Assembly: GCA_024277255.1 (NCBI GenBank)
Contig: JAJRVQ010000080.1
Coordinates: 1 to 64,000, forward strand
Length of the DNA stretch: 64,000 nt
From: Acidobacteriota bacterium
GTDB lineage: Bacteria > Acidobacteriota > Thermoanaerobaculia > Multivoradales > SZUA-115
Direction of reading: 5' to 3'
Positions 1-64,000 of this stretch are shown here, piece by piece (the stretch's first letter is position 1; each line of letters starts with the position of its first letter). Under the pieces are notes generated by a model. The model saw only the letters and a program-made list of their open reading frames with translations. It was not told the DNA's origin and made no database searches. The translations under genes and the position numbers were made by a program.

Positions 1-133
1 GAGGGGATCTCGCAGAGAGATCCCAATAAACAAACGGGCGGGGGGCGGCGGCGGGGTGAGCCGCAAGAACCGCGCTTCTTGCGGCGAGGGGATCTCGCAG
101 AGAGATCCCCATGAACAAACGGGCGGGGGGCGG
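1..133. repeat. Two 48-bp direct repeats with hairpins, truncated by the window edge
   Basis: Positions 1-48 and 86-133 are near-identical copies (two differences seen, at unit positions 25 and 28), giving an 85-bp period. Each begins with a self-complementary stem (GGGATCTC, loop GCA, GAGATCCC). The spacer holds another perfect hairpin at 61-84 with 9-bp arms, CCGCAAGAA and TTCTTGCGG. Part of that second hairpin (CTTCTTGCGG) recurs at 141-150, so the array probably had more units and continues to the left. The G-rich tract after each hairpin is also shared. The role is unknown; a terminator or attenuator array after an upstream gene, or an origin-associated repeat, are both possible. Confidence 0.8.
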
Positions 134-377
134 GGGCACTACTTCTTGCGGATTTCTCGGCGGAATGCTTGTGGAGCCTCTGGCGGTCTCCTGTTTTCCA
201 CACTCTTCCCGCAGCCCATCCACAAGCGAAATCAACAATCGGCGGAGCCACACAAGGCTTGAAGGCATCCCTACTTGACGGTCATTTCCGCCTTTCCGCA
301 GGGCTCTACTACTACGATGACTATGCTATATTTTCCCTCCTTGACCGAAGAAGAAGCGACCAGGGAGAACGAGGAAT
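134..377. promoter_or_regulatory. Non-coding gap upstream of dnaN, possible origin/dnaN promoter region
   Basis: No convincing gene lies here. A DnaA-box-like TTTTCCACA (194-202, one mismatch to TTATCCACA) is visible. A 9-bp inverted pair, GCTTGTGGA (167-175) and TCCACAAGC (219-227), also carries weaker DnaA-box cores. A locally AT-richer stretch around 305-345, including TATGCTATATTTT, sits just before dnaN and could be melted or act as a -10 region, but I could not pair it with a convincing -35. Bacterial origins often lie beside dnaA-dnaN, so an oriC role is plausible; dnaA itself is not in the window and the box count is low. Confidence 0.35.
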
Positions 378-1490
378 ATGGAAGTCCGACTGAACCGTAG
401 CGATTTCCTCAATGAGCTAGCACCGATGCAGGGCATCGTGGAACGCAAGACCACTATTCCGGCCTTGGCTCACATTCTGCTCACAGCGGGTGAGGATGGT
501 TTGCGCTTGGCGGCGACTGATCTCGATGTGTCGTTGACTTCCTCCTGCGAGGCCGATGTCGTCACCGGCGGCGCCATAGCCGTCCAGGCGAAGAAGCTGA
601 TCGAGATCATTCGCGCGATCAACGGCGCCGATGTTCATCTCAAGGAGGAGGAGCCGCAGACTCTGACCATCAAGGCCGGCAACTCGCGGTTCAAGATCCG
701 GGGAATGAACCCCGAGGATTTTCCGACGTTGCCCAATGTCGAGGAGGGCGCGCAAGCCAAGATACCCTTCGCCGACTTTCGTCGCATGGTGTCGAAGATC
801 CTTTTCGCCGTGTCGGCGGAGGAGTCCAGGTTTCAGCTCAACGGGGCGCTGATGAAGCTCAAGGCCGGCAGCTTGGAGATGGTGGCCACGGATGGCCATC
901 GCCTGGCCCTGGTCGAGAACAAGGGCCTCGAGGAAGGGCCGGGCGACGATGCGCCCGAAGATGGCGTCTTGGTGCCGCGCAAGGCACTGCAGGAGTTGCA
1001 GCGCTTCGAGGGCGAAGGAAGTCTGGCCTTCACCCGCGGGCAGCATCACTTGTCGTTCCTGCTCGGTCGCAGGACGCTGATCTGCCGCATCCTCGAAGGC
1101 ACCTTCCCGGACTATGAACGGGTCATCTCCAAGGACAACGACAAGAAGCTGATCTTCGACCGGCGAAACCTGGCCGACGCGGTGCGTCGGGTGGCGCTGC
1201 TCACCGGAGATCGAGCTCGGGCGGTGCGCTTCCAGTTCGAGCCCTCTCAACTGGTGATCTCCGCTGCCAATCCGGACCTTGGAGAAGCGGTCGAACAGGT
1301 TCCCTGCGACTATTCCGGTGAGGAATTTCGTCTCGGTGTCAACCCGGACTACATGGTCGATTTCCTCAGTGCGGTGGACACCGACAAGGTGCGCCTCGAT
1401 CTCAAAGACGAGAACACGCAGGCTGTTGGGTATCCGGTAGAAGGCCCCGATGAGCGCTACCTCTGCGTCATCATGCCGATGCGCATTTAG
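378..1490 (+). CDS. dnaN: DNA polymerase III beta subunit (sliding clamp)
   Basis: The 370-residue product has the normal length for the bacterial beta clamp, a ring-shaped homodimer that tethers DNA polymerase III to DNA. Family signatures include the N-terminal segment ending ERKTTIPALAHILL, the central DFPTLP-type segment, the ATDGHRLAL motif in domain two and the C-terminal YLCVIMPMRI, matching the conserved MPMR ending that helps form the peptide-binding pocket. The ATG start follows a GGGAGAA ribosome-binding sequence. The recF gene follows after a 52-bp gap, which is the usual order next to a bacterial origin. Nothing looks truncated or unusual. Confidence 0.98.
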   Translation: MEVRLNRSDFLNELAPMQGIVERKTTIPALAHILLTAGEDGLRLAATDLDVSLTSSCEADVVTGGAIAVQAKKLIEIIRAINGADVHLKEEEPQTLTIKAGNSRFKIRGMNPEDFPTLPNVEEGAQAKIPFADFRRMVSKILFAVSAEESRFQLNGALMKLKAGSLEMVATDGHRLALVENKGLEEGPGDDAPEDGVLVPRKALQELQRFEGEGSLAFTRGQHHLSFLLGRRTLICRILEGTFPDYERVISKDNDKKLIFDRRNLADAVRRVALLTGDRARAVRFQFEPSQLVISAANPDLGEAVEQVPCDYSGEEFRLGVNPDYMVDFLSAVDTDKVRLDLKDENTQAVGYPVEGPDERYLCVIMPMRI

Positions 1491-1542
1491 TGGTCCGAGC
1501 GGCAGAGGGTCGGGTCGTTGTCTAGCCCGGATTGGGTAGCTC

Positions 1543-2622
1543 TTGCTGTCGAGTCTCACCGCCCGCGACTTCCGTAACCTGGCGCCGCTTTCTTGGCGGC
1601 CGGGAAGCGGTAGCCACCTTCTCCTCGGTGGCAACGGGGCGGGCAAGAGCAGCCTGATGGAGGCGATCTATGTCCTCGCCACCACGCGCAGCTTCCGAAC
1701 CGCCCAACTCGGCGACTGCCGGCGCCACGGTAGTGACGGCTTCTGGCTGAGCGGGGAGGTTTCGGCTCCGCTTCGCGCTTCGCTGCAGCTCTCGTGGAAT
1801 AGGGGTGGCCGCAAGCGCGCGGTCAACGGCAAGGCTACTTCGCTCGCCGAGCACCTCGCTGTCTTGCCGGTGGTGGTGTGGACGGCGGCCGATGCCGACT
1901 TGTGGACCGGTACGCCCGAACTGCGGCGGCGGCAGATGGACCGTGGTGTTCTCGGCGTGCGAACCTCCGCTCTCGAAGCGATCTCACGGTACCGTCAGGC
2001 CTTGGGCCAAAAACGGCTACTCCTTCAGCAGAGGAGTTCCAAAGAGCGGCTGGCGGCATGGAATGGGGTCCTGGCTTCGGCGGCCGCCGCGGTGATCGAA
2101 AGACGGGCGGACTACGTGGGGCGTCTCAAAGTGGCCCTGGCGGCGGCTCTCGCCGCCAGCGGCCTTGATCTGCCGCCGATCGACCTCGAGTACCGGCCGT
2201 CTCCGGCGGTCAATGCCAACGTCGGTGGGCGGTTGACCGCTTCTATCGAGCAGGCGATGGAGCAAGCGCGGCACGAGGAACAGCGCCGGCGTTTGGTGCT
2301 GGTTGGACCTCACCGGGATGACCTGGTGGTGAAGTGGCAAGGCCGACCTTTGCGCAAGGTGGCTTCGGCTGGCGAGCGCAAGGCGCTGGGAATGCTCACC
2401 GCGGCCGCCCACGGGCAGGTACTGAAGGCTTCAGGACGCTCCCCCATCTATCTCCTGGACGATGCGGATGCCGAGCTGGCCAGGCCCACTCTCAAAGCGG
2501 TCTGGCGAGCCTTTGAGGGGCTCTCTCAGCTCTTTGCCAGCTCCAACCGACCGGAGGTCTGGCGAGGACTGGACTTGGGGCAGCGATGGCGTTTGCACCA
2601 CGGCCATCTGAGCCCTGATTAG
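1543..2622 (+). CDS. recF: DNA replication and repair protein RecF
   Basis: RecF is an SMC-like ATPase that helps load RecA at single-strand gaps. The 359-residue length is typical. The Walker A motif GGNGAGKSSLMEAI lies near residue 29, followed by the RecF-characteristic TTRSFR. The C-terminal half holds the ABC-type signature region (ASAGERKALG) and a Walker B/D-loop segment (IYLLDDADAEL) near residue 305. The start is a TTG, chosen because the sequence from there (LSSLTARDFRNL) aligns with the usual RecF N-terminus and no better ATG lies upstream; its ribosome-binding site is weak. It sits between dnaN and gyrB as in many bacteria. Confidence 0.95.
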   Translation: MLSSLTARDFRNLAPLSWRPGSGSHLLLGGNGAGKSSLMEAIYVLATTRSFRTAQLGDCRRHGSDGFWLSGEVSAPLRASLQLSWNRGGRKRAVNGKATSLAEHLAVLPVVVWTAADADLWTGTPELRRRQMDRGVLGVRTSALEAISRYRQALGQKRLLLQQRSSKERLAAWNGVLASAAAAVIERRADYVGRLKVALAAALAASGLDLPPIDLEYRPSPAVNANVGGRLTASIEQAMEQARHEEQRRRLVLVGPHRDDLVVKWQGRPLRKVASAGERKALGMLTAAAHGQVLKASGRSPIYLLDDADAELARPTLKAVWRAFEGLSQLFASSNRPEVWRGLDLGQRWRLHHGHLSPD

Positions 2623-5315
<2,693 letters not shown>

Positions 5316-5511
5316 GACCGCAAACCCAGCAGGGCCCGGCGATGATCCGACGCGGGCTCAGCGTTTCGATGACCAGGCTGATGCAATGGTGGCACTTGTC
5401 AGTTCAGCCCACGGTTCGACACAGCCCTGCGCCACGCCGGCCAGCGACGACCAAGACCCACCGAGACTGAGACCGCAAGACTAGAGCCCAAGGACACAAC
5501 GAAGAGCACAG

Positions 5512-8115
5512 ATGAGCGACAACGAACAAATTCTCTCCGCCGAGAAGCCCATCGCCGTCAACATCGAAGAGGAGATGCGGCGCAGCTATATCGATTACGC
5601 GATGAGCGTGATCATCGGCCGCGCCCTTCCCGACGTGCGCGATGGCCTCAAACCGGTGCACCGCCGGGTCCTCTACGGAATGTTCGAGAGCGGCAACACC
5701 GCCGGTCGCGCCTACAAGAAGTCGGCGCGCATCGTTGGCGACGTCATGGGTAAATACCATCCGCACGGCGATTCGGCGATCTACGACACCGTCGTGCGCA
5801 TGGCGCAGCATTTCTCCATGCGCAAGGTCTTGGTCGACGGCCAGGGCAACTTTGGCTCGATCGACGGTGACAGCCCGGCGGCGATGCGCTACACCGAGGT
5901 CCGTCTGACCCGCCTGGCCGAGGAGATGATCCGCGAGGACATCGACAAAGAGACCGTCGACTGGGTACCGACCTACGACGGTTCCCTGATGGAGCCCACG
6001 GTCTTGCCTTCGCGAGTACCGACCCTGCTGGTCAACGGCACCTCGGGCATCGCGGTCGGCATGGCGACAAACATTCCGCCCCACAACCTGGGCGAGGTGG
6101 TCGATGCTCTGCTCCTCACCCTGGACGACCCGGATGTGCCGCTGCTCGATCTGATGGAGGTGATGCCCGGCCCCGACTTCCCGACTGCCGGCTTCATCCA
6201 CGGCTTCGACGGCATCCGTGCCGCCTACGAAACCGGTCGCGGCACCATTCAGATGCGGGCGCGGGCCCACATCGAGGATATGAAGGGTGGTGGTGATCGC
6301 CAGCAAATCATCGTCACCGAGCTGCCCTACCAAGTCAACAAAGCTCGCCTCCTGGAGCGCATCGCGGCGCTGGTCAAGGAGAAGAAGATCGAGGGCATCT
6401 CCGACCTGCGTGACGAGTCGGACCGCGAGGGGATTCGCGTCGTCGTCGACCTCAAGCGGGGCGAGGTCGCCGAAGTCATCCTGAACAAGCTCTACAAGAT
6501 GACCCAGATGCAGAGCAGCTTCGGCATCATCCTGCTCGCCATCGTCGACAACCGGCCCAAGGTGATGCAGCTCAAGGAACTGCTCTTTCATTTCCTCAAC
6601 CACCGCCGCTCGGTGGTCATCCGGCGAACGCGCTACGACCTGCGCAAGGCCGAAGAGCGAGCCCACATCCTCGAGGGAATCCTCAAGGCACTGGATCATC
6701 TCGATGAGGTCATCGCCACCATCCGGGCCAGCCATACGCCGAAAGAGGCGCGCGAGAACCTGGTGACGAGCTTCTCCTTCTCGGAGGTTCAGGCGCAGGC
6801 GATCTTGGATATGCGCCTGCAAAAGCTCACCGGTCTCGAGCGCGAGAAGATCGTCGAGGAATTCGAAGAGCTGATGCACCTGATCGAGTCGCTGCGCGCC
6901 ATTCTGGGTTCTGACGAGCTGGTCGCCAGTGAGATCCGGCGCGAGCTGCGCCAGCTCAAGGAATCCTACGGTGATGAACGCCGCACCGAGATCATTCCTT
7001 CGACCAACGACATCACCATCGAAGACATGATCGCCGACGAGCCGATGGTGATCACCGTCACCCGCTCGGGCTACATCAAGCGCTCGCCCTTGTCGCTCTA
7101 CCGTGCACAACACCGGGGCGGAAAAGGGCGCATGGGCATGTCGACCAAGGAGGAGGATGTTGTCGAGCACCTCTACGTGGCGACCGCCCACAGCTACATC
7201 CTAGTCTTCACCGAGAGCGGCAGGGTGCACTGGATCAAGGTGCATCAGATCCCCGAACTCGGGCCGGCGGCGCGCGGCAAGGCGATCGTCAATCTACTGG
7301 ATCTATCCCCGGACGAACGGGTGGCCACGACCGTGGCGGTGCGCGATTTCACCAACGATCACTTCCTGCTGTTTGGCACCGAGAACGGCACGATCAAGAA
7401 GACCAGCCTGTCGGCATTCTCGCGGCCGATGGCGCGCGGCATCATCGCCATCAAGGTGGTCGAGGGCGACCGGTTGCTGGCGGTTCGTCGCCTGGCGCCG
7501 CAGCGCGATGTACTGTTGGCCACGGCCAAGGGTTACGCCATCCGTTTCGCCGAAAAGGATGCCCGGCCGATGGGACGAGTCACCCAAGGCGTTCGCGGTA
7601 TCCGGCTGCGGCCTGGCGACCGAGTGGTGGCCATGGCCGTCCTCGACACCGACGACCCGATCCTCACCGTTTCCGAACACGGCTACGGCAAGCGCACGGC
7701 GGTGACCGAGTACCGCCAGCAGAGCCGAGGCGGGCTGGGCATCATCAACCTCAAAGTAAGCGAGCGAACCGGAGAGGTGATCGGGGTACGCCAAGTTGCC
7801 GAAGAAGATGGCGCCATGCTGATTACCCAGGACGGCAAGATCATCCTGATCAACGTCAGCGACGTGTCGGTGATCGGTAGAGCAACCCAGGGTGTTCGGG
7901 TGATGAACCTCGGCGGTAACGATCGGCTGATGGCACTGGCCAAAGTTGAAGTTGACGAGGATGACGAAGAGGGCAACGACGAGGGCGAGGCCGGCGATGT
8001 AGCTGCTGACCCTGCACCGGAAGCCGCCACCGACAGCTCGGCCGAAGCCGTCACCTCGGAGTCTCCGGCAGCGGAGACTTCTGAACCGACCGAAGATCCT
8101 GAGCCAGAGAGCTAA
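5512..8115 (+). CDS. gyrA: DNA gyrase subunit A
   Basis: This is the DNA cleavage-religation and wrapping subunit of gyrase. The active-site tyrosine is Tyr127 in [10 protein letters not shown]. The quinolone-resistance region has the sensitive-type residues Ser88 and Asp92 ([15 protein letters not shown]), equivalent to E. coli Ser83 and Asp87. The GyrA box that defines gyrase rather than Topo IV is present as QHRGGKG, and the C-terminal beta-pinwheel repeats are complete. After the pinwheel there is an acidic, Ala/Pro/Glu-rich tail of about 55 residues, a type known to modulate wrapping in some gyrases. It lies 196 bp after gyrB, so the two are probably co-expressed. Confidence 0.98.
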
Positions 8116-8141
8116 CCGCAACCCGATGAGGAGTTGAGTCG

Positions 8142-8804
8142 ATGCGCTTCTTTCTCGATACCGCCGACACCGATGAGATCGCCCAAGGCCTCGATTGGGG
8201 CATGGTCGATGGCATTACCACCAACCCGAGCCTGATCGCCAAGCAGGGGCGGCCCTACCTGGGAACCGTCAAGGAGATCGCTGAGATGGTTGGGGAGGAG
8301 CGGCCGGTCAGCGGTGAGGTCCTCGCCACCGACTACGAGGGCATGATGGAAGAGGCACGCCGCCTCGCCGGTTTGGCGCCCAACGTCGTGGTCAAGGTGC
8401 CGCTGGGTCCCGTCGGGCTCAAGGCGGTGCGTACGCTTCGCCGGGAGGGCACGCTGTGCAACGTCACCCTCTGCTTCTCACCGAGCCAGGCGCTGCTCGC
8501 CGCCAAGGCGGGGGCAGCCTACATCTCGCCATTCGTCGGTCGGCTCGATGACGTCAGCCACGACGGAATGCAACTGATCGAACAGATCGTCGAGATCTAC
8601 GCCAACTACGATTTCGAGACCGAGGTGCTGGTCGCATCCGTGCGCCATCCGGGCCACGTGGTCGAGTCGGCGATGATGGGAGCGGATGTAGCGACGATTC
8701 CGCTCAAGACCTTGAAGCAGCTCTATCGTCACCCGCTGACCGACCTTGGCCTGGAGCGCTTCCTGGCCGATTGGGCGAAGACCGGGAAGAGTTTCGACGA
8801 CTGA
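8142..8804 (+). CDS. fsa: Transaldolase / fructose-6-phosphate aldolase family protein
   Basis: The 220-residue protein belongs to the short transaldolase-like family (TalC/FSA), Schiff-base aldolases acting on fructose 6-phosphate or in the non-oxidative pentose phosphate pathway. It begins MRFFLDTAD and has the GITTNPSLI motif. The catalytic lysine is Lys85 in VVVKVPLG. Later motifs include [19 protein letters not shown] and the phosphate-binding region around [10 protein letters not shown]. Length and motifs cannot separate transaldolase from fructose-6-phosphate aldolase activity. The start follows GAGGAG with good spacing, 26 bp after gyrA. Confidence 0.9.
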
Positions 8805-8821
8805 GCGCGAATCGCGGTGAC

Positions 8822-8849
8822 GAAGGCCCAGCGATGAAGGCCCAGCGAT
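8822..8849. repeat. 14-bp perfect tandem duplication at a start codon
   Basis: GAAGGCCCAGCGAT occurs twice in tandem (8822-8835 and 8836-8849). The duplication makes two ATGs: 8834, which gives only a five-codon peptide before TGA, and 8848, the start of the CPBP protease gene. Confidence 0.9.
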
Positions 8850-9507
8850 GAAGAGAGAGAGCGGCGGCCTCTTCCGGGTCGCCTGGTTGTTCTACTTGCT
8901 GCTGGCGAGCGTCGCGATCCTGTGGATCGGGATGCGCTCGCCGGGCCTCCATTTTGGTCTTCTCATCGATCCGCGCCACTGGTGGCTCGATGCCGCCTTG
9001 GGGCTGGCCGGCGGAGTTTTGCTCCTTGGGGCCTGGGCGGGGGCCAGTCGCTGGTTGCCGGGAGCTAGGGAACTCGAGCGCAAACTGGCGGCGCTGCTGA
9101 GCGAACTCACCCCAGCCGACGCCTTCGGCCTGGCGGTGCTCTCCGGTCTCGCCGAAGAGTTGTTTTTCCGCGGTGCCGTGCAAGGATCGTGGGGCTTGAT
9201 CCCCGCCACACTTCTCTTCGGCGCGCTCCATACGGGCCCGGGCAAGGCCTTTCGGTTGTGGACCTTGTTTGCCGTCTTGGCCGGTTTTATGCTCGGTGGA
9301 TTGATGTTCTGGCGCGGCAACCTGCTGGCGCCGATCCTCGCCCATTTTCTGGTCAACGCGGTGAATCTGCGCCGTCTGCTGCGCTCGAGCGGTGATCAGC
9401 TCGAGACCGAGGGCTGCACGGTGAATGACACCGTGAACAGCGGTCCGAAGAGCGGTGAAGAGAGGATCGCAAACACCACCACCGATAGCCGTGAAGGCGG
9501 GTCCTAG
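8848..9507 (+). CDS. CPBP family intramembrane metalloprotease
   Basis: The 219-residue membrane protein has about five hydrophobic segments and the three CPBP (Abi/Rce1-like) motifs. Motif 1 is the EExxxR-type AEELFFRGAV, motif 2 is FGALHTG, and motif 3 is the HxxxN-type AHFLVNAVN. These supply the glutamate, histidine and asparagine residues of the intramembrane active site. Bacterial members process prenylated or hydrophobic peptides, confer bacteriocin self-immunity, or have unknown roles; nothing adjacent points to a bacteriocin. The hydrophilic C-terminal tail is not conserved in the family. The start is the second ATG of a 14-bp duplication, and the ribosome-binding site is poor. Confidence 0.88.
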   Translation: MKRESGGLFRVAWLFYLLLASVAILWIGMRSPGLHFGLLIDPRHWWLDAALGLAGGVLLLGAWAGASRWLPGARELERKLAALLSELTPADAFGLAVLSGLAEELFFRGAVQGSWGLIPATLLFGALHTGPGKAFRLWTLFAVLAGFMLGGLMFWRGNLLAPILAHFLVNAVNLRRLLRSSGDQLETEGCTVNDTVNSGPKSGEERIANTTTDSREGGS

Positions 9508-9611
9508 CTCTGCTAGACTCGCCAACCCAGAGCGGTTCGTGCATCTGAGCAACCACCGAGTCACCGCCGAACCCAAGCCGATTTGACGAGCATTACGCTA
9601 CGGGAGATCTG

Positions 9612-10997
9612 ATGTCAGCTGCCACACAAGAGGTTCTAGACCGCATTGATCGAGAGAAAACCGACTACCTAGAGCAACTCAAGGACTACATCCGCATTCC
9701 GTCGATCTCGACTGATCCCGCCTACAGAGATGAGGTTCTGCGCTGTGCCAATTTCGTCGCCGATCAGATGCGACAAGCTGGGCTCACAGCAGAGCTGATC
9801 GAGAGCGAGGGCTACCCATTGGTCTACGGCGAGTGGTTGGGCGCGCCGGGTAAACCGACGGTCTTGTTCTACGGCCACTACGATGTTCAGCCGGCCGATC
9901 CGTTGGAGTTGTGGAACTATCCTCCGTTCGAGCCGACGATCGAAGGCGACAAGCTCTTTGCCCGCGGTGCTACCGACGACAAAGGGCAGTCGTTCGCCCA
10001 CATCAAAGCGGTCGCCGCCATGCTGGCCGAGCGGGGCAGCCTGCCGGTCAACGTCAAGTTCTTGATCGAGGGAGAAGAGGAATCGGGCGGCGAGGCCATT
10101 GAGGCTTATGTCCGGAAAGATGCCGGTCAGCGGCTGGCCAGCGATTGTGTGGTCGTCTCCGACAGCTCGATGTATGCGCCCGGGCAACCAGCGCTGCTCT
10201 ACGGCCTCAAGGGCATGGCCTACATGGAGATCAAGGTCACCGGCCCGAACCGAGATCTGCACTCGGGAACCTTCGGTGGGGCGGTCGCCAACCCGCTCAA
10301 CGCTCTCAGCCACATCATCGCCCAACTGCGGGACGCCAAGACGGGCCGAATCTTGATCCCCGGCTTCTATGACGACGTCCGTCCGCTCGCCGATTGGGAG
10401 CGCGAGGAGTTCGCCAAGCTGCCCTTCGACGCGGAAGAATATCGCTCCAGTCTCGGCGTTCCCGAGGTCTTCGGCGAGGAGGGCTACACCACACTCGAGC
10501 GTGCATGGGCCCGGCCGACCTGCGATGTCAACGGCATCTTCGGAGGTTATATGGGCGCCGGCGCCAAGACGGTGCTCCCCTCCTGGGGCGGCGCCAAGGT
10601 TTCGATGCGCTTGGTGCCGGATCAGAACCCGCAGACCATCAACCGCCTTTTCGAGGAGTATGTTCAGGCGATCACCCCGCCGGGAGTCACCGTCGAAGTC
10701 TCCAGCGTTCACGGTGCCGATCCGGTCTTGATCGACATTTCTGGTCCTCTGGTGGATGCGGCGATGAGCGCTCTTGAGACGGTGTGGGGCAAGCCTCCGG
10801 TGCGCATCCGCGAGGGCGGCTCGATCCCAATCGTCTCGACCTTCAGCCAGGTGCTCGGAGGACCGGTGATCTTGATGGGTTTCGGCCTGGCGGACGACAA
10901 CCTCCACTCGCCCAACGAGAAGTTCAACGTCAGCCACTTCTACAACGGAATCCGTACCGTTGCCCTCTTCCTGGACGAAGCGGGTGCGACCGGCTGA
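9612..10997 (+). CDS. M20 family metallodipeptidase
   Basis: The 461-residue cytoplasmic enzyme resembles M20 dipeptidases of the CNDP/PepV type. The zinc site is visible as FYGHYDVQPADP (first His/Asp pair), GATDDKGQ (bridging Asp) and EGEEESGG (catalytic and metal Glu), with later ligands around SDSSMYAPG and near the C-terminal DNLHSPNEKF. A lid/dimerisation domain occupies the middle third. It probably hydrolyses dipeptides or related N-acyl amino acids. There is no signal peptide, unlike the two M20 proteins in the pilus region. GGGAG lies upstream of the ATG. Its TGA overlaps the ATG of the next gene by one base, implying translational coupling. Confidence 0.92.
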   Translation: MSAATQEVLDRIDREKTDYLEQLKDYIRIPSISTDPAYRDEVLRCANFVADQMRQAGLTAELIESEGYPLVYGEWLGAPGKPTVLFYGHYDVQPADPLELWNYPPFEPTIEGDKLFARGATDDKGQSFAHIKAVAAMLAERGSLPVNVKFLIEGEEESGGEAIEAYVRKDAGQRLASDCVVVSDSSMYAPGQPALLYGLKGMAYMEIKVTGPNRDLHSGTFGGAVANPLNALSHIIAQLRDAKTGRILIPGFYDDVRPLADWEREEFAKLPFDAEEYRSSLGVPEVFGEEGYTTLERAWARPTCDVNGIFGGYMGAGAKTVLPSWGGAKVSMRLVPDQNPQTINRLFEEYVQAITPPGVTVEVSSVHGADPVLIDISGPLVDAAMSALETVWGKPPVRIREGGSIPIVSTFSQVLGGPVILMGFGLADDNLHSPNEKFNVSHFYNGIRTVALFLDEAGATG

Positions 10998-11602
10998 TGA
11001 GCGACGAGGTTCAACTAGAACGCGAGATCAAGTTTTCCGAGGTCGATCACGAGCAGCTTCGTGAACGGTTGCTGGAACTTGAGGCGGAGCGTCTCTCCGC
11101 CCCGAGTTTCGAGGACAACTGGCTCTTCGACCTGGACGGTGCCCTGGAGGCCAAGGGATGTGTGCTTCGCTTGCGCAGCGACGTACACGGCGCGCGGCTG
11201 ACCTACAAGGGGCCAGGCAGTTTCGAAGGCCGGATGAAAGTACGGCAGGAATACGAAACCTCGGTCGGTGACCACAAACAGGCCCAGGCTCTCTTCGAGC
11301 GACTCGGCTACAGGGTGGTTCGTCGCTACCAGAAGATCCGTGAGGAGTGGCAGCTAGGTGGTGTCAACATCTCCCTCGACCACACGCCGATCGGCGAGTA
11401 CGCCGAGTTCGAAGGTGGCGGCGCGGAGACGGTGGCTCGGCGCTGCGGGCTGGACCTCGAAACCTCGGAACGGCGCACCTACTTGCGCCTTTACGAGGCC
11501 TACCGTGCGGACCACCCGGAAGCGCCGGAAGACATGGTCTTTCCGGAGGACTCGTTACGGATCTCGGCTACGCTGCGCGATGGGCAGCGCTCGTCAGACT
11601 GA
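10997..11602 (+). CDS. CYTH domain protein (CyaB / triphosphatase-like)
   Basis: The 201-residue protein starts in the TGATG overlap with the upstream peptidase gene. Its N-terminal LEREIKF is the ExExK signature of the CYTH superfamily, which binds triphosphate and divalent metal inside a beta-barrel tunnel. Further basic and acidic tunnel residues are visible, including CVLRLRSD, LTYKGP, RYQKIREEW, SLDHTPIGEYAEFEG and RRTYLRLY. Members are adenylate cyclase class IV, thiamine triphosphatase or inorganic triphosphatase; the sequence does not decide which. The gene overlaps the next by 23 bp. Confidence 0.85.
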   Translation: MSDEVQLEREIKFSEVDHEQLRERLLELEAERLSAPSFEDNWLFDLDGALEAKGCVLRLRSDVHGARLTYKGPGSFEGRMKVRQEYETSVGDHKQAQALFERLGYRVVRRYQKIREEWQLGGVNISLDHTPIGEYAEFEGGGAETVARRCGLDLETSERRTYLRLYEAYRADHPEAPEDMVFPEDSLRISATLRDGQRSSD

Positions 11603-12614
11603 ACAACCGCGCCTGCGTGCGCTGGTTCTGGCGGCCGGGCTGGGTACCCGGCTACGGCCGCTGACCGAGGAGGTTCCCAAGCCGCTGCTGCCGGTCCTCG
11701 GTCGCTCGGTGGTCGAACGCACCCTCGATGAATTGGCCGAGGTCGGCTGCGAAGCAGTGGCGCTCAATCTTCATCATCGGGGGGAGGCGATTCAACGTCG
11801 CTTGGGCGAGAGTCACCGCGGGATGGCCATCGTCTATTCGTGGGAAGAGGAGTTGCTGGGCACCCTGGGTGCCTTGGCGCCGTTGGCCGATTTCTTCTCC
11901 GTGGCGGACGACGTTCTGATCGTCAACGGCGACAGTTCGTGCCGCTGGCCTCTCTCCCGTCTGTTGCGGCGTCATCGCCATCGCCAGTCCCGTGCCACAT
12001 TCCTTCTTGCTCGCCGGGCCGATCCGGCCGGATTCGGTGGCGGCGTCGGTGTCGGTCGCAAGGGGCGGCTGGTCTCCTTCCGCCAGGCGGGCCCGAGTGT
12101 CGAGCCGGCCAGCCGGCGCTACGTCTTCGCCGGCGCCCATGTGGTCGAAAGGGGGCTGCTGGCCGGAATCGAAGAACGTCCGAGCGACATCGTGCGCCAG
12201 CTCTATGAGCCTCTGCTCAGCGCCGGCGAGCCGCTGGCGACCCTGACCACCGGCCGCCGGTGGCATGATCTCGGCACGCCGGGCCGCTATCGTCTCGCCT
12301 TGGTGGACATGGTCAAGCGGGGCAATTGGATCTCGCCGGAGGCCCAGGTTGATCCTTCGGCTAGCTTGCGGCGCAGCGTCATTGAAGCGGGCGCCGTCGT
12401 CTCGGCGGATGCCGTCGTCGAGAGGTCCGTCGTCCTACCCGAGGCTCAGCTCGGCCGCGGCGCGCGGCTGAGCAATTCTCTGCTCTCCTTCGATACCGCC
12501 TTGCCCGCCGGTGCCGGGGTCGAAGGGCAGATCGTCTGGACACCGCGCGACGGTGTCACCGCCGGCCCCGAGGACACCCTGCTCGCCGGCCTTGCCTACC
12601 GCCCGCTCGGTTAA
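11580..12614 (+). CDS. Sugar-1-phosphate nucleotidyltransferase with left-handed beta-helix tail
   Basis: The 344-residue product has the nucleotidyltransferase signature LVLAAGLGTRLRPLT with KPLLPV following, and IVNGDSSCRW as the metal-binding region. The C-terminal ~90 residues look like hexapeptide repeats of a left-handed beta-helix (ISPEAQVDPSASLRRSVIEAG and following). This architecture is typical of enzymes that make NDP-hexoses such as GDP-mannose or dTDP/UDP-glucose; the exact sugar cannot be told. I chose the ATG that gives a short lead into the LVLAAGLG strand; longer versions read into the out-of-phase CYTH gene. It overlaps that gene by 23 bp and is probably co-translated. Confidence 0.85.
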   Translation: MGSARQTEQPRLRALVLAAGLGTRLRPLTEEVPKPLLPVLGRSVVERTLDELAEVGCEAVALNLHHRGEAIQRRLGESHRGMAIVYSWEEELLGTLGALAPLADFFSVADDVLIVNGDSSCRWPLSRLLRRHRHRQSRATFLLARRADPAGFGGGVGVGRKGRLVSFRQAGPSVEPASRRYVFAGAHVVERGLLAGIEERPSDIVRQLYEPLLSAGEPLATLTTGRRWHDLGTPGRYRLALVDMVKRGNWISPEAQVDPSASLRRSVIEAGAVVSADAVVERSVVLPEAQLGRGARLSNSLLSFDTALPAGAGVEGQIVWTPRDGVTAGPEDTLLAGLAYRPLG

Positions 12615-12675
12615 CGAGCGGACGCACCGGGAACTGCGCCGCCAAGGTATGATTGCCTTGCCCACGAGCACGATC

Positions 12676-12975
12676 ATGCAGGATCAAGAACTCATCACCA
12701 TCGACCGCTTTGCTACCGCTGCGCAAGCGCGTGTGGCCTGCGACTACTTGCAGGCGCACGGCGTTGATGCCTTGATGATGGAACAGGATCGGCTGCGCTT
12801 CAATCCGTTGCGGCCGAGCAGAGCGCCGGGAATTCGAGTGGTCGTGCGTAGTGGTGACGAAGTGTCCGCCCGCGCCTTGCTCGCCGCGGTCGAGGCGCAG
12901 GGAGAGTCAGGCGAAGGGCACAGCGCAGGACACAGCGAAAGGGAGGGCGAGTCAGCCGGCCTTTCCGGCTGCTGA
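12676..12975 (+). CDS. Small DUF2007-like protein
   Basis: The protein is about 99 residues from the ATG at 12676; an alternative ATG at 12649 adds nine residues. The core resembles DUF2007 (GlnB-like fold) signal-transducing proteins: ELITIDRFATAAQARVACDYLQAHGVDALM, then a strand ending RVVVRSGDEVSARALLAAVEAQ. That is the beta-alpha-beta pattern of a small ferredoxin-like domain of unknown function. The C-terminal ~25 residues are low-complexity (Gly, Ser, Glu, His). The ribosome-binding site is weak for both starts. Its 3' end overlaps the HAD gene in a different frame. Confidence 0.65.
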   Translation: MQDQELITIDRFATAAQARVACDYLQAHGVDALMMEQDRLRFNPLRPSRAPGIRVVVRSGDEVSARALLAAVEAQGESGEGHSAGHSEREGESAGLSGC

Positions 12976-13616
12976 TCTTCGACTGGGATGGCACGCTGAT
13001 GGATTCCCTGGCGACGATCGTCAGCTGCATGCGGCAAACGGCCCTCGATCTTGGTCTGGAACCGTTCGAAGAGGAGCGCGTGCGCCAGAGCGTGGGACTC
13101 GGTATGGCCGACACCATGGTGGCGCTGGGCTTTGCTCACAATAGCGAGGGATGGGCCTCGATCGTCCAACGCTATAGCCTCAACTGGCGTTCGACCTTTC
13201 GCCACCGGACGCGGTTCTTCGCCGGTGCCAAGGCGACGTTGGAGGAGCTGCACCGCACCGGCTACCAGTTGGCGGTGGCCACCGGAAAGAGCCGCCGAGG
13301 CCTGAACGACGACTTCGAAAAAAACGGCGTCAGCTCCCTGTTCCACGCCAGCCGCACCGCCGATGAAACGCGCTCCAAGCCCCATCCGCAGATGCTCTTC
13401 GAGCTCTTGAAGGAACTGGGGGATGACGCTCACCAGGCGCTGATGATCGGCGACACCACCTTCGATCTCGAAATGGCCAACAACGGCGGCATACGCTCGC
13501 TGGCGGTGACCAGCGGATCGCACCGGCGTGAGCAGCTGGAGCGTTGCGGCCCGCTCGCTTGCCTGTCGAGTGTGACCCGGCTCGCTGACTGGCTTGAAAC
13601 CGCCGACATTCACTGA
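12951..13616 (+). CDS. HAD superfamily phosphatase (phosphoglycolate phosphatase-like), start codon unclear
   Basis: The reading frame encodes a Gph-like HAD hydrolase: motif I LLIFDWDGTLMDS, motif II region LAVATGKSRRGL, motif III region around TRSKPHP and motif IV MIGDTTFDLEMANNGG. The first in-frame ATG (12999) falls after the nucleophile Asp of motif I, so it cannot be the true start. Upstream to the stop at 12855-12857 there is no ATG, GTG or TTG. A good Shine-Dalgarno GGGAGG (12941-12946) is placed exactly for GTC at 12951, which would give a normal-length protein of 221 residues. CTG codons at 12969 and 12972 are alternatives. The start given here is inferred. Confidence 0.7.
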   Translation, partial: VSRPFRLLIFDWDGTLMDSLATIVSCMRQTALDLGLEPFEEERVRQSVGLGMADTMVALGFAHNSEGWASIVQRYSLNWRSTFRHRTRFFAGAKATLEELHRTGYQLAVATGKSRRGLNDDFEKNGVSSLFHASRTADETRSKPHPQMLFELLKELGDDAHQALMIGDTTFDLEMANNGGIRSLAVTSGSHRREQLERCGPLACLSSVTRLADWLETADIH

Positions 13617-13642
13617 CCCCTTACCCACCACGGAGAGTCTCG

Positions 13643-14764
13643 ATGTCCGAAAGGTCTCATCACGGCGAAGGGCTGCACGGCGCCATCGAGCGCTGGGACG
13701 GCCTCGGCGTCGTCAGTCGATACGACGCCGCCACCGACGCGTGGATTTTCATCGCCCTGCACGACAACACTCTGGGCCCGATGGCTGGCGGCACGCGCAT
13801 GAAGCGCTACCCATCGCCGGCGGACGGTCTTACCGACGCCATGCGGTTGGCCGCGGGTATGACTCGCAAGTGGGCGGCGATCGATCTCGGGTGTGGGGGC
13901 GGCAAGGCGGTTCTCGCCCTGGGGCGCGACCTGAAGGCGCAGGAGCGCGAAGGGCTGCTGCTGCGCTACGGCCGACTGGTCGAAGCACTCTCGGGAACCT
14001 TCGGCACCGGCCCCGACTTGGGTACCACCATGCAGGACATGCTGCTCCTCGCCAAGGAGACCCGCTACATCCATGGCATCGATCCCGAGACCGGCGCCTA
14101 CGTGGACTCGGGTCCCTACACCGCCCGCGGCGTGCTGGCGGCAATCCACGGCTGTTTGGAGCACCGCTTCGGCGAGCCGTCGAGCGCCGGCAAGCGAGTG
14201 CTGATCGAGGGCGTCGGCGGTGTCGGCGAGCCGCTGGCGCGGTTGCTGGCGGCGGAAGGCGCCGAACTGATCCTGGCCGATCTAGAAGCGGACCGGGCGG
14301 CGAGCGTGGCGATGCAGCTTAGGGAGAATCATGCCGCCAAGGTCACGCTCTTCGAAGGTTCGCCGAGCGCGGTCGTCGAGCAACCCTGTGACGTCTATGC
14401 CCCGTGCGCGGTGGGCGGCACGCTCAACGAGACCACCATTGCCCGACTCGCCTGTGCCATCGTCGCCGGGTCGGCCAACAATCAGCTCGCCGAACCCCAA
14501 GACGCCGACCGGCTGGCCGCCCGTGGCATCCTCTACGCACCCGACTACATCGCCAACGGCGCCGGCGCCATTACCTTCGGGATGCTTGGTCGGGGTGAGC
14601 GCGACGGGGAGAAAATCGCGGCGCGGATCGACGCCATCAGCCAAACACTGGCGGAGATCTTCGCCGAAGCCGCCGACCAGGGGATCTCGACCGCCGCGGC
14701 TTCCGATCGGCGGGTCGAGCGCGTACTTGCGCAGGCGCGGCAGGCCAAAGAGAAGGCGGTGTGA
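13643..14764 (+). CDS. Glu/Leu/Phe/Val dehydrogenase family protein (leucine dehydrogenase-like)
   Basis: The 373-residue protein matches the short amino-acid dehydrogenases that oxidatively deaminate branched-chain or aromatic amino acids with NAD. The N-terminal domain shows GPMAGGTRMKRYPS, AAGMTRKWAAIDLGCGGGKA with the substrate and catalytic lysines, and FGTGPDLGTTMQDM. The C-terminal Rossmann domain has VLIEGVGGVGEPLARLL followed by ADLEADR. Length favours leucine, valine or phenylalanine dehydrogenase over the longer glutamate enzymes. The start is preceded by GGAGAG. A downstream convergent gene is separated by a large palindrome. Confidence 0.88.
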   Translation: MSERSHHGEGLHGAIERWDGLGVVSRYDAATDAWIFIALHDNTLGPMAGGTRMKRYPSPADGLTDAMRLAAGMTRKWAAIDLGCGGGKAVLALGRDLKAQEREGLLLRYGRLVEALSGTFGTGPDLGTTMQDMLLLAKETRYIHGIDPETGAYVDSGPYTARGVLAAIHGCLEHRFGEPSSAGKRVLIEGVGGVGEPLARLLAAEGAELILADLEADRAASVAMQLRENHAAKVTLFEGSPSAVVEQPCDVYAPCAVGGTLNETTIARLACAIVAGSANNQLAEPQDADRLAARGILYAPDYIANGAGAITFGMLGRGERDGEKIAARIDAISQTLAEIFAEAADQGISTAAASDRRVERVLAQARQAKEKAV

Positions 14765-14787
14765 ACTCAGCCCGGTGGTGCTTCCTC

Positions 14788-14968
14788 TAGCCCTTTCTTC
14801 TCACCGATTTCGTGACGAAACGCCGTAAGCGCCTGTAGATGCAAGGAATCGGGGTTCGGCGCGACGCAGCCGTACTCGAAGTACGGCGAGGAGCAGAGGA
14901 GCCCGATGACGCGGCAGATATAGGTGCTTACGGCGTTGGAGTAGAAGTTCGGTGAGAAGGAAGGGCTA
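14788..14968. repeat. 181-bp concentric imperfect palindrome between convergent genes
   Basis: The outer arms 14788-14807 and 14949-14968 (TAGCCCTTTCTTCTCACCGA and its complement) match with one mismatch. Inside them AACGCCGTAAGC (14819-14830) pairs with the complementary GCTTACGGCGTT (14926-14937). At the centre is a perfect hairpin, GCCGTACT, loop CGA, AGTACGGC (14869-14887). All three pairs share the same centre at 14878, so this is one degenerate large palindrome rather than chance hairpins. The right arm supplies the stop codon of the minus-strand sulfatase gene. It may be a REP/MITE-like element acting as a bidirectional terminator. Confidence 0.85.
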
Positions 14969-17092
14969 GCGGGGGGGAGGCAACCGGTACTCGTCGCTCC
15001 ACACCCGGTTCTCCAAGATCAGCCGTTCGTTCTCCCCATAGACCGCTTCCAACCGTTGCCGGTAGCCGTCAAGCCGTGGGCGATTGGCGGGATCGGCGGC
15101 GAGGTTGTGCTCTTCGGCGCGGTCGGTGGCGAGATTGAAGTAGCGCTCCAACTCACCGTCGAGCAGAACAAAGTACTTGTCGTCGCCTTGGCGTAGCCCG
15201 ACCGAGGCGCCGCCGTTGGCGGTGGCGAAGAAGGCGGCGGGTGGGCGCTCGGGGGGGAAACGGCGCAGCAGCGAATGACCGACGAAAGGGTTCGGCGCCT
15301 CGATGCCGGCCAGGTCGAGAACGGTGGGCCCGAGGTCGGCCAGCTGGCGCACCTCGTCGACCGGTCCCGGCGGCTGCCCCCAACGGTCGCCGAGCAGCGC
15401 GATCGGCACCCAGACGAGATCCTCCCAGAGCAGATTCTGTTCATGCTGCGGGTGAGGGGCGTACCAGTCGACGCCGTGGTCGGCCCAGATGACGACGGCG
15501 ACGTCTCGGTAGCGGGGATCGGCGAACAGTTTGTCCAGAAACAAGCCCAGCGCGCCGTCGCTGTAGTGGATCAGGTTGGAGATCTGATGCTTCGGGTCGG
15601 CCGGATCGCGTAGCGCGACGGCGCCGTCAGGCAGCTCGAACGGATGGTGGAGCGACAGCGTCGCCAGGGTCATGAAGAAGGGTCGTTCGTCGGGAAGCGC
15701 TTCGAGCACCTTCCAGGCGAGGTCGAAGAACTCGGTATCGGCCAGCCCCCAGCCGGAAACCGGCAGCTCGGCGATGGCAGGGGTCGAGCGATCGAACCGG
15801 CTCTCGAACCAGCGGGAGAGGCGCGGCAGCTTGTCGCCGAGAGCGATGTAGCCGCCGTGCACGTAGATCGTGTGGTACCCGGCTTGGCGCAGGAGGTCGG
15901 GAAAGCCGAGCAGGTTCAGCTCGGGATGGTGAGCGAAGATCCAGCGGGTGGAGAGGCGCGGCAGGAGCGAAGCGTAGACGGAGATCAGCGAGGAACGGGT
16001 GGTGGTGCCGTTGGCGTAGCCATTGCGGAAGAGCACGCCGCGCCGGGCCAGGGCATCGAACCGGGGGCTCGATGGATAGTCGTAGCCGAGACTTCCGATG
16101 TTGACCGCTCGCGCCCCCTCCCAGTGGATGAAGAGGAAGCTCGGCGGCTCGGCGTCCAGACCTGAGCAGTCCTCATCGATTCCGTTGCGCGGCAGATCGG
16201 TGGCTTGCGGGTGGATGGAGGCCATCCGGTCGTTGCAGTCGGTGGCCAGCGGGTAGCCGTCGCCGTCCTCGTCTCGGGCGCAACGTTCGGCGCTGGGTTC
16301 GCCCGCAACGGTCTTGCCCAGCCGGCACAGCTGGTGCTCGGTCGCCTTGATCAGCGGGAGATCGGGATCCGGGTAGAGCCATGCAGTCTCGGTGATTCCG
16401 TTGCGCGGCAGCGGTTGGGTGGAAAGTAGCGCCGGCAGGTCGACCTCACCTTCGAGGGCAAAGGTCCGCTGTGCCGGAGCCAAGGCGGCGCCGGCGGCGG
16501 CGAGGAACCAGTTCTCGGCCAGATTGCGGGTAGCGGGATCGGCCACCGGTACTTTCCCCGCCAGCCAACCGCCGAGGAGCGCTAGCAAGATCAGGCTCAG
16601 CCCGCGCGGTTTCTCCAGCCAGCGGCACAGACCGCTCAGCGGCAAGCCGCGTACCAGCGCCAGATAGCTCACGGGAATCAACAGCAGGGCAAGCCAGATC
16701 GCCGGATGGGTCAGGTAGTGGGTGATCGAAGGGGAGACCGCTTGCCAGTCGCCCAGCAGCCGTAGGTGGTCGAGGTTCGAGTGGAAGCCGAAGTAGCGAA
16801 AAAAGCGGCTGTCGGCGAAGAGTGCGGCCAGGGTGAGGGCGAGGATGACGGCCACCGCCGTGCCGGCGAGGCTACCCTTCTCGAAGGAGCGTGCAGTGGC
16901 CCTGGAAGTCGCTCGACGCCAAAGCCAGAGGACGCCCAGAGCCAGGCCGACGGGCAAGCCATCGCGCAAGAAGCCGAGGGCGAGGGCGGTGATCATCCCG
17001 CGGCCGTCGAACTCGCCCGCGCCGAGGAAAGCAGCGATCCGGGGAAGCGCGGCGAAGAGCCAGAACCAGAGAAGGGCGCTCACCAAGCGCAA
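14966..17092 (-). CDS. Membrane-anchored sulfatase (LTA synthase/phosphotransferase-like) with MopE-type motif
   Basis: The 708-residue protein has about five N-terminal membrane segments (residues 1-180), a linker, and an extracytoplasmic sulfatase/alkaline-phosphatase domain from about residue 317. The metal-site segment IHWEGARAVNIGSLGY, the likely Thr/Ser nucleophile region ANGTTTRSSLISVYAS and the WADHG motif near residue 540 look intact. This is the plan of lipoteichoic acid synthase and phosphoethanolamine/phosphoglycerol transferases, which modify surface glycans or lipids. The linker (about 273-313) holds a calcium/copper-binding MopE-type repeat, DEDGDGY ending GIDEDCSG. It is last in a minus-strand run, 13 bp after the biotin carrier gene, and its stop lies in a large palindrome. 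Confidence 0.8.
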   Translation of the reverse strand: MRLVSALLWFWLFAALPRIAAFLGAGEFDGRGMITALALGFLRDGLPVGLALGVLWLWRRATSRATARSFEKGSLAGTAVAVILALTLAALFADSRFFRYFGFHSNLDHLRLLGDWQAVSPSITHYLTHPAIWLALLLIPVSYLALVRGLPLSGLCRWLEKPRGLSLILLALLGGWLAGKVPVADPATRNLAENWFLAAAGAALAPAQRTFALEGEVDLPALLSTQPLPRNGITETAWLYPDPDLPLIKATEHQLCRLGKTVAGEPSAERCARDEDGDGYPLATDCNDRMASIHPQATDLPRNGIDEDCSGLDAEPPSFLFIHWEGARAVNIGSLGYDYPSSPRFDALARRGVLFRNGYANGTTTRSSLISVYASLLPRLSTRWIFAHHPELNLLGFPDLLRQAGYHTIYVHGGYIALGDKLPRLSRWFESRFDRSTPAIAELPVSGWGLADTEFFDLAWKVLEALPDERPFFMTLATLSLHHPFELPDGAVALRDPADPKHQISNLIHYSDGALGLFLDKLFADPRYRDVAVVIWADHGVDWYAPHPQHEQNLLWEDLVWVPIALLGDRWGQPPGPVDEVRQLADLGPTVLDLAGIEAPNPFVGHSLLRRFPPERPPAAFFATANGGASVGLRQGDDKYFVLLDGELERYFNLATDRAEEHNLAADPANRPRLDGYRQRLEAVYGENERLILENRVWSDEYRLPPPR

Positions 17093-17105
17093 GCCGATCC
17101 TCCTC

Positions 17106-17609
17106 TCACTCGATTTCGAACAAGGGATCGCCGCCCTCGACCGGTTGGCCGGTCTCGACGAAGAGCTTCTTGACCGTACCGGGGCGCTCCGCGGCGATCT
17201 CGTTTTCCATCTTCATCGCTTCGAGCACCAAGACGCCCTGACCCTCCTCGACGACCTCTCCTTCCTGGACCAGCACGGCGACCACTCGGCCGGGCATGTA
17301 GGCGGTGACCTGGTCGCGGCCACTGCCGCCGGAGCCACCGCGACTCTCTTCGGCGAGGTAGGTCAAAGGATCGACCACCGTCACCTCTTCGCTGTGGCTC
17401 GAAGTGGAAACGCTGTAGCGGTCGTCGCCCAGTCGGCGGACCCACACCTCGTGTTGCTCGCCGTCGATCAGCAAACTGCTAGAGCCGGAGCCGACGGTGG
17501 CCGAGTCGATGCGATAGCTCTGCCCGTCGACCGTGACCTGCCAGCCGTCGCCGGCGCGTTCCACCTTGACCCGGCGTGGCTCCGCGCCCTGGCGAACGAT
17601 CAGATCCAC
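17106..17609 (-). CDS. Biotin carboxyl carrier protein
   Basis: The 167-residue protein ends in a biotinyl/lipoyl domain (about residues 97-167). The biotin-accepting lysine is Lys133 in VLEAMKMENEI. The N-terminal ~85 residues are beta-rich and resemble the linker (BT) domain of propionyl- or methylcrotonyl-CoA carboxylase alpha chains, so this looks like the C-terminal part of such a chain encoded as a separate protein. A Gly/Ser-rich hinge separates the two parts. Its start overlaps the end of the biotin carboxylase gene by 10 bp, so both are probably made together. A matching carboxyltransferase is encoded at 58471-60048. Confidence 0.88.
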   Translation of the reverse strand: MDLIVRQGAEPRRVKVERAGDGWQVTVDGQSYRIDSATVGSGSSSLLIDGEQHEVWVRRLGDDRYSVSTSSHSEEVTVVDPLTYLAEESRGGSGGSGRDQVTAYMPGRVVAVLVQEGEVVEEGQGVLVLEAMKMENEIAAERPGTVKKLFVETGQPVEGGDPLFEIE

Positions 17610-19126
17610 CGGCCGCCTCCGTGCAGGGATTCCCGCCGGGCGGCATGACGCCAGCTGGTTCTGCGCCCACGGCCGGGGTATGACGCGGTGGTGCGGGAAG
17701 TCCGTGCGAAGTGAGCCAGCGCGGCGGCGATCGGTGCTAGATCAGGGTTCGCGGGGTCGGAAAGGTCGAGTTCGCCGGCGGCCAGTTTACGGTCGAGCAT
17801 TCCGATGTCGAGGTTGCCGGCGACGAAATCGCGGTCTTCGAGTAGGCGCAGGTAGAGCGCAGCGGTGGTGTGGATTCCCTCTACGCGCAGCTCGCGCAAG
17901 GCTCGCCCCATGCGGCGCAGGGCCTGGCTGCGATCCGCTCCCCAGGCGATCAGCTTGGCGAGCATCGGATCGTAGTGGATGGTGACCTCGCAGCCCTCGT
18001 AGACGCCGCAATCGTTGCGGATTCCAGGGCCTTGCGGCAGGCGCAGCACGTCGATCCGGCCGGGCGACGGGGCGAAGCGACGATAGGGGTCTTCGGCGTA
18101 GAGGCGGACCTCGATGGCGTGGCCGCGCGGCTCGATGGCCGCCATCTCGGCCGGCAGAGGCTCACCCTCGGCGATGCGCAATTGCCACTCGACCAGGTCG
18201 AGGCCGGTGACCATCTCGGTGACCGGATGCTCAACCTGCAAGCGGGTGTTCATCTCCAGAAAGAAGAACGACTCACCGTCGGCGTCGAGCAAGAACTCGA
18301 CCGTACCGGCATTGGTGTAGCCGACGGCCTCGGCAGCTTTGACCGCCGCTTCACCCATCCGCTGGCGCAGTTGCGGCGAGACGGCCGGAGAGGGTGCCTC
18401 CTCGACCACCTTCTGCTGCCGCCGCTGGAGCGAACATTCGCGCTCGCCGAGCGACACCACGCGACCGTGTTGATCGCCCAGAACTTGAATCTCCACGTGA
18501 CGCGGCCGATCGATGAACTTCTCGAGGTAGACGGCATCGTCGCCAAAGCTGGCCATCGCCTCGGAGCGGGCGGCGCGGAAGGCGGCGGCCAGTTCGGACT
18601 CCTCAGCCACCCGGCGCATCCCCTTGCCGCCGCCGCCGGAAGCCGCTTTCAGCATCACCGGGTAGCCGAGCTGCACCGCCGCTTGGCGCGCCGCTTCGAG
18701 GTCGGGTAGGGGGTCGCGCCCGCCCGGCACCACCGGCACGCCGGCATCCATCATCATCCGCCGGCTTTCCACCTTCGAGCCCATCACCGCCATCGCCTCG
18801 GGGCTAGGGCCAATGAAAAGGATTCCGGCCTCGCGGCATTGGCGAGCGAAGTTGGCGTTCTCCGAGAGGAATCCGTAGCCGGGATGGATGGCGTCGGCGC
18901 CGATTTGCCCTGCCAGCTCGATAATCGCCTCGCTGCGCAGGTAGCTCTCGCTCGACGGCGCCGGGCCGATCCGGTAGGCCTCATCGGCCAGCATCACCGG
19001 CAGGCCGGCGCGGTCGGGGTCGGAATAGATCACCGCTCCACGCTTGCCGAGATCGGCGAGCGCGCGCAAGATTCGCACCGCGATCTCGCCACGATTGACC
19101 ACCAGTACCTTCTGAATCTTGGCCAT
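17600..19126 (-). CDS. Biotin carboxylase subunit of an acyl-CoA carboxylase
   Basis: The 508-residue protein carboxylates the biotin of the carrier protein using ATP and bicarbonate. It begins AKIQKVLVVNRGEIAVRILRA, the standard N-terminus; longer starts add unrelated residues. The ATP-grasp domain shows KAASGGGGKGMR, EKFIDRPRHVEIQVLGD, RECSLQRRQQKVVEEAPSP and the catalytic EMNTRLQVEHPVTE. It is slightly longer than AccC (about 450) because of a C-terminal extension like that of propionyl/methylcrotonyl-CoA carboxylase alpha chains. It overlaps the carrier gene by 10 bp. It lies 13 bp after a membrane glycosyltransferase-like gene, an unusual neighbour. Confidence 0.93.
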   Translation of the reverse strand: MAKIQKVLVVNRGEIAVRILRALADLGKRGAVIYSDPDRAGLPVMLADEAYRIGPAPSSESYLRSEAIIELAGQIGADAIHPGYGFLSENANFARQCREAGILFIGPSPEAMAVMGSKVESRRMMMDAGVPVVPGGRDPLPDLEAARQAAVQLGYPVMLKAASGGGGKGMRRVAEESELAAAFRAARSEAMASFGDDAVYLEKFIDRPRHVEIQVLGDQHGRVVSLGERECSLQRRQQKVVEEAPSPAVSPQLRQRMGEAAVKAAEAVGYTNAGTVEFLLDADGESFFFLEMNTRLQVEHPVTEMVTGLDLVEWQLRIAEGEPLPAEMAAIEPRGHAIEVRLYAEDPYRRFAPSPGRIDVLRLPQGPGIRNDCGVYEGCEVTIHYDPMLAKLIAWGADRSQALRRMGRALRELRVEGIHTTAALYLRLLEDRDFVAGNLDIGMLDRKLAAGELDLSDPANPDLAPIAAALAHFARTSRTTASYPGRGRRTSWRHAARRESLHGGGRWI

Positions 19127-19139
19127 AGGAGCCGGTATC

Positions 19140-20984
19140 TTACTCTGCCGCGAGGGTGAAGGTGGGCCGATCGGCTCGGCGCATGTGTCGCAGCCATGCG
19201 AGCACGACGAGTAGACCGAGAAGGCTGACGCCGTAAGCCAGCCAGACCACCCGGCTGGCGCCGAAACGGGCCTCCAACCGATGGCGCCCCGGCGCAACGG
19301 TGACCAGCAAACGGCCGCGCCGGGGTTCGGCAGTGACCCTGACGGCCTCTGCGTCCAGCCGCACCCGCCAGCCGGGAAACCAGAATTGACCCAGAGCGAT
19401 CTGCGCTTCGCTTGCCGCGTCGATCTCGGCCCAAACCGCCGGGTAGGTCGGAGAACCCCAGCCGCCGTCGACCACGCGTGCCCGGCCGCCGATGACCTCG
19501 GCCGGCGGCGGTTGCCGGCCCGGCAGCAGTTCGACCGCCCGCGGCAGAAAATCGTGGCTGGCGGTGCCGGTCACACCGCGGTTGCGGATCGCCTCAACGG
19601 TCAACACGCGGTGCGGTGCCACCAAGCCCGCCTTGCCGGGGTCGGTGCCGGCCATATCCACCGCAGGCACATGGACCGACTCTCTCGCCGGCTCGCCGCG
19701 CTCGCTCTTCGCTGCCGGATCGTGCTCGAAAATGAGGTAGACCCTCAGGACGTAGGGCGCGGCGACCGTCACCGCTAGGATCATCAACCCGAGGCGGATC
19801 CACCGCCAGCCGCGCCGGGGGATCAGCCCGGGCAGCAAGCCGATCAGCGGCGCCGCCAGACAGGTAGCTGGCAAGAGGAACCGCCAGGGAAACTGCACGA
19901 ACCCCAAGAGCGGCAAGGTTCGCCAGAGAAGCGCCGAGTATGCCGTCGACATCCACAGACAGAGCACCGCGCCGGCGAGGAAGTAGGCGACGATGGCGGG
20001 GAACTTCAGCCGCCGGCGAAGGCGCGTCACCGAGAGCGCCAGCAATGCCGCCAGCAGGGCGATCACCAGTGGAGCACCCAGTTTGATCGACGCCGTCTCC
20101 TGCGGGCCGATGACCAGAGGTCCACCTCCGGCCGGGGTCACCACGCCGATCGGATCGAGGAAGTGCTGCTGATAGTTGAAGTAGCCGCCGGTCAAGCTCT
20201 GCTGCGCCGCCACCAGGTCGCGGTCGAGCAGAGCCGGGAGCCAGAAGAAAGCGGCGAGCGCCAGGCCGAGAAGGACCGCGGCGCCGGCGCGGCGCTTGCC
20301 GCCTTGGCGGTCGCCTCCGGCCAGAGCGAGGCCCAGCAGGATGGGCGTTGCCAGCAGTGAGGTGATGTTGTGGGTGAGCGCCAGCGCGGTGCTCGCCAAG
20401 ACCGCTGCCAACCATCCGGCGGCTCCCGGCGTTTTCGCTGTGCGCCAGGTAGCCCACAGTGCGTAGGGCAGGAGACCGAAGGCAGCCGCCTCGGCGATGC
20501 CGTTTCGCATGTAGATGTCGATCAGCAAGTAGGGCGCGAGGCTGTAGGCGATGGCGGCAAGGCCGGCGCCCCCACGTTCATTTCTGTGCCCGCCGATCTC
20601 CTTGGCCAGCCGATAGGTGGCCGCGGCACCGAGAAGCCAGGGGAGTAGAAAGGCGATCTTCAGCGCCCACAGCGGCGAGGCGCCCAGCCGCCGCAACAGC
20701 TCGATCAGGTAGTAGCCGCCGGGAGCATAGAAGTGGAACGTAGGGCTGCCGTGGCGAAAGTAGAAGTCGGGCAACCAGCGCGGGGTCCAGTCGCCATGGC
20801 TCACCGCGGCGTGGAAAACCTCGGCCCGCACCAGGTCGGAGTAGGTACTGTGGCCGGAGATCTGATGCGGGCCGAGCAGTGGCCGCATGGCATAAGCCAG
20901 GATCGAGGCGACCACGATCCACTTCAGCAAGCGCATGGCCCGGCTCACGGCGGGAGGGTCTAAGCGGTGGCGAAAGTCGCTCAT
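19140..20984 (-). CDS. Polytopic membrane protein, PTPS-related / GT-C-like
   Basis: About 614 residues with roughly ten or more transmembrane segments and a C-terminal soluble beta-rich portion. The N-terminal region after the first helix (GDWTPRWLPDFYFRHGSPTFHFY, split here by position rather than function) resembles the 6-pyruvoyl-tetrahydropterin-synthase-related membrane domain, found in predicted GT-C glycosyltransferases. Such proteins probably transfer sugars from polyprenyl-phosphate donors outside the membrane, but no activity can be assigned. The start at 20984 is uncertain; 20936 and an upstream ATG at 21062, which would read through a GACCCC repeat as Gly-Val repeats, are alternatives. 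It lies between the YfhO-like genes and biotin carboxylase. Confidence 0.7.
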   Translation of the reverse strand: MSDFRHRLDPPAVSRAMRLLKWIVVASILAYAMRPLLGPHQISGHSTYSDLVRAEVFHAAVSHGDWTPRWLPDFYFRHGSPTFHFYAPGGYYLIELLRRLGASPLWALKIAFLLPWLLGAAATYRLAKEIGGHRNERGGAGLAAIAYSLAPYLLIDIYMRNGIAEAAAFGLLPYALWATWRTAKTPGAAGWLAAVLASTALALTHNITSLLATPILLGLALAGGDRQGGKRRAGAAVLLGLALAAFFWLPALLDRDLVAAQQSLTGGYFNYQQHFLDPIGVVTPAGGGPLVIGPQETASIKLGAPLVIALLAALLALSVTRLRRRLKFPAIVAYFLAGAVLCLWMSTAYSALLWRTLPLLGFVQFPWRFLLPATCLAAPLIGLLPGLIPRRGWRWIRLGLMILAVTVAAPYVLRVYLIFEHDPAAKSERGEPARESVHVPAVDMAGTDPGKAGLVAPHRVLTVEAIRNRGVTGTASHDFLPRAVELLPGRQPPPAEVIGGRARVVDGGWGSPTYPAVWAEIDAASEAQIALGQFWFPGWRVRLDAEAVRVTAEPRRGRLLVTVAPGRHRLEARFGASRVVWLAYGVSLLGLLVVLAWLRHMRRADRPTFTLAAE

Positions 20985-20986
20985 CG

Positions 20987-21020
<34 letters not shown>

Positions 21021-21100
21021 AAGGATGCATCTGCGCCGTCGAAGCGGAGGTTTGAGAGGCAATATCGGTTCAGCATGGGTGAACTCAGCCTATCCTCGCT

Positions 21101-21130
21101 TATCTTCCACGTGTCTATCTTCCACGTGTC
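21101..21130. repeat. 15-bp perfect tandem duplication over a stop codon
   Basis: TATCTTCCACGTGTC occurs twice (21101-21115, 21116-21130). The minus-strand YfhO-like gene terminates at 21115-21117, at the junction of the two copies. Confidence 0.92.
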
Positions 21131-23658
21131 GAAGTGAGGCGTCGCAGCCGCCGTTTCGGCCAAGCCGCGGCAGCCAGTCCGAGAAGGCCGACAAGGGACA
21201 GCAAACAGGAGGCGAGTAGAGGTCTACGGTCGACCCAAAGTCGCACACGGTGGTTGCCGGCGGGAACCTCGACGCCGAGTTGGTGCATGTTGATCAGCAG
21301 GGGCTGCGCCGGCTCGCCGTCGATCGTCGCCCGATAGAGGTCGAGAAAGGAGCGGCGCGTGGCGAGCACGCCGCCGGTGGCCGAAGAGAGCTCGGCGGCG
21401 AACTGTTCAGGGCCGTTCTCCACCACCCGCAGGCTGGCTTCGCTGTCCATGGTCGGCGAAGGCGGCTCTTCGTACTGGTGCTCGGTTTGTTCCCGAGTGT
21501 GCCGCTCGACGACGACGTCGCGCCGCGGATCGAAGTTCGGGTCGGTCAGCCGGTGCAGGGCACCTTGCGGTCCGTCGACCTCGAATGTACGGGTGGCCAG
21601 GCGAACCGCCGGTGCGACGGCCGGAAGGGTGTACAGGGTCAAGGTATGGCCGAAACTCGGGTGCGAGGCTACCGCGGTGGCCAGGTTCGCGGTTGTGGGC
21701 GGCAAGCGCCGATCCATCAGCAGGCGGTCAACGCCCCAAGCGGCGAGCAGGCGCAGTCGTGCTTCGTCGGGTGAGGCCATCACCGCCCGGCGGGCCACCG
21801 TCGAATGGAACGAACTCAACCCCTCAGGGGAGAGATCGAGGGCGAAGGAGCGTTGCCACAGCGGGCCGCCGAGCGGGTAGAACTCGTGGAAAGCGCGGCG
21901 GGTGAGCCAGTGGCTGCCGGCGTCGGGAAAGCGACCTCGATAGAGGCTCGATGACCCGAAGAGCCGACCCGAGGCGCCGTGGGCGAGTCGCATCTCCGCG
22001 GTGGTCTGAGCCAGCATCGGGGGTTCCAGCCGGTAGGGCAATGCGGCGTCGGTCGCCATCAAGGCGCGCAGGAAGAACAGCTGGGCGATGGTGTGGATGG
22101 TGAGCAGCGCGGCCGCCCCAAGAACCGACCTCGTCGACGATTGCGATCGGGTCCAGCGGAAAGCCACGGCGAGTGTCGCGCTGACGGCGAGTGAGGCCAA
22201 GGCGAGGCGAGCCCAGCGGGCCCGTTCGCCGCCGGCCGCCGCCGCGCCCCGGCCCATCCATTCCGCCAGCCGGCCCTCGACCGCCGCCGGCCAGAAAAGA
22301 GTGAGCGCTGCGACGAGGGCCAAGAGCAGGGAGAGCGCCGCCAGCGTCCAGACGAAACCTCGCCTTGCTGCGACCTCACGGCGCACGATCGCGGCCTCAA
22401 AGCCGAACCCGGCCAACAGCGCCATGGCGAGGGCTGCCGGCAACCAGAACTTAATCGGATAGCGCAAGAAGGGAAGAGAGAGAATCCACGAGGCAGCACG
22501 ATTGAAGGCGCCAAGAGAGATAAAAATTCCACCGACAAGCAAAAACAAGAGCCAATAGCGAGTCCACACTCCACTCGGTGCATTCCTCTCGTGGCTGGAA
22601 TTGCGAACAATTCCGCCCACGAGGAGCGCCAGAGCCGCCAATCCAGGGTAGAGCGACCAGTAAAAGGGTAGAACTCCGCTATAGGCACGTTGGCCCCAGA
22701 AACTGTGATCGCCAAGCCGGTCGGGAAGGCCGAAGGGGAGCGGAATGAGTAGATCGAAGAGCTGTCTCGGGTCGAGGCTGGCGACCAGCGAGGTCGCCGG
22801 CGAATAGCCGTAGAGGGCGCGGAAGGAGCCGGGCAAGACGCGCAGAAACTCGACCCACTGCGGGGCGGCCAGCAAAGTGCCCAGAGCGAGGGCGGTGAGG
22901 AGGGCCCCCTTGTGGAGCAAGGCGCCGGCGAGCAGCGGGGTGTGGGCCGTTGGCGTGGAGGGAGATGAAGCCGGTGCTCCGAGTCCAAATAGCGAGGTGG
23001 TCACCGCCATCGCCAGAGCCATGGCGGCGAGCAGGGGGTCACCGCTGGTCAAGAGCAGCGCCCAGAGCACTCCCACGGCGGCGAGGTAGCGCCGCCCGCC
23101 GGTTCGCCGCAGCTCCAGCCAGGCAGCCAGGAAGGCCGGCGCCAAGGCGACACCGGCGATCAGGTTGTAGAAGTTGAGTTGTGACAGAAAGTAGCCCCCG
23201 GTGGCCCAGCTCACACCGCTCGCCCAGGCTGCTCGGCGAGACAGCCCCAACCCCCTGCCGAGCCAAAACATCGCCGGTGCAGCCAGTAACCAGTGCAGCC
23301 AGAGATGGGCGTTGAGCGCCCACAGCGTGCCGCCCGCTCCATCGCCCAGCAGGTAGAGCAGATTGTCCGGGTAAAAGACCACCGCGTTCGGGTTGCCGGC
23401 CAGGGGTTGACCGCCGCCGCTGTAGGGGTTGAGCAGCGGCAAGCTGCCGCGCCGCATGGCTTCGGCCTGCGCCGCCTTCATCGGCAAGTGAGTGCTGAAC
23501 AGATCGCGCAAGTAGAGCGTGTCGCTGCCACGCAGCAGGGGAAAGACGATCCAACCGATGATCAGCAAGGTCGGCAAGCCGAAGTAGAGGAAGGCGCGGG
23601 TGGGGGCCGGCCGCGTTTTCAGCAGTTGTTTCAGACGCAGTTTCAGGCGCAGTTTCAT
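21115..23658 (-). CDS. YfhO family membrane protein (paralog 3)
   Basis: The 847-residue protein has an N-terminal helix, about eleven further hydrophobic segments and a C-terminal extracytoplasmic beta-rich domain. It shares with the two upstream proteins the segment after the first helix (LRDLFSTHLPMKA) and the loop ending GGGQPLAGNPNAVVFYPDNL. These features match YfhO-type proteins, predicted GT-C-fold transferases; B. subtilis YfhO is tied to teichoic acid glycosylation, but function here is unknown. The ATG overlaps the previous gene's TGA (ATGA, 4 bp), indicating coupled translation. The N-terminus has a short KLRLKLRLK repeat. Confidence 0.8.
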   Translation of the reverse strand: MKLRLKLRLKQLLKTRPAPTRAFLYFGLPTLLIIGWIVFPLLRGSDTLYLRDLFSTHLPMKAAQAEAMRRGSLPLLNPYSGGGQPLAGNPNAVVFYPDNLLYLLGDGAGGTLWALNAHLWLHWLLAAPAMFWLGRGLGLSRRAAWASGVSWATGGYFLSQLNFYNLIAGVALAPAFLAAWLELRRTGGRRYLAAVGVLWALLLTSGDPLLAAMALAMAVTTSLFGLGAPASSPSTPTAHTPLLAGALLHKGALLTALALGTLLAAPQWVEFLRVLPGSFRALYGYSPATSLVASLDPRQLFDLLIPLPFGLPDRLGDHSFWGQRAYSGVLPFYWSLYPGLAALALLVGGIVRNSSHERNAPSGVWTRYWLLFLLVGGIFISLGAFNRAASWILSLPFLRYPIKFWLPAALAMALLAGFGFEAAIVRREVAARRGFVWTLAALSLLLALVAALTLFWPAAVEGRLAEWMGRGAAAAGGERARWARLALASLAVSATLAVAFRWTRSQSSTRSVLGAAALLTIHTIAQLFFLRALMATDAALPYRLEPPMLAQTTAEMRLAHGASGRLFGSSSLYRGRFPDAGSHWLTRRAFHEFYPLGGPLWQRSFALDLSPEGLSSFHSTVARRAVMASPDEARLRLLAAWGVDRLLMDRRLPPTTANLATAVASHPSFGHTLTLYTLPAVAPAVRLATRTFEVDGPQGALHRLTDPNFDPRRDVVVERHTREQTEHQYEEPPSPTMDSEASLRVVENGPEQFAAELSSATGGVLATRRSFLDLYRATIDGEPAQPLLINMHQLGVEVPAGNHRVRLWVDRRPLLASCLLSLVGLLGLAAAAWPKRRLRRLTSTRGR

Positions 23659-25919
23659 CGGCGCCTCCGCAAGCCGAGGGTCAGTGCCAGGGCGAGAACC
23701 GTCAAGGAGATGCCGCCTGAGATGCGCTCGGCAGCGGCGGGAGCGCGGATCACCACCCGTCGCCGGCCCGGGGGCACGCGCACGCCGAGCAGGGCGAAAT
23801 CGACGGCGAAGGTCTCCAGCCGTTCGCCGTCGCATTGCGCGATCAGCTCAGGGCGGAATGCGCGGCGCACCACCACGACACCACCGCGGCTGTCGGTTTC
23901 GATCTCCAAGCGGTCAGCCGTTGCACAGATCAGCCGGGCCTGGCCTGCGGAGTCGTGGTCCGCGGGGAGTCCGCCCGCGGGACTGACTACCACCGCCGTG
24001 TCGACCGCTCCGGGAAGCGCCGCGACAGCCATGAAAGCGGCGGACTCGCTGGCCACGGGGAGCAGTCGCCGTGGCCACCAGAGGTCGGGAGCCGGATCGT
24101 CGACCGAGAGCAGATAGGTCGCCACACCGAAGCGATCGACCTGGTCGATCCGGGTCAAACCGGCGAGGCCGGGATCTTCGGTCAGGGTCATCGCTTCGAT
24201 GCCGAGAACCCGCAGCCAGGCGAGGCGCTGCGGCCAGCTGAGTTGCGGCAGCCAATAGAGGATCTTGCCGAAGGGAGGGGTGTGCATGCCGTCGACATCG
24301 GGCGCCAGCGGGAAGGAGAGGCCGTGCAGAATGCCGGGTGCCGGATCGAGATCGCTGGCGGCGATCCGCGAGCGGGCGGCATAGCGGGTATCGGCCATGC
24401 GGTAGTGCGGCGGCGCGGCGCCGAAGGGGGATTCAACGGCGCCGGGGAGAACCCGGGCACCGGCACCCACGCGCTTGGTCCACGGGTAGGGCGAACTGAA
24501 GGCGGCGACCCGGTCGGTTTGCCACAGCGGGTAGAGCTGCAGCAAGCCGGTCATCTGAAGCAACAGCAGGCCGACCGCCGAGCGCCGCTTGGCGGCCCAG
24601 CCGGCGAGTGGCAGCAGCACAGCCAGCAGAGTCAGAGAGAGTACCCATAGCACCACCTGAGCCTCGGCGGTTCCCGCCGACCGTCCTTGCGGGATCAGCC
24701 GTTGTAGCCGAGCGGTCACCTCGGCGCCCAATCCCAGGAAGAGTGTGGCGACCACGGCGAGCGCCGCCAAGGCCCCGGCAATGAAGGAGGAGAAGGCCCA
24801 GCGGCGTGGCCGCCCGAGAACTCTCTCCAGTCCCCACCCGGCGAGCAGCGGTGCGGTCAACGCGAACCAGAAGAGGAACTTCTCCGGCGAGCGAGCCAGT
24901 CCGCCGGAAAGCTGTGCGGCCAGATCTCCACCCATGCCGCCGAGCCAGCCACCGAGCAGGCCGGCGACCGCCAGCAGGGCGGCGGAACGCCGCCGGGTGG
25001 TCGCCGCCAAGGCGAGAGCCAAGCCGATCGCGCCGCAGTAGAGGGTCAAGATGTAGGGCAGGCGCGGCACCGCCGCCGGTGCCCAGAAGCCGAGCGGACC
25101 AAAGTCTCCCGGTTGACCGAAGGGGAAGGGCACCATCAGTTCGAGGAGGCGTAGCGGATGGAAATGGAAGGCGCCCGTCGGGGCCAGCAAGCCGGCACCA
25201 CGGACGGTGAAGCTGAGAGTCTTGAGGGTGGCGACCGCCTGTGGCAAGGCGATAGCCAAGCCGATGCCCCCGATCGCCCCGGTCAGGGCGAATCCCCTGC
25301 GCGGCCCGAAGCGCAGCATGGCGACCCAGGCGAGTGGTACCAGCCCCAGCGCCGCGGTGACCGGTTCGCCACCCAACAGCGCCATACCGCAAGCCACTCC
25401 GCCGATCGCCACCCCGCGCCGCCCACCGCGAACGGCTCCGACCATCACCAGCGGCCACCACGCCGAAACCGTGAGGATGTTGTAGAAACTCAGCGAGGTG
25501 AGCACCCAACCGCCTCCGGCGTAGGTGAAGGCGGCCATCAAAGCGGCCGCCTTTGACTGGCGCAGGCTGCGGGCCAGGAAGTACATGGCCAGGGCGGCGA
25601 GTAACCAGTGCAGTGCGTAGTGGAGGTTGAAGGCGCTCCAGAAGGGCAAGATCAGGTAGAGCAGATTGCCGGGATAGAACGAAACCGTGTTGGGGTTACC
25701 ACGGTAGAGCTGGCCCAGCCCCCAGTCGGGATTCAGGGCCGGGATCCGCCCCTGGCGCAACTGTTCGGCGCCGAAGGCTTTGAGTGGCAGGTGGGTGGTG
25801 AAAACGTCCCGCAAGACCAAGGTGCGTTGGCCGCTGGCCAGCGGCACGGTCAGGGCGACCCAGACGAGAAGGGCCAAGGCGGCGACCGCCAGCAACCCGC
25901 GTTGGCGCTGGCGAGTCAT
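23655..25919 (-). CDS. YfhO family membrane protein (paralog 2)
   Basis: This 754-residue polytopic protein is closely related to its upstream neighbour. Both have the N-terminal hydrophobic helix, RDVFTTHLPLKAFGAEQL, NPDWGLGQLYRGNP, SFYPGNLLYLILPF and LHYALHWLLAALAM. The last ~250 residues form a soluble, probably periplasmic, region that ends in a final helix and an Arg-rich tail. It is predicted to handle a polyprenyl-linked sugar or surface-glycan substrate; this is inferred from the family. Its ATG shares one base with the preceding stop (TGATG) and its stop overlaps the next start, so the three genes form one translational unit. Confidence 0.82.
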   Translation of the reverse strand: MTRQRQRGLLAVAALALLVWVALTVPLASGQRTLVLRDVFTTHLPLKAFGAEQLRQGRIPALNPDWGLGQLYRGNPNTVSFYPGNLLYLILPFWSAFNLHYALHWLLAALAMYFLARSLRQSKAAALMAAFTYAGGGWVLTSLSFYNILTVSAWWPLVMVGAVRGGRRGVAIGGVACGMALLGGEPVTAALGLVPLAWVAMLRFGPRRGFALTGAIGGIGLAIALPQAVATLKTLSFTVRGAGLLAPTGAFHFHPLRLLELMVPFPFGQPGDFGPLGFWAPAAVPRLPYILTLYCGAIGLALALAATTRRRSAALLAVAGLLGGWLGGMGGDLAAQLSGGLARSPEKFLFWFALTAPLLAGWGLERVLGRPRRWAFSSFIAGALAALAVVATLFLGLGAEVTARLQRLIPQGRSAGTAEAQVVLWVLSLTLLAVLLPLAGWAAKRRSAVGLLLLQMTGLLQLYPLWQTDRVAAFSSPYPWTKRVGAGARVLPGAVESPFGAAPPHYRMADTRYAARSRIAASDLDPAPGILHGLSFPLAPDVDGMHTPPFGKILYWLPQLSWPQRLAWLRVLGIEAMTLTEDPGLAGLTRIDQVDRFGVATYLLSVDDPAPDLWWPRRLLPVASESAAFMAVAALPGAVDTAVVVSPAGGLPADHDSAGQARLICATADRLEIETDSRGGVVVVRRAFRPELIAQCDGERLETFAVDFALLGVRVPPGRRRVVIRAPAAAERISGGISLTVLALALTLGLRRRR

Positions 25920-28267
25920 CAGGCGATCGCTCCGGGCTCGACGTTCCTGCGTGACGCCCCACGGCCGGACCAGGCGAGCCACAGGCAACCCAGGGCGACG
26001 ATAACGGCGATGATCCCTCCCGCAACCTCGGGTCCGCTGCCTGCGGCTTCCACCACGACGCGATGCTTTCCCGGCGGTACGGTGATACCGGTCAAGAAAA
26101 CGTCAGCAGGGAAAAGCGGCAGTTTCTCGTCGTCGACCCACGCTCGCAGCAGGGGGTGGAAGGAGCGCCGTAGGGCAACCACTCCACCCAGGCTATCCAC
26201 CTCGAAAACCACCCGGTCTGGTTCGTTCTCCAGCAAGGCGACGTTGCCAGTGGGGTCATGTTGTTGTTCACCGAGGTTGGTTGACAGCACCAAGGTCGCC
26301 AGTGGATCGGGAGCGTTGCCGATGGTGGCTACCGCTGAGGAGAGACGGCTTTCGCCCAGCAGTTGACGCGGCCAGCGAACCACCGGCGCCGGCCGGTCGA
26401 CGGCGTAAAGAAAGAAACTCTTGCCGCCCTCTTGGTGGGCGGAGAGCTGCCGCAGGCCGGCGGTTGGCTCGATCTGATCGCCAAGGACGATCAACTTCAC
26501 ACCGAGCGTGCGCAGCCAATTGGCCCTCTGCCGCCAAGTGGCGTCGATCAACGATCGTTGGAGACGAGACCTCAGAACGGAGCCGAGCCCTTCTCCATTG
26601 TGCGCCAGTGGATAGCCAAGGCCCCGGGTAATTCCCATCGCTGACGCCAAGCTCAGTGCCGGTTGATAGCGTTCCGGTCGTCGCGGATCTCCGGTTGCCA
26701 GGTAAGAGGAGAACTCTGTCCAGGCCGGTTCCGGTCTGCCGCTTACGACCTGATCGCCGGCTCGAGCGCCCGGTGCCCAGTTGGATGGCTGTCGCAAGAT
26801 TGTGGCGGAGTCGATCAGCAGGAGCGGGTGGAGTTGGAGCAGGCAAAACCCTTGACAGGCTAGCACTACCGCCGGGGCCCATCGTGGCCAGGCACGACAG
26901 GCGATGGTCGCCACCACCAAGAGAGTGCCACCGATGACAAGCGCCCAGCCCCATTGGACCATCTGCACGGCCAGGATGGAGCCGGGCAGGGAGTCACCGG
27001 GTTTCTGGGCGCTAACTTGGGCGATCGCCCAAGGGCGCAGGGCAAAAAGGACAAGCCCCAGGGTGGCCAGCACTCCGCCAACCCACCGCGCTGCGCGCCG
27101 CAAACCGGCGGCTCCCGCGAGCACCCGCTCCAGCCCCCATCCGGCGCCTAGAGGGATGGCCAGAGCAAACCAGAAGAGGAACTTTTCGGGATAGCGAAAG
27201 AGCCCGCCGGCGACCCAGGTCAACAGGTTCGCCACCGGCCGACCACTCGCCGCGATGAGGATCGAGCCGGCGGCGAGAAGGGCCCAAGACCAGCGCCGCC
27301 GTGCCGCCACCGCTGCCAGCCACAGCCCGATCAATCCCTGGTGGATGGAGAGATAGTACGGCGTGCGCTCGATCCACTCCCAGTTCCATATGCCGTAAGG
27401 GCGCGAGTACCCATGCCAACCGAGAGGAAGGGGCAAGATCAGCTCCAGCAGCCGTAGTGGATGGAAGACAAACCAACTCACCTGAACGACCTCCGCCGGA
27501 CTGCCTCCGCGCACGCTGAAGGCCAAGACTCGAGCCGTGGCGATGACTTGGGGCAGGGCGATCACCATGCCGATCGCACCCACCGCAACGGCGGTCACCG
27601 TTCCCCGCCGCCAGCCGTGACGCGTCACCGCCACCATGAGTAGCGGAACCAAGCCGAGTGCGGCGAGTATCGGCCCGCCACCGAGCAGCGCCATGCCGCA
27701 GCAGAGTCCGGCCAGTGCCGTACCCCGCCTCCCGCCGGTGAGCGCAAAGGCCATCACCGCGGGCCACCAAGCGGCGACGGTGATCAGGTTGTAAAAGGTG
27801 AGATTGGTCAACATCCAGCCCGACCCAAAGTAGGTCAAGGCGGCCATCAAGGCAGAGGCGAAGCTCATTCCTAGCCGCCGCGCCAGCAGTGTCATGGTCA
27901 GTCCCGCCAGCAGCCAGTGGAGGCAATAATGCAGATTGAAGGCCTGGAGGGTGGGTAGCACCAAATAGAGGAGGTTGCCGGGGTAGAAAGGAAGCGATCC
28001 GGGATTGCCACGAAACGGCTGTCCTAGCCCCCAGTGCGGATTGAAGGTCGGGATCTTTCCTCGGCGCAGCATCTCGGCGCCGAAGGTCTTGGCCGGCAGA
28101 TGAGTCTGCGTGACGTCGCGGTAAAAGAAGGTGTTCTCGCCCGTTGCCATGGGCATCGTGACGCTCAACCAGACGGCGAGAATCGCTGCGACGATGAGCC
28201 ACAAGCTCCAGTGAGGCGCCGAAGGGGTTGCCTGGGTAGCCAGAGAGGTGTTGAATAGGTGTGACAA
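25919..28267 (-). CDS. YfhO family membrane protein (paralog 1), TTG start inferred
   Basis: First of three tandem YfhO-like genes; about 782 residues from a TTG at 28267. The open frame continues upstream to an ATG at 28447, but that region overlaps the divergent UbiA gene and shows no membrane-protein character. The TTG places about 20 residues before the first helix, close to its paralogs. Shared blocks are FYRDVTQTHLPAKTFGAEML, NPHWGLGQPFRGNP and PFYPGNLLYLVLP. There is a C-terminal soluble domain and a last helix. It probably starts the minus-strand run that ends with the sulfatase. No clear ribosome-binding site precedes the TTG. Confidence 0.78.
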   Translation of the reverse strand: MSHLFNTSLATQATPSAPHWSLWLIVAAILAVWLSVTMPMATGENTFFYRDVTQTHLPAKTFGAEMLRRGKIPTFNPHWGLGQPFRGNPGSLPFYPGNLLYLVLPTLQAFNLHYCLHWLLAGLTMTLLARRLGMSFASALMAALTYFGSGWMLTNLTFYNLITVAAWWPAVMAFALTGGRRGTALAGLCCGMALLGGGPILAALGLVPLLMVAVTRHGWRRGTVTAVAVGAIGMVIALPQVIATARVLAFSVRGGSPAEVVQVSWFVFHPLRLLELILPLPLGWHGYSRPYGIWNWEWIERTPYYLSIHQGLIGLWLAAVAARRRWSWALLAAGSILIAASGRPVANLLTWVAGGLFRYPEKFLFWFALAIPLGAGWGLERVLAGAAGLRRAARWVGGVLATLGLVLFALRPWAIAQVSAQKPGDSLPGSILAVQMVQWGWALVIGGTLLVVATIACRAWPRWAPAVVLACQGFCLLQLHPLLLIDSATILRQPSNWAPGARAGDQVVSGRPEPAWTEFSSYLATGDPRRPERYQPALSLASAMGITRGLGYPLAHNGEGLGSVLRSRLQRSLIDATWRQRANWLRTLGVKLIVLGDQIEPTAGLRQLSAHQEGGKSFFLYAVDRPAPVVRWPRQLLGESRLSSAVATIGNAPDPLATLVLSTNLGEQQHDPTGNVALLENEPDRVVFEVDSLGGVVALRRSFHPLLRAWVDDEKLPLFPADVFLTGITVPPGKHRVVVEAAGSGPEVAGGIIAVIVALGCLWLAWSGRGASRRNVEPGAIA

Positions 28268-28366
28268 GGGTGGCTTGAGGGGAGCGAGAGAGAAAGCTCT
28301 TTTCTTGCGGATCGGTGAAAAGAGAGGGCCTTGAACGGACTTGTGGTCATAGAATAGCGCGACATC

Positions 28367-29233
28367 ATGATTCCTTTGTTGCGCTCGATGCGCCCCAGCC
28401 AGTGGGTGAAGAACGCCTTCGTTCTTGCCCCTTTGTTTTTTGCCCATGGTTTGAGCGATCCGGCTCTTCTCTTGCGAGCCGTCGCGGCGATGGCGGCCTT
28501 CTCGTTTGCCGCCAGCGCGGTCTATCTATTCAACGATCTTCGCGACCGCGAGGAGGATCGCCGCCACCCGATGAAAAAACACCGGCCGCTGGCCGCCGGC
28601 ACACTAAAGCCGGGTCTGGCGGTGGTGGCGGCCTTGGTATTGGCCGGCTTGGCGGCGACTCTGGCCTTGGTGTTGGGAGGGCAATTCGCCCTGATACTCG
28701 GCCTCTACCTGGTGCAGAATGCCCTCTATTCGATGGGGCTCAAGCGGGTGGTCATCCTCGACGTGATGATCGTCGCCCTCGGCTTTGTGCTGCGGGTGCT
28801 GGCCGGCGGTGCGGTGATCGGGGTTGTGGTCTCGAGCTGGCTGCTCCTGTGCACCATCTTCATCGCCCTTTTTCTCGGCTTCTCCAAGCGTCGCCACGAG
28901 ATCGACCTCTTGGAAGGGGAGGCGGCGGAGCAGCGAAGCGTGCTGTCGCACTACAGCGCTTCGTTCCTCGACCAGCTGATCAACGTCGTCACCGCCTCGA
29001 CGGTGGTGGCCTATGCGCTCTACGCGGTGGCGCCGGAAACGGTGGAAAAGTACGGATCCGAGCGGCTGGTGTGGACCGTGCCGCTGGTTCTTTTCGGCAT
29101 CTTCCGCTACCTCTACCTGACCTACCAAAAGGTCGGTAAGCGCAATCCGACGGAAGCGATCCTCGCCGATGCGCCCTTCCTGATCAATATGGTGTTGTGG
29201 GGGCTGGCGGTGCTGTGGGTTGTCTACGTCTGA
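28367..29233 (+). CDS. UbiA-family decaprenyl-phosphate phosphoribosyltransferase-like protein
   Basis: The 288-residue protein has eight to nine membrane helices and both Asp-rich UbiA motifs: NDLRDREEDRRHPMKKHRP near residue 47, and the second region after SKRRHEIDLLE. The order NDxxDxxxDRxHPxKxxRP with the ILDVMIVALGFVLRVLAG block is characteristic of the DPPR-synthase branch, which joins phosphoribosyl pyrophosphate to polyprenyl phosphate. That product feeds lipid-linked arabinose or ribose donors in mycobacteria and is seen in other phyla with GT-C glycosyltransferases. Here a GT-C gene and an aminotransferase lie downstream on the opposite strand. Its stop codon is directly adjacent to the convergent gene's stop. 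Confidence 0.87.
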   Translation: MIPLLRSMRPSQWVKNAFVLAPLFFAHGLSDPALLLRAVAAMAAFSFAASAVYLFNDLRDREEDRRHPMKKHRPLAAGTLKPGLAVVAALVLAGLAATLALVLGGQFALILGLYLVQNALYSMGLKRVVILDVMIVALGFVLRVLAGGAVIGVVVSSWLLLCTIFIALFLGFSKRRHEIDLLEGEAAEQRSVLSHYSASFLDQLINVVTASTVVAYALYAVAPETVEKYGSERLVWTVPLVLFGIFRYLYLTYQKVGKRNPTEAILADAPFLINMVLWGLAVLWVVYV

Positions 29234-30340
29234 TCAGGCGTAGAAGCGGACCACCGAGAGACAGACCTCGGCGACCTCATCGTTGGTCAACTCCGGGAAC
29301 ATCGGCAGGCAGAGGAGTTCACGAGCCGCTGCCTCGGCGACCGGCAGGCTGGGCGGCGGCGTAGTTGCGCCGCGGGTGATGGCGGACAGGGTGTGAAGCG
29401 GCGCCGGATAGTGGACGGCACTGCCGATTCCCTCGCTGGCCAGGTGCTCAGCCAATGCGTCGCGACGGGTGGTGCGCACGGCGAACTGGTGATAGACGGG
29501 TATGGTCTCCTCCGCGTCTTCGGGCAGGGCTATTTCATCCACTCCGGCGAACGCGCCGCGGTAGTGATCGGCGATCTCGCGCCGCCGCAGATTGTCGTCG
29601 TCGAGGAGGGGAAGACGGCAATTGAGCACCGCCGCTTGCAGGCTGTCGAGCCGGCTGTTGGAGCCCACCTCGTGATGCTGATAGCGACCCAGCTGGCCAT
29701 GGTTCGCCAACCGTTGGACCCGCTCTAGGAGTTCGGAATCCGGCCCGGTGACAGCGCCGCCGTCGCCCCAGGCGCCGAGGTTCTTGGTGGGATAGAAACT
29801 CCAACAGGCCAGCGCCCCGAGGGTGCCGACGCGCAGGTCGCCGCAGACGGCGCCGTGGGCCTGGGCGGCGTCCTCCACCAGCCACAGGCCGCGCTCGGCA
29901 CAGAGGTTCAGGAGCGCTTCGGCATCGAAAGGGCGGCCATAGAGGTGCACTCCGATGATGCCGGCGGTGCGCGCTGAAATGCGTCTTTCGGCGTCGGCCG
30001 CCGACAGGTTGAGGGTCGCCGGTTCGACGTCGGCAAACACCGGCTTGCCGCCGGCCAGCACCACCGCCTCGGCGGTGGCGAAGAAGGTAAAGGCCGGCAC
30101 GATGACTTCGTCTCCCGGTTGCAGGTCGAGAGCTCGCAAGGCCAGGACCAGCGCGTCGGTTCCATTGCCGACGCCGACGCATCCGGCGGCTCCGAGAAAA
30201 CGTGCGAATCCCTCTTCGAACTCGCGCACCTCGGGGCCGAGCACGAAGGCGGTGTTGTCGACCACTCGCCGCCAGCGCTCCTTGACCTGCGGTGCGATGC
30301 GGTCGCGAGCACGATCGAGCCGGAGAGCCGAGATTTTCAT
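29234..30340 (-). CDS. DegT/DnrJ/EryC1/StrS family sugar aminotransferase
   Basis: The 368-residue PLP enzyme resembles enzymes that aminate NDP-keto-sugars. The PLP lysine is in SFYPTKNLGAWGDGGAV. Other family signatures are VGVGNGTDALVLALRAL, the Asp/Gln pair in VEDAAQAHGA, and the C-terminal AVHYPAPLHTLSA. The start at ATG 30340 removes 13 non-conserved residues of a longer frame and creates an ATGA overlap with the upstream GT-C gene, so the two are co-translated. The likely role is making an amino sugar for a surface glycan. It is convergent with the UbiA gene, with abutting stop codons. Confidence 0.9.
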   Translation of the reverse strand: MKISALRLDRARDRIAPQVKERWRRVVDNTAFVLGPEVREFEEGFARFLGAAGCVGVGNGTDALVLALRALDLQPGDEVIVPAFTFFATAEAVVLAGGKPVFADVEPATLNLSAADAERRISARTAGIIGVHLYGRPFDAEALLNLCAERGLWLVEDAAQAHGAVCGDLRVGTLGALACWSFYPTKNLGAWGDGGAVTGPDSELLERVQRLANHGQLGRYQHHEVGSNSRLDSLQAAVLNCRLPLLDDDNLRRREIADHYRGAFAGVDEIALPEDAEETIPVYHQFAVRTTRRDALAEHLASEGIGSAVHYPAPLHTLSAITRGATTPPPSLPVAEAAARELLCLPMFPELTNDEVAEVCLSVVRFYA

Positions 30341-31941
30341 TCGTCTTTCACCTCGGAACTGGCGGCCCAGCGGTTCCAAGGTGTGGTGTAGACGATCAAC
30401 TCATCTCCCGCCATGGTGATGTTTTCTGGAATCTCCAGCCGGTAGATCGGTTTGAAGCTGGCGCGATCGCTGGTGATGTCGGGGTACCAACTAGGGTAAG
30501 CAACGATGAAGTCGGGCTGTTTCTCTTCGATGTACCTGCGAACGCCCTGCTGGCCCAGCGGATCATTTCGCGACACCGCTTGGCGCATATAGACCTGGAT
30601 GTCAGGCGAGACGAGCCCAACCAGATCGATGAGGCGCTGTGGACCGAGAAACTTGATGGCACCGATGTCCACCACCGCCAACACCGCGTCCGGCGGTAGG
30701 TGCTCGCGCACCCAATGGCCCATCGCTACGTCACTCGAGTTGACGTTGCGTACATTGCGGGTGTAGAGCCTGGTGTTGTTGATCAGCGTGGCCAGGGTCG
30801 GCCACAGCAGCAGGACCAAGAGCAGCGCGCGCACGGGAAGGCGCACGCCACCAATCTTCCAGAAGGAACCGATGCCGCGTGCCAGCGGTACCAAACCGAT
30901 CATTCCAACCACGATGAGCGGTGGGAAGAGCGGGAAGTAATAGCGGCCGAAGTTCCCCACCAGCATGTGACGGCCGATCGGAGTCAATAGCGAGTAGACC
31001 AAAGGCATGCCGATGATCCATAGCGCCGGCAGCAAGCCGCGGTCTTGCGAACCTCCAAGTCTCTTGACCGTGATGACCGACCCCGCCGCCGCGAGCATCG
31101 TCAGGTATGGTTGCGGCTTGAAGAAGATACCCAGGACGAGATAGAGATAGTGCGGATTGGGTAAAAACGTGCGGCCCGCATCCGTCTTGGCACCGAAGGT
31201 GGTCGGCAGCGGTGAATCGCCTACCCACCAGTAGAAGAGAAGCGTCGGTGCCATCGCGATCAGCGCCAGGCCCAGCCCTTTGGCGAGAGCTCGCCAAGGG
31301 GGGCGAGCGAAAGAGAGCGCGCCCTCCTTGTCCCGGCGCACGCCAGCCAAGAAGCGATCGGCCACCGCCAGGCAGAGCAGCAGGGCGCCCTCCGGTCTGG
31401 CCAGCATGGACAGACCGATCACCCCGAGTGCCAATTGCGGCCGATCGGGATCGGCGCGTTCGCGCAGATGGAGGATCATTCCCCATAGGGTGAGCAGGGT
31501 GAAGAGCGGAATCTCCATGCCGGAGAGTGCCGACCACACCAGCCAATAGGTGATTGCCACCATTGTCGCTGCCACCGCCGCGGCGCCGCGCGACAGACCG
31601 AACTCGCGCGCCAGCCTTCCGCTGGCGTGGACCACCAAGAGATGTAAGACCATCCCGAGCAGCTGTGTCGTAAAGACTAGATTCGAGGGTAACAGGAAGA
31701 GCACCGAGAGCAGAGCCGTCCACAAAGGTGCCGTCGAGCCGGTCACCAATTCACCGGGATTGAACGAGAGACCATTGCCCGAGACCAGGTTGCGGGCGAA
31801 CTGCAAATGGATCCAGCTGTCGTCGAGAGGAAAACCGATGTCGAAGTTCGTCGACACGACCTCGGCGAAGAAATAGCCGGCAACCGGCAGGATGGCGAGG
31901 GCTAGGAGGGCTTGAAATCGCCAGCGAGTAAGAGACGGCAT
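30337..31941 (-). CDS. GT-C family glycosyltransferase, polyprenyl-phosphate sugar-dependent (predicted)
   Basis: The 534-residue integral membrane protein has 10-12 helices. After the first helix is PLDDSWIHLQFARNL, where the Asp-Asp pair is the catalytic/metal-binding site typical of GT-C enzymes such as ArnT, PMT and mycobacterial arabinosyltransferases. Downstream is GNGLSFNPGE, also common in this group. A C-terminal soluble domain starts near residue 420. The predicted role is transfer of a sugar from a lipid carrier to an extracytoplasmic acceptor. The ATG at 31941 was chosen because upstream sequence is low-complexity and belongs to the intergenic region. It overlaps the DegT gene by 4 bp. 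Confidence 0.82.
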   Translation of the reverse strand: MPSLTRWRFQALLALAILPVAGYFFAEVVSTNFDIGFPLDDSWIHLQFARNLVSGNGLSFNPGELVTGSTAPLWTALLSVLFLLPSNLVFTTQLLGMVLHLLVVHASGRLAREFGLSRGAAAVAATMVAITYWLVWSALSGMEIPLFTLLTLWGMILHLRERADPDRPQLALGVIGLSMLARPEGALLLCLAVADRFLAGVRRDKEGALSFARPPWRALAKGLGLALIAMAPTLLFYWWVGDSPLPTTFGAKTDAGRTFLPNPHYLYLVLGIFFKPQPYLTMLAAAGSVITVKRLGGSQDRGLLPALWIIGMPLVYSLLTPIGRHMLVGNFGRYYFPLFPPLIVVGMIGLVPLARGIGSFWKIGGVRLPVRALLLVLLLWPTLATLINNTRLYTRNVRNVNSSDVAMGHWVREHLPPDAVLAVVDIGAIKFLGPQRLIDLVGLVSPDIQVYMRQAVSRNDPLGQQGVRRYIEEKQPDFIVAYPSWYPDITSDRASFKPIYRLEIPENITMAGDELIVYTTPWNRWAASSEVKDE

Positions 31942-32079
31942 GATCGGTGGATCATGCACTATCTCTGCTCCAGTGGCAAAGAGAGAAGTCTCAATGGGAG
32001 CCTCGTCACAGCGGTTGTGCGCAGGTACAACTCGTACGACCGCGGCAGGCGGCTCTATTTCTGGCATACTTCCGCGCCT

Positions 32080-33573
32080 ATGACGGCGTTTCGCTTCTAT
32101 TGGGTCGTGTTTACCTCGGGCGGCATCTTGATGGCGCTTGAGATACTTTCCAGCCGCCTGCTGGCTCCCCACTTCGGCAACAGTGTCTATGTTTGGGGCT
32201 CGATCATCGGCACCTTCTTGGCCGCTCTTTCGGTGGGCTATGTGGCGGGAGGCCTGTTGGCCGATCGATCTCCGACCATGGAGATGCTCGGTCGGCTGGT
32301 GGTCATCATCGCGCTGTGCCAGGCGGTGCTTTTGCTCTTCGGCGAGCGGCTGGTGGCTTGGCTCGGCGAGTTGACCGGGGGCCTGCCGGCGGGAACGCTG
32401 CTGGCGACGGGGCTCTTGTTCGGACCGGTTTCGATTCTTCTCGGTATGGTCTCGCCCTTCGCGGTACGGTTGGCGGCGCGGGACCTGGAACATCTGGGCA
32501 ACACCGCGGGACGCCTCTACGCACTGTCCACCGCCGGTAGCCTGATCGGCACGCTCGGCAGCACCTTCGTGATGATTCCCTACCTGCAGCTCGCACAGAT
32601 GTTCGCCTTGTTGCTCCTGCTGACCGCCCTCACCGGTCTGATCGCGCTCGGCGGTAGCTGGCGCCGCGAATCCGTGGCGTCCCTCACCGCCATCGTGTTG
32701 CTCCTGGTGGCGTTGCCTCGACTGGCGGCGAGCAGCGACTACGGTGAGGCCCTCTACAAACGGATCACGCCGTACCAGACTCTTCAGGTACTGGAAGAGA
32801 ATGGAGTGCGCTACCTGCGTAGCGACAACATCAACCATGCCGCCATCCGTATCGAAGACGGAACGCCCGCTCTTTCCTACAGCCAAGTTGTACCGGGAGC
32901 CCTTCTATTCAAACCGGAGATCGAGCGCGTCTTGGTGCTCGGCATGGGGGCAGGCAATATCGGCAGCTACCTGCACTCGGCCCGGCCGGAGATACGAGTG
33001 GACTACGTCGACATCGATCCAGCGGTTCCAGTGATCGCCCGTGACTATTTTGGCTTTCGCCAGGACGAGACCACCAAAGTGCATGTCGTCGACGGCCGGC
33101 GCTTCCTGGAAGACACCGAGGAGAGTTGGGATCTGATTCTCTGCGATACCTATATCGGCCTCTCGGTGCCCTTTCATCTGAGCACCCTGGAATTTTTCAA
33201 GCTGGTCGACAGGCGGCTGACGCCGGGCGGCGTCTTGGGGATCAATCTGGCCGGCGGCGTTGACCACCCGTTCTCCCGTGCGATCTACCGAACCGTGGCG
33301 GAGCAATTCTCGAGCGTCTACCTCTTTCAGGCGGTGCGCAGCCAGAACGTCCTACTCTTCGCTCATCATGCGCCATCACTGATTCCCACCGAAGAACTCA
33401 TTGAACGCGGGCAAACCCTCGATGCGGAGATCGAATTCGCCCTTCCCCTGGCCACCATCGCCAGGCGTCGGGTCGGGGTTGATTTGGTGGTTTCCCATGA
33501 CAAGATTCTGCGTGACGCCTTTGCTCCGGTCGAACGGCTGATCGCGCTCAGGCCCGATCAAGAAAAGCGGTAG
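32080..33573 (+). CDS. Membrane-fused spermidine synthase-like protein
   Basis: The 497-residue protein combines about seven N-terminal membrane helices (to about residue 215) with a C-terminal Rossmann methyltransferase/spermidine-synthase-like domain. The cofactor loop is VLVLGMGAGNIGSYL, followed by DYVDIDPAVP and LILCDTYIG. True spermidine synthases have GGGDG and a conserved DxxDP pattern, so binding of an aminopropyl donor is uncertain. The N-terminal part resembles fused-MFS/spermidine synthase proteins. The ATG at 32080 gives a short lead into the first helix. It is divergent from the GT-C gene and 6 bp before a peptidase gene. Confidence 0.82.
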   Translation: MTAFRFYWVVFTSGGILMALEILSSRLLAPHFGNSVYVWGSIIGTFLAALSVGYVAGGLLADRSPTMEMLGRLVVIIALCQAVLLLFGERLVAWLGELTGGLPAGTLLATGLLFGPVSILLGMVSPFAVRLAARDLEHLGNTAGRLYALSTAGSLIGTLGSTFVMIPYLQLAQMFALLLLLTALTGLIALGGSWRRESVASLTAIVLLLVALPRLAASSDYGEALYKRITPYQTLQVLEENGVRYLRSDNINHAAIRIEDGTPALSYSQVVPGALLFKPEIERVLVLGMGAGNIGSYLHSARPEIRVDYVDIDPAVPVIARDYFGFRQDETTKVHVVDGRRFLEDTEESWDLILCDTYIGLSVPFHLSTLEFFKLVDRRLTPGGVLGINLAGGVDHPFSRAIYRTVAEQFSSVYLFQAVRSQNVLLFAHHAPSLIPTEELIERGQTLDAEIEFALPLATIARRRVGVDLVVSHDKILRDAFAPVERLIALRPDQEKR

Positions 33574-33579
33574 GAGTCG

Positions 33580-35070
33580 ATGACAAAGAAGACCAGAACG
33601 CCGCTAGAGCGCCGTCGTCGCAACAGCGCCCGGGTTTCTCTCTACCTGAGCCTGATTCTGGTGGGTATTCTGGTGTTTGCCGGATCCCGCTATATCGAGA
33701 CGCTGAAACCCACCTACGAAGCGGCGCCGTGGAGCGGGATCGATTTTGCGCAGTTCGAGGAAGTACGGCTACTTCAAGAGTACCTGCGCATCGATACCAG
33801 CCAGCCCGACGCCGACGAGCGGGCCGGTGCCCGCTTCCTCGCCGCGCAGCTGGAGGCCGCGGGCATCGAAGCTCACGTCGAAGAGCTCGGCGAGCATCAC
33901 GCCAACGTCTGGGCCATTCTCGAAGGGAAGGACCCGAAAGCGCTGGTGCTGCACAGCCACATCGACACCGATCCGATTCCCTATCCCGACCTGTGGCGGC
34001 GTGAACCGACCTCGGGAGATATCGAAGGTCCGTGGATCCACGGCCGTGGCGCCTACGACATGAAGGGGATCGCTATCGCGCAGCTGGTGAGCTTTATCGA
34101 GCTGAAGCGCAGTGGCCTACCACTCGAACGATCGGTGATCTTCCTCGCCACGGGTAGTGAAGAGATCGGCAGCGACTACGGGATGAGGTGGATCCTCAAA
34201 CAGCATCCTGAGCTGGCCGAGCGCTTCTGGGGAATGTTGACGGAAGGTGGAGCGCTCGAAAACCGATCGCTCAGCGATCTGAAGTACTGGGGCATCGAGT
34301 TCTCGCAAAAGAGGTGGGCAGACGTCACTTTCTGCTCAGCTAGCCGAGGGCGGCTCGAAGTCCTCCAGGAAGAACTGAAACAGCAAGACAACGGCCCCCC
34401 TCTCTCGATCCACATCACTCCGGAGTTGGCCGAGTTTTTGAGAGAGTACGCGCCGTCGCGCGACAAGGCACTCCTGCGCGAGTTGCTCGCTGAGCCATTC
34501 GAGCTGGAGAGGAATCCGGCGCTGGTCGAGATCCACGAAGTGCCGAAGTTCCTTCACTCCATGATGCACGACGAGGCCAGGCCGTCCATCGTGATCGAAG
34601 AAAAAGGGGGCGGTTACGAGCTGGTGGTGCGCTTCTACCTCCTGCCGGGTTCAGACTTCGCCAAGGCCAGAGAGGAACTCTTGCCCGAATGGATGACCTA
34701 TGGCCTGGACTTCACCATTGGCAAGGAAGTCGGCAACGACGGGAGCAGCCCGCTCGACCATCCGCTCTATTTGCAGATCGTTCGCTCGTTGAGCGCCGAG
34801 TATCCGGACGCCCCCATCGGTCCCTACTTTCTACCCTGGACCGCCACCGACTCACGCTTCGTGCGTAGCGACAGCGTGGTGGCCTATGGACTTTCTCCCT
34901 TCTTGGTGCCGCTGGCCGAGACCTTCCAGATCGGGCGGCCCAACGAGAGGTTGAATCTCCTGGGATACCTCAACGGGATCAACGTCTTTCGCCGTCTGCT
35001 GTTCAAACTGGGAGCCAACGCCGAGGCCCAGAACCTGTGGATTCCCCCCAAGAGAGAGGCAGAGATTTGA
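33580..35070 (+). CDS. Membrane-anchored M20 peptidase (first M20/pilin pair)
   Basis: The 496-residue zinc peptidase has a basic N-terminus and one transmembrane helix at about residues 18-37, so the catalytic part is probably extracytoplasmic. M20 motifs are LHSHIDTDPIP, GRGAYDMKG and TGSEEIGSDYG. The entry segment LQEYLRIDTSQP is shared in form (LRDYLRIDTSNP) with the second M20 protein at 36028. TAGGAG lies before the ATG. The gene is followed, after a 267-bp regulatory gap, by a pilin gene. The substrate is unknown; amino acids, peptides or N-acyl products are typical for the family. Confidence 0.88.
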   Translation: MTKKTRTPLERRRRNSARVSLYLSLILVGILVFAGSRYIETLKPTYEAAPWSGIDFAQFEEVRLLQEYLRIDTSQPDADERAGARFLAAQLEAAGIEAHVEELGEHHANVWAILEGKDPKALVLHSHIDTDPIPYPDLWRREPTSGDIEGPWIHGRGAYDMKGIAIAQLVSFIELKRSGLPLERSVIFLATGSEEIGSDYGMRWILKQHPELAERFWGMLTEGGALENRSLSDLKYWGIEFSQKRWADVTFCSASRGRLEVLQEELKQQDNGPPLSIHITPELAEFLREYAPSRDKALLRELLAEPFELERNPALVEIHEVPKFLHSMMHDEARPSIVIEEKGGGYELVVRFYLLPGSDFAKAREELLPEWMTYGLDFTIGKEVGNDGSSPLDHPLYLQIVRSLSAEYPDAPIGPYFLPWTATDSRFVRSDSVVAYGLSPFLVPLAETFQIGRPNERLNLLGYLNGINVFRRLLFKLGANAEAQNLWIPPKREAEI

Positions 35071-35143
35071 CCCTTGGAGGGTCAGTCGCCGGCGTGGCTC
35101 GCGGGGGTGGGCTCCGGCGAGTGACATTGGGTGGCATAGACCG

Positions 35144-35160
35144 CTGACAATCATTGTCAG
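35144..35160. promoter_or_regulatory. Palindromic putative activator site (UAS 1)
   Basis: CTGACAATCATTGTCAG is a perfect 17-bp palindrome about 141 bp before the predicted transcription start of the first pilin gene. Its 15-bp core is repeated exactly upstream of the second pilin gene and was noticed nowhere else in the window. It is the expected geometry for an enhancer bound by a dimeric sigma-54 activator, probably the regulator encoded at 49493-50851. Confidence 0.75.
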
Positions 35161-35265
35161 CTTCTCTCCTGCAGCGGCAGGTGGGGGCCGGATCGGTGCT
35201 TCAATAGACATGGCAAGTGCTTTGTTTTCTGTGGGATAGAAGTTTTGTGTTGGCCGGGAGGATAG

Positions 35266-35282
35266 TTGGCACAGGGGTTGCT
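35266..35282 (+). promoter_or_regulatory. Sigma-54 promoter of first pilin gene
   Basis: TTGGCACAGGGGTTGCT contains the full -24/-12 consensus, TGGCAC-N5-TTGCT, with GG (35268-35269) and GC (35280-35281) ten bases apart. The predicted start of transcription is about 35293, giving a 45-base leader with a GAGGAG ribosome-binding site (35322-35327). Confidence 0.9.
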
Positions 35283-35337
35283 CTATAGAACGGGCGAGCC
35301 AGAGACCAACACCAACAGACCGAGGAGATCCTTTACC

Positions 35338-35862
35338 ATGATTCAGAAACTAACCAACCGTCGCCGGCAGAAGGGTTTCACCCTGATTGAGCTCCTGATC
35401 GTCATCGCAATCATCGGTATCATCGCCGCCTTGCTCGTGCCGAACTTCCTGGACGCGCTGAACAAGGGCCGCCAGAAGCGCACCATGGGTGACATGAAGA
35501 ACTGGGGTACCGCTGCATTCTCCTGGCTGAGCGATCGTCTGGGTGCCGGCGCGGCCGGCCAGGCCGTGACCACCTTTGATCCGACCTCCTATCCGGCCGT
35601 CATGACGGTGACCGCGGTACAGGATGAGCTGGTCCCGAACTACATCCAAGAAGTGGCCGCTATCGATGCGTGGCGCAAGTCCTACGAATACCGCATGCCG
35701 GTTCTCGATCCGGCAGTCGAGTTCGCCCTCTTCGTTCGCAGCACGGGCCGTGACGGGACGGCTGATGGGATCACCGATATCGGTTCCTTCGATCCGACCG
35801 ACTACGCCATGGACACGGTCTGGGCCGATGGCTCGTTCCTCCGCAGGCCTGAAAAGCAGTAA
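35338..35862 (+). CDS. Type IV major pilin-like / GspG-like prepilin 1
   Basis: The 174-residue prepilin has a 13-residue basic leader and the type III cleavage motif G|FTLIELLIV, with the conserved Glu five residues after the site. A long hydrophobic alpha-1 helix follows, continuing into NFLDALNKGRQKRTMGDMK, which resembles GspG/acidobacterial pilins. The short globular domain ends ADGSFLRRPEKQ. It would be processed by the prepilin peptidase at 38300-39076 and form the pilus or a pseudopilus. The ATG is set by GAGGAG and by the leader length. Expression appears to depend on a perfect sigma-54 promoter, and a strong terminator follows, making it monocistronic. Confidence 0.9.
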   Translation: MIQKLTNRRRQKGFTLIELLIVIAIIGIIAALLVPNFLDALNKGRQKRTMGDMKNWGTAAFSWLSDRLGAGAAGQAVTTFDPTSYPAVMTVTAVQDELVPNYIQEVAAIDAWRKSYEYRMPVLDPAVEFALFVRSTGRDGTADGITDIGSFDPTDYAMDTVWADGSFLRRPEKQ

Positions 35863-35889
35863 GACGCCTTTCGGCCTTGCCCTATGCCA

Positions 35890-35922
35890 GAGGGTGTCGC
35901 TCGGCGACACCCTCTTTTTTTT
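35890..35922 (+). terminator. Rho-independent terminator after pilin 1
   Basis: A perfect 11-bp stem (GAGGGTGTCGC / GCGACACCCTC) with a TCG loop is followed by eight T residues, 28 bp after the pilin 1 stop codon. Confidence 0.95.
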
Positions 35923-36027
35923 GTCTGGCCCTACCTTGTGCAGGGCCATTCTTTCTCGGGATGAGAGTTTCGATAGGTTGCCGGGTCTATGATTGGACCC
36001 GGCTTTTCTGCTACTACAGTGCGTACC

Positions 36028-37434
36028 ATGAGAATCCAAACGACAAGAGCCCGCACTGGGTGGTGGTTGGTGGCGGTCGCGGTGGTGGTGGCGGCCGGCC
36101 TGTGGGTCGGTTCGGCCGCCCATGGCCGATCCGGCAACGCGGCGCGCTCCGAAGGGGCTCGCTGGCTGCGCGACTATCTGCGCATCGATACCTCGAACCC
36201 GCCGGGCCGAGAGCACCGCGCGGCAGCCTTCCTCGCTGACATTCTTCACCGCGAGCGCATTCCCACTCGGCTGCTGGTGACGCCGGACGGTCGAGCCAAT
36301 CTCTATGCTCGATTGCCCGCCCACGGCGAGCCGGTCGGGGGGCCGTTGGTGCTGACCCACCACATGGATGTGGTGCCCGCCGGGCCGGGCTGGAGCGTCG
36401 AGCCGTTTTCGGGCGCGGTGGTCGATGGTCGGATGTGGGGCCGGGGTGCCGTCGATATCAAGAGTCTCGGCATCGCTCAGCTGGCGACGATGGTCGATCT
36501 CAAGCGGCGCGGCGTTTCGCTGGCTCGCGATCTTGTTTTTGTGGGGGTGGCGGACGAAGAAACCGGCGGCGCCCAGGGGATGGGCTGGTTGATCGAGCAG
36601 TTTCCCGAACTTTTCGCCGATGTCTGGGCGGTCTACAACGAGGGCGGCATGGGCCATGCGGTGGGCGAAAGGGTCTTGTGGTGGGAGGTCGAGGTGGCGC
36701 AAAAGCGTCCGCTGTGGCTTCGTGCGACGACCCATGGCCGCGGCGGCCACGGCTCCGGTTTCCACCCGCGATCCTCGGTGCACAAGCTGATCGCCGGGCT
36801 CGACCGGCTGATCGCCATGCCGACGCAGTACCGTGTCACCGCTCCGGTGCGGGACTTCTTGGGAGCCCTGGCTCCGTACCACGGGAAGCGACCGAAGCGT
36901 ATTTTTTCGGACCTCGATCGGTATATTCAGCCGGACGGACCGACGGAGCCGATGTTGCCGGGCATCACCAACCTGTTTGTCGACACCATTCAAGTCACCG
37001 TGCTCGAAGGCAGCACCGCCATCAACGTGATCCCGGCCGAAGCATCGGCTTTGATCGACATTCGAATGTTGCCGGACACCGATGCCGAGGCTCTGCTGGC
37101 TCGCGTTCGCGAGGCCCTCGGCGAACGGATCAATGTCGAGGTGCTGGTGACCTCGCCGCCGTCCCCACCCTCGCCGAGAGATCATCCGGCTTATCGTGCG
37201 ATCGTAACGGAACTTGGTGAAATCGCTCCGGTCGTCCCTTCGTTCATGTCCGGATTCACCGATTCTCGCCACTTCCGTGAGCGAGGAGTTCCCGCCTACG
37301 GCCTCTCCCCTTTTGCCCTTACGGCGGAAGATCGGATGGGAATCCACAGCGCCGACGAGGCGATCTCGATCGAGCGGCTCGATCGAGGGATTGAACGGAT
37401 GATCCACATCGTCGAAACCTGCGTCGCACGGTGA
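36028..37434 (+). CDS. Secreted or anchored M20 peptidase (second M20/pilin pair)
   Basis: The 468-residue zinc peptidase starts at ATG 36028, giving the basic N-terminus and hydrophobic segment of a signal peptide or anchor (about residues 11-32). M20 motifs are LTHHMDVVPAGPGW, GRGAVDIKS, VADEETGGAQG and a final metal-ligand region around SGFTDSRHFRE. The segment before the catalytic domain, LRDYLRIDTSNPPG, mirrors the other M20 protein at 33580. An upstream in-frame ATG (35989) would add 13 residues. The second pilin gene follows after a short regulatory gap, repeating the peptidase-pilin order. Confidence 0.88.
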   Translation: MRIQTTRARTGWWLVAVAVVVAAGLWVGSAAHGRSGNAARSEGARWLRDYLRIDTSNPPGREHRAAAFLADILHRERIPTRLLVTPDGRANLYARLPAHGEPVGGPLVLTHHMDVVPAGPGWSVEPFSGAVVDGRMWGRGAVDIKSLGIAQLATMVDLKRRGVSLARDLVFVGVADEETGGAQGMGWLIEQFPELFADVWAVYNEGGMGHAVGERVLWWEVEVAQKRPLWLRATTHGRGGHGSGFHPRSSVHKLIAGLDRLIAMPTQYRVTAPVRDFLGALAPYHGKRPKRIFSDLDRYIQPDGPTEPMLPGITNLFVDTIQVTVLEGSTAINVIPAEASALIDIRMLPDTDAEALLARVREALGERINVEVLVTSPPSPPSPRDHPAYRAIVTELGEIAPVVPSFMSGFTDSRHFRERGVPAYGLSPFALTAEDRMGIHSADEAISIERLDRGIERMIHIVETCVAR

Positions 37435-37453
37435 CATCGGTTCACACCGAAAC

Positions 37454-37468
37454 TGACAATCATTGTCA
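37454..37468. promoter_or_regulatory. Palindromic putative activator site (UAS 2)
   Basis: TGACAATCATTGTCA is a perfect 15-bp palindrome identical to the core at 35145-35159. Its centre is about 86 bp before the predicted transcription start of pilin 2, and it begins 20 bp after the stop of the second M20 gene. Confidence 0.75.
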
Positions 37469-37520
37469 TTTCCCGAGCCAAAGAGGGGGAAAAGCCCTTG
37501 TTTTTGAGGCTCGCCGTGCG

Positions 37521-37536
37521 TGGCACGTCCCTTGCT
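37521..37536 (+). promoter_or_regulatory. Sigma-54 promoter of second pilin gene
   Basis: TGGCACGTCCCTTGCT matches TGGCAC-N5-TTGCT exactly, with GG at 37522-37523 and GC at 37534-37535. The predicted transcription start near 37547 gives a 49-base leader, close to the leader length of pilin 1. Confidence 0.9.
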
Positions 37537-37595
37537 TTAGTGGAAGAACATCGGAAGACCACGGTGAAGGATTGGGAACGACGCCAGAGAGCGCA

Positions 37596-38105
37596 ATGTA
37601 CCAAACGCGAACAAAACGAGGATTCACCCTCATCGAACTTCTGGTCGTCATCGCCATCATCGGCATTATCGCGGTAATCCTGATTCCCAACTTTCTCGAC
37701 GCGATCAACAAGGCAAGACAAAAGCGCACCATGCAAGATATGAAGGAGACCGGAACCGCGATGATGAGTTGGCTGTCGGACAACGTGTCCTCCTCCGCCG
37801 CGGGTGCTTCCGGTCCGAGCTTCGATGTCGGCAGCTGGCAAGGGACGTCCGACTTGGCGGCGATCCGCCAGGCTCTGGTGCCGAGCTACATCCAGGAGAT
37901 CAAGGATCGCGACGGCTGGAAACACAGCTATACATATCGCCTCGATCTGTTGAATCCCCAGCGCCAGCAGATCATGCTCATCGGTAGTGGTGGCTTTGAC
38001 GGCAATGCTGTCTCGGGCACCTACGCCATTGGATCGTTCGATCCCACAGACTACAAACAAGATCTTGTTTGGGCCGACGGCGGTTTTCTGCGGAGGCCCA
38101 ATTAA
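37596..38105 (+). CDS. Type IV major pilin-like / GspG-like prepilin 2
   Basis: The 169-residue prepilin is a paralog of the protein at 35338. It has a short leader (MYQTRTKRG), cleavage site G|FTLIELLVV, a helix continuing NFLDAINKARQKRTMQDMK, and an ending (DLVWADGGFLRRPN) nearly the same as pilin 1. The middle of the globular domain differs, so the two may be alternative subunits or one may be a minor pilin. The ATG at 37596 gives the expected leader; the longer open frame runs through the promoter and is not real. It has its own sigma-54 promoter and upstream palindrome. Confidence 0.9.
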   Translation: MYQTRTKRGFTLIELLVVIAIIGIIAVILIPNFLDAINKARQKRTMQDMKETGTAMMSWLSDNVSSSAAGASGPSFDVGSWQGTSDLAAIRQALVPSYIQEIKDRDGWKHSYTYRLDLLNPQRQQIMLIGSGGFDGNAVSGTYAIGSFDPTDYKQDLVWADGGFLRRPN

Positions 38106-38224
38106 GAGGTAAGTCCCACCTACATTCGATCCCCGCCCGGGGCTCGCGGTTGGAGGCTCGCGCCTCGCCCGCCCCCACCCACCCACCCGCGGACCTCGAG
38201 TCTCGGGTCCCGGGCACTTTATTG

Positions 38225-38274
38225 AGCCCTTGCAATCGGCTCCTCTTTTAAAAAGGAGCTTGGGAGCAAGGGCT
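38225..38274 (+). terminator. Long stem-loop after pilin 2, probable terminator
   Basis: AGCCCTTGC (38225-38233) pairs perfectly with GCAAGGGCT (38266-38274), and an inner GCTCCT/AGGAGC stem extends the structure around an A/T-rich loop. It is followed by a pyrimidine-rich but not pure-T tract. Its position 120 bp after pilin 2 and just before the prepilin peptidase fits termination or attenuation. Confidence 0.6.
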
Positions 38275-38299
38275 TCCTTCCTTTCGCGGATAGAATCTC

Positions 38300-39076
38300 T
38301 TGGTGCCCTTCTCACTACTCATCGCGATCTACCTCGCTCTCGTCGGTCTGATCGTCGGCAGCTACTTGAACGTGGTGATTCATCGGCTGCCGCTGGGGAT
38401 CTCGACGGTGACGCCGCGGTCTCGTTGCCCGGGCTGTGGCGAGGTGGTGCGGGCGCGCGACAACATACCCGTGCTGAGCTACATTCTGCTGCGCGGCAGG
38501 TGTCGTCACTGCAAGGCGGAGATCTCACCGCGCTACCCGCTGATCGAAACGCTGACCGCGCTGCTCTTCGTCGCTTGCTACTGGCAATTCGGCCTTTCCG
38601 TTGAGCTGCTGGCCGGAGTGCTCTTTTGCGCCGCCATGGTGGCCCTGGCCGCCATCGACGCTGAGCACTTTCTCCTGCCCGACAAGATCACCTTGCCCGG
38701 GATCGCGGTGGGACTCCTGCTCTCTCCCTGGTTGGAATGGAGCGGATGGCGCTCGGCACTCATCGGTGCGCTGCTCGGCGGAGGCATGTTGTTGGCTCTC
38801 GCCGCTGGCTGGTACTGGTTGCGCGGCGAAGAGGGCATGGGGCTGGGGGATGTGAAAATGCTCGCCATGCTCGGAGCCTTTCTGGGTTGGAAGGGAATGC
38901 TGGTCGCGCTGTTCTTCGCTTCGGTTGCCGGCTCCGTGGTCGGCCTGGCGGTGATCGCCAGCGGCCGTGGCGGGATGAAGAGCAAGCTTCCCTTCGGGAC
39001 CTTCCTCGCGCTGGGTGCGGTGGTGGCGCTCTTCGTCGGGCCGAGGATCACTCGCTACTACCTGAGTTTGCTTTGA
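38300..39076 (+). CDS. pilD: Type IV prepilin peptidase / N-methyltransferase
   Basis: The 258-residue membrane enzyme cleaves prepilin leaders and methylates the new N-terminus. Two zinc-binding CxxC pairs are present in the first cytoplasmic loop (RCPGCGE and RCRHCKAE). The two catalytic aspartates lie in AAIDAEHFLLPDKIT and MGLGDVKMLAM. Eight hydrophobic segments follow the family pattern. The start is TTG at 38300 or GTG at 38303, the next codon; no ATG fits. It lies immediately downstream of the two pilin genes and upstream of the sensor kinase. Confidence 0.94.
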   Translation: MVPFSLLIAIYLALVGLIVGSYLNVVIHRLPLGISTVTPRSRCPGCGEVVRARDNIPVLSYILLRGRCRHCKAEISPRYPLIETLTALLFVACYWQFGLSVELLAGVLFCAAMVALAAIDAEHFLLPDKITLPGIAVGLLLSPWLEWSGWRSALIGALLGGGMLLALAAGWYWLRGEEGMGLGDVKMLAMLGAFLGWKGMLVALFFASVAGSVVGLAVIASGRGGMKSKLPFGTFLALGAVVALFVGPRITRYYLSLL

Positions 39077-39089
39077 ACGGAGTTGTCAG

Positions 39090-41051
39090 GTGAGTAGCCG
39101 GCGGCGTCTCGGCCTGCGGCGAGAGATCTCGATCCTCGTGCCCGTTTCGCTATTGCTGGTGGTGTTGCTGTCGACCTTTACCCTCTTTGCCCACCGCAAC
39201 GCTCTGCGCCTTCTCACCGAGGAGCGACGCGCCGAAGCGCAGAGAGCCAGCCGGTCGGCGACGGCTGAGCTTTCGGCCGGGCTGAGAATTTCCGAAGACG
39301 ATCTGCGCCGGGTGACTCGGGGGGCGATCGCCTCCACCGTGGTGGCGGCGGATGGAACGCCCTTGTTGTCGGCGGGAGAACCGCTGAGCGGAGAGCCGCT
39401 GTCCCTGTTGGCGGGCCAAACGATGTCCGGGGACCGGTCGTTCGGCCCCGGCCGGGCGACCGGTGATCGGGTGGTGGCATTCGCCAGCTTGCGCCAGGGC
39501 AAGATCCTACGCGTCGACTATCCGGCGCGGATGTTGGCGAACCAGCTTCGTCTGATGAGAGCCCTGTTTGGCATCGTCTTGGCGGCGGACATCGGGGTGC
39601 TGATTCTGGTCCTGCTCTTCGTACGCCGCTTGCTGACGCCCTACGAGAGGATGCTCGACCGAGCGCGCCAGTTGGAGCGCGACGGCACCCTAGCCATGGC
39701 GCCGGTGTCGCCGGGAGAGGTACAAGATCCGGATGACGAGATGGCCTTCTTGATCTCGACCTTCGACCGGGCCCTGTGGCAGCTGTCCCAGCGCGAGCCG
39801 CGATCTGAGCCGGAAGTGCGATCTGAGCCGGAAGCGCGACCTCGGCCGGAAGCGCGATTTCGGCAGGAAGCAGGTCAGTTCTCGCCGGCGTCCGAGGTGG
39901 CAGGGTCGACCTCACCGGAGCCGAGGGCCGGAGTCGTGGCGGACAGCGAAGAGCTGCGCGTGATCGGCCAGACGCTGGCGCCGAGTTTCGACAGCGGATT
40001 GCTCTTGCTCGATCGGCGAGGTGAGGTCTTGGCGCTCAACGATGTTGGAGCTCGCCTACTCAGTGTAGGCCCGCCGCCTCCGGGAACTCCGGTCGAGGAG
40101 CTGCTCGAGCGCCACGGTGAACTGCTGGTCCTGTTGACCGAGGCGATTGAGGCGGGGCAAGGCGTCAAGCGGCGTGAGTGCCAGGTGGGGGATCTGGCCT
40201 TGGGCTTGACGGTTCATGCGCTACGACCGGTCGGTCCGGAGGTGCGAGGCTTCTTGGTGCTTTTCGCCGACCTGACCCAGGCCCGCCGCGATGCTCACGA
40301 GAGCCGGCTGGCCGAGAGCCTGGCTCAACTCGGCGAGTTGGCGGCCGGGGTGGCTCACGAACTGCGCAACAGCCTGGGAACGCTACGCGGCTACATCGGC
40401 TTGATGGAGCGGCGACGGCGCCAACACCCGTCCGCCAGCGATACCGGTGACTACCTTGCCGAGATGCGCCGGGAGACCGAGCATCTGCAGCGAGTTCTGG
40501 AGGATTTTCTGACCTTCGCGCGGCCCGGTACGTTCAGGCCACAGCCGGTCGACTTGGGGCTGCTGGTGCGTGGCTGCGCTAGCGATCCAGCGCTTTCTGG
40601 TGCCCAGGTTGAAATCGTTGAGATCGCCGAGCCTGCCACCTCTGGCCGATCCGGCCCGATGATGATGCAAGCCGACCCGCAGCTGCTGGAGCGAGCCGTG
40701 CGCAATTTGCTGCGCAATGCCGTCGAGGCTGAGCGTCGTGCCGGCTTGCCGGGTGGAGCGCGGGTGGAGTTGCGGCGCAGTGAAGACAGCCTCGAGATTC
40801 GTGTCGAGGATCGAGGACCCGGGGTTTCCGAGGAGATGCTTGACCGGCTCTTTCTTCCCTTCGCCACCGGACGAGCCGACGGGGTCGGTTTGGGCCTCGC
40901 TCTGACCCACCGCATCGTCACGCTCCATGGTGGCACGATTCGCCACCAGCATCGCAAAGAGGGTGGAGCTCGCTTCAGTCTGGCGTTTCCGGTTGGCATG
41001 ATTGATACCAAACGTAGCGACGCATCTCTGGACCAGTTGCCCTATCGGTAG
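39090..41051 (+). CDS. Membrane sensor histidine kinase, PilS/NtrB-like
   Basis: The 653-residue kinase has two membrane helices (about residues 14-34 and 155-175) enclosing a sensor region. A HAMP-like segment, a charged repeat linker, a PAS-like domain (about 285-400), and then HisKA and HATPase domains follow. The phosphorylated residue is His423 in GVAHELRNSLG. ATP-binding boxes are NLLRNAVEAE, EDRGPGVSEEML and GVGLGLALTHRIV. It has no receiver domain, so it needs a partner, most likely the sigma-54 response regulator at 49493-50851. The GTG start follows 13 bp after pilD. It probably senses pilin or envelope state, by analogy with PilS. Confidence 0.88.
   Translation: MSSRRRLGLRREISILVPVSLLLVVLLSTFTLFAHRNALRLLTEERRAEAQRASRSATAELSAGLRISEDDLRRVTRGAIASTVVAADGTPLLSAGEPLSGEPLSLLAGQTMSGDRSFGPGRATGDRVVAFASLRQGKILRVDYPARMLANQLRLMRALFGIVLAADIGVLILVLLFVRRLLTPYERMLDRARQLERDGTLAMAPVSPGEVQDPDDEMAFLISTFDRALWQLSQREPRSEPEVRSEPEARPRPEARFRQEAGQFSPASEVAGSTSPEPRAGVVADSEELRVIGQTLAPSFDSGLLLLDRRGEVLALNDVGARLLSVGPPPPGTPVEELLERHGELLVLLTEAIEAGQGVKRRECQVGDLALGLTVHALRPVGPEVRGFLVLFADLTQARRDAHESRLAESLAQLGELAAGVAHELRNSLGTLRGYIGLMERRRRQHPSASDTGDYLAEMRRETEHLQRVLEDFLTFARPGTFRPQPVDLGLLVRGCASDPALSGAQVEIVEIAEPATSGRSGPMMMQADPQLLERAVRNLLRNAVEAERRAGLPGGARVELRRSEDSLEIRVEDRGPGVSEEMLDRLFLPFATGRADGVGLGLALTHRIVTLHGGTIRHQHRKEGGARFSLAFPVGMIDTKRSDASLDQLPYR
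39800..39871. repeat. Four 18-bp coding repeats in the kinase linker
   Basis: Four consecutive 18-bp units (the first is GCGATCTGAGCCGGAAGT) encode hexapeptides of the type RSEPEV/RPRPEA between the HAMP-like and PAS regions. Because 18 is a multiple of three, unit gain or loss would keep the frame and only change linker length. Confidence 0.9.
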
Positions 41052-41107
41052 AATAGGAAGCGCGTAAACATCCTGTTTTCAAGGGTTAGAGACATGGCTG
41101 CGACCCT

Positions 41108-41123
41108 TGGCACCGACCTTGCT
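41108..41123 (+). promoter_or_regulatory. Sigma-54 promoter-like sequence before minor pilin genes
   Basis: TTGGCACCGACCTTGC followed by T contains TGGCAC-N5-TTGCT exactly, with GG at 41109-41110 and GC at 41121-41122. The predicted transcription start (about 41134) lies only five bases before the FimT-like ATG at 41139, which would exclude that gene's ribosome-binding site. I see no copy of the upstream palindrome here. Confidence 0.6.
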
Positions 41124-41138
41124 CTAGGAAGGCAAGCT

Positions 41139-41762
41139 ATGAAAATTCTAGGTTTGAGGAAAGAGGAGCGGGGCTTCTCGTTGATCGAACTGCTGGTGGC
41201 GATGGTGCTATTCACCATTCTGGTGGGGCTCGGCTGGCCCTCCCTGCAGAAGCTGATCGTGCGCAAGAAGCTCGAAGCGGTAACCTTCGAAACCTCGACG
41301 GTCTTCGCCATCGCCCGCCTTGAGGCGATCAAGACAGGCCGGCCCACCGTGGTCAGGGTGAACCCGGCCACCAAGACGGTGCAGGCATTCGTCGACGATG
41401 ACCAGAATGGGGATCGAAACGGCGCAGAACGGGTCTTGCGCAGCTACCAGTTGCCAAGGTTCATCGGCTTCGGAGGTCCGCCGACCGAGCCACCTCCAAC
41501 CTCGTCGAGCGTTTTCGGGTTCACCTTGGCTCCGGGAGGCAGGCCGAACCAGGTGGTGTTCAACGCCGACGGTTCGGTGAGGGACACTGGAGCCTTTCGC
41601 CTGCGCGAAGTGAAGCCGGCCAACCCCACCAAGGAGAACTACTTCGAGGTGAGAATGCCGGTGCAAGCGGCAACCAGTGTCAAGATCCGCAAGTGGGATC
41701 CGGAGAGTTCGCAGTGGAAAGAGCAGGGCGAAGGAGGCGACAAGTGGCAATGGAAAATGTAA
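41139..41762 (+). CDS. FimT/GspH-like minor pilin
   Basis: The 207-residue prepilin starts at ATG 41139, which gives a 12-residue basic leader (MKILGLRKEERG) and the cleavage site G|FSLIELLVAMV. A hydrophobic helix leads into a GspH/FimT-type globular domain with IARLEAIKTGRPTVVRV, the usual early part of the family, and a glycine-rich strand around NQVVFNADGSVRD. It is probably a tip or initiation pilin of the type IV pilus. A ribosome-binding sequence GGAAGG is present, and a sigma-54 promoter lies directly upstream. It overlaps the PilV-like gene. Confidence 0.87.
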   Translation: MKILGLRKEERGFSLIELLVAMVLFTILVGLGWPSLQKLIVRKKLEAVTFETSTVFAIARLEAIKTGRPTVVRVNPATKTVQAFVDDDQNGDRNGAERVLRSYQLPRFIGFGGPPTEPPPTSSSVFGFTLAPGGRPNQVVFNADGSVRDTGAFRLREVKPANPTKENYFEVRMPVQAATSVKIRKWDPESSQWKEQGEGGDKWQWKM

Positions 41763-42304
41763 GCGGCGTCGGGCAGACTCGCGGCGGCGAGAGAGGATTT
41801 AGCCTTCTTGAGGTGCTGATCGCCTCCGGACTGTTGTTCATGGTCATGATCGGGCTGGTACCGCTCTTCTTGCAGTCGGTGCTCAATAACGCCTCGGGTA
41901 ATGAATCATCCAAGGTCAGCAACGCCGCCCGCTCGGCCGCCGAGCAGTTTTTCGCCTTTGACTTCAATCACCCGACGCTGGTGGTGGAGGGCGGGGTGGA
42001 GAAGCAGTTCGATCAGCACTTCGACCACCTCACTCAACAGTGGATCGACGGTGCCAGTGCCGCGCCGGGAAAGCAGCTGGAGCGGTCGATCATCGTGCGT
42101 CAGTTCCAGCTCCGCGACCTGGAAGACAATGGCGTGCTGGACAATCCCTTTGCCAGTCCTCCCGGCGCAGGAGGGGCGGTCAACCTCTTCCCGGTCCATT
42201 TGCGTGAAATCGAGGTCGAGGCCACCGGGCAAGCCGTCGATGGCGGTGCTCTAGGTCGCGTGCTCAACAAGACCGTCACTCTGCGCGTGTTGCGGGGGTT
42301 CTAG
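41744..42304 (+). CDS. PilV/GspI-like minor pilin
   Basis: The 186-residue prepilin has cleavage site G|FSLLEVLIASG after a leader ending GGER. The GTG at 41744 is chosen because AGGAGG (41732-41737) lies six bases upstream; an ATG two codons later (41750) is possible. The gene overlaps the FimT-like gene by 19 bp. The globular part contains a run predicting type IV pilus modification/assembly protein PilV and ends in a beta-strand set (REIEVEATG). It is predicted to form part of the minor-pilin tip complex with the adjacent PilW- and PilX-like proteins. Confidence 0.84.
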   Translation: MAMENVSGVGQTRGGERGFSLLEVLIASGLLFMVMIGLVPLFLQSVLNNASGNESSKVSNAARSAAEQFFAFDFNHPTLVVEGGVEKQFDQHFDHLTQQWIDGASAAPGKQLERSIIVRQFQLRDLEDNGVLDNPFASPPGAGGAVNLFPVHLREIEVEATGQAVDGGALGRVLNKTVTLRVLRGF

Positions 42305-42306
42305 CG

Positions 42307-43686
42307 ATGGAAAGAATGAAACGGAGTTTCTTCTCCTGCCTGCGGCGCGACGAGCGCGGTTTCACCCTCATTGAAATGACGGTTTCCCTGGTGGTGATGA
42401 TGGAGATTCTGATCGCTGCCTTTCTGGTCTTCGAGTCCAACCGCCGGCTGAGTCACGTCCAGACCGCGGTGGCCGAAATGCAGCAATCCCTGCGTATCGG
42501 GCAGCACGACATGGTTCGCCTGGTCAGGATGGCCGGTCGTGGAGGTTTGCCGCTTCAAGACCCGAATCAAGCTATCGCAACCCCGGAGCCCCCCATTCCC
42601 TTCGGTCTCGGCCTCTTGGTGCGCAATGACATCGGCGCCAATGAGCACATCGTGGTTGCCAACACCACCTCGCCTCGGGTGATCGAGGGCACCGATGTCC
42701 TGACCGTGCGCGGCTCGTTGAACAACCCTGTTTACATTATCGACCGCGACAAGCCGAACGCCGGTGGGCTTCGCGGTTTCAACGTGAACGCCGACGGAGT
42801 TTCGGGCTCGATCGAAGTCTGTTACCAGGTCGCCGCAGGGTTGGAGCAGGACTTGTCAGCCCTCGTCGAGCTGCTCGACAGCACCCAGCCGGGATACACC
42901 TTCCGTCCCGAGTCACTGATCATGGTCAGCAGTTTCGATGATCGAGACTACGCGGTGGTCGAGCTGGCGCCTGGCTCCACGCTGAATGCATCGAATACCT
43001 GCGCCGCTATCGACGCCGACAATGACGGAACGCCCGATGATACCGGCGTGACGATCAACTTCATCAGCGACGGGGGCCTTCACACCCCGGCCTACAACGA
43101 GATCAGTCCGGGAGGCGACAGCACGGCGGAGATCCAGGCTCGGCTAGCTCGATTCCTTTCGGAAGGGCTCAGCTATATCGGCGTCCTCGAAGAGTATCGC
43201 TACTACGTACGCGATGACGCCACCAATCCGGCCAGCACTCATGAGATCCAGCCGGTGCTGACGCGCAGCCGCTTCTATCCGAACACGGAAAGTCCCTACC
43301 CGGATATCGCCGACTTCGAGAGTCTCAGAGTGGATATTGCCGAAAACGTCTTCGACTTGCAGATTGCCATCGGCTTCGACACTGATGGTGACGGCGATGC
43401 GGATGAGGGGCCGGACGCCGCGGACGAGTGGATCTTCAACGATCCGGGTGATGTTCAGCTCAATGGCACCCTGCGCAGTCTGCGCATCAGCACCTTGGTG
43501 CGAACCGATCGTCCTGACAACAAGTACCAGGCTCCAATCTGGTTCGGCCTCGAAGACCGCGTCTACGGGACAGGGGCGACTAGCGCCATCAACAATGACG
43601 AGGCCCGCAAGTACCGGCGGCGAGTTCTGCGCTCCGATGTGAGCCTGCGCAACAACTTCCAGATTCCGCTGGCGGTGGGACCATGA
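42307..43686 (+). CDS. PilW-like minor pilin
   Basis: The 459-residue prepilin starts with a leader ending RDERG and cleavage site G|FTLIEMTVSLVV. It then has a long alpha-1 helix and a large C-terminal domain. Length and order (FimT, PilV, PilW, PilX, PilY1) identify it as PilW-type. Two acidic Asp-rich loops, AIDADNDGTPDDTG and DTDGDGDADEGPD, look like possible calcium-binding segments. The gene starts two bases after the PilV-like stop, and its end overlaps the next ATG by four bases (ATGA). Confidence 0.86.
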   Translation: MERMKRSFFSCLRRDERGFTLIEMTVSLVVMMEILIAAFLVFESNRRLSHVQTAVAEMQQSLRIGQHDMVRLVRMAGRGGLPLQDPNQAIATPEPPIPFGLGLLVRNDIGANEHIVVANTTSPRVIEGTDVLTVRGSLNNPVYIIDRDKPNAGGLRGFNVNADGVSGSIEVCYQVAAGLEQDLSALVELLDSTQPGYTFRPESLIMVSSFDDRDYAVVELAPGSTLNASNTCAAIDADNDGTPDDTGVTINFISDGGLHTPAYNEISPGGDSTAEIQARLARFLSEGLSYIGVLEEYRYYVRDDATNPASTHEIQPVLTRSRFYPNTESPYPDIADFESLRVDIAENVFDLQIAIGFDTDGDGDADEGPDAADEWIFNDPGDVQLNGTLRSLRISTLVRTDRPDNKYQAPIWFGLEDRVYGTGATSAINNDEARKYRRRVLRSDVSLRNNFQIPLAVGP

Positions 43687-44339
43687 GCGATCTAGATCCC
43701 ATGGCCGGTGAACAGCAGACGAGGAGAGCAGAGTCGATGAGTCGCACTTCAGCTCAAGCCACCACCGATCCGCAGCCTTCCCACCAGGTCGACCGGCGAG
43801 CGCATGAGCGTGGCCACGAGCGAGGAAGCGCCTTCATCATCACCCTGATGGTGATGATCGTGCTCACCGTTCTTGGCCTTTCCCTGGTCTTCATCACCGC
43901 CGGTGAGCAACAGGTTGGTGCCAACGAGAGGTTGATTAGCCGGGTCTTCTACGCCGCAGACTCCGGCATCGCCATCGCCGCTGCCCGCTTGCTGGTCAAC
44001 AACGACTCGCGAGCCACGATCGTTGAGCTACCCGGGGATGGCGGGATCGCCTCGGCGCAAATCCGCAACGAGGTCGAGCTACAGCCCGTGGTACCGCTCT
44101 ACGATCTACGCTGTGACCTCTGTGCCACCGCCAACGGAACCGGTTACAACGACCAGTTGATGAGCAAGGCGAGCAATGCGATCCGCGTTCAAGGTCGCAG
44201 AGTCGTCGGCGTCAGCGAGACGATCATCGCTCGCAAGAACATTGAAGTCATGCTCGAAGTCACGCCCCAGGTGGTGACCACCGATGCGTATACGCCAGCC
44301 GAGAAGGTACGGCAGAGTTCGATTGCAACAATCCCATGA
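43683..44339 (+). CDS. PilX-like minor pilus assembly protein
   Basis: The 218-residue protein has an unusually long, charged N-terminus of about 45 residues, then a hydrophobic segment in a PilX-type setting (HERGSAFIITLMVMIVLTVLG). The continuing helix reads GEQQVGANERLISRVFYAADSGI, typical of PilX_N/GspK-like proteins. The usual Glu after the cleavage site is replaced, as is common in PilX/GspK proteins. An internal start near MSRTSAQ (about 43737) would shorten the leader. It is probably in the tip complex with PilY1, whose gene follows. Confidence 0.82.
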   Translation: MSDLDPMAGEQQTRRAESMSRTSAQATTDPQPSHQVDRRAHERGHERGSAFIITLMVMIVLTVLGLSLVFITAGEQQVGANERLISRVFYAADSGIAIAAARLLVNNDSRATIVELPGDGGIASAQIRNEVELQPVVPLYDLRCDLCATANGTGYNDQLMSKASNAIRVQGRRVVGVSETIIARKNIEVMLEVTPQVVTTDAYTPAEKVRQSSIATIP

Positions 44340-44388
44340 CCTGTGTCATTCGATGAAGTACCAGCGTCGAACTCGCAAGGAGATCAGC

Positions 44389-47300
44389 ATGCGTTTCCCT
44401 CTTTTGAAATCCACCTTGAATCTCACCCGCACAACAGCGCTCGCCGGCTTGCTGGCAGCACTGGCCCTGGGTCTGACCATCGTTACTCCCGCCTCGGCGG
44501 TGGACGACCGCGACCTGTTCAGCGCTGGAAGTGAGACGCCCTACCTCTTCGTACTCTTCGACACCTCGGGTTCGATGCACTGGAAGCCGCCGTGCACCGA
44601 CGCGGACGGTTGCTCCTACGAGTGCCCGCTGAGCGACGATCTTTGCTCCCGAATCTGCCCGCGGCACACCTGCACCGATCCGGCGACCGGCATCGTGACC
44701 GAAAAACCGGTGTGCAACGTCGGTGAGACCGAGGGCTGGCTTTGCGAGACCGGCAGTTGCCCGAACGGAGACTGCTTTGCGCCGCTCAATGGAGACGATC
44801 CCGGCTCGAAGTTCTTCCAGGCGAAGAGTGCGATCTATCAGGTGATTCAAGAAACGCTCGACGAGAAGATTCCCCTCCACCTGGGATTCGGCACCTTCAA
44901 CCAGGACCGCCTGCGCATGCAAGGGTCGCATTGGCTCTACAGCTTGGAGCCCGGGCAGCCGCTGATCTCACTGGATAGTGGACGCAAGTTTCCCAATGAA
45001 CTGATTCCCCAGGTCTTCGGCCGGACCTGGAGCTGCCGGGCCGGCCCCAATATCGGGTTCGAAAGCGGGGATCCCGCGACTCTGGGCCAAGCCTGGCAAG
45101 AGGCGCGCCTCTATCGTTGTCCGCAACTCGGCCAAGATGGCAACGAAGACTCGGGCAACAATTTCAATATGTTGTATTTCATCGATCCGGAGGACTCACA
45201 GAAATACCGTGTCCAGTTTCAAAACGTGACCGGAGAGGTTCTGGGAGAACCCGTCGTCCATGCACATATACACGTTGATCGGTGTGAGAACAAAAGTTGC
45301 TCCAGCAGGGACCACATCGCGGATAGAACCTTCCACTACAGCCTGATCAGCGAATTCACCTCGTGGGATATCCGCGCCTTGAACACCAACAATTTGCTGA
45401 CGCCGCGTCTCGGCTTCTTTCCTCAGTGGGCTGCTGGCGACGGGCCGGCAAACAACACCTGTGCCGGTTGGGATCCAAACACAGACACCGGTGTGGATAC
45501 GACCGGCGGGCTGAACATTCGCTTTCCCACCGAGCCCACCGATCCGCTCGGCAGCGAGCTGACGGTCGGGGATGTCATTCCTTTCGATTGGCGTTTCGAT
45601 CACAAAGAAGAGGTGTTGCGGCGGCTGGCGCCAAACCGTTCTCCGGGAGGCGCACCGGATGCACCACCGGATTTCCGCGTCGCCACCTATTTTGAAAATG
45701 AGGCCTCCGCAGCGGGAGCGAACCTGGACCTCGTCGCTACCGACGAGCGTCCGATCACCTCCTTCGGTGCGACTCCGTTGGCCTTCTCGGTCAACAACTT
45801 CCGCAGCTGGTTCAATAGCTGGAAAAACAAGGCGCAGAACCCAACGACCGGCGACGCTACGTTCGGTTGCAAGGACGTCTATCTGTTGGTTATCACCGAC
45901 GGTGACGAGACTTGCGGAGGAAATCCCTGCAAAGCGACCCAGGACTTGTATGGGAATGATCCTGACGATCCGATAGTCCAAACGTACGTGATCGGTTTCG
46001 GCCTTGCCGGCGGCGCCGGCAACTCGTTGCTGTGCATGCCCAAGTACCTGGTGGACGATGTGGCCGGCAGCGACCCGGAAGGTAAATGTCTGGATGACAA
46101 TACCGGCGCTAGCCTGCTCAACGGCAACGGTGTCTGCCAGAAGCCGTTCTTCGCCAGCGATCAGGAAGAACTGATCAATGTGATCAAGAATGTTGTCCGT
46201 GACGTGACCGGCAAAACCCGTGCCTTCGCCACGGCGGCGGTGCCGTCAGTCCAGGCCACCGTGTCGGACAAGATATACCTTTCCAACTTCGTCCCGGTGC
46301 CCGACGAGTCTGTCTGGGATGGTCATATCAATGCCTTCCTGAAACCCTTGCCGTTGCTGGCGGATGGCAAACCCGACACATCGGACCCCAACTTTCTCTG
46401 GGATGCCGGCCAGGTGGTGGCGGATACTCAGGTGCCCAGCGGGGACAAACTCGGTGGATCGGTCAACCAGCGGCGGGTCTACTACTCACTCTTCCCGCAG
46501 ACCACCGAGTCTCCGCGGGTCCGCCGCCTCTTGGAGTCGACCAGCCCGACGTCAGCGCTTCTTACCCGCTATGATCTTTGGAACGGCATGGAGATCGCCT
46601 TCGCACCGGGCAATACGCCGAGCGAAGCGGCGGCGGAGCTGGAGGCCAACGCGGCGATCGATCAGTTGTTCTCGTTGAAGGAGTACAACAACCCGGATCT
46701 CGGCTTGGTCTCCTATGTCGTCGGTGACGTTTTCCACTCCGATCCGGTGTTGATTGGAACTCCTCCGAACACCCTCTACTTCACCCTCAACCTGATGGAC
46801 AATGGCCAGGCCTGCGATGACGATGCGAATGGTGAACCGCTCAATCCGGGGTACCGTTGCTTTACTCTCAAGCAGGAGAACCGTCGCAAGGTCCTCTTCC
46901 TTGGCACCAACGAGGGAATCCTCCATGGCTTCGATGCCGGGCTCTACGATGAAGCGACGGGCGAGTTCGATGATGGAACCGGCAAAGAACTCTTTGGCTT
47001 TGTTCCGCGATCCGTCCTGCCGAAGATCCGAGAGTCGGCGGTGTCCAACGAGCACGACTTCACCGTCGACGGTAGCTTTATCGTGGACGATGTGTTCATC
47101 GACCCTGCCCACTTCGGTACTCCGAACGAAGTTGATCGCGAATGGCGAACGGTCGGTGTCGCCGGTCTGCGTCGCGGCGGCTCGGGCTACTACGCCTTGG
47201 ACGTCACCGCCCCGGATCCGGTACAAAAGACCACCGACGCGGAGGGTTTACCGCTGTGGGTACCGCAGCCGCGGGCGGATCGCTTGCCGCGCTGCTGGGG

Positions 47301-48765
47301 TAACGACAACGGTCTCGGCCAGCCCAGTAACTGTGGCGAAACGGCCTATCCGTCCGTCCTGTGGGAATTCGAAGACAAGTTCAGGAACGACCAATTCAGC
47401 GGTGTTAGCCTCGACGAGGAGCCGCAGGCGACCACTTTCATCACGGTCAACGGCCGCTCGGAAGAGGTTGTCGGTAAGAGCGAGTTCGATCTCGCCGGCA
47501 ACCTGATTGAAGCCTATCCGGACCTAGGCGAGACGTGGTCGGATCCGGTGATCGGTCGCATTGCGATCTGCGCTGCGCCGGGTAGCAATTGTGACCCGGA
47601 TGATCCCAACAACACGGTCGAAGATCGCTACGTGGCGATCTTCGGTGGCGGCTATGATCCCGGCCAACAGCACCGGCGTGGCAACTGGATCTACATGGTC
47701 GATATCGAGACCGGAGAGACCCTCTACAAGCGATCCGTCTTGGGCTCGGTTCCCGGACAACTCGCCACCCTCGACGTCAACGGCGATGGCTACCTGGACC
47801 GGATCTATGCGGGAACGACGCGAGGTTTCCTCTATCGCATCGACCTGGAGCGCGATTTTTCCGGTGACTGGCCAGCCTTGGTCGACTTGCAGGTCGACGA
47901 CATCACAGGACAGCCACGGGACGTGCGACGGGTCGACCCGGCCTTCTGGCTGCCGCGGGTCGTCTTTGATGCCAACGAGACCAACGTCCAGTCCAATGGC
48001 GGAACCTTGGTGCGCGGTCGAGCCGTCTTCCTGCGTCCCGAGATCGCTTTCGTTCCGGAGTTCAACAGCTTTGCGGTCGTCTTCGGAACCGGATATCGCG
48101 ATGAGCTGTGGAGCGAATTCAAACCGAGCGAGGGTGGGCCGCAGCGCGGAAGACTCTTCGTCTTCATCGACGACACGGAGGCTTCCGATCCGGTGCTCGA
48201 CCAGAACGATCTGATTCGGATCACACCCTCTTCCGGCGCCACCTCCACCCCCAACTTGCTGGCCAACGGTGGCGGTGGTTGGTATATGGATCTGGAGCCC
48301 AACGAGCGGCTGACCAGTGTCCCCTTCATCGTCGCCGGCGTGCTGGTGTTCAACACCTACACCCCTGCCGCCCAGTCGGTGACCACCGTCGGCGGCCTCT
48401 GTCGACGGGAAGGATCGAGCCGCATCTACGGCGTCTTCTTGCTCAACGGCAACGGTCTCCTGGCCTCCTCGGCCAACGATCCGACTCCCGACCGATTCAA
48501 ACAGATCGATGATTTCGTCACCGCACCATTCACCGAACCGGGGCAAACCAAGAACCCGACCGACGATGGCACCGGCACTCCCGAGCCCACCGTCTTGACG
48601 GCGGCGCAAGCAGAAATTCTGCGCCAACTCAAGGAGTTCATGCCGCCCTACTGTCGCTTCGCGAGCTACACTATGGATGTGAAGATCTCGCGCTCCGATA
48701 CGGGGGTCGAGTTCATCGCGCCCATTCCGATCTGTTTGGTTGAGAAGAACTGGCGGGAGTTCTAG
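44389..48765 (+). CDS. pilY1: PilY1-type pilus tip protein with von Willebrand A domain
   Basis: The 1458-residue protein has an N-terminal signal peptide (about 35 residues, ending near TPASA). A von Willebrand A-like domain follows, with the MIDAS start DTSGSMHW and a Cys-rich insertion directly after it. The C-terminal half is the PilY1 seven-bladed propeller: KVLFLGTNEGILHGFDA, and a calcium-binding loop DVNGDGYLD near residue 1131. PilY1 controls pilus extension/retraction and adhesion. The ATG at 44389 is set by AAGGAG six bases upstream and by the signal peptide. Its position after PilX supports the assignment. Confidence 0.93.
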   Translation: MRFPLLKSTLNLTRTTALAGLLAALALGLTIVTPASAVDDRDLFSAGSETPYLFVLFDTSGSMHWKPPCTDADGCSYECPLSDDLCSRICPRHTCTDPATGIVTEKPVCNVGETEGWLCETGSCPNGDCFAPLNGDDPGSKFFQAKSAIYQVIQETLDEKIPLHLGFGTFNQDRLRMQGSHWLYSLEPGQPLISLDSGRKFPNELIPQVFGRTWSCRAGPNIGFESGDPATLGQAWQEARLYRCPQLGQDGNEDSGNNFNMLYFIDPEDSQKYRVQFQNVTGEVLGEPVVHAHIHVDRCENKSCSSRDHIADRTFHYSLISEFTSWDIRALNTNNLLTPRLGFFPQWAAGDGPANNTCAGWDPNTDTGVDTTGGLNIRFPTEPTDPLGSELTVGDVIPFDWRFDHKEEVLRRLAPNRSPGGAPDAPPDFRVATYFENEASAAGANLDLVATDERPITSFGATPLAFSVNNFRSWFNSWKNKAQNPTTGDATFGCKDVYLLVITDGDETCGGNPCKATQDLYGNDPDDPIVQTYVIGFGLAGGAGNSLLCMPKYLVDDVAGSDPEGKCLDDNTGASLLNGNGVCQKPFFASDQEELINVIKNVVRDVTGKTRAFATAAVPSVQATVSDKIYLSNFVPVPDESVWDGHINAFLKPLPLLADGKPDTSDPNFLWDAGQVVADTQVPSGDKLGGSVNQRRVYYSLFPQTTESPRVRRLLESTSPTSALLTRYDLWNGMEIAFAPGNTPSEAAAELEANAAIDQLFSLKEYNNPDLGLVSYVVGDVFHSDPVLIGTPPNTLYFTLNLMDNGQACDDDANGEPLNPGYRCFTLKQENRRKVLFLGTNEGILHGFDAGLYDEATGEFDDGTGKELFGFVPRSVLPKIRESAVSNEHDFTVDGSFIVDDVFIDPAHFGTPNEVDREWRTVGVAGLRRGGSGYYALDVTAPDPVQKTTDAEGLPLWVPQPRADRLPRCWGNDNGLGQPSNCGETAYPSVLWEFEDKFRNDQFSGVSLDEEPQATTFITVNGRSEEVVGKSEFDLAGNLIEAYPDLGETWSDPVIGRIAICAAPGSNCDPDDPNNTVEDRYVAIFGGGYDPGQQHRRGNWIYMVDIETGETLYKRSVLGSVPGQLATLDVNGDGYLDRIYAGTTRGFLYRIDLERDFSGDWPALVDLQVDDITGQPRDVRRVDPAFWLPRVVFDANETNVQSNGGTLVRGRAVFLRPEIAFVPEFNSFAVVFGTGYRDELWSEFKPSEGGPQRGRLFVFIDDTEASDPVLDQNDLIRITPSSGATSTPNLLANGGGGWYMDLEPNERLTSVPFIVAGVLVFNTYTPAAQSVTTVGGLCRREGSSRIYGVFLLNGNGLLASSANDPTPDRFKQIDDFVTAPFTEPGQTKNPTDDGTGTPEPTVLTAAQAEILRQLKEFMPPYCRFASYTMDVKISRSDTGVEFIAPIPICLVEKNWREF

Positions 48766-48776
48766 GAAGGCTGAGC

Positions 48777-49496
48777 ATGAAAGCGTTCTCGACAAGCCGG
48801 TGTCGGCTCAGTTTGGCGACGATGATCTTCGTGGCGACTTGGCTGGCTTCCTCCACGGCTCCGCTACAGGCGGATTGGCTGGTCACCGTCGACGGTTCGC
48901 GAATCGCCACCCGAGGCGACTGGAAGGTCAAGGGGCGGCAGGTCGTCTTCACGGCAAGAAACGGCACTTACTCCGCCCTGCCGTTGTCCCAGGTTGACTT
49001 GGAGCTGAGCCAGCGGTTGACCGAGGCCGCCAAGGCGCCCAAGGAGGAGAAGGCCGAGCCGGCGGTCAAGAAACCGCCGGTCTTGGTGCTGACCGACAAG
49101 GACATTCCCCGCTACCGGGCGACCAACAAAGAACCGACTGCCGGAGCGGAGGCCGATCAGCCGGTCAGCGCGGCGCCGGCGACAGACCTTCGGGTGGCGA
49201 GATGGGAGATTTCCGGCGACACCTCGTCAGCCAGCGGCACGACTTTGAGCGGCTCGCTGGTGAACCAGACTCCGGATGCGGCGGCTTCGATCCGGTTGAT
49301 CGTGCGGGTCTACGACGAGGATGGCCAACAGGTTGGGCAGCGCTATGCCGAACTTGACCGAACCGCCTTGCCACCGGGCAAAGAGACGAGTTTCTCGGTG
49401 AGCTTTCCCGATGTGCTGCGAGTGGGTTCGGTGAAATTCGAGACCCGCAGCGCTCGTTTCCGCGCCGCGGAGCCGGAAGTCGATTCTTCTAGCTAG
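48777..49496 (+). CDS. Secreted hypothetical protein with FxLYD-like C-terminus
   Basis: The 239-residue protein has an N-terminal signal peptide (to about residue 32) followed by a short beta segment starting DWLVTVDGSRIATRGDWKVKG. A Lys/Glu/Pro-rich linker then leads to a C-terminal beta-sandwich resembling the FxLYD domain. It contains SGSLVNQTPDAAASIRLIVRVYD and LPPGKETSFSVSFP. It is close behind pilY1 and probably envelope-located, perhaps in pilus function. The exact role is unknown. Its TAG overlaps the stop of the convergent response regulator through the shared CTAG. Confidence 0.7.
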   Translation: MKAFSTSRCRLSLATMIFVATWLASSTAPLQADWLVTVDGSRIATRGDWKVKGRQVVFTARNGTYSALPLSQVDLELSQRLTEAAKAPKEEKAEPAVKKPPVLVLTDKDIPRYRATNKEPTAGAEADQPVSAAPATDLRVARWEISGDTSSASGTTLSGSLVNQTPDAAASIRLIVRVYDEDGQQVGQRYAELDRTALPPGKETSFSVSFPDVLRVGSVKFETRSARFRAAEPEVDSSS

Positions 49497-50851
49497 TGTC
49501 CCGAGCGGTACTTGGGAACACCTTCCAGGTCGTGTTGTTTGATCCGGCGCTGGAGGGTGCGGTAGCTCCAGCCGAGCCGCTCGGCGGTTCGGCGTTTGTC
49601 GCCGTCGCAGTCGATCAGGGTTCGGCGAAGGAGTTCGCGATCGTCGCCTTGGGGCGAGGGTTCGGTCGCGCCGTCGCTCAGCGGGCGGATCAGCTGTCGC
49701 AGATCCTCTTGGGTGATTAGGGGGCGGTCGGTGAGGATTACCGCTCGCTCCAAGACATTGGCCAGCTGCCGTACGTTGCCCGGCCAGCTTTGCTCGGCCA
49801 GGAGTGAGAGGGCCGAGGGGTCCAGCCGGGGAGCCGGTCTCCCTTTCTTCTCCAAGTGATGCTGCTTGACCAGCCGCGCCAGGAGATGGTGGCAAAGATC
49901 AGGGAGATCCTCGCTGCGTTCGCGCAACGGCGGCAGCTCGATCGGAAAGACGTCGAGGCGATAGAACAGGTCGCGGCGGAAGGTGCCCGCTTCGACCTCG
50001 GCCGCAAGATCGCGGTTCGAGGCCGCGACCAACCGCACATCGACGTTGAGCGTAGAGCCGCCGCCGACCCGTTCGAAAGCCCGCTCCTCGATGACGCGCA
50101 ATACCTTGGCCTGTACCGCGAGGCTCAGTTCGCCGATCTCGTCCAAGAAGAGAGTGCCGTGGTCAGCGACTTCGAAGCGGCCAGCCTGTCGCCGGTCGGC
50201 ACCGGTAAAGGCACCTTTGACATGACCGAAAAGCTCGTTCTCGACCAGCGCTTCGGGGATCGCCGCACAGTTGAGTGCCACGAAAGGCCCCTCGCGGCGT
50301 GGCGAAAGAGCATGCAGGGCACGGGCGAAGAGTTCCTTGCCGGTGCCACTCTCACCGGTCAACAGCACGGTGCTCTGCATCGGTGCCACTCGCGAGAGCA
50401 GATGAAGCGCGGCGCGCAATCGCGGGTGCGAGCCGACGATGGGTGGTGCCCCGGGCACTTCGAAGAGGCTGCCCTTCTTCGCCTCCGGCTGGAGAACGGA
50501 GTGAACCAGCTCGTAGAGTTGGTCGATCTCCACAGGCTTTTCGAGGAAGTCCAAAGCCCCTCGCTTCATCGCTTCAACAGCCACTTCGACGGTGCCGTAG
50601 GCGGTCATCACCACGACCGGGAGGGGGGGGCGGCGACGCCGGCATGCGGAGACGACTTCGAGGCCGGAGACCTCGGGCAACTTGAGGTCGGTGAGGACCA
50701 GGTCAAAGGGTCGAGATTCCACCTTTCCGATGGCGGAGAGACCGTCACCGCAACTCTCGACGGCAAAACCTTCGCTGGATAGCGCTCTCTCCAGCATCTT
50801 GCGTAGAGAGGCCCGATCTTCGACGATTAAGATTCGCGCCGGCTGGTTCAC
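49493..50851 (-). CDS. Sigma-54-dependent response regulator, PilR/NtrC-like
   Basis: The 452-residue regulator has three domains. The receiver (1-120) has phospho-acceptor Asp55 in LVLTDLKLPE. The AAA+ domain has Walker A GESGTGKE at 166-173, the sigma-54-contacting GAFTGA at 213-218, and Walker B GTLFLDEIGEL. A C-terminal Fis-type helix-turn-helix (RRTAERLGWSYRTLQRRIKQ) follows. The GTG at 50851 gives a normal receiver start; the longer frame adds unrelated sequence. It is the only enhancer-binding protein in the window and should act on the three sigma-54 promoters here, with the kinase at 39090 as partner. Confidence 0.92.
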   Translation of the reverse strand: MNQPARILIVEDRASLRKMLERALSSEGFAVESCGDGLSAIGKVESRPFDLVLTDLKLPEVSGLEVVSACRRRRPPLPVVVMTAYGTVEVAVEAMKRGALDFLEKPVEIDQLYELVHSVLQPEAKKGSLFEVPGAPPIVGSHPRLRAALHLLSRVAPMQSTVLLTGESGTGKELFARALHALSPRREGPFVALNCAAIPEALVENELFGHVKGAFTGADRRQAGRFEVADHGTLFLDEIGELSLAVQAKVLRVIEERAFERVGGGSTLNVDVRLVAASNRDLAAEVEAGTFRRDLFYRLDVFPIELPPLRERSEDLPDLCHHLLARLVKQHHLEKKGRPAPRLDPSALSLLAEQSWPGNVRQLANVLERAVILTDRPLITQEDLRQLIRPLSDGATEPSPQGDDRELLRRTLIDCDGDKRRTAERLGWSYRTLQRRIKQHDLEGVPKYRSGH

Positions 50852-50882
50852 GGTGGCGAACTCCGGCCAACGACGGCGGGGA

Positions 50883-50925
50883 TTGGATGGTCCGTGTCGA
50901 TGACTCGTATAATCCTCTGTAGAGT
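50883..50925 (+). promoter_or_regulatory. Probable sigma-70 promoter with overlapping operator-like repeat
   Basis: A perfect -10 box TATAAT (50908-50913) lies upstream of the gene at 51092, with a weak TTGGAT (50883-50888) as a -35 at 19-bp spacing. The -10 is enclosed by an inverted repeat, GACTC (50903-50907) and GAGTC (50921-50925), which could be an operator. The region also separates this gene from the divergent response regulator. Confidence 0.5.
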
Positions 50926-51091
50926 CGGCGACTCGGTGGCAAGTCGGGCCGGCGAGATCCAAGGTAACAGCCGGAAGGAAACAGCTCCTGACGACAGCTC
51001 TGATTCTAGTCTGCTTCGATTTGCGCGAGGTGACCAGGGGGCTGACGCAGTTCATCGCTCCAGTCCACGGAGGCGAAGCAGAGTTCTCCAG

Positions 51092-51655
51092 ATGATTCAA
51101 CTCACCCAAGTCGATGAGATCGACCGTCTCGACAAGAGTCTACGACTACTTCGGGTCGAGTATGAGAAGTTCTTCAACGGTGCGCTGGAGATCCCTCCCG
51201 CGCAAGAGCATTCCAAGCTCGCCAAGGAAATCCGGCAGCTGCGCACCAGCCGGCGAATGACATCCGTCGAGCGGTTCCGTTTCATCCAGCTAGAGGCCCG
51301 CTACAACAGCTACAGCGAGCTATTCAATCGCCGGCTGCGCAAGTGGGAAGAGGTGGGCCATAGCAGCGCATCCACCGTTGGATCTTCGCCGCCTCTCGAC
51401 ATGCGAAAAGGAGTCGTCGTCCGCGACCGGCTGTCCGCGTCGGTGGTCGAGGCTCTCTACACCGAGCTTACGAACAGCGCGCAGAAGCCACGATTCGATC
51501 TAGAGAGTTTCCGCTCCTACCTGAGCCATCAGGCCGGTCAGATTCGCCGCAAGACCGGCTGCGACGCAGTGCGATTCCGCGTCGTCGAAGTAGGCGGACA
51601 AGCCAAACTGAAAGCAAAACCGATCCGGGAAGAGCAGACAGAACCGCCCGGTTGA
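51092..51655 (+). CDS. Coiled-coil hypothetical protein resembling MXAN_5187 C-terminal domain
   Basis: The 187-residue protein has no signal peptide or membrane segment. The first half is mainly helical: RLDKSLRLLRVEYEKFFNG, then KLAKEIRQLRTSRRMTSV, then RFRFIQLEARYNSYSELFNR. This pattern is like the MXAN_5187 C-terminal domain of Myxococcota and some other phyla. The second half ends in a beta-rich segment near the C-terminus. The function is unknown. I chose ATG 51092 because the longer frame passes through the promoter at 50908. The TPR gene follows after 28 bp. Confidence 0.68.
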   Translation: MIQLTQVDEIDRLDKSLRLLRVEYEKFFNGALEIPPAQEHSKLAKEIRQLRTSRRMTSVERFRFIQLEARYNSYSELFNRRLRKWEEVGHSSASTVGSSPPLDMRKGVVVRDRLSASVVEALYTELTNSAQKPRFDLESFRSYLSHQAGQIRRKTGCDAVRFRVVEVGGQAKLKAKPIREEQTEPPG

Positions 51656-51683
51656 CAGTTCTAGAAACACTAGGGAGAAACCC

Positions 51684-52799
51684 GTGCAGAAATCAACCGT
51701 TCTGATCTGCTTGGCGATCGCGTTGACCGTCGCCGCCGTTTCCGCGGCGGTGGGCGCCGCAACGTCGTCCAATCTGAAAGAGGCGCTACTGGCGCAGATC
51801 GAGTTGGCCGAGAAGCAGCCGGACGACGCTTCGGTGCTCAATGACCTGGGAAACTTGCTGACCTTGGCCGGTGACCTCGAGCGAGCGGAGGAGGTCTATC
51901 GTCGGGCGGTGGAGCTGGCTCCAGAGGGAGTGACTCCGCGGTTCAACTTGGCGTTGTTGCTGCAGCAACGCAAGAACATCGACGCCGCGGTGGAGCAGTT
52001 GCGCCGCGTGGTCGACCTCGATCCCGAGCATGCTTGGGCGCACTATCAGCTGGGAGCCATCCAAGAGGCGCGGGGGATGGAGAAGCAGGCCGTACGCTCC
52101 TACGCACGGGCCTTTGCCATCGACCCCAACCTGTCGTTTCCGGAGATCAACCCGCACATCATCGAGAACAAGCTCGTGGTGCCGGCTCTCCTCGAAGCCT
52201 ATCGAGAACAGGATGATCCCGGCGCTCCCAACAGCTACGACGATGCGCAGCGCATCGCCTCGCTGCTGGCGCCGGTACCCACCTTCAGCCGCTCGTGGCA
52301 GCCACCGGCCGAGGAGGCCGGCGATGTCGCAGTGACCGAGAAGCAGGCCGATGCGGAGTCCGGTGAAGTTGGCGCCTCGGCACAGTTTGACGGGTCGGGA
52401 GATGGGGCGGGAGAAGAGATGATCGAAGAGGAGCCGGAGGGGGCGCGCCAGGTTCGTGTTCTCACCGAGCAAGATTTGGAGCCAGGGCGGGTCAACCAGG
52501 CGTCAGCCCCGGGCCGTTCACCACGACGTGGCCAAGTCGGAGGCAACCGGCAGACGGCCAGCGATCTGGAAGCAGCCCGTCTGCGCACCTGGAGCCGGTC
52601 GCGCAACTCGGTACGGCCGCCAGCGCGTCCGCCGGCGGGAGGCGTTCCGCAGGCGAGTCCGCAGCCCCGAGGCAGTTCGGCCGACCGGCAGGGTCGCGGA
52701 ACGTCGATTCGTTCCCGCTTCCGCCCCGGCTTGCGCAGTACGGGCAGCCTGGACACCGAGTTACTACCCGAGAGACCCACCAAGCCGGCGTTCGGCTAG
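51684..52799 (+). CDS. Secreted TPR-repeat protein
   Basis: The 371-residue protein has a signal peptide (about 1-27, ending AVGAA) and at least three tetratricopeptide repeats at about residues 45-150: VLNDLGNLLTLAGDLERAEE, then TPRFNLALLLQQRKNIDAAV, then AWAHYQLGAIQEARGMEKQA. Such repeats bind partner proteins, and in pilus clusters often serve assembly (PilF-like). The C-terminal half is a disordered acidic and then Arg/Pro/Ser-rich tail. It is the last plus-strand gene of the pilus region, 28 bp after the previous gene, and nearly touches the convergent ychF. Confidence 0.8.
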   Translation: MQKSTVLICLAIALTVAAVSAAVGAATSSNLKEALLAQIELAEKQPDDASVLNDLGNLLTLAGDLERAEEVYRRAVELAPEGVTPRFNLALLLQQRKNIDAAVEQLRRVVDLDPEHAWAHYQLGAIQEARGMEKQAVRSYARAFAIDPNLSFPEINPHIIENKLVVPALLEAYREQDDPGAPNSYDDAQRIASLLAPVPTFSRSWQPPAEEAGDVAVTEKQADAESGEVGASAQFDGSGDGAGEEMIEEEPEGARQVRVLTEQDLEPGRVNQASAPGRSPRRGQVGGNRQTASDLEAARLRTWSRSRNSVRPPARPPAGGVPQASPQPRGSSADRQGRGTSIRSRFRPGLRSTGSLDTELLPERPTKPAFG

Positions 52800-52823
52800 A
52801 CGTTGAATCAGCTAGACGTTGAA
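52795..52823. repeat. 13-bp direct repeat spanning two convergent stop codons
   Basis: GCTAGACGTTGAA occurs at 52795-52807 and 52811-52823 with a 3-bp spacer. The first copy contains the TPR gene's TAG and the second contains the complement of the ychF TAG. Confidence 0.9.
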
Positions 52824-53879
52824 ACGGATGTGCATCACTTCGCCGTCGTGCACGGTGTATTCCTTGCCTTCCAGCCTTAGTAGACCCTTGTCGCGGCAGG
52901 CGGCCATGGTCTTGTGTTCGAGGAGTTCTTTCCAGCCGACCACTTCGGCGCGGATGAATCCGCGCTCGAGATCGGAGTGGATGGTGCCGGCCGCCTTGCG
53001 GGCAATGGTGCCGCGGCGGATGGTCCAGGCGCGCACTTCATCCTCGCCGACGGTGAAGAAGGAGATCAGGCCAAGCAGGGAGTAGCTGGCCTGCAGCACG
53101 CGATCGAGACTCGGCTGTTCGAGGCCGAGATCGGCGAGGAACTCGCGCTGCTCTTCGCTGGCGAGACGCGAGATCTCTTCCTCGATCGGGGCGCTGACCA
53201 CCAGCACTTCGACGCCGCGGGCGGTCTCGATGGCTGCCGTGGCCGTCTCGTCGGTCAGCCGATCCTCATCGACGTTGATGATCACCAATAGCGGCTTGGC
53301 CGACAGCAGTTGGAAGCCGCGTAGGCGGCGGGCTTCGTCGTCGGCCAGCTCGACTTCGCGCAGCGGCGTCTCGGCTTCGAGCGCGGGGAGGATGCGCTCG
53401 GCGAGCAGCGCCATCTCGCGCTTCTCTTCCTCTTCGAGGCCTCGCTTCTTGGACGACTCGAGTCGCTCCAGCCGCCGCTCGACGAGGTCATAGTCGGCGA
53501 GGATCAGTTCGAGATCGACCGTTTCGACATCGCGCGCCGGATCGACGGAGCCTTCCGAATGGAGGATCTCGGGATCGTCGAAGGCGCGAACGACGTGCAC
53601 CAGGGCATCGACGTTCTTGAGTTCCGCGAGGTCGAGACTCTCGCGCCCTTCCCCTTTGCGGATTCCTGGGATGTCCAGGTACTGCACCGTTGCCGGCACG
53701 TACCGCTTTGGGTCGAACAGGTCGCGCAACTGCTCGAGCCGGGGATCCGGTACGCTGGCCACACCGATATTGGTACCGCGCGAGGCGGCGAACTTGCCGG
53801 TTTCCTGGTGCGATGCGGTAAGGGTGTTGAACAGTGTCGTTTTGCCGACCTTGGGCAGACCGAGGATTCCGAGTTGCAT
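52812..53879 (-). CDS. ychF: Redox-regulated ATPase YchF
   Basis: The 355-residue protein is an Obg-family P-loop NTPase that prefers ATP and binds ribosomes. The Walker A motif is GLPKVGKTTLFN. YLDIPGIRKGEGRE is the G3 region, and the NxxE-type motif in IINVDEDRL marks YchF instead of the NKxD of GTPases. A helical domain (about 130-200) and a C-terminal TGS domain (FTVGEDEVRAWTIRRGTIA onward, ending HDGEVMHIRFNV) complete the usual plan. Length is typical. It has a 124-bp upstream gap from pmbA. Confidence 0.95.
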   Translation of the reverse strand: MQLGILGLPKVGKTTLFNTLTASHQETGKFAASRGTNIGVASVPDPRLEQLRDLFDPKRYVPATVQYLDIPGIRKGEGRESLDLAELKNVDALVHVVRAFDDPEILHSEGSVDPARDVETVDLELILADYDLVERRLERLESSKKRGLEEEEKREMALLAERILPALEAETPLREVELADDEARRLRGFQLLSAKPLLVIINVDEDRLTDETATAAIETARGVEVLVVSAPIEEEISRLASEEQREFLADLGLEQPSLDRVLQASYSLLGLISFFTVGEDEVRAWTIRRGTIARKAAGTIHSDLERGFIRAEVVGWKELLEHKTMAACRDKGLLRLEGKEYTVHDGEVMHIRFNV

Positions 53880-54003
53880 TGCGAAGGTACTCCGTTGAGG
53901 AAAGGCCGCCAGGCGATGGTGGCACGGGTCAGCGGCGTCAGAGTAGCTTTTCCGCGAGTCGTGGGCAAGCAGCGGCAGAATACGGAAGGGGCTTCGCCGG
54001 AGG

Positions 54004-55368
54004 CTACTCTGCGGCGCTGAGGGTCAGTCCGTCGATGAGTAAAGTGGGGCTGCCGATCATGCCGTCCAGCGGCAGGAAGGTCAGGTCGCGACCCACTGCC
54101 TGAATGCCGTGCAGCAAGTCGCTGATCGAGCCGTGGAGCCATGCCCCGGCGATCGGCCGGGTGGCCCGCCCGCGTTCGACGCGGAAGCCCCGAACCGAGA
54201 GCGCGAAACGATCCTCCGCGAGGTCGAAGCGGCCCGGGTCGCCGACATCGATCAGGTAGTAACCGCGCTCGATCCCGCCGACCATCTCGGCGACGGCGAG
54301 GTCGCGGCGTGGCTCGACGTAGAGGTGGGTCGGTCCACCGAGCGGCAGATCGCGCCAGCTGGCGCGGCGAGCACAGCCCACCGCCGCCGGCGAGGCGAGG
54401 CTAGATCCTCTGTGGCTGGATTCAGTGTGGCTGGATTCAGTATGGCTGACTAGAGGCTGCACAAACCGTCCGTGCTCCACCAGGATCACCCGCCCCGTTG
54501 GCATTCCCTCGCCATCGACCGGCGCTTCGAAGGTGCCGCCGGCCAGCCGTCCGTCGTCGATCACACTCAGGGCGGACGACGCCAGTTGAGCGTGCTTGCC
54601 GGTCAGAGTTCCGGCCCGTTCAGCCGCCCCGGCGCCGCAGAGCAAGGGTCACAAGCCGGCCACGACTCGGGTGGCCACTTCCGGAGCGAGGAGCACCTGG
54701 CCCTCTTCCCGCTGTGGCGGCGTGCCGGTCGCGGCGACGGTGAGCCGTGCCGCCAGCCGCCGAGCCAGAGCGCGGGGGTTGAGCGATCGTGCCTCGCGTT
54801 CGGCACCGAAGAAAGTCGCGGTCGCGCTGCCCGGCTTGCCCGCCCCCGCCGGTCCATGCCAGATGGCTTCGAGGCGCAGCGCCGCCACCCGCGAGCGCCA
54901 GGCGGCCCGCACGCCGAGGCTGCTGGCCAGGTGACTCTCGCTGGCGCCGTCCTCCAGCCGTGCGTGGGTCAGGCGGGCGCCGGCCAGCTCGCTTTCGAGA
55001 TCGCGGCGGATCGAGCGCAACAGCTCCAGCCCTTCGCGCTCGCCGAGCAGCGGCGCGGCGAAATCTGAGGGCTCCAGCCAGCCGCTGTTGTCGGCGACCG
55101 GTTTGGGTAGGTGCAAACCACGCCCGTCCGGCTCGGGAAAGGGAAAATCGAGGCGCGGCTTGCCGCTGGCGGCGGCGAAGAAGGAGGCGCGCTCTCCACC
55201 GGCACGCACCGCCCAGCCCACCTCTTCGTGGAAGCTGACCTCCTCGCCGTCTTGACGAATCTCGATGCGGCGCGAGCGACCGGATTTGGTGTAGATCTCC
55301 GCTTGCTCGAACTTCTGGCGGGCGAGTTCGTCGAGCAGCTCGTCGAGGATTGCCGGTGCGCGGCTCAT
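54004..55368 (-). pseudogene. pmbA: PmbA/TldE-like protease subunit interrupted by in-frame TGA
   Basis: Both halves of a TldE/PmbA homolog lie in the same minus-strand frame: 239 residues from ATG 55368, a TGA at 54651-54649, then 214 codons to the true end. The total, about 454, is the normal family length. The first half has ELLDELARQKFEQAEIYTK and the second SALSVIDDGRLAGGTFEAPVDGEGM, the usual TldD/PmbA order. TldE has no HExxxH motif, so its absence here is normal. The TGA could be a real nonsense mutation, readthrough or a base error. A 15-bp tandem repeat (54412-54441) adds a SHTES repeat in the second half. It overlaps tldD by 4 bp. Confidence 0.85.
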
Positions 55369-56681
55369 CCGTGTACCTTCGCGCCAGCCAGCCGCAGAGC
55401 GGGGGCCGAGGCCCAGACGGGCAGGAGGGTTCCGCCCTTGGCGCACCACCCTGCGCCCGCAACCTCGACCTCGCGGCCAATTCCATCGACCGAGGCCAGC
55501 AACTCGGCGACCGTTCCTCGCAGGCTAAATCGGCCGACCGGGTCGGCGATGGCGCCGCTGCGGATGCGTCGTGCATAGGGAGCATGGAGAACGAAGCTGC
55601 CGTCCAGTGGGTCGAGGTGACCCCTGGAGACCTCATCGATGAATAGCCCGTTTTCGGCCTCGGCGAGCAGCTCATCCAGGGTTGATTCCCCAGGCAGCAT
55701 TTCGAGGTGAGAGGAGCGAGGCCCCGGCGGCTCGTGGCGGCTACCCCGGCGGCCGGCACCCGGCACCAAGGCGGTGCACAAGTTGGCCCAGCGAGCGTCG
55801 GAAAGGGGCTGCTCGACCACGCCGTCGCGCAGCAACCAGCGGCGGCAGACTTGATTGCCTTCGTCATCGGTTCGGCGTGCCACGCAGGCGGGAGCGGCCC
55901 CGGGGTCGTCCAGAACATGAAGCCCGGCACTGCCCAGGCGCAGGCCGACCGCCGATTCCGGCCGGCCGCCGCCCAGCGCCAGGACGTCGGCCTCCAGCGC
56001 GTGCGCCACCGCTTCGTGCAGCAAGACGGCGGCCGCCGCCGGCGCCAGGACCACCGATCGTCGCCCGCCCGGCGGTTTGGGCGCCTGCCGGGCGCGAAAC
56101 CGAGAGACGAGGCAGCCGGCCACCGTTTCGACCGCCGCGGCGTCGAGGTTGGCGAAGAGCGCACCGTAGCGCCCGCTGGCCATCGTCGCCACGATGCTGA
56201 AGTACGACTCTCGTTCCGACTCGGGCACCAGGCGCGGGCCGACGACCTGCACCCAACGCCGATGGCGGCGCACGGTGACGCGCAATGGAAAGGCGACGTG
56301 TCGCCGGCGCACCGCGCGGTGCAGGGCGGGAGTGAAGTCGAAGAGGGGCGCGCTCGATTCTTGCTCGCTCCAAGCTCCGGCGCTGAGCGCCGGTAGCGGA
56401 TAGGGTGCGACCGGTAGGACACGGGCCGTCTGGCGAAGCGCCTCGCCCAAGGCGCTGGCGGAAATCTCGTCCCGGCTGGCCAGCCAGGTGCGGCGCTCGC
56501 GGACCAGGCGCACCGCCAGCCCCTCTTCGCGCCGCAGGCGCGCGCCGTAGGCTTCTCCCTCCGGGGCCAGTTCGAGCCTCTCTCTACGCTCGAAAAAAGC
56601 GTCGGCGTGATCGTCCGGCCGATCGGCGATCTGCGCCAGTGCCCGCGCGACGGCGGCGGTATTGAGGCCGGCGAGAGACAT
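55365..56681 (-). CDS. tldD: TldD-like metalloprotease subunit
   Basis: The 438-residue protein is the catalytic partner of the TldD/TldE protease, which trims peptides in microcin and RiPP maturation and in general peptide turnover. The zinc motif HEAVAH (222-227) followed by ALEADV is the family HExxxH, and the third ligand region is GAGWCAKGG near the C-terminus. Length is near the normal 450-480. Its stop overlaps the start of the interrupted pmbA gene by four bases, the usual tldD-pmbA pairing. If pmbA is broken, TldD would lack its partner unless another copy exists. Confidence 0.9.
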   Translation of the reverse strand: MSLAGLNTAAVARALAQIADRPDDHADAFFERRERLELAPEGEAYGARLRREEGLAVRLVRERRTWLASRDEISASALGEALRQTARVLPVAPYPLPALSAGAWSEQESSAPLFDFTPALHRAVRRRHVAFPLRVTVRRHRRWVQVVGPRLVPESERESYFSIVATMASGRYGALFANLDAAAVETVAGCLVSRFRARQAPKPPGGRRSVVLAPAAAAVLLHEAVAHALEADVLALGGGRPESAVGLRLGSAGLHVLDDPGAAPACVARRTDDEGNQVCRRWLLRDGVVEQPLSDARWANLCTALVPGAGRRGSRHEPPGPRSSHLEMLPGESTLDELLAEAENGLFIDEVSRGHLDPLDGSFVLHAPYARRIRSGAIADPVGRFSLRGTVAELLASVDGIGREVEVAGAGWCAKGGTLLPVWASAPALRLAGAKVHG

Positions 56682-56730
56682 CGCGCGATTGTCGCACAGG
56701 GAAGGTGGTCGGCGCTTCGGTTGGGTCGGT

Positions 56731-58167
56731 TCAGTGTCCGGGCGGTTTGCCCCTGAAGGACTTTCCCGCGATGATGTTGTAACCCACCAACAGGCAGTAG
56801 AGGGAGGCGGGAACGAATTCGAGCTCGATACCCTGGCGCATCGTTCGCTGATTCTGTGTGCGCGTCGTCACGACCAGGGAGGCGATCTCGTTTTGGACAC
56901 AGAATCCGATGGCTTCTCTAAGGAGCTCCGGGCGTTGGAAGAACCGATCCGACCATTTGACCTCCACGGCCCAGCCATCTCTGTGGGGTAGCGCAAGATG
57001 GACGAGGTCGATTTCGCCTTTGTCCCAGCGCGCGTAGTGAGAATCTTGGTCTTGTTGAAACCATTGTGCGAAGACTGCGGTTTCTACGAGCGCTCCCGTC
57101 GCTTGATCGTCCGCCTCGACGGGAGAAAACAGAGCGGCTCGCAAAGAGGGGTTGGTCAGGTAGACCTTGAAGAAGTTGGCTCGCTTGAAATGTCGCCCCG
57201 TTCGGTCTACCCGATGGACCGTGCGGATCAAGAATGCGGCCTGGAGATACTCGATGTACTTCTTGATGGTTGGCTTGCTGACGGTGGATCTCTGCGACAG
57301 TTGCTCCAGCGAAACCTCTTGCGCGGTGTTGTATGCGAGGGTGGTGAACAGGGAGTTCAGCTCCTGGATGTCGGTGATTCCATACAGTGAGGGTAAGTCT
57401 CGCAGGAGGACCTTGTCGATGATGTCGCTGCGGATGAACCGCCCAGGATTGGCCTGGATTTCCTCGGATAGAACGACCTCGGGGTAGCCGCCAAAATTAA
57501 GGTAGTGAATGAAGCGCTCATTGAGGAGGGTGAGTTCTTCGGGAAGAACGCGCCATTCACCGAATTCTTTCTGCAAGTCGACGAGATCCTCATCGCCGCG
57601 CAGCGTCAGGTACTCGTGGAAGGTGAGCGGCGGCAAGTGAAAGTCGGTGAAACGTCCCGCCCCTGACTCGTCGCTCTTGAGGCGTAGCGCGGCGGCGGCG
57701 GATCCGGATGCGATCACCTTGAGGTTCGGATAGCGATCCACCAGCGTCTTGAGGTGTACTTCCCAGCGCTTGAGGTACTGGATCTCGTCAAAGAAGACGA
57801 AACACTCTTCCGTCTCGAGGTCGATCTTGCTGGCGGAGGCGAAGATCTCCAGCAACCGTTCGAGCGAGCAGCCGACGTAGAGCGGGTGGTCTACGGAGAC
57901 GTAGCAGATCCGATGGGGAGCGCATTGCTTCTCGTCGAGCAGCCGCTGAATGGCGTGGTGGAGCAAGAAGGTCTTACCTACCCGTCGAGGCCCCATCAAG
58001 ATGACAGCCCTGCGCACCTCGGTTTGGACGATCAGCGGATAGAGGATTTGCAGGTATGGACGAGCTCGATGCCGGCTGAAGAGATCCGGTATTTGGTGTG
58101 GAGGTACCCACCAGGGATTCTCGATGCGAAGACGGTGCTGGATCTGCTCGAGCGGAATATCGCGCAT
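56731..58167 (-). CDS. AAA+ ATPase with DUF4143-type C-terminal domain
   Basis: The 478-residue protein has an N-terminal AAA_14 ATPase: Walker A GPRRVGKTF near residue 59 and Walker B CFVFFDEIQY near residue 122, with the sensor segment VIASGSAAAAL. The C-terminal DUF4143 part is nuclease-like: GEIDLVHL and WAVEVKWS provide the Asp and Glu-x-Lys of a PD-(D/E)xK fold. Such proteins are widespread, often in accessory or mobile DNA, with unknown function. A tandem repeat array lies directly upstream and separates it from the divergent pccB. It looks like an accessory insertion among housekeeping genes. Confidence 0.85.
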   Translation of the reverse strand: MRDIPLEQIQHRLRIENPWWVPPHQIPDLFSRHRARPYLQILYPLIVQTEVRRAVILMGPRRVGKTFLLHHAIQRLLDEKQCAPHRICYVSVDHPLYVGCSLERLLEIFASASKIDLETEECFVFFDEIQYLKRWEVHLKTLVDRYPNLKVIASGSAAAALRLKSDESGAGRFTDFHLPPLTFHEYLTLRGDEDLVDLQKEFGEWRVLPEELTLLNERFIHYLNFGGYPEVVLSEEIQANPGRFIRSDIIDKVLLRDLPSLYGITDIQELNSLFTTLAYNTAQEVSLEQLSQRSTVSKPTIKKYIEYLQAAFLIRTVHRVDRTGRHFKRANFFKVYLTNPSLRAALFSPVEADDQATGALVETAVFAQWFQQDQDSHYARWDKGEIDLVHLALPHRDGWAVEVKWSDRFFQRPELLREAIGFCVQNEIASLVVTTRTQNQRTMRQGIELEFVPASLYCLLVGYNIIAGKSFRGKPPGH

Positions 58168-58202
58168 TGGACGGACTCCTTGAGCGCCCGGAGAAGAGGC
58201 GC

Positions 58203-58387
58203 ATTAAGCAAAGTCAACTTCCTTAGTGCGCGGCCAAGGGCGCTAAGCAAAGTCTTCTTTCTCTAGGAGGCTAGCCTGCGCGCTAAGCAAAGTCAACTTC
58301 CTTAGTGCGCGGCCAAGGGCGCTAAGCAAAGTCTTCTTTCTCTAGGAGGCTAGCCTGCACACTAAGCAAAGCCAACTTCGCTTAGTG
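58203..58387. repeat. Tandem repeat array, about 40-bp units paired in 79-bp periods
   Basis: TAAGCAAAGTC, or its variant TAAGCAAAGCC, begins at 58205, 58244, 58284, 58323 and 58363, spacings of 39, 40, 39 and 40 bp. Two unit types alternate: type A continues AACTTCCTTAG, type B continues TTCTTTCTCTAGG. Two full 79-bp A-B pairs are followed by a diverged A copy. In the last copy ACTAAGC and GCTTAGT form a perfect 7-bp inverted repeat, so type A units resemble operators for a dimeric protein. The rest of the 303-bp gap between the ATPase and pccB holds an 11-bp tandem duplication, TGGCTGAGAAC, at 58393-58414. Confidence 0.92.
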
Positions 58388-58470
58388 GTCTTTGGCTGAG
58401 AACTGGCTGAGAACGGGGTGGCTCCGGTTTCGCGGACAAGGCCGATGTGATAGTTAAGCAGGCGATCACC

Positions 58471-60048
58471 ATGAGCCAAGAAGAACCAAGACCCGAGGTG
58501 GCGAAGTCGGCCTCGTCCGAGTTGGAGCGGCGGCTCGAAGCCGCCCGCCTCGGCGGTGGCGAGGCGCGCATCGAGCGCCAGCACGCGGCGGGAAAGCTGA
58601 CGGCGCACGAGCGCGTCGAGTTGTTGCTCGATCAAGGTTCGTTCGTCGAGATCAATGCCCTGGTCACCCACCGCTGCCAGGACTTCGGTATGGAGTCCCA
58701 GCGGATTCCCGGCGACGGCGTGGTCTGTGGCTACGGCACGATCGAGGGCCGGTTGGTCTACCTCTTTGCCCAGGATTTCACCGTTTTTGGCGGCTCATTG
58801 TCGGAGACCAACGCCGCCAAGATCTGCAAGGTGATGGATCTGGCGATGAACAACGGTGCGCCGATCATCGGGCTCAACGATTCCGGGGGTGCGCGCATCC
58901 AGGAAGGGGTCGTCTCGCTCGGCGGCTATGCCGACATCTTCTTGCGCAACACACTCGCTTCCGGCGTGGTGCCGCAGATCTCCGCCATCATGGGTCCCTG
59001 TGCCGGCGGTGCCGTCTACTCGCCCGCCATCACCGATTTCATCATGATGGTCGAAGGGACGAGCTACATGTTCGTCACCGGTCCCGACGTCATCAAAACG
59101 GTGACCCACGAAGAGGTCACCAAGGAGGAGCTGGGCGGTGCCGCGACGCACAGCGCCAAGAGCGGCGTTTCGCATTTCACCACCGCCAATGATGCCGCCT
59201 GTTTGCAGCGCATCCGGGAGCTGCTCAGCTACCTGCCGAGCAATAATCTGGACAGCCCGCCGCCGGGAAAGAGCGACGACGATCCCGGCCGCGAAGAGCC
59301 GGCGCTGGATGAGCTGGTGCCCGCCGACCCCAACAAGCCCTACGACATCAAGAAGCTGATCTACGCCGTGGTGGACGATGGCACTTTTCTGGAAGTGCAC
59401 GCCGAGTACGCGCGCAACCTGGTCGTCGGCTTCGCCCGTTTCGCCAACCAGAGTGTGGGCATCGTTGCCAACCAGCCGGCCTATCTTGCCGGAGTGCTCG
59501 ACATCGACGCCTCACTCAAGGGCGCTCGCTTCGTCCGCTTCTGCGATGCCTTCAACATTCCTCTGATCACCTTCGAGGACGTTCCCGGCTTCTTGCCGGG
59601 CACCCAACAGGAGTTCGGCGGCATCATCAAGCACGGTGCCAAGCTCCTGTACGCTTTTGCCGAGGCGACGGTACCCAAGATCACCGTCATCACCCGCAAA
59701 GCGTACGGCGGTGCCTACTGCGTGATGGCCAGTAAGCACCTGCGTACCGATGTCAATTTTGCCTACCCGAAGGCTGAGATCGCAGTGATGGGACCGGACG
59801 GCGCGGTCAATATCCTCTATCGCCGAGAGCTCGAGAAGGCGGCAGATCGGGCCGCCGAGGTCAAGGCGGAAAAGGTGGCCGAGTACCGCGCCAAATTCTC
59901 CAACCCCTTTGTGGCCGCCGAACATGGCTTTATCGATGCCATCATCCAGCCGCGCCAGACGCGGGCGCACATTGTCCGCTCTCTGCGCCAGCTCTCCAGT
60001 AAGCGCGAGAGTCTGCCGCCCAAGCGCCACGGTAACCTGCCGTTGTAG
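58471..60048 (+). CDS. Acyl-CoA carboxylase carboxyltransferase (beta) subunit, propionyl-CoA carboxylase-like
   Basis: The 525-residue protein transfers carboxyl from biotin to an acyl-CoA. It has the normal length and motifs of the PCC/MCC beta family: an N-terminal [30 protein letters not shown] (read in parts), [31 protein letters not shown], and the C-terminal [11 protein letters not shown] and [13 protein letters not shown]. The DVPGFLPG motif with the downstream oxyanion GAG-type glycines favours propionyl-CoA over acetyl-CoA. A GTG at 58447 is an alternative start. Its likely biotin carboxylase and carrier are encoded about 40 kb away at 17106-19126. Confidence 0.92.
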
Positions 60049-60110
60049 AGCCGCACCGGCTAGAGTGGCTACGCTAGTTTTCCAAGTCCTGTGCTGCGAG
60101 GAGAGAGCTG

Positions 60111-60617
60111 ATGAGTCGTGACGCGCCCCGGGTCGGCATTTTGATGGGAAGCGATTCCGACTGGCCGGTGATGGAGAAGGCGCTGGAGACGCTACGGCGA
60201 TTCGACGTGGCGGCCGAGGTGCGAGTGTTGTCCGCCCACCGCCAGCCAGTGGAAACGGCGGACTATGCCGCGACCGCGGCAGGGCGGGGGATCGAAGTCC
60301 TGATCGCGGGAGCGGGGCTGGCGGCTCATTTGCCGGGAGTCATCGCCGCCAAAACCATCCTGCCGGTGATCGGGGTGCCGATCGCCGCCAAGCTCGAAGG
60401 GCTGGATGCACTGCTGTCGATCGTCCAGATGCCGCCGGGCGTGCCGGTCGCCACCGTCGGGGTGGGACGGGCTGAGAACGCGGCACTGCTGGCGCTACAG
60501 ATCCTGGCTCGCGGCGACGACAGTGTCGCGGCGAAGCTGCATGAAGAGAAGGCGGCGATGGCCGAAAAGGGCAGCCGCGCCGATCAAGCTCTGCAGCGAC
60601 GAATCGCTGACGGTTGA
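60111..60617 (+). CDS. purE: N5-carboxyaminoimidazole ribonucleotide mutase / AIR carboxylase
   Basis: The 168-residue purine-biosynthesis enzyme has the PurE signature [16 protein letters not shown], the active-site VLSAHRQP, the glycine-rich [17 protein letters not shown] and the [18 protein letters not shown] motif. Most features are of class I PurE, which acts after PurK; no purK is in the window. A GAGGAGAG ribosome-binding site precedes the ATG. The last ~12 residues are a variable tail. It forms an octamer in known structures. It is not obviously in an operon with its neighbours. Confidence 0.94.
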
Positions 60618-60739
60618 GCCGTTCGCAGCCGCGATAGACCCTTCCTTGACACTCAGCCGCCTGTGCGGCAAGCTCCAACTCTTCGCAAGATCTACGATTC
60701 GCCAGGGCCGCTCTAGGCGGTCCTCTTGAAGGAGCAACC

Positions 60740-61090
60740 ATGAGAGAGAAGGATCGTCAGCTACGGCGCCGGCGCAAGCGCCGCGCTGAGCGCCTCAAGC
60801 AGCAACGCCAGGAGGCGATCACCGCAGGTAAGAAGGCCGCCAAGAAGAAGTCTTCGGCGGCGAGCACGAAAAAGACCGCGGCCAAAAAGGCGACGGCCAA
60901 GAAGACCACGGCAAAGAAGGCGACGGCCAAGAAAGCGCCGGCCAAGAAGGCGGCGGCCAAGGCGGAGGCTGCAGCGGCGGAAGCGGCGGCCCCGGAGGCG
61001 GTCGAGGAATCCGCCGATGCTGCGGCGGTAAACACTGAGGCGGCTGAAGAACCAGCCGCGAAGTCCGAGGAAGGCGCGGACGAGGGGTGA
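60740..61090 (+). CDS. Lys/Ala-rich histone H1-like small protein
   Basis: The 116-residue protein has three parts. The N-terminal 30 residues are strongly basic ([21 protein letters not shown]). The middle (about 30-75) is a run of Lys-Lys-Ala-Thr-Ala-Lys-type repeats like eukaryotic histone H1 tails and bacterial AlgP/HctB-like proteins. The C-terminal ~40 residues are Ala/Glu-rich and acidic. It probably binds DNA or RNA, but this is inferred only from composition. A GAAGGAG ribosome-binding site precedes the ATG, and TTGACA at 60646-60651 may be a -35 box. The repeats may vary in number. Confidence 0.7.
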
Positions 61091-61096
61091 GCAATC

Positions 61097-61135
61097 GGCG
61101 GCCATTGACCGGCATATTGCCGCCAAGAGGCCGCC
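61097..61135 (+). repeat. Inverted repeat between the Lys-rich gene and rpiB
   Basis: GGCGGCC (61097-61103) pairs with GGCCGCC (61129-61135), and inside lies the palindromic CGGCATATTGCCG (61110-61122). It lies 7 bp after one stop codon and 13 bp before the rpiB start, so it may be an RNA stem; no T tract follows. Confidence 0.6.
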
Positions 61136-61148
61136 GAAAGGTTGAGCG

Positions 61149-61583
61149 ATGAAAATTGCAGTCGGTGCCGACCACGCGGGATTCGACCTCAAGGAGCTGT
61201 TGCGTCAACGGCTCGAAGAGCTAGGCCACGAAGTCGAAGATCTCGGTACGCACTCTACCGAAAGTACCGACTACCCCGAGTACGCGGCCCAGGTGGCCCG
61301 GCGAGTCGCCGCCGGGCAGGCCGAGCGCGGGTTGCTGGTCTGCGGCAGCGGCGTTGGAATGGAGATTTCCGCCAACAAGATCGACGGCGTCCGGGCGGCC
61401 AACATTCATGATGTCGAGGAAGCTCGCTTGGCGCGCCAGCACAACGACGCCAACGTGCTGGCTCTCGGCTCGCGCCGATTGGCTGCCGATGAGGCGATGG
61501 AGATCGTCGAGGCGTTTCTCACCACTCCTTTCGAGGGTGGCCGGCACAGTCGAAGAGTCGCCAAGATTCACGCACTCGAGTAA
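61149..61583 (+). CDS. rpiB: Ribose-5-phosphate isomerase B
   Basis: The 144-residue enzyme interconverts ribose 5-phosphate and ribulose 5-phosphate in the pentose phosphate pathway. The N-terminal [14 protein letters not shown], the catalytic cysteine in [16 protein letters not shown], and the histidine-containing [15 protein letters not shown] are all present. Length is normal for RpiB. The start follows GAAAGG. The glyA gene follows after 61 bp. Confidence 0.95.
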
Positions 61584-61644
61584 GGGCCGGCGCTCGCACC
61601 ATCTCGTCTCGACGACCTCGCCCTTAGATTTAGGAGCCTTGCTC

Positions 61645-62889
61645 ATGCCCCATGATCGACCTCTTGCCGACGTAGATCCGGAAATCCACCAGGCGATCGC
61701 CGCGGAGCGCCAGCGGCAGAATCAAGGTCTCGAATTGATCGCTTCCGAGAACTTCGTCAGCCGCGCCGTGCTCGAAGCCACCGGCTCGGTGTTGACCAAC
61801 AAGTACGCCGAAGGCTATCCCGGCCGGCGCTACTACGGCGGCTGTGAAAATGTCGATGCCATCGAGCGGCTGGCGCGCTCGCGCGCCCGCAAACTGTTCG
61901 GCGCCGAACACGCCAACGTGCAGCCCCATAGCGGCACCAGTGCCAACATGGCGGTCTATTTTGCCGTACTCCAGCCGGGCGACAAGCTGATGGGGATGGA
62001 ACTCAACAGCGGTGGCCACCTCACCCATGGTCACCCACTCTCCTATTCGGGCCGAGACTTCAAGGTGGTGGCGTACGGCGTCGACCGCGAGAGCGAGAGG
62101 ATCGACTACGCAGCGGTGGCCGAGCTGGCGCGCCGCGAGCGACCGAAACTGATCGTGGCCGGAGCCAGCGCCTATAGCCGAGTCATCGACTTTGAACGAT
62201 TCCGTTCGATCGCCGACGAGGTTGGCGCTTTGTTGATGGTCGACATGGCTCACATCGCCGGCCTGGTGGCGGCGAAGGTTCACCCCTCGCCGGTGCCGCA
62301 TGCGGACTTCGTCACCTCCACCACCCACAAGACTCTGCGTGGCCCGCGTTCCGGGTTGATCCTGTGCCGCAAGGTCTATCGCGCCGCCATCAACCGCGCG
62401 GTCTTTCCGGGCTTGCAAGGGGGTCCCTTGATGCACGTCGTCGCCGCCAAGGCGGTGGCCTTCAAGGAGGCTCTTTCGCCCCAATTCGCCGACTATCAAC
62501 GGCGCATCGTCGCCAACTCGCAGCGCTTGGCGGAGGTTCTTGCGGGCTATGGTCTACGTATCGTCTCCGGCGGTACCGACAACCACCTCTTCTTGGTCGA
62601 TGTCGCTTCGATCGGTCTGACCGGCAAGGTCGCCGAAGAGGCGCTGGAGGCGGCTGGGATCACCGCCAACAAGAACACCATTCCCTACGATGAGAACCCG
62701 CCGATGGTCGCATCCGGTGTGCGCATCGGTACCGCGGCGTTGACCACTCGCGACATGGGTGAGGAGCAGATGGACCAGATCGGCGAAATGATCTTCGAAG
62801 TGTTGAAAGAGCCGGCGTCGGCGACGACTCACCAGGCGGTCCGGCGGTGGGTGGAGGATTTGTGCGCGGAGTTTCCGCTCTATGACTGA
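61645..62889 (+). CDS. glyA: Serine hydroxymethyltransferase
   Basis: The 414-residue PLP enzyme converts serine to glycine and loads tetrahydrofolate with a one-carbon unit. Clear signatures are [60 protein letters not shown] and the PLP-lysine motif [14 protein letters not shown]. Later, [11 protein letters not shown] and [12 protein letters not shown] are typical. The start at ATG 61645 is preceded by TAGGAG; the longer frame overlaps rpiB and is not homologous. It is followed after 30 bp by a PLP dehydratase, a plausible functional pairing in serine/threonine metabolism. Confidence 0.97.
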
Positions 62890-62919
62890 AAGCGAGCGCT
62901 GGGCGCAGAGCGTGCGACG

Positions 62920-63915
62920 ATGAGTGCAGTCGAGGCACTCACCCTGGCGCAGATCGAAGCGGCCCGAGAGGAACTCGGAGAGTTGGTCTTCACCACGCCG
63001 GTGTCGCGCCTCTCGGGGTTTGGTGTGGAACGGCTCTTGGGAGCAAAGACCAAGGTCGACCTCAAACTCGAGTTGTTTCAACGCACGGGGACCTTCAAGG
63101 CCCGCGGGGCGCTGCTCAACATGCTGGCGCTGTCAGCGGAGGAAATGCAGCGTGGGGTGACCACGGTCAGCGCCGGCAACCATGCGATGGCGGTTGCCTT
63201 CGCGGCGCGGACTTTGGGGACCACGGCCAAGGTGGTAATGCCGAAGAGCGCCAACCCGGCCCGCGTAGCTGGTAGCCGCACGTACGGCGCCGAGGTTGTG
63301 CTGGTGGACGATGTCCATCGAGCCTTCGACGAGATGCATCGCATCGAGCGCGAGGAAGGCCGCGCCTTCATCCATCCATTCGAGGGTCGCCGCACGGCGC
63401 TGGGCACCGCCGGCGTGGGGTTGGAGCTGATGCGCCAGGCTCCCGGTCTCGATGCGGTCATCGTGCCGATCGGCGGTGGCGGTCTTTGCGCCGGCGTGGC
63501 CAGCGCGATCAAGAGGATCGACCCGGACTGCCGGGTCTTCGGCGTCGAGCCGGAGGGTGCCGACACCATGCATCGTAGCTTCGCCGCCGGTGAGCCCCAG
63601 GCGATCGAATCGGTGCACACCATCGCCGACAGTTTGGGGGCACCGCATGCCGCGCCCTATACCTTCGGGCTCTGCCGGCAATTCGTCGACCGGCTGGTCA
63701 AGGTCAGCGACGACCAACTGCGCGGCGCCATGGCCCTTCTCTTCGCCGATGCCAAGCTGGCGGTGGAGCCCGCCGCCGCCGCCGCCCTCGCGGCGCTGGT
63801 CGGTCCGCTGGCGTCGCAACTGCGCGGCCAGCGGGTCGGGCTGATCGTCTGTGGCACGAACATCGATCCCCAGACCTTTTTCGCTCACTTGGCCGCCGCC
63901 CCAGAGCTGGATTGA
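62920..63915 (+). CDS. Threonine/serine dehydratase family (fold-type II PLP enzyme)
   Basis: The 331-residue protein is a catabolic-type threonine dehydratase or related serine dehydratase/racemase. The PLP lysine is in GTFKARGALLNML, the substrate loop is VSAGNHAMAVA, and the PLP-phosphate loop is VPIGGGGLCAG. It ends shortly after VGLIVCGTNID, so it lacks the regulatory ACT domains of biosynthetic IlvA. Usual ligases, deaminases and racemases of this family cannot be told apart from sequence. It lies 30 bp after glyA. The last 85 bases of the window after it show no gene that I can support. Confidence 0.9.
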   Translation: MSAVEALTLAQIEAAREELGELVFTTPVSRLSGFGVERLLGAKTKVDLKLELFQRTGTFKARGALLNMLALSAEEMQRGVTTVSAGNHAMAVAFAARTLGTTAKVVMPKSANPARVAGSRTYGAEVVLVDDVHRAFDEMHRIEREEGRAFIHPFEGRRTALGTAGVGLELMRQAPGLDAVIVPIGGGGLCAGVASAIKRIDPDCRVFGVEPEGADTMHRSFAAGEPQAIESVHTIADSLGAPHAAPYTFGLCRQFVDRLVKVSDDQLRGAMALLFADAKLAVEPAAAAALAALVGPLASQLRGQRVGLIVCGTNIDPQTFFAHLAAAPELD

Positions 63916-64000
63916 CCTTCACGGCCGTTTGGCCGGGTGTGCCGAGTTCGTCCCGCCGATGAAGCCGAGCTTCCTACTTTCGTCTCCGTCGCCGCCGCTC

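Follow-up and report, generated by a model that had tools for sequence, protein, structure and literature searches.

Tandem TGNCA-N5-TGNCA sites before two sigma-54 pilin promoters of an Acidobacteriota bacterium and a classical PilR as their likely reader

Control of the pilin gene pilA by PilS-PilR and sigma-54 has been described in Pseudomonas aeruginosa (PMC6058289), Geobacter sulfurreducens (PMC2725144) and Myxococcus xanthus. The pilin genes considered here share with these systems a sigma-54 promoter, upstream sites and an NtrC-type PilR, together with a six-helix PilS and linkage of the regulatory genes to pilT and pilC; they differ in that there are two pilins, preceded by identical tandem palindromes, and in that pilS-pilR lies on a different contig. 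The PilR sites of P. aeruginosa are described as NifA-like TGT-N11-AGA sequences with GTCT elements (PMC6058289), whereas the site here is a clean TGNCA-N5-TGNCA repeat, the Geobacter and Pseudomonas motifs having been compared second-hand. The arrangement also resembles the tandem upstream activating sequences of NtrC, in which dimer sites come in pairs spaced by about two helical turns, roughly 80–150 bp before the transcription start. NtrC sites are of the TGCAC type, whereas the half-site here is TGNCA within a 15 bp repeat.

Two further systems invite comparison. DVU2114 of Desulfovibrio vulgaris is likewise a sigma-54-dependent response regulator, bound close to pilin genes at a site that its relatives share, but its targets resemble Tad/Flp pilus genes (PMC3333781). 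NmpRSTU of M. xanthus is likewise a second NtrC-like system that acts on type IV pili beside PilSR; it does so on pilR, via a site inside pilS (PMC6211767), whereas for the second system described below the predicted targets are the minor pilins, and the predicted site lies where its own kinase gene ends.

Promoters and palindromes at the two pilin genes

The window, a stretch of 64,000 nucleotides, encodes two type IV prepilins, PilA1 and PilA2, which are paralogues with 56% identity. An earlier note on this DNA had reported identical palindromes and exact TGGCAC-N5-TTGCT promoters before both genes, and both observations were confirmed at the following positions.

35122–35136, no strand: distal site of the pilA1 pair, TGACATTGGGTGGCA, 0 mismatches to TGNCA-N5-TGNCA
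35145–35159, no strand: proximal palindrome of the putative pilA1 enhancer, TGACAATCATTGTCA
35267–35282, plus strand: sigma-54 −24/−12 element of pilA1, TGGCACAGGGGTTGCT, perfect, also in the sister species
35338–35862, plus strand: pilA1, type IV prepilin of 174 aa (N_methyl motif, translation)
37432–37446, no strand: distal site of the pilA2 pair, TGACATCGGTTCACA, 1 mismatch to TGNCA-N5-TGNCA
37454–37468, no strand: proximal palindrome of the putative pilA2 enhancer, TGACAATCATTGTCA
37521–37536, plus strand: sigma-54 −24/−12 element of pilA2, TGGCACGTCCCTTGCT, perfect, also in the sister species
37596–38105, plus strand: pilA2, type IV prepilin of 169 aa (N_methyl motif)

The promoter calls are consensus matches; in both, the GG-N10-GC core of the −24/−12 element is perfect and conserved in relatives. 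When the transcription start is placed 12 nt past the −12 GC, the predicted leaders are approximately 45 nt (pilA1) and 49 nt (pilA2) long, and the palindrome centres lie approximately 141 and 86 nt upstream of the predicted starts; these values, recomputed from the sequence, agree with those first reported. At up to two mismatches, 0.03 such palindromes would be expected by chance in the window. The weaker distal copies, overlooked in the earlier note along with a third sigma-54 promoter at 41108 and a classical PilS-PilR system elsewhere in the genome, are spaced 23 bp (pilA1) and 22 bp (pilA2) from the proximal ones, and the distal site of pilA2 overlaps the stop codon of an M20 gene. Two M20-family peptidase genes, at 33580–35070 and 35989–37434, lie upstream of pilA1 and between the two pilin genes, and this order of peptidase and pilin genes is preserved in most relatives; we know of no link between M20-family peptidases and pili. 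A degenerate sigma-54-like sequence, TGGCAAGTGCTTTGTT, is also found at 35211–35226, 66 bp past the pilA1 palindrome, which is the canonical distance in relatives. It was rejected as a second pilA1 promoter, being absent from the sister species, and is possibly a relic promoter.

Pattern searches of the whole 5.95 Mb draft assembly found TGACAATCATTGTCA in only two copies, both before the pilins, and TGACAATNATTGTCA was confined to the same two loci. Random scattering of the palindrome over the genome had been named in advance as evidence against a regulatory role, and the search gave the pilin loci only. The looser TGACA-N5-TGTCA occurs three times genome-wide, twice at pilins, and among 14 perfect TGGCAC-N5-TTGCW sites only the two pilin ones have paired TGNCA-N5-TGNCA sites within 250 bp upstream. 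The exact text of the palindrome had no match in the literature searched.

Conservation of the site in the sister species, the order and the phylum

In the SZUA-115 sister species (L036), whose pilins are 80% identical, the pair of sites and the stretch separating them have hardly changed at either pilin gene, while the flanks have diverged. For example, the distal site of pilA1 falls within about 40 bp of conserved sequence common to the sister species, and the distal site of pilA2 (TGACATCGGTTCACA) is identical there, the proximal palindrome of pilA2 showing a single difference, near the centre.

In 39 pilin promoter regions of relatives, TGNCA-N5-TGNCA was found 50 times at no more than one mismatch; shuffled controls gave a mean of 2.28 and a maximum of 7, and altered spacers gave 2–13 sites in the same search. 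These sites are held at a fixed distance in two position peaks, with 34 of the 50 at −87 to −92 or −65 to −69 relative to the first base of the −24 element. The relatives thus carry a pair approximately 66 and 89 bp before that element, corresponding to the pair at pilA1 and pilA2, with the exception that the pair at pilA1 of this genus is about 56 bp farther away.

A scan blind to pilins was also applied to whole genomes, with the pattern TGACA-N5-TGNCA, 45–75 bases, then GGCAY-N6-TGC. It returned 11 matches in 72 genomes of the order (0 in the reversed control), mostly at pilins, and 30 matches in 396 genomes across the phylum (2 in the reversed control); outside the order, 17 of 28 matches precede genes with a prepilin motif. 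These phylum-wide matches at prepilin genes mark the element as a pilin enhancer whose origin appears to predate this gene cluster by far. The comparison supports TGNCA-N5-TGNCA as the upstream activating site used by a sigma-54 activator, as well as co-regulation of pilA1 and pilA2 through the palindrome, which upholds this part of the earlier proposal. Three TGACA–sigma-54 combinations before non-pilin genes (L245, L267 and L269) come from one AT-rich genome (G130); either the regulon is wider there, or base composition has produced them by chance.

Two NtrC-type systems as candidate readers

Two genes for a kinase and a regulator lie in the same cluster as the pilins.

39090–41051, plus strand: linked sensor kinase (P0004), two predicted transmembrane helices (hydropathy), no 6TM_PilS domain (Pfam)
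49493–50851, minus strand: linked NtrC-type response regulator (P0003), with Response_reg, Sigma54_activat and HTH_8

The earlier note had called these a PilS-like kinase and a PilR/NtrC-like regulator. The NtrC-type assignment and the GAFTGA motif hold; a place among the classical PilS-PilR pairs is not supported, because the linked regulators form a clade of their own (100/100 support), apart from classical PilR, and the partner kinase lacks 6TM_PilS. A classical operon is present on another contig of the same genome.

Contig C31: pilT at 5979, pilC at 7134, pilS at 8388 (6TM_PilS, PF25323) and pilR at 10109
Contig C31, 10109–11521 (G000:C31:10109-11521): classical PilR

The genome thus has a six-helix PilS and a PilR together with pilT and pilC, as expected of a PilR regulon. 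Contamination of this draft assembly is estimated at 8%, which would allow a foreign origin for C31; the sister species, however, has a PilR that is 92% identical, and this speaks against it.

The distribution of the site follows that of classical PilR, over few independent events. Among the genomes that encode classical PilR it is present in 35 of 40, and allowing up to one mismatch did not reveal it in the other five. It is absent from 14 of the 15 genomes that lack this PilR; the exception (G028) has the site and no classical PilR match in a genome that is 82% complete. Two contrasts within the order are informative, each probably a single evolutionary event. In family f2 (G003 and G011), no regulator of the linked type was found, the best matches reaching about 45% with other helix-turn-helix domains, and the sites and classical PilR are retained; the cluster region examined in G003 also has no minor-pilin operon. 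In the f4/g5 clade (14 genomes), there is neither a PilR match at 65% identity or more nor a site, and its pilin promoters show no convincing sigma-54 element. The linked pair is also missing from this large clade of the same order (e.g., G005, G013 and G047; L057, L172 and L170), so that, with both regulator systems, the sigma-54 element and the enhancer gone, its pilins must be controlled otherwise. G036 belongs to the same family and carries both PilR and a perfect site.

Outside these families, five loci (L270, L271, L272, L283 and L284) have a site-bearing pilA adjoining or near pilT-pilC-pilS-pilR, with no linked-type regulator there, and their PilR proteins group with the C31 PilR (98/98), apart from the linked regulators. 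The recognition helices alone are indecisive, since that of the PilRs from other classes (SYRTLRYL) has residues in common with the classical helix (SFRSFRYY) as well as with the linked one (SYRTLQRR). Classical PilR is the likelier reader in that it tracks the site through f2, through f4/g5 and through the lineages in which pilA sits beside pilTCSR. The comparison thus suggests that the TGACA site is read by the classical PilS-PilR system and not by the linked regulator.

The earlier note had instead proposed that the regulator at 49493–50851 binds the palindrome and activates both pilins. Physical linkage speaks for this, as most families of the order keep both linked genes in the cluster together with the two pilins, and so do the GAFTGA motif and a strongly conserved helix-turn-helix. 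Against it stand the f2 genomes, which keep the sites without the regulator, the other classes, which have the site beside classical pilS-pilR, and the adjacent sigma-54 promoter at 41108, which has no TGNCA sites and carries a different palindrome in relatives. We therefore regard this proposal as unlikely; the linked regulator is probably not the reader of the TGACA palindrome, and assigning the role to the neighbouring gene would be an error of guilt by association.

Classical PilR as reader thus remains our preferred reading, and we consider it likely that tandem-site enhancers serve classical C31 PilR at the pilins while the linked pair serves the minor pilins. From the observed sites, promoters, conservation and phylogenetic distribution, we infer the following course. 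Each pilin has a sigma-54 promoter and a putative tandem enhancer of two TGNCA-N5-TGNCA inverted repeats 22–23 bp apart, whose two sites would most likely be occupied side by side by phosphorylated PilR dimers; these would oligomerise, loop to the RNA polymerase–sigma-54 complex and drive open complex formation with ATP, and pilA1 and pilA2 would be switched together. The PilR concerned is most likely the classical one of C31. The repeat would then be a concrete candidate for a PilR binding code across much of the phylum, none having been found described in the literature searched.

The minor-pilin promoter and the remaining readings

The second system is best considered together with the third perfect sigma-54 promoter of the window.

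41004–41018, no strand: degenerate copy of GTTAC-N5-GTAAC, GATACCAAACGTAGC, 2 mismatches, 104 bp before the −24 element
41108–41123, plus strand: sigma-54 promoter of the minor-pilin operon, TGGCACCGACCTTGCT, perfect in the sister species too
41139–49496, plus strand: minor-pilin operon encoding a GspH-like pilin, PilV-like, PilW, PilX, PilY1 and a DUF3426 protein (Pfam, synteny in relatives)

A promoter of this type is present in most relatives, and TGNCA sites were found neither at the one in the window nor at those of relatives. Instead, an inverted-repeat search upstream found GTTAC-N5-GTAAC at −102 to −116 in 10 of 12 minor-pilin promoters (at most 4 in shuffled sets), and the palindrome was missing from all 41 pilA promoters checked. 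It occupies the 3′-terminal part of the kinase gene, and in two relatives it straddles the stop codon; it also uses rare Val, Arg and Gly codons (GTT 11%, CGT 9%, GGT 15%). The palindrome therefore appears to be conserved at the DNA level, and mere conservation of the kinase tail as protein is disfavoured. The linked pair more likely acts here, and would probably drive the minor-pilin operon from the 41108 promoter through GTTAC-N5-GTAAC.

It is about an even chance that pilus genes in this order are split between PilR with TGNCA-N5-TGNCA (major pilins, perhaps a chemotaxis-like operon) and the cluster-embedded, lineage-specific pair with GTTAC-N5-GTAAC (minor pilins and PilY1). On this view the two two-component systems would divide the work, so that fibre subunits could be set separately from tip or priming components.

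Both systems might also act on the pilins, PilR via TGACA and the linked regulator via extra contacts or control of pilR. The two NtrC-type pilus-tied systems coexist in 34 of the compared genomes, and one NtrC-like system feeding another has a precedent in NmpR and pilR of M. xanthus (PMC6211767). We nevertheless judge dual control quite unlikely, as the pilA promoters show no second conserved palindrome and no GTTAC sites.

Fur-family boxes have 7-1-7 symmetry, which TGACAAT-N-ATTGTCA shares. A Fur/PerR-type repression box unrelated to sigma-54 is very improbable, however: there are only two genomic copies where several targets would be expected of a Fur-type regulator, the central AATNATT is lost in relatives while TGNCA-N5-TGNCA is conserved, and the site keeps a fixed position relative to the −24 element. 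That the palindromes are a functionless, passive remnant of the duplication behind the paralogous pilA1 and pilA2 is hardly credible, as both copies, here and in the sister species, retain the site amid diverged flanks; it also holds its position in relatives, and occurs at unrelated pilin loci across the phylum.

The third genomic TGACA-N5-TGTCA, at C154:44347 (region 44347–44446 of contig C154 in G000; L005, 1501–1600), lies about 70 bp from a perfect sigma-54 element, within an intergenic block that is also conserved in the sister species. It precedes a chemotaxis-like operon encoding CheY, a GAF protein, CheA, an MCP and CheR. The site is positioned downstream of the predicted start, and NtrC-like regulators are able to act from downstream positions (PMC6211767); the PilR regulon may possibly extend to this motility-signalling system.
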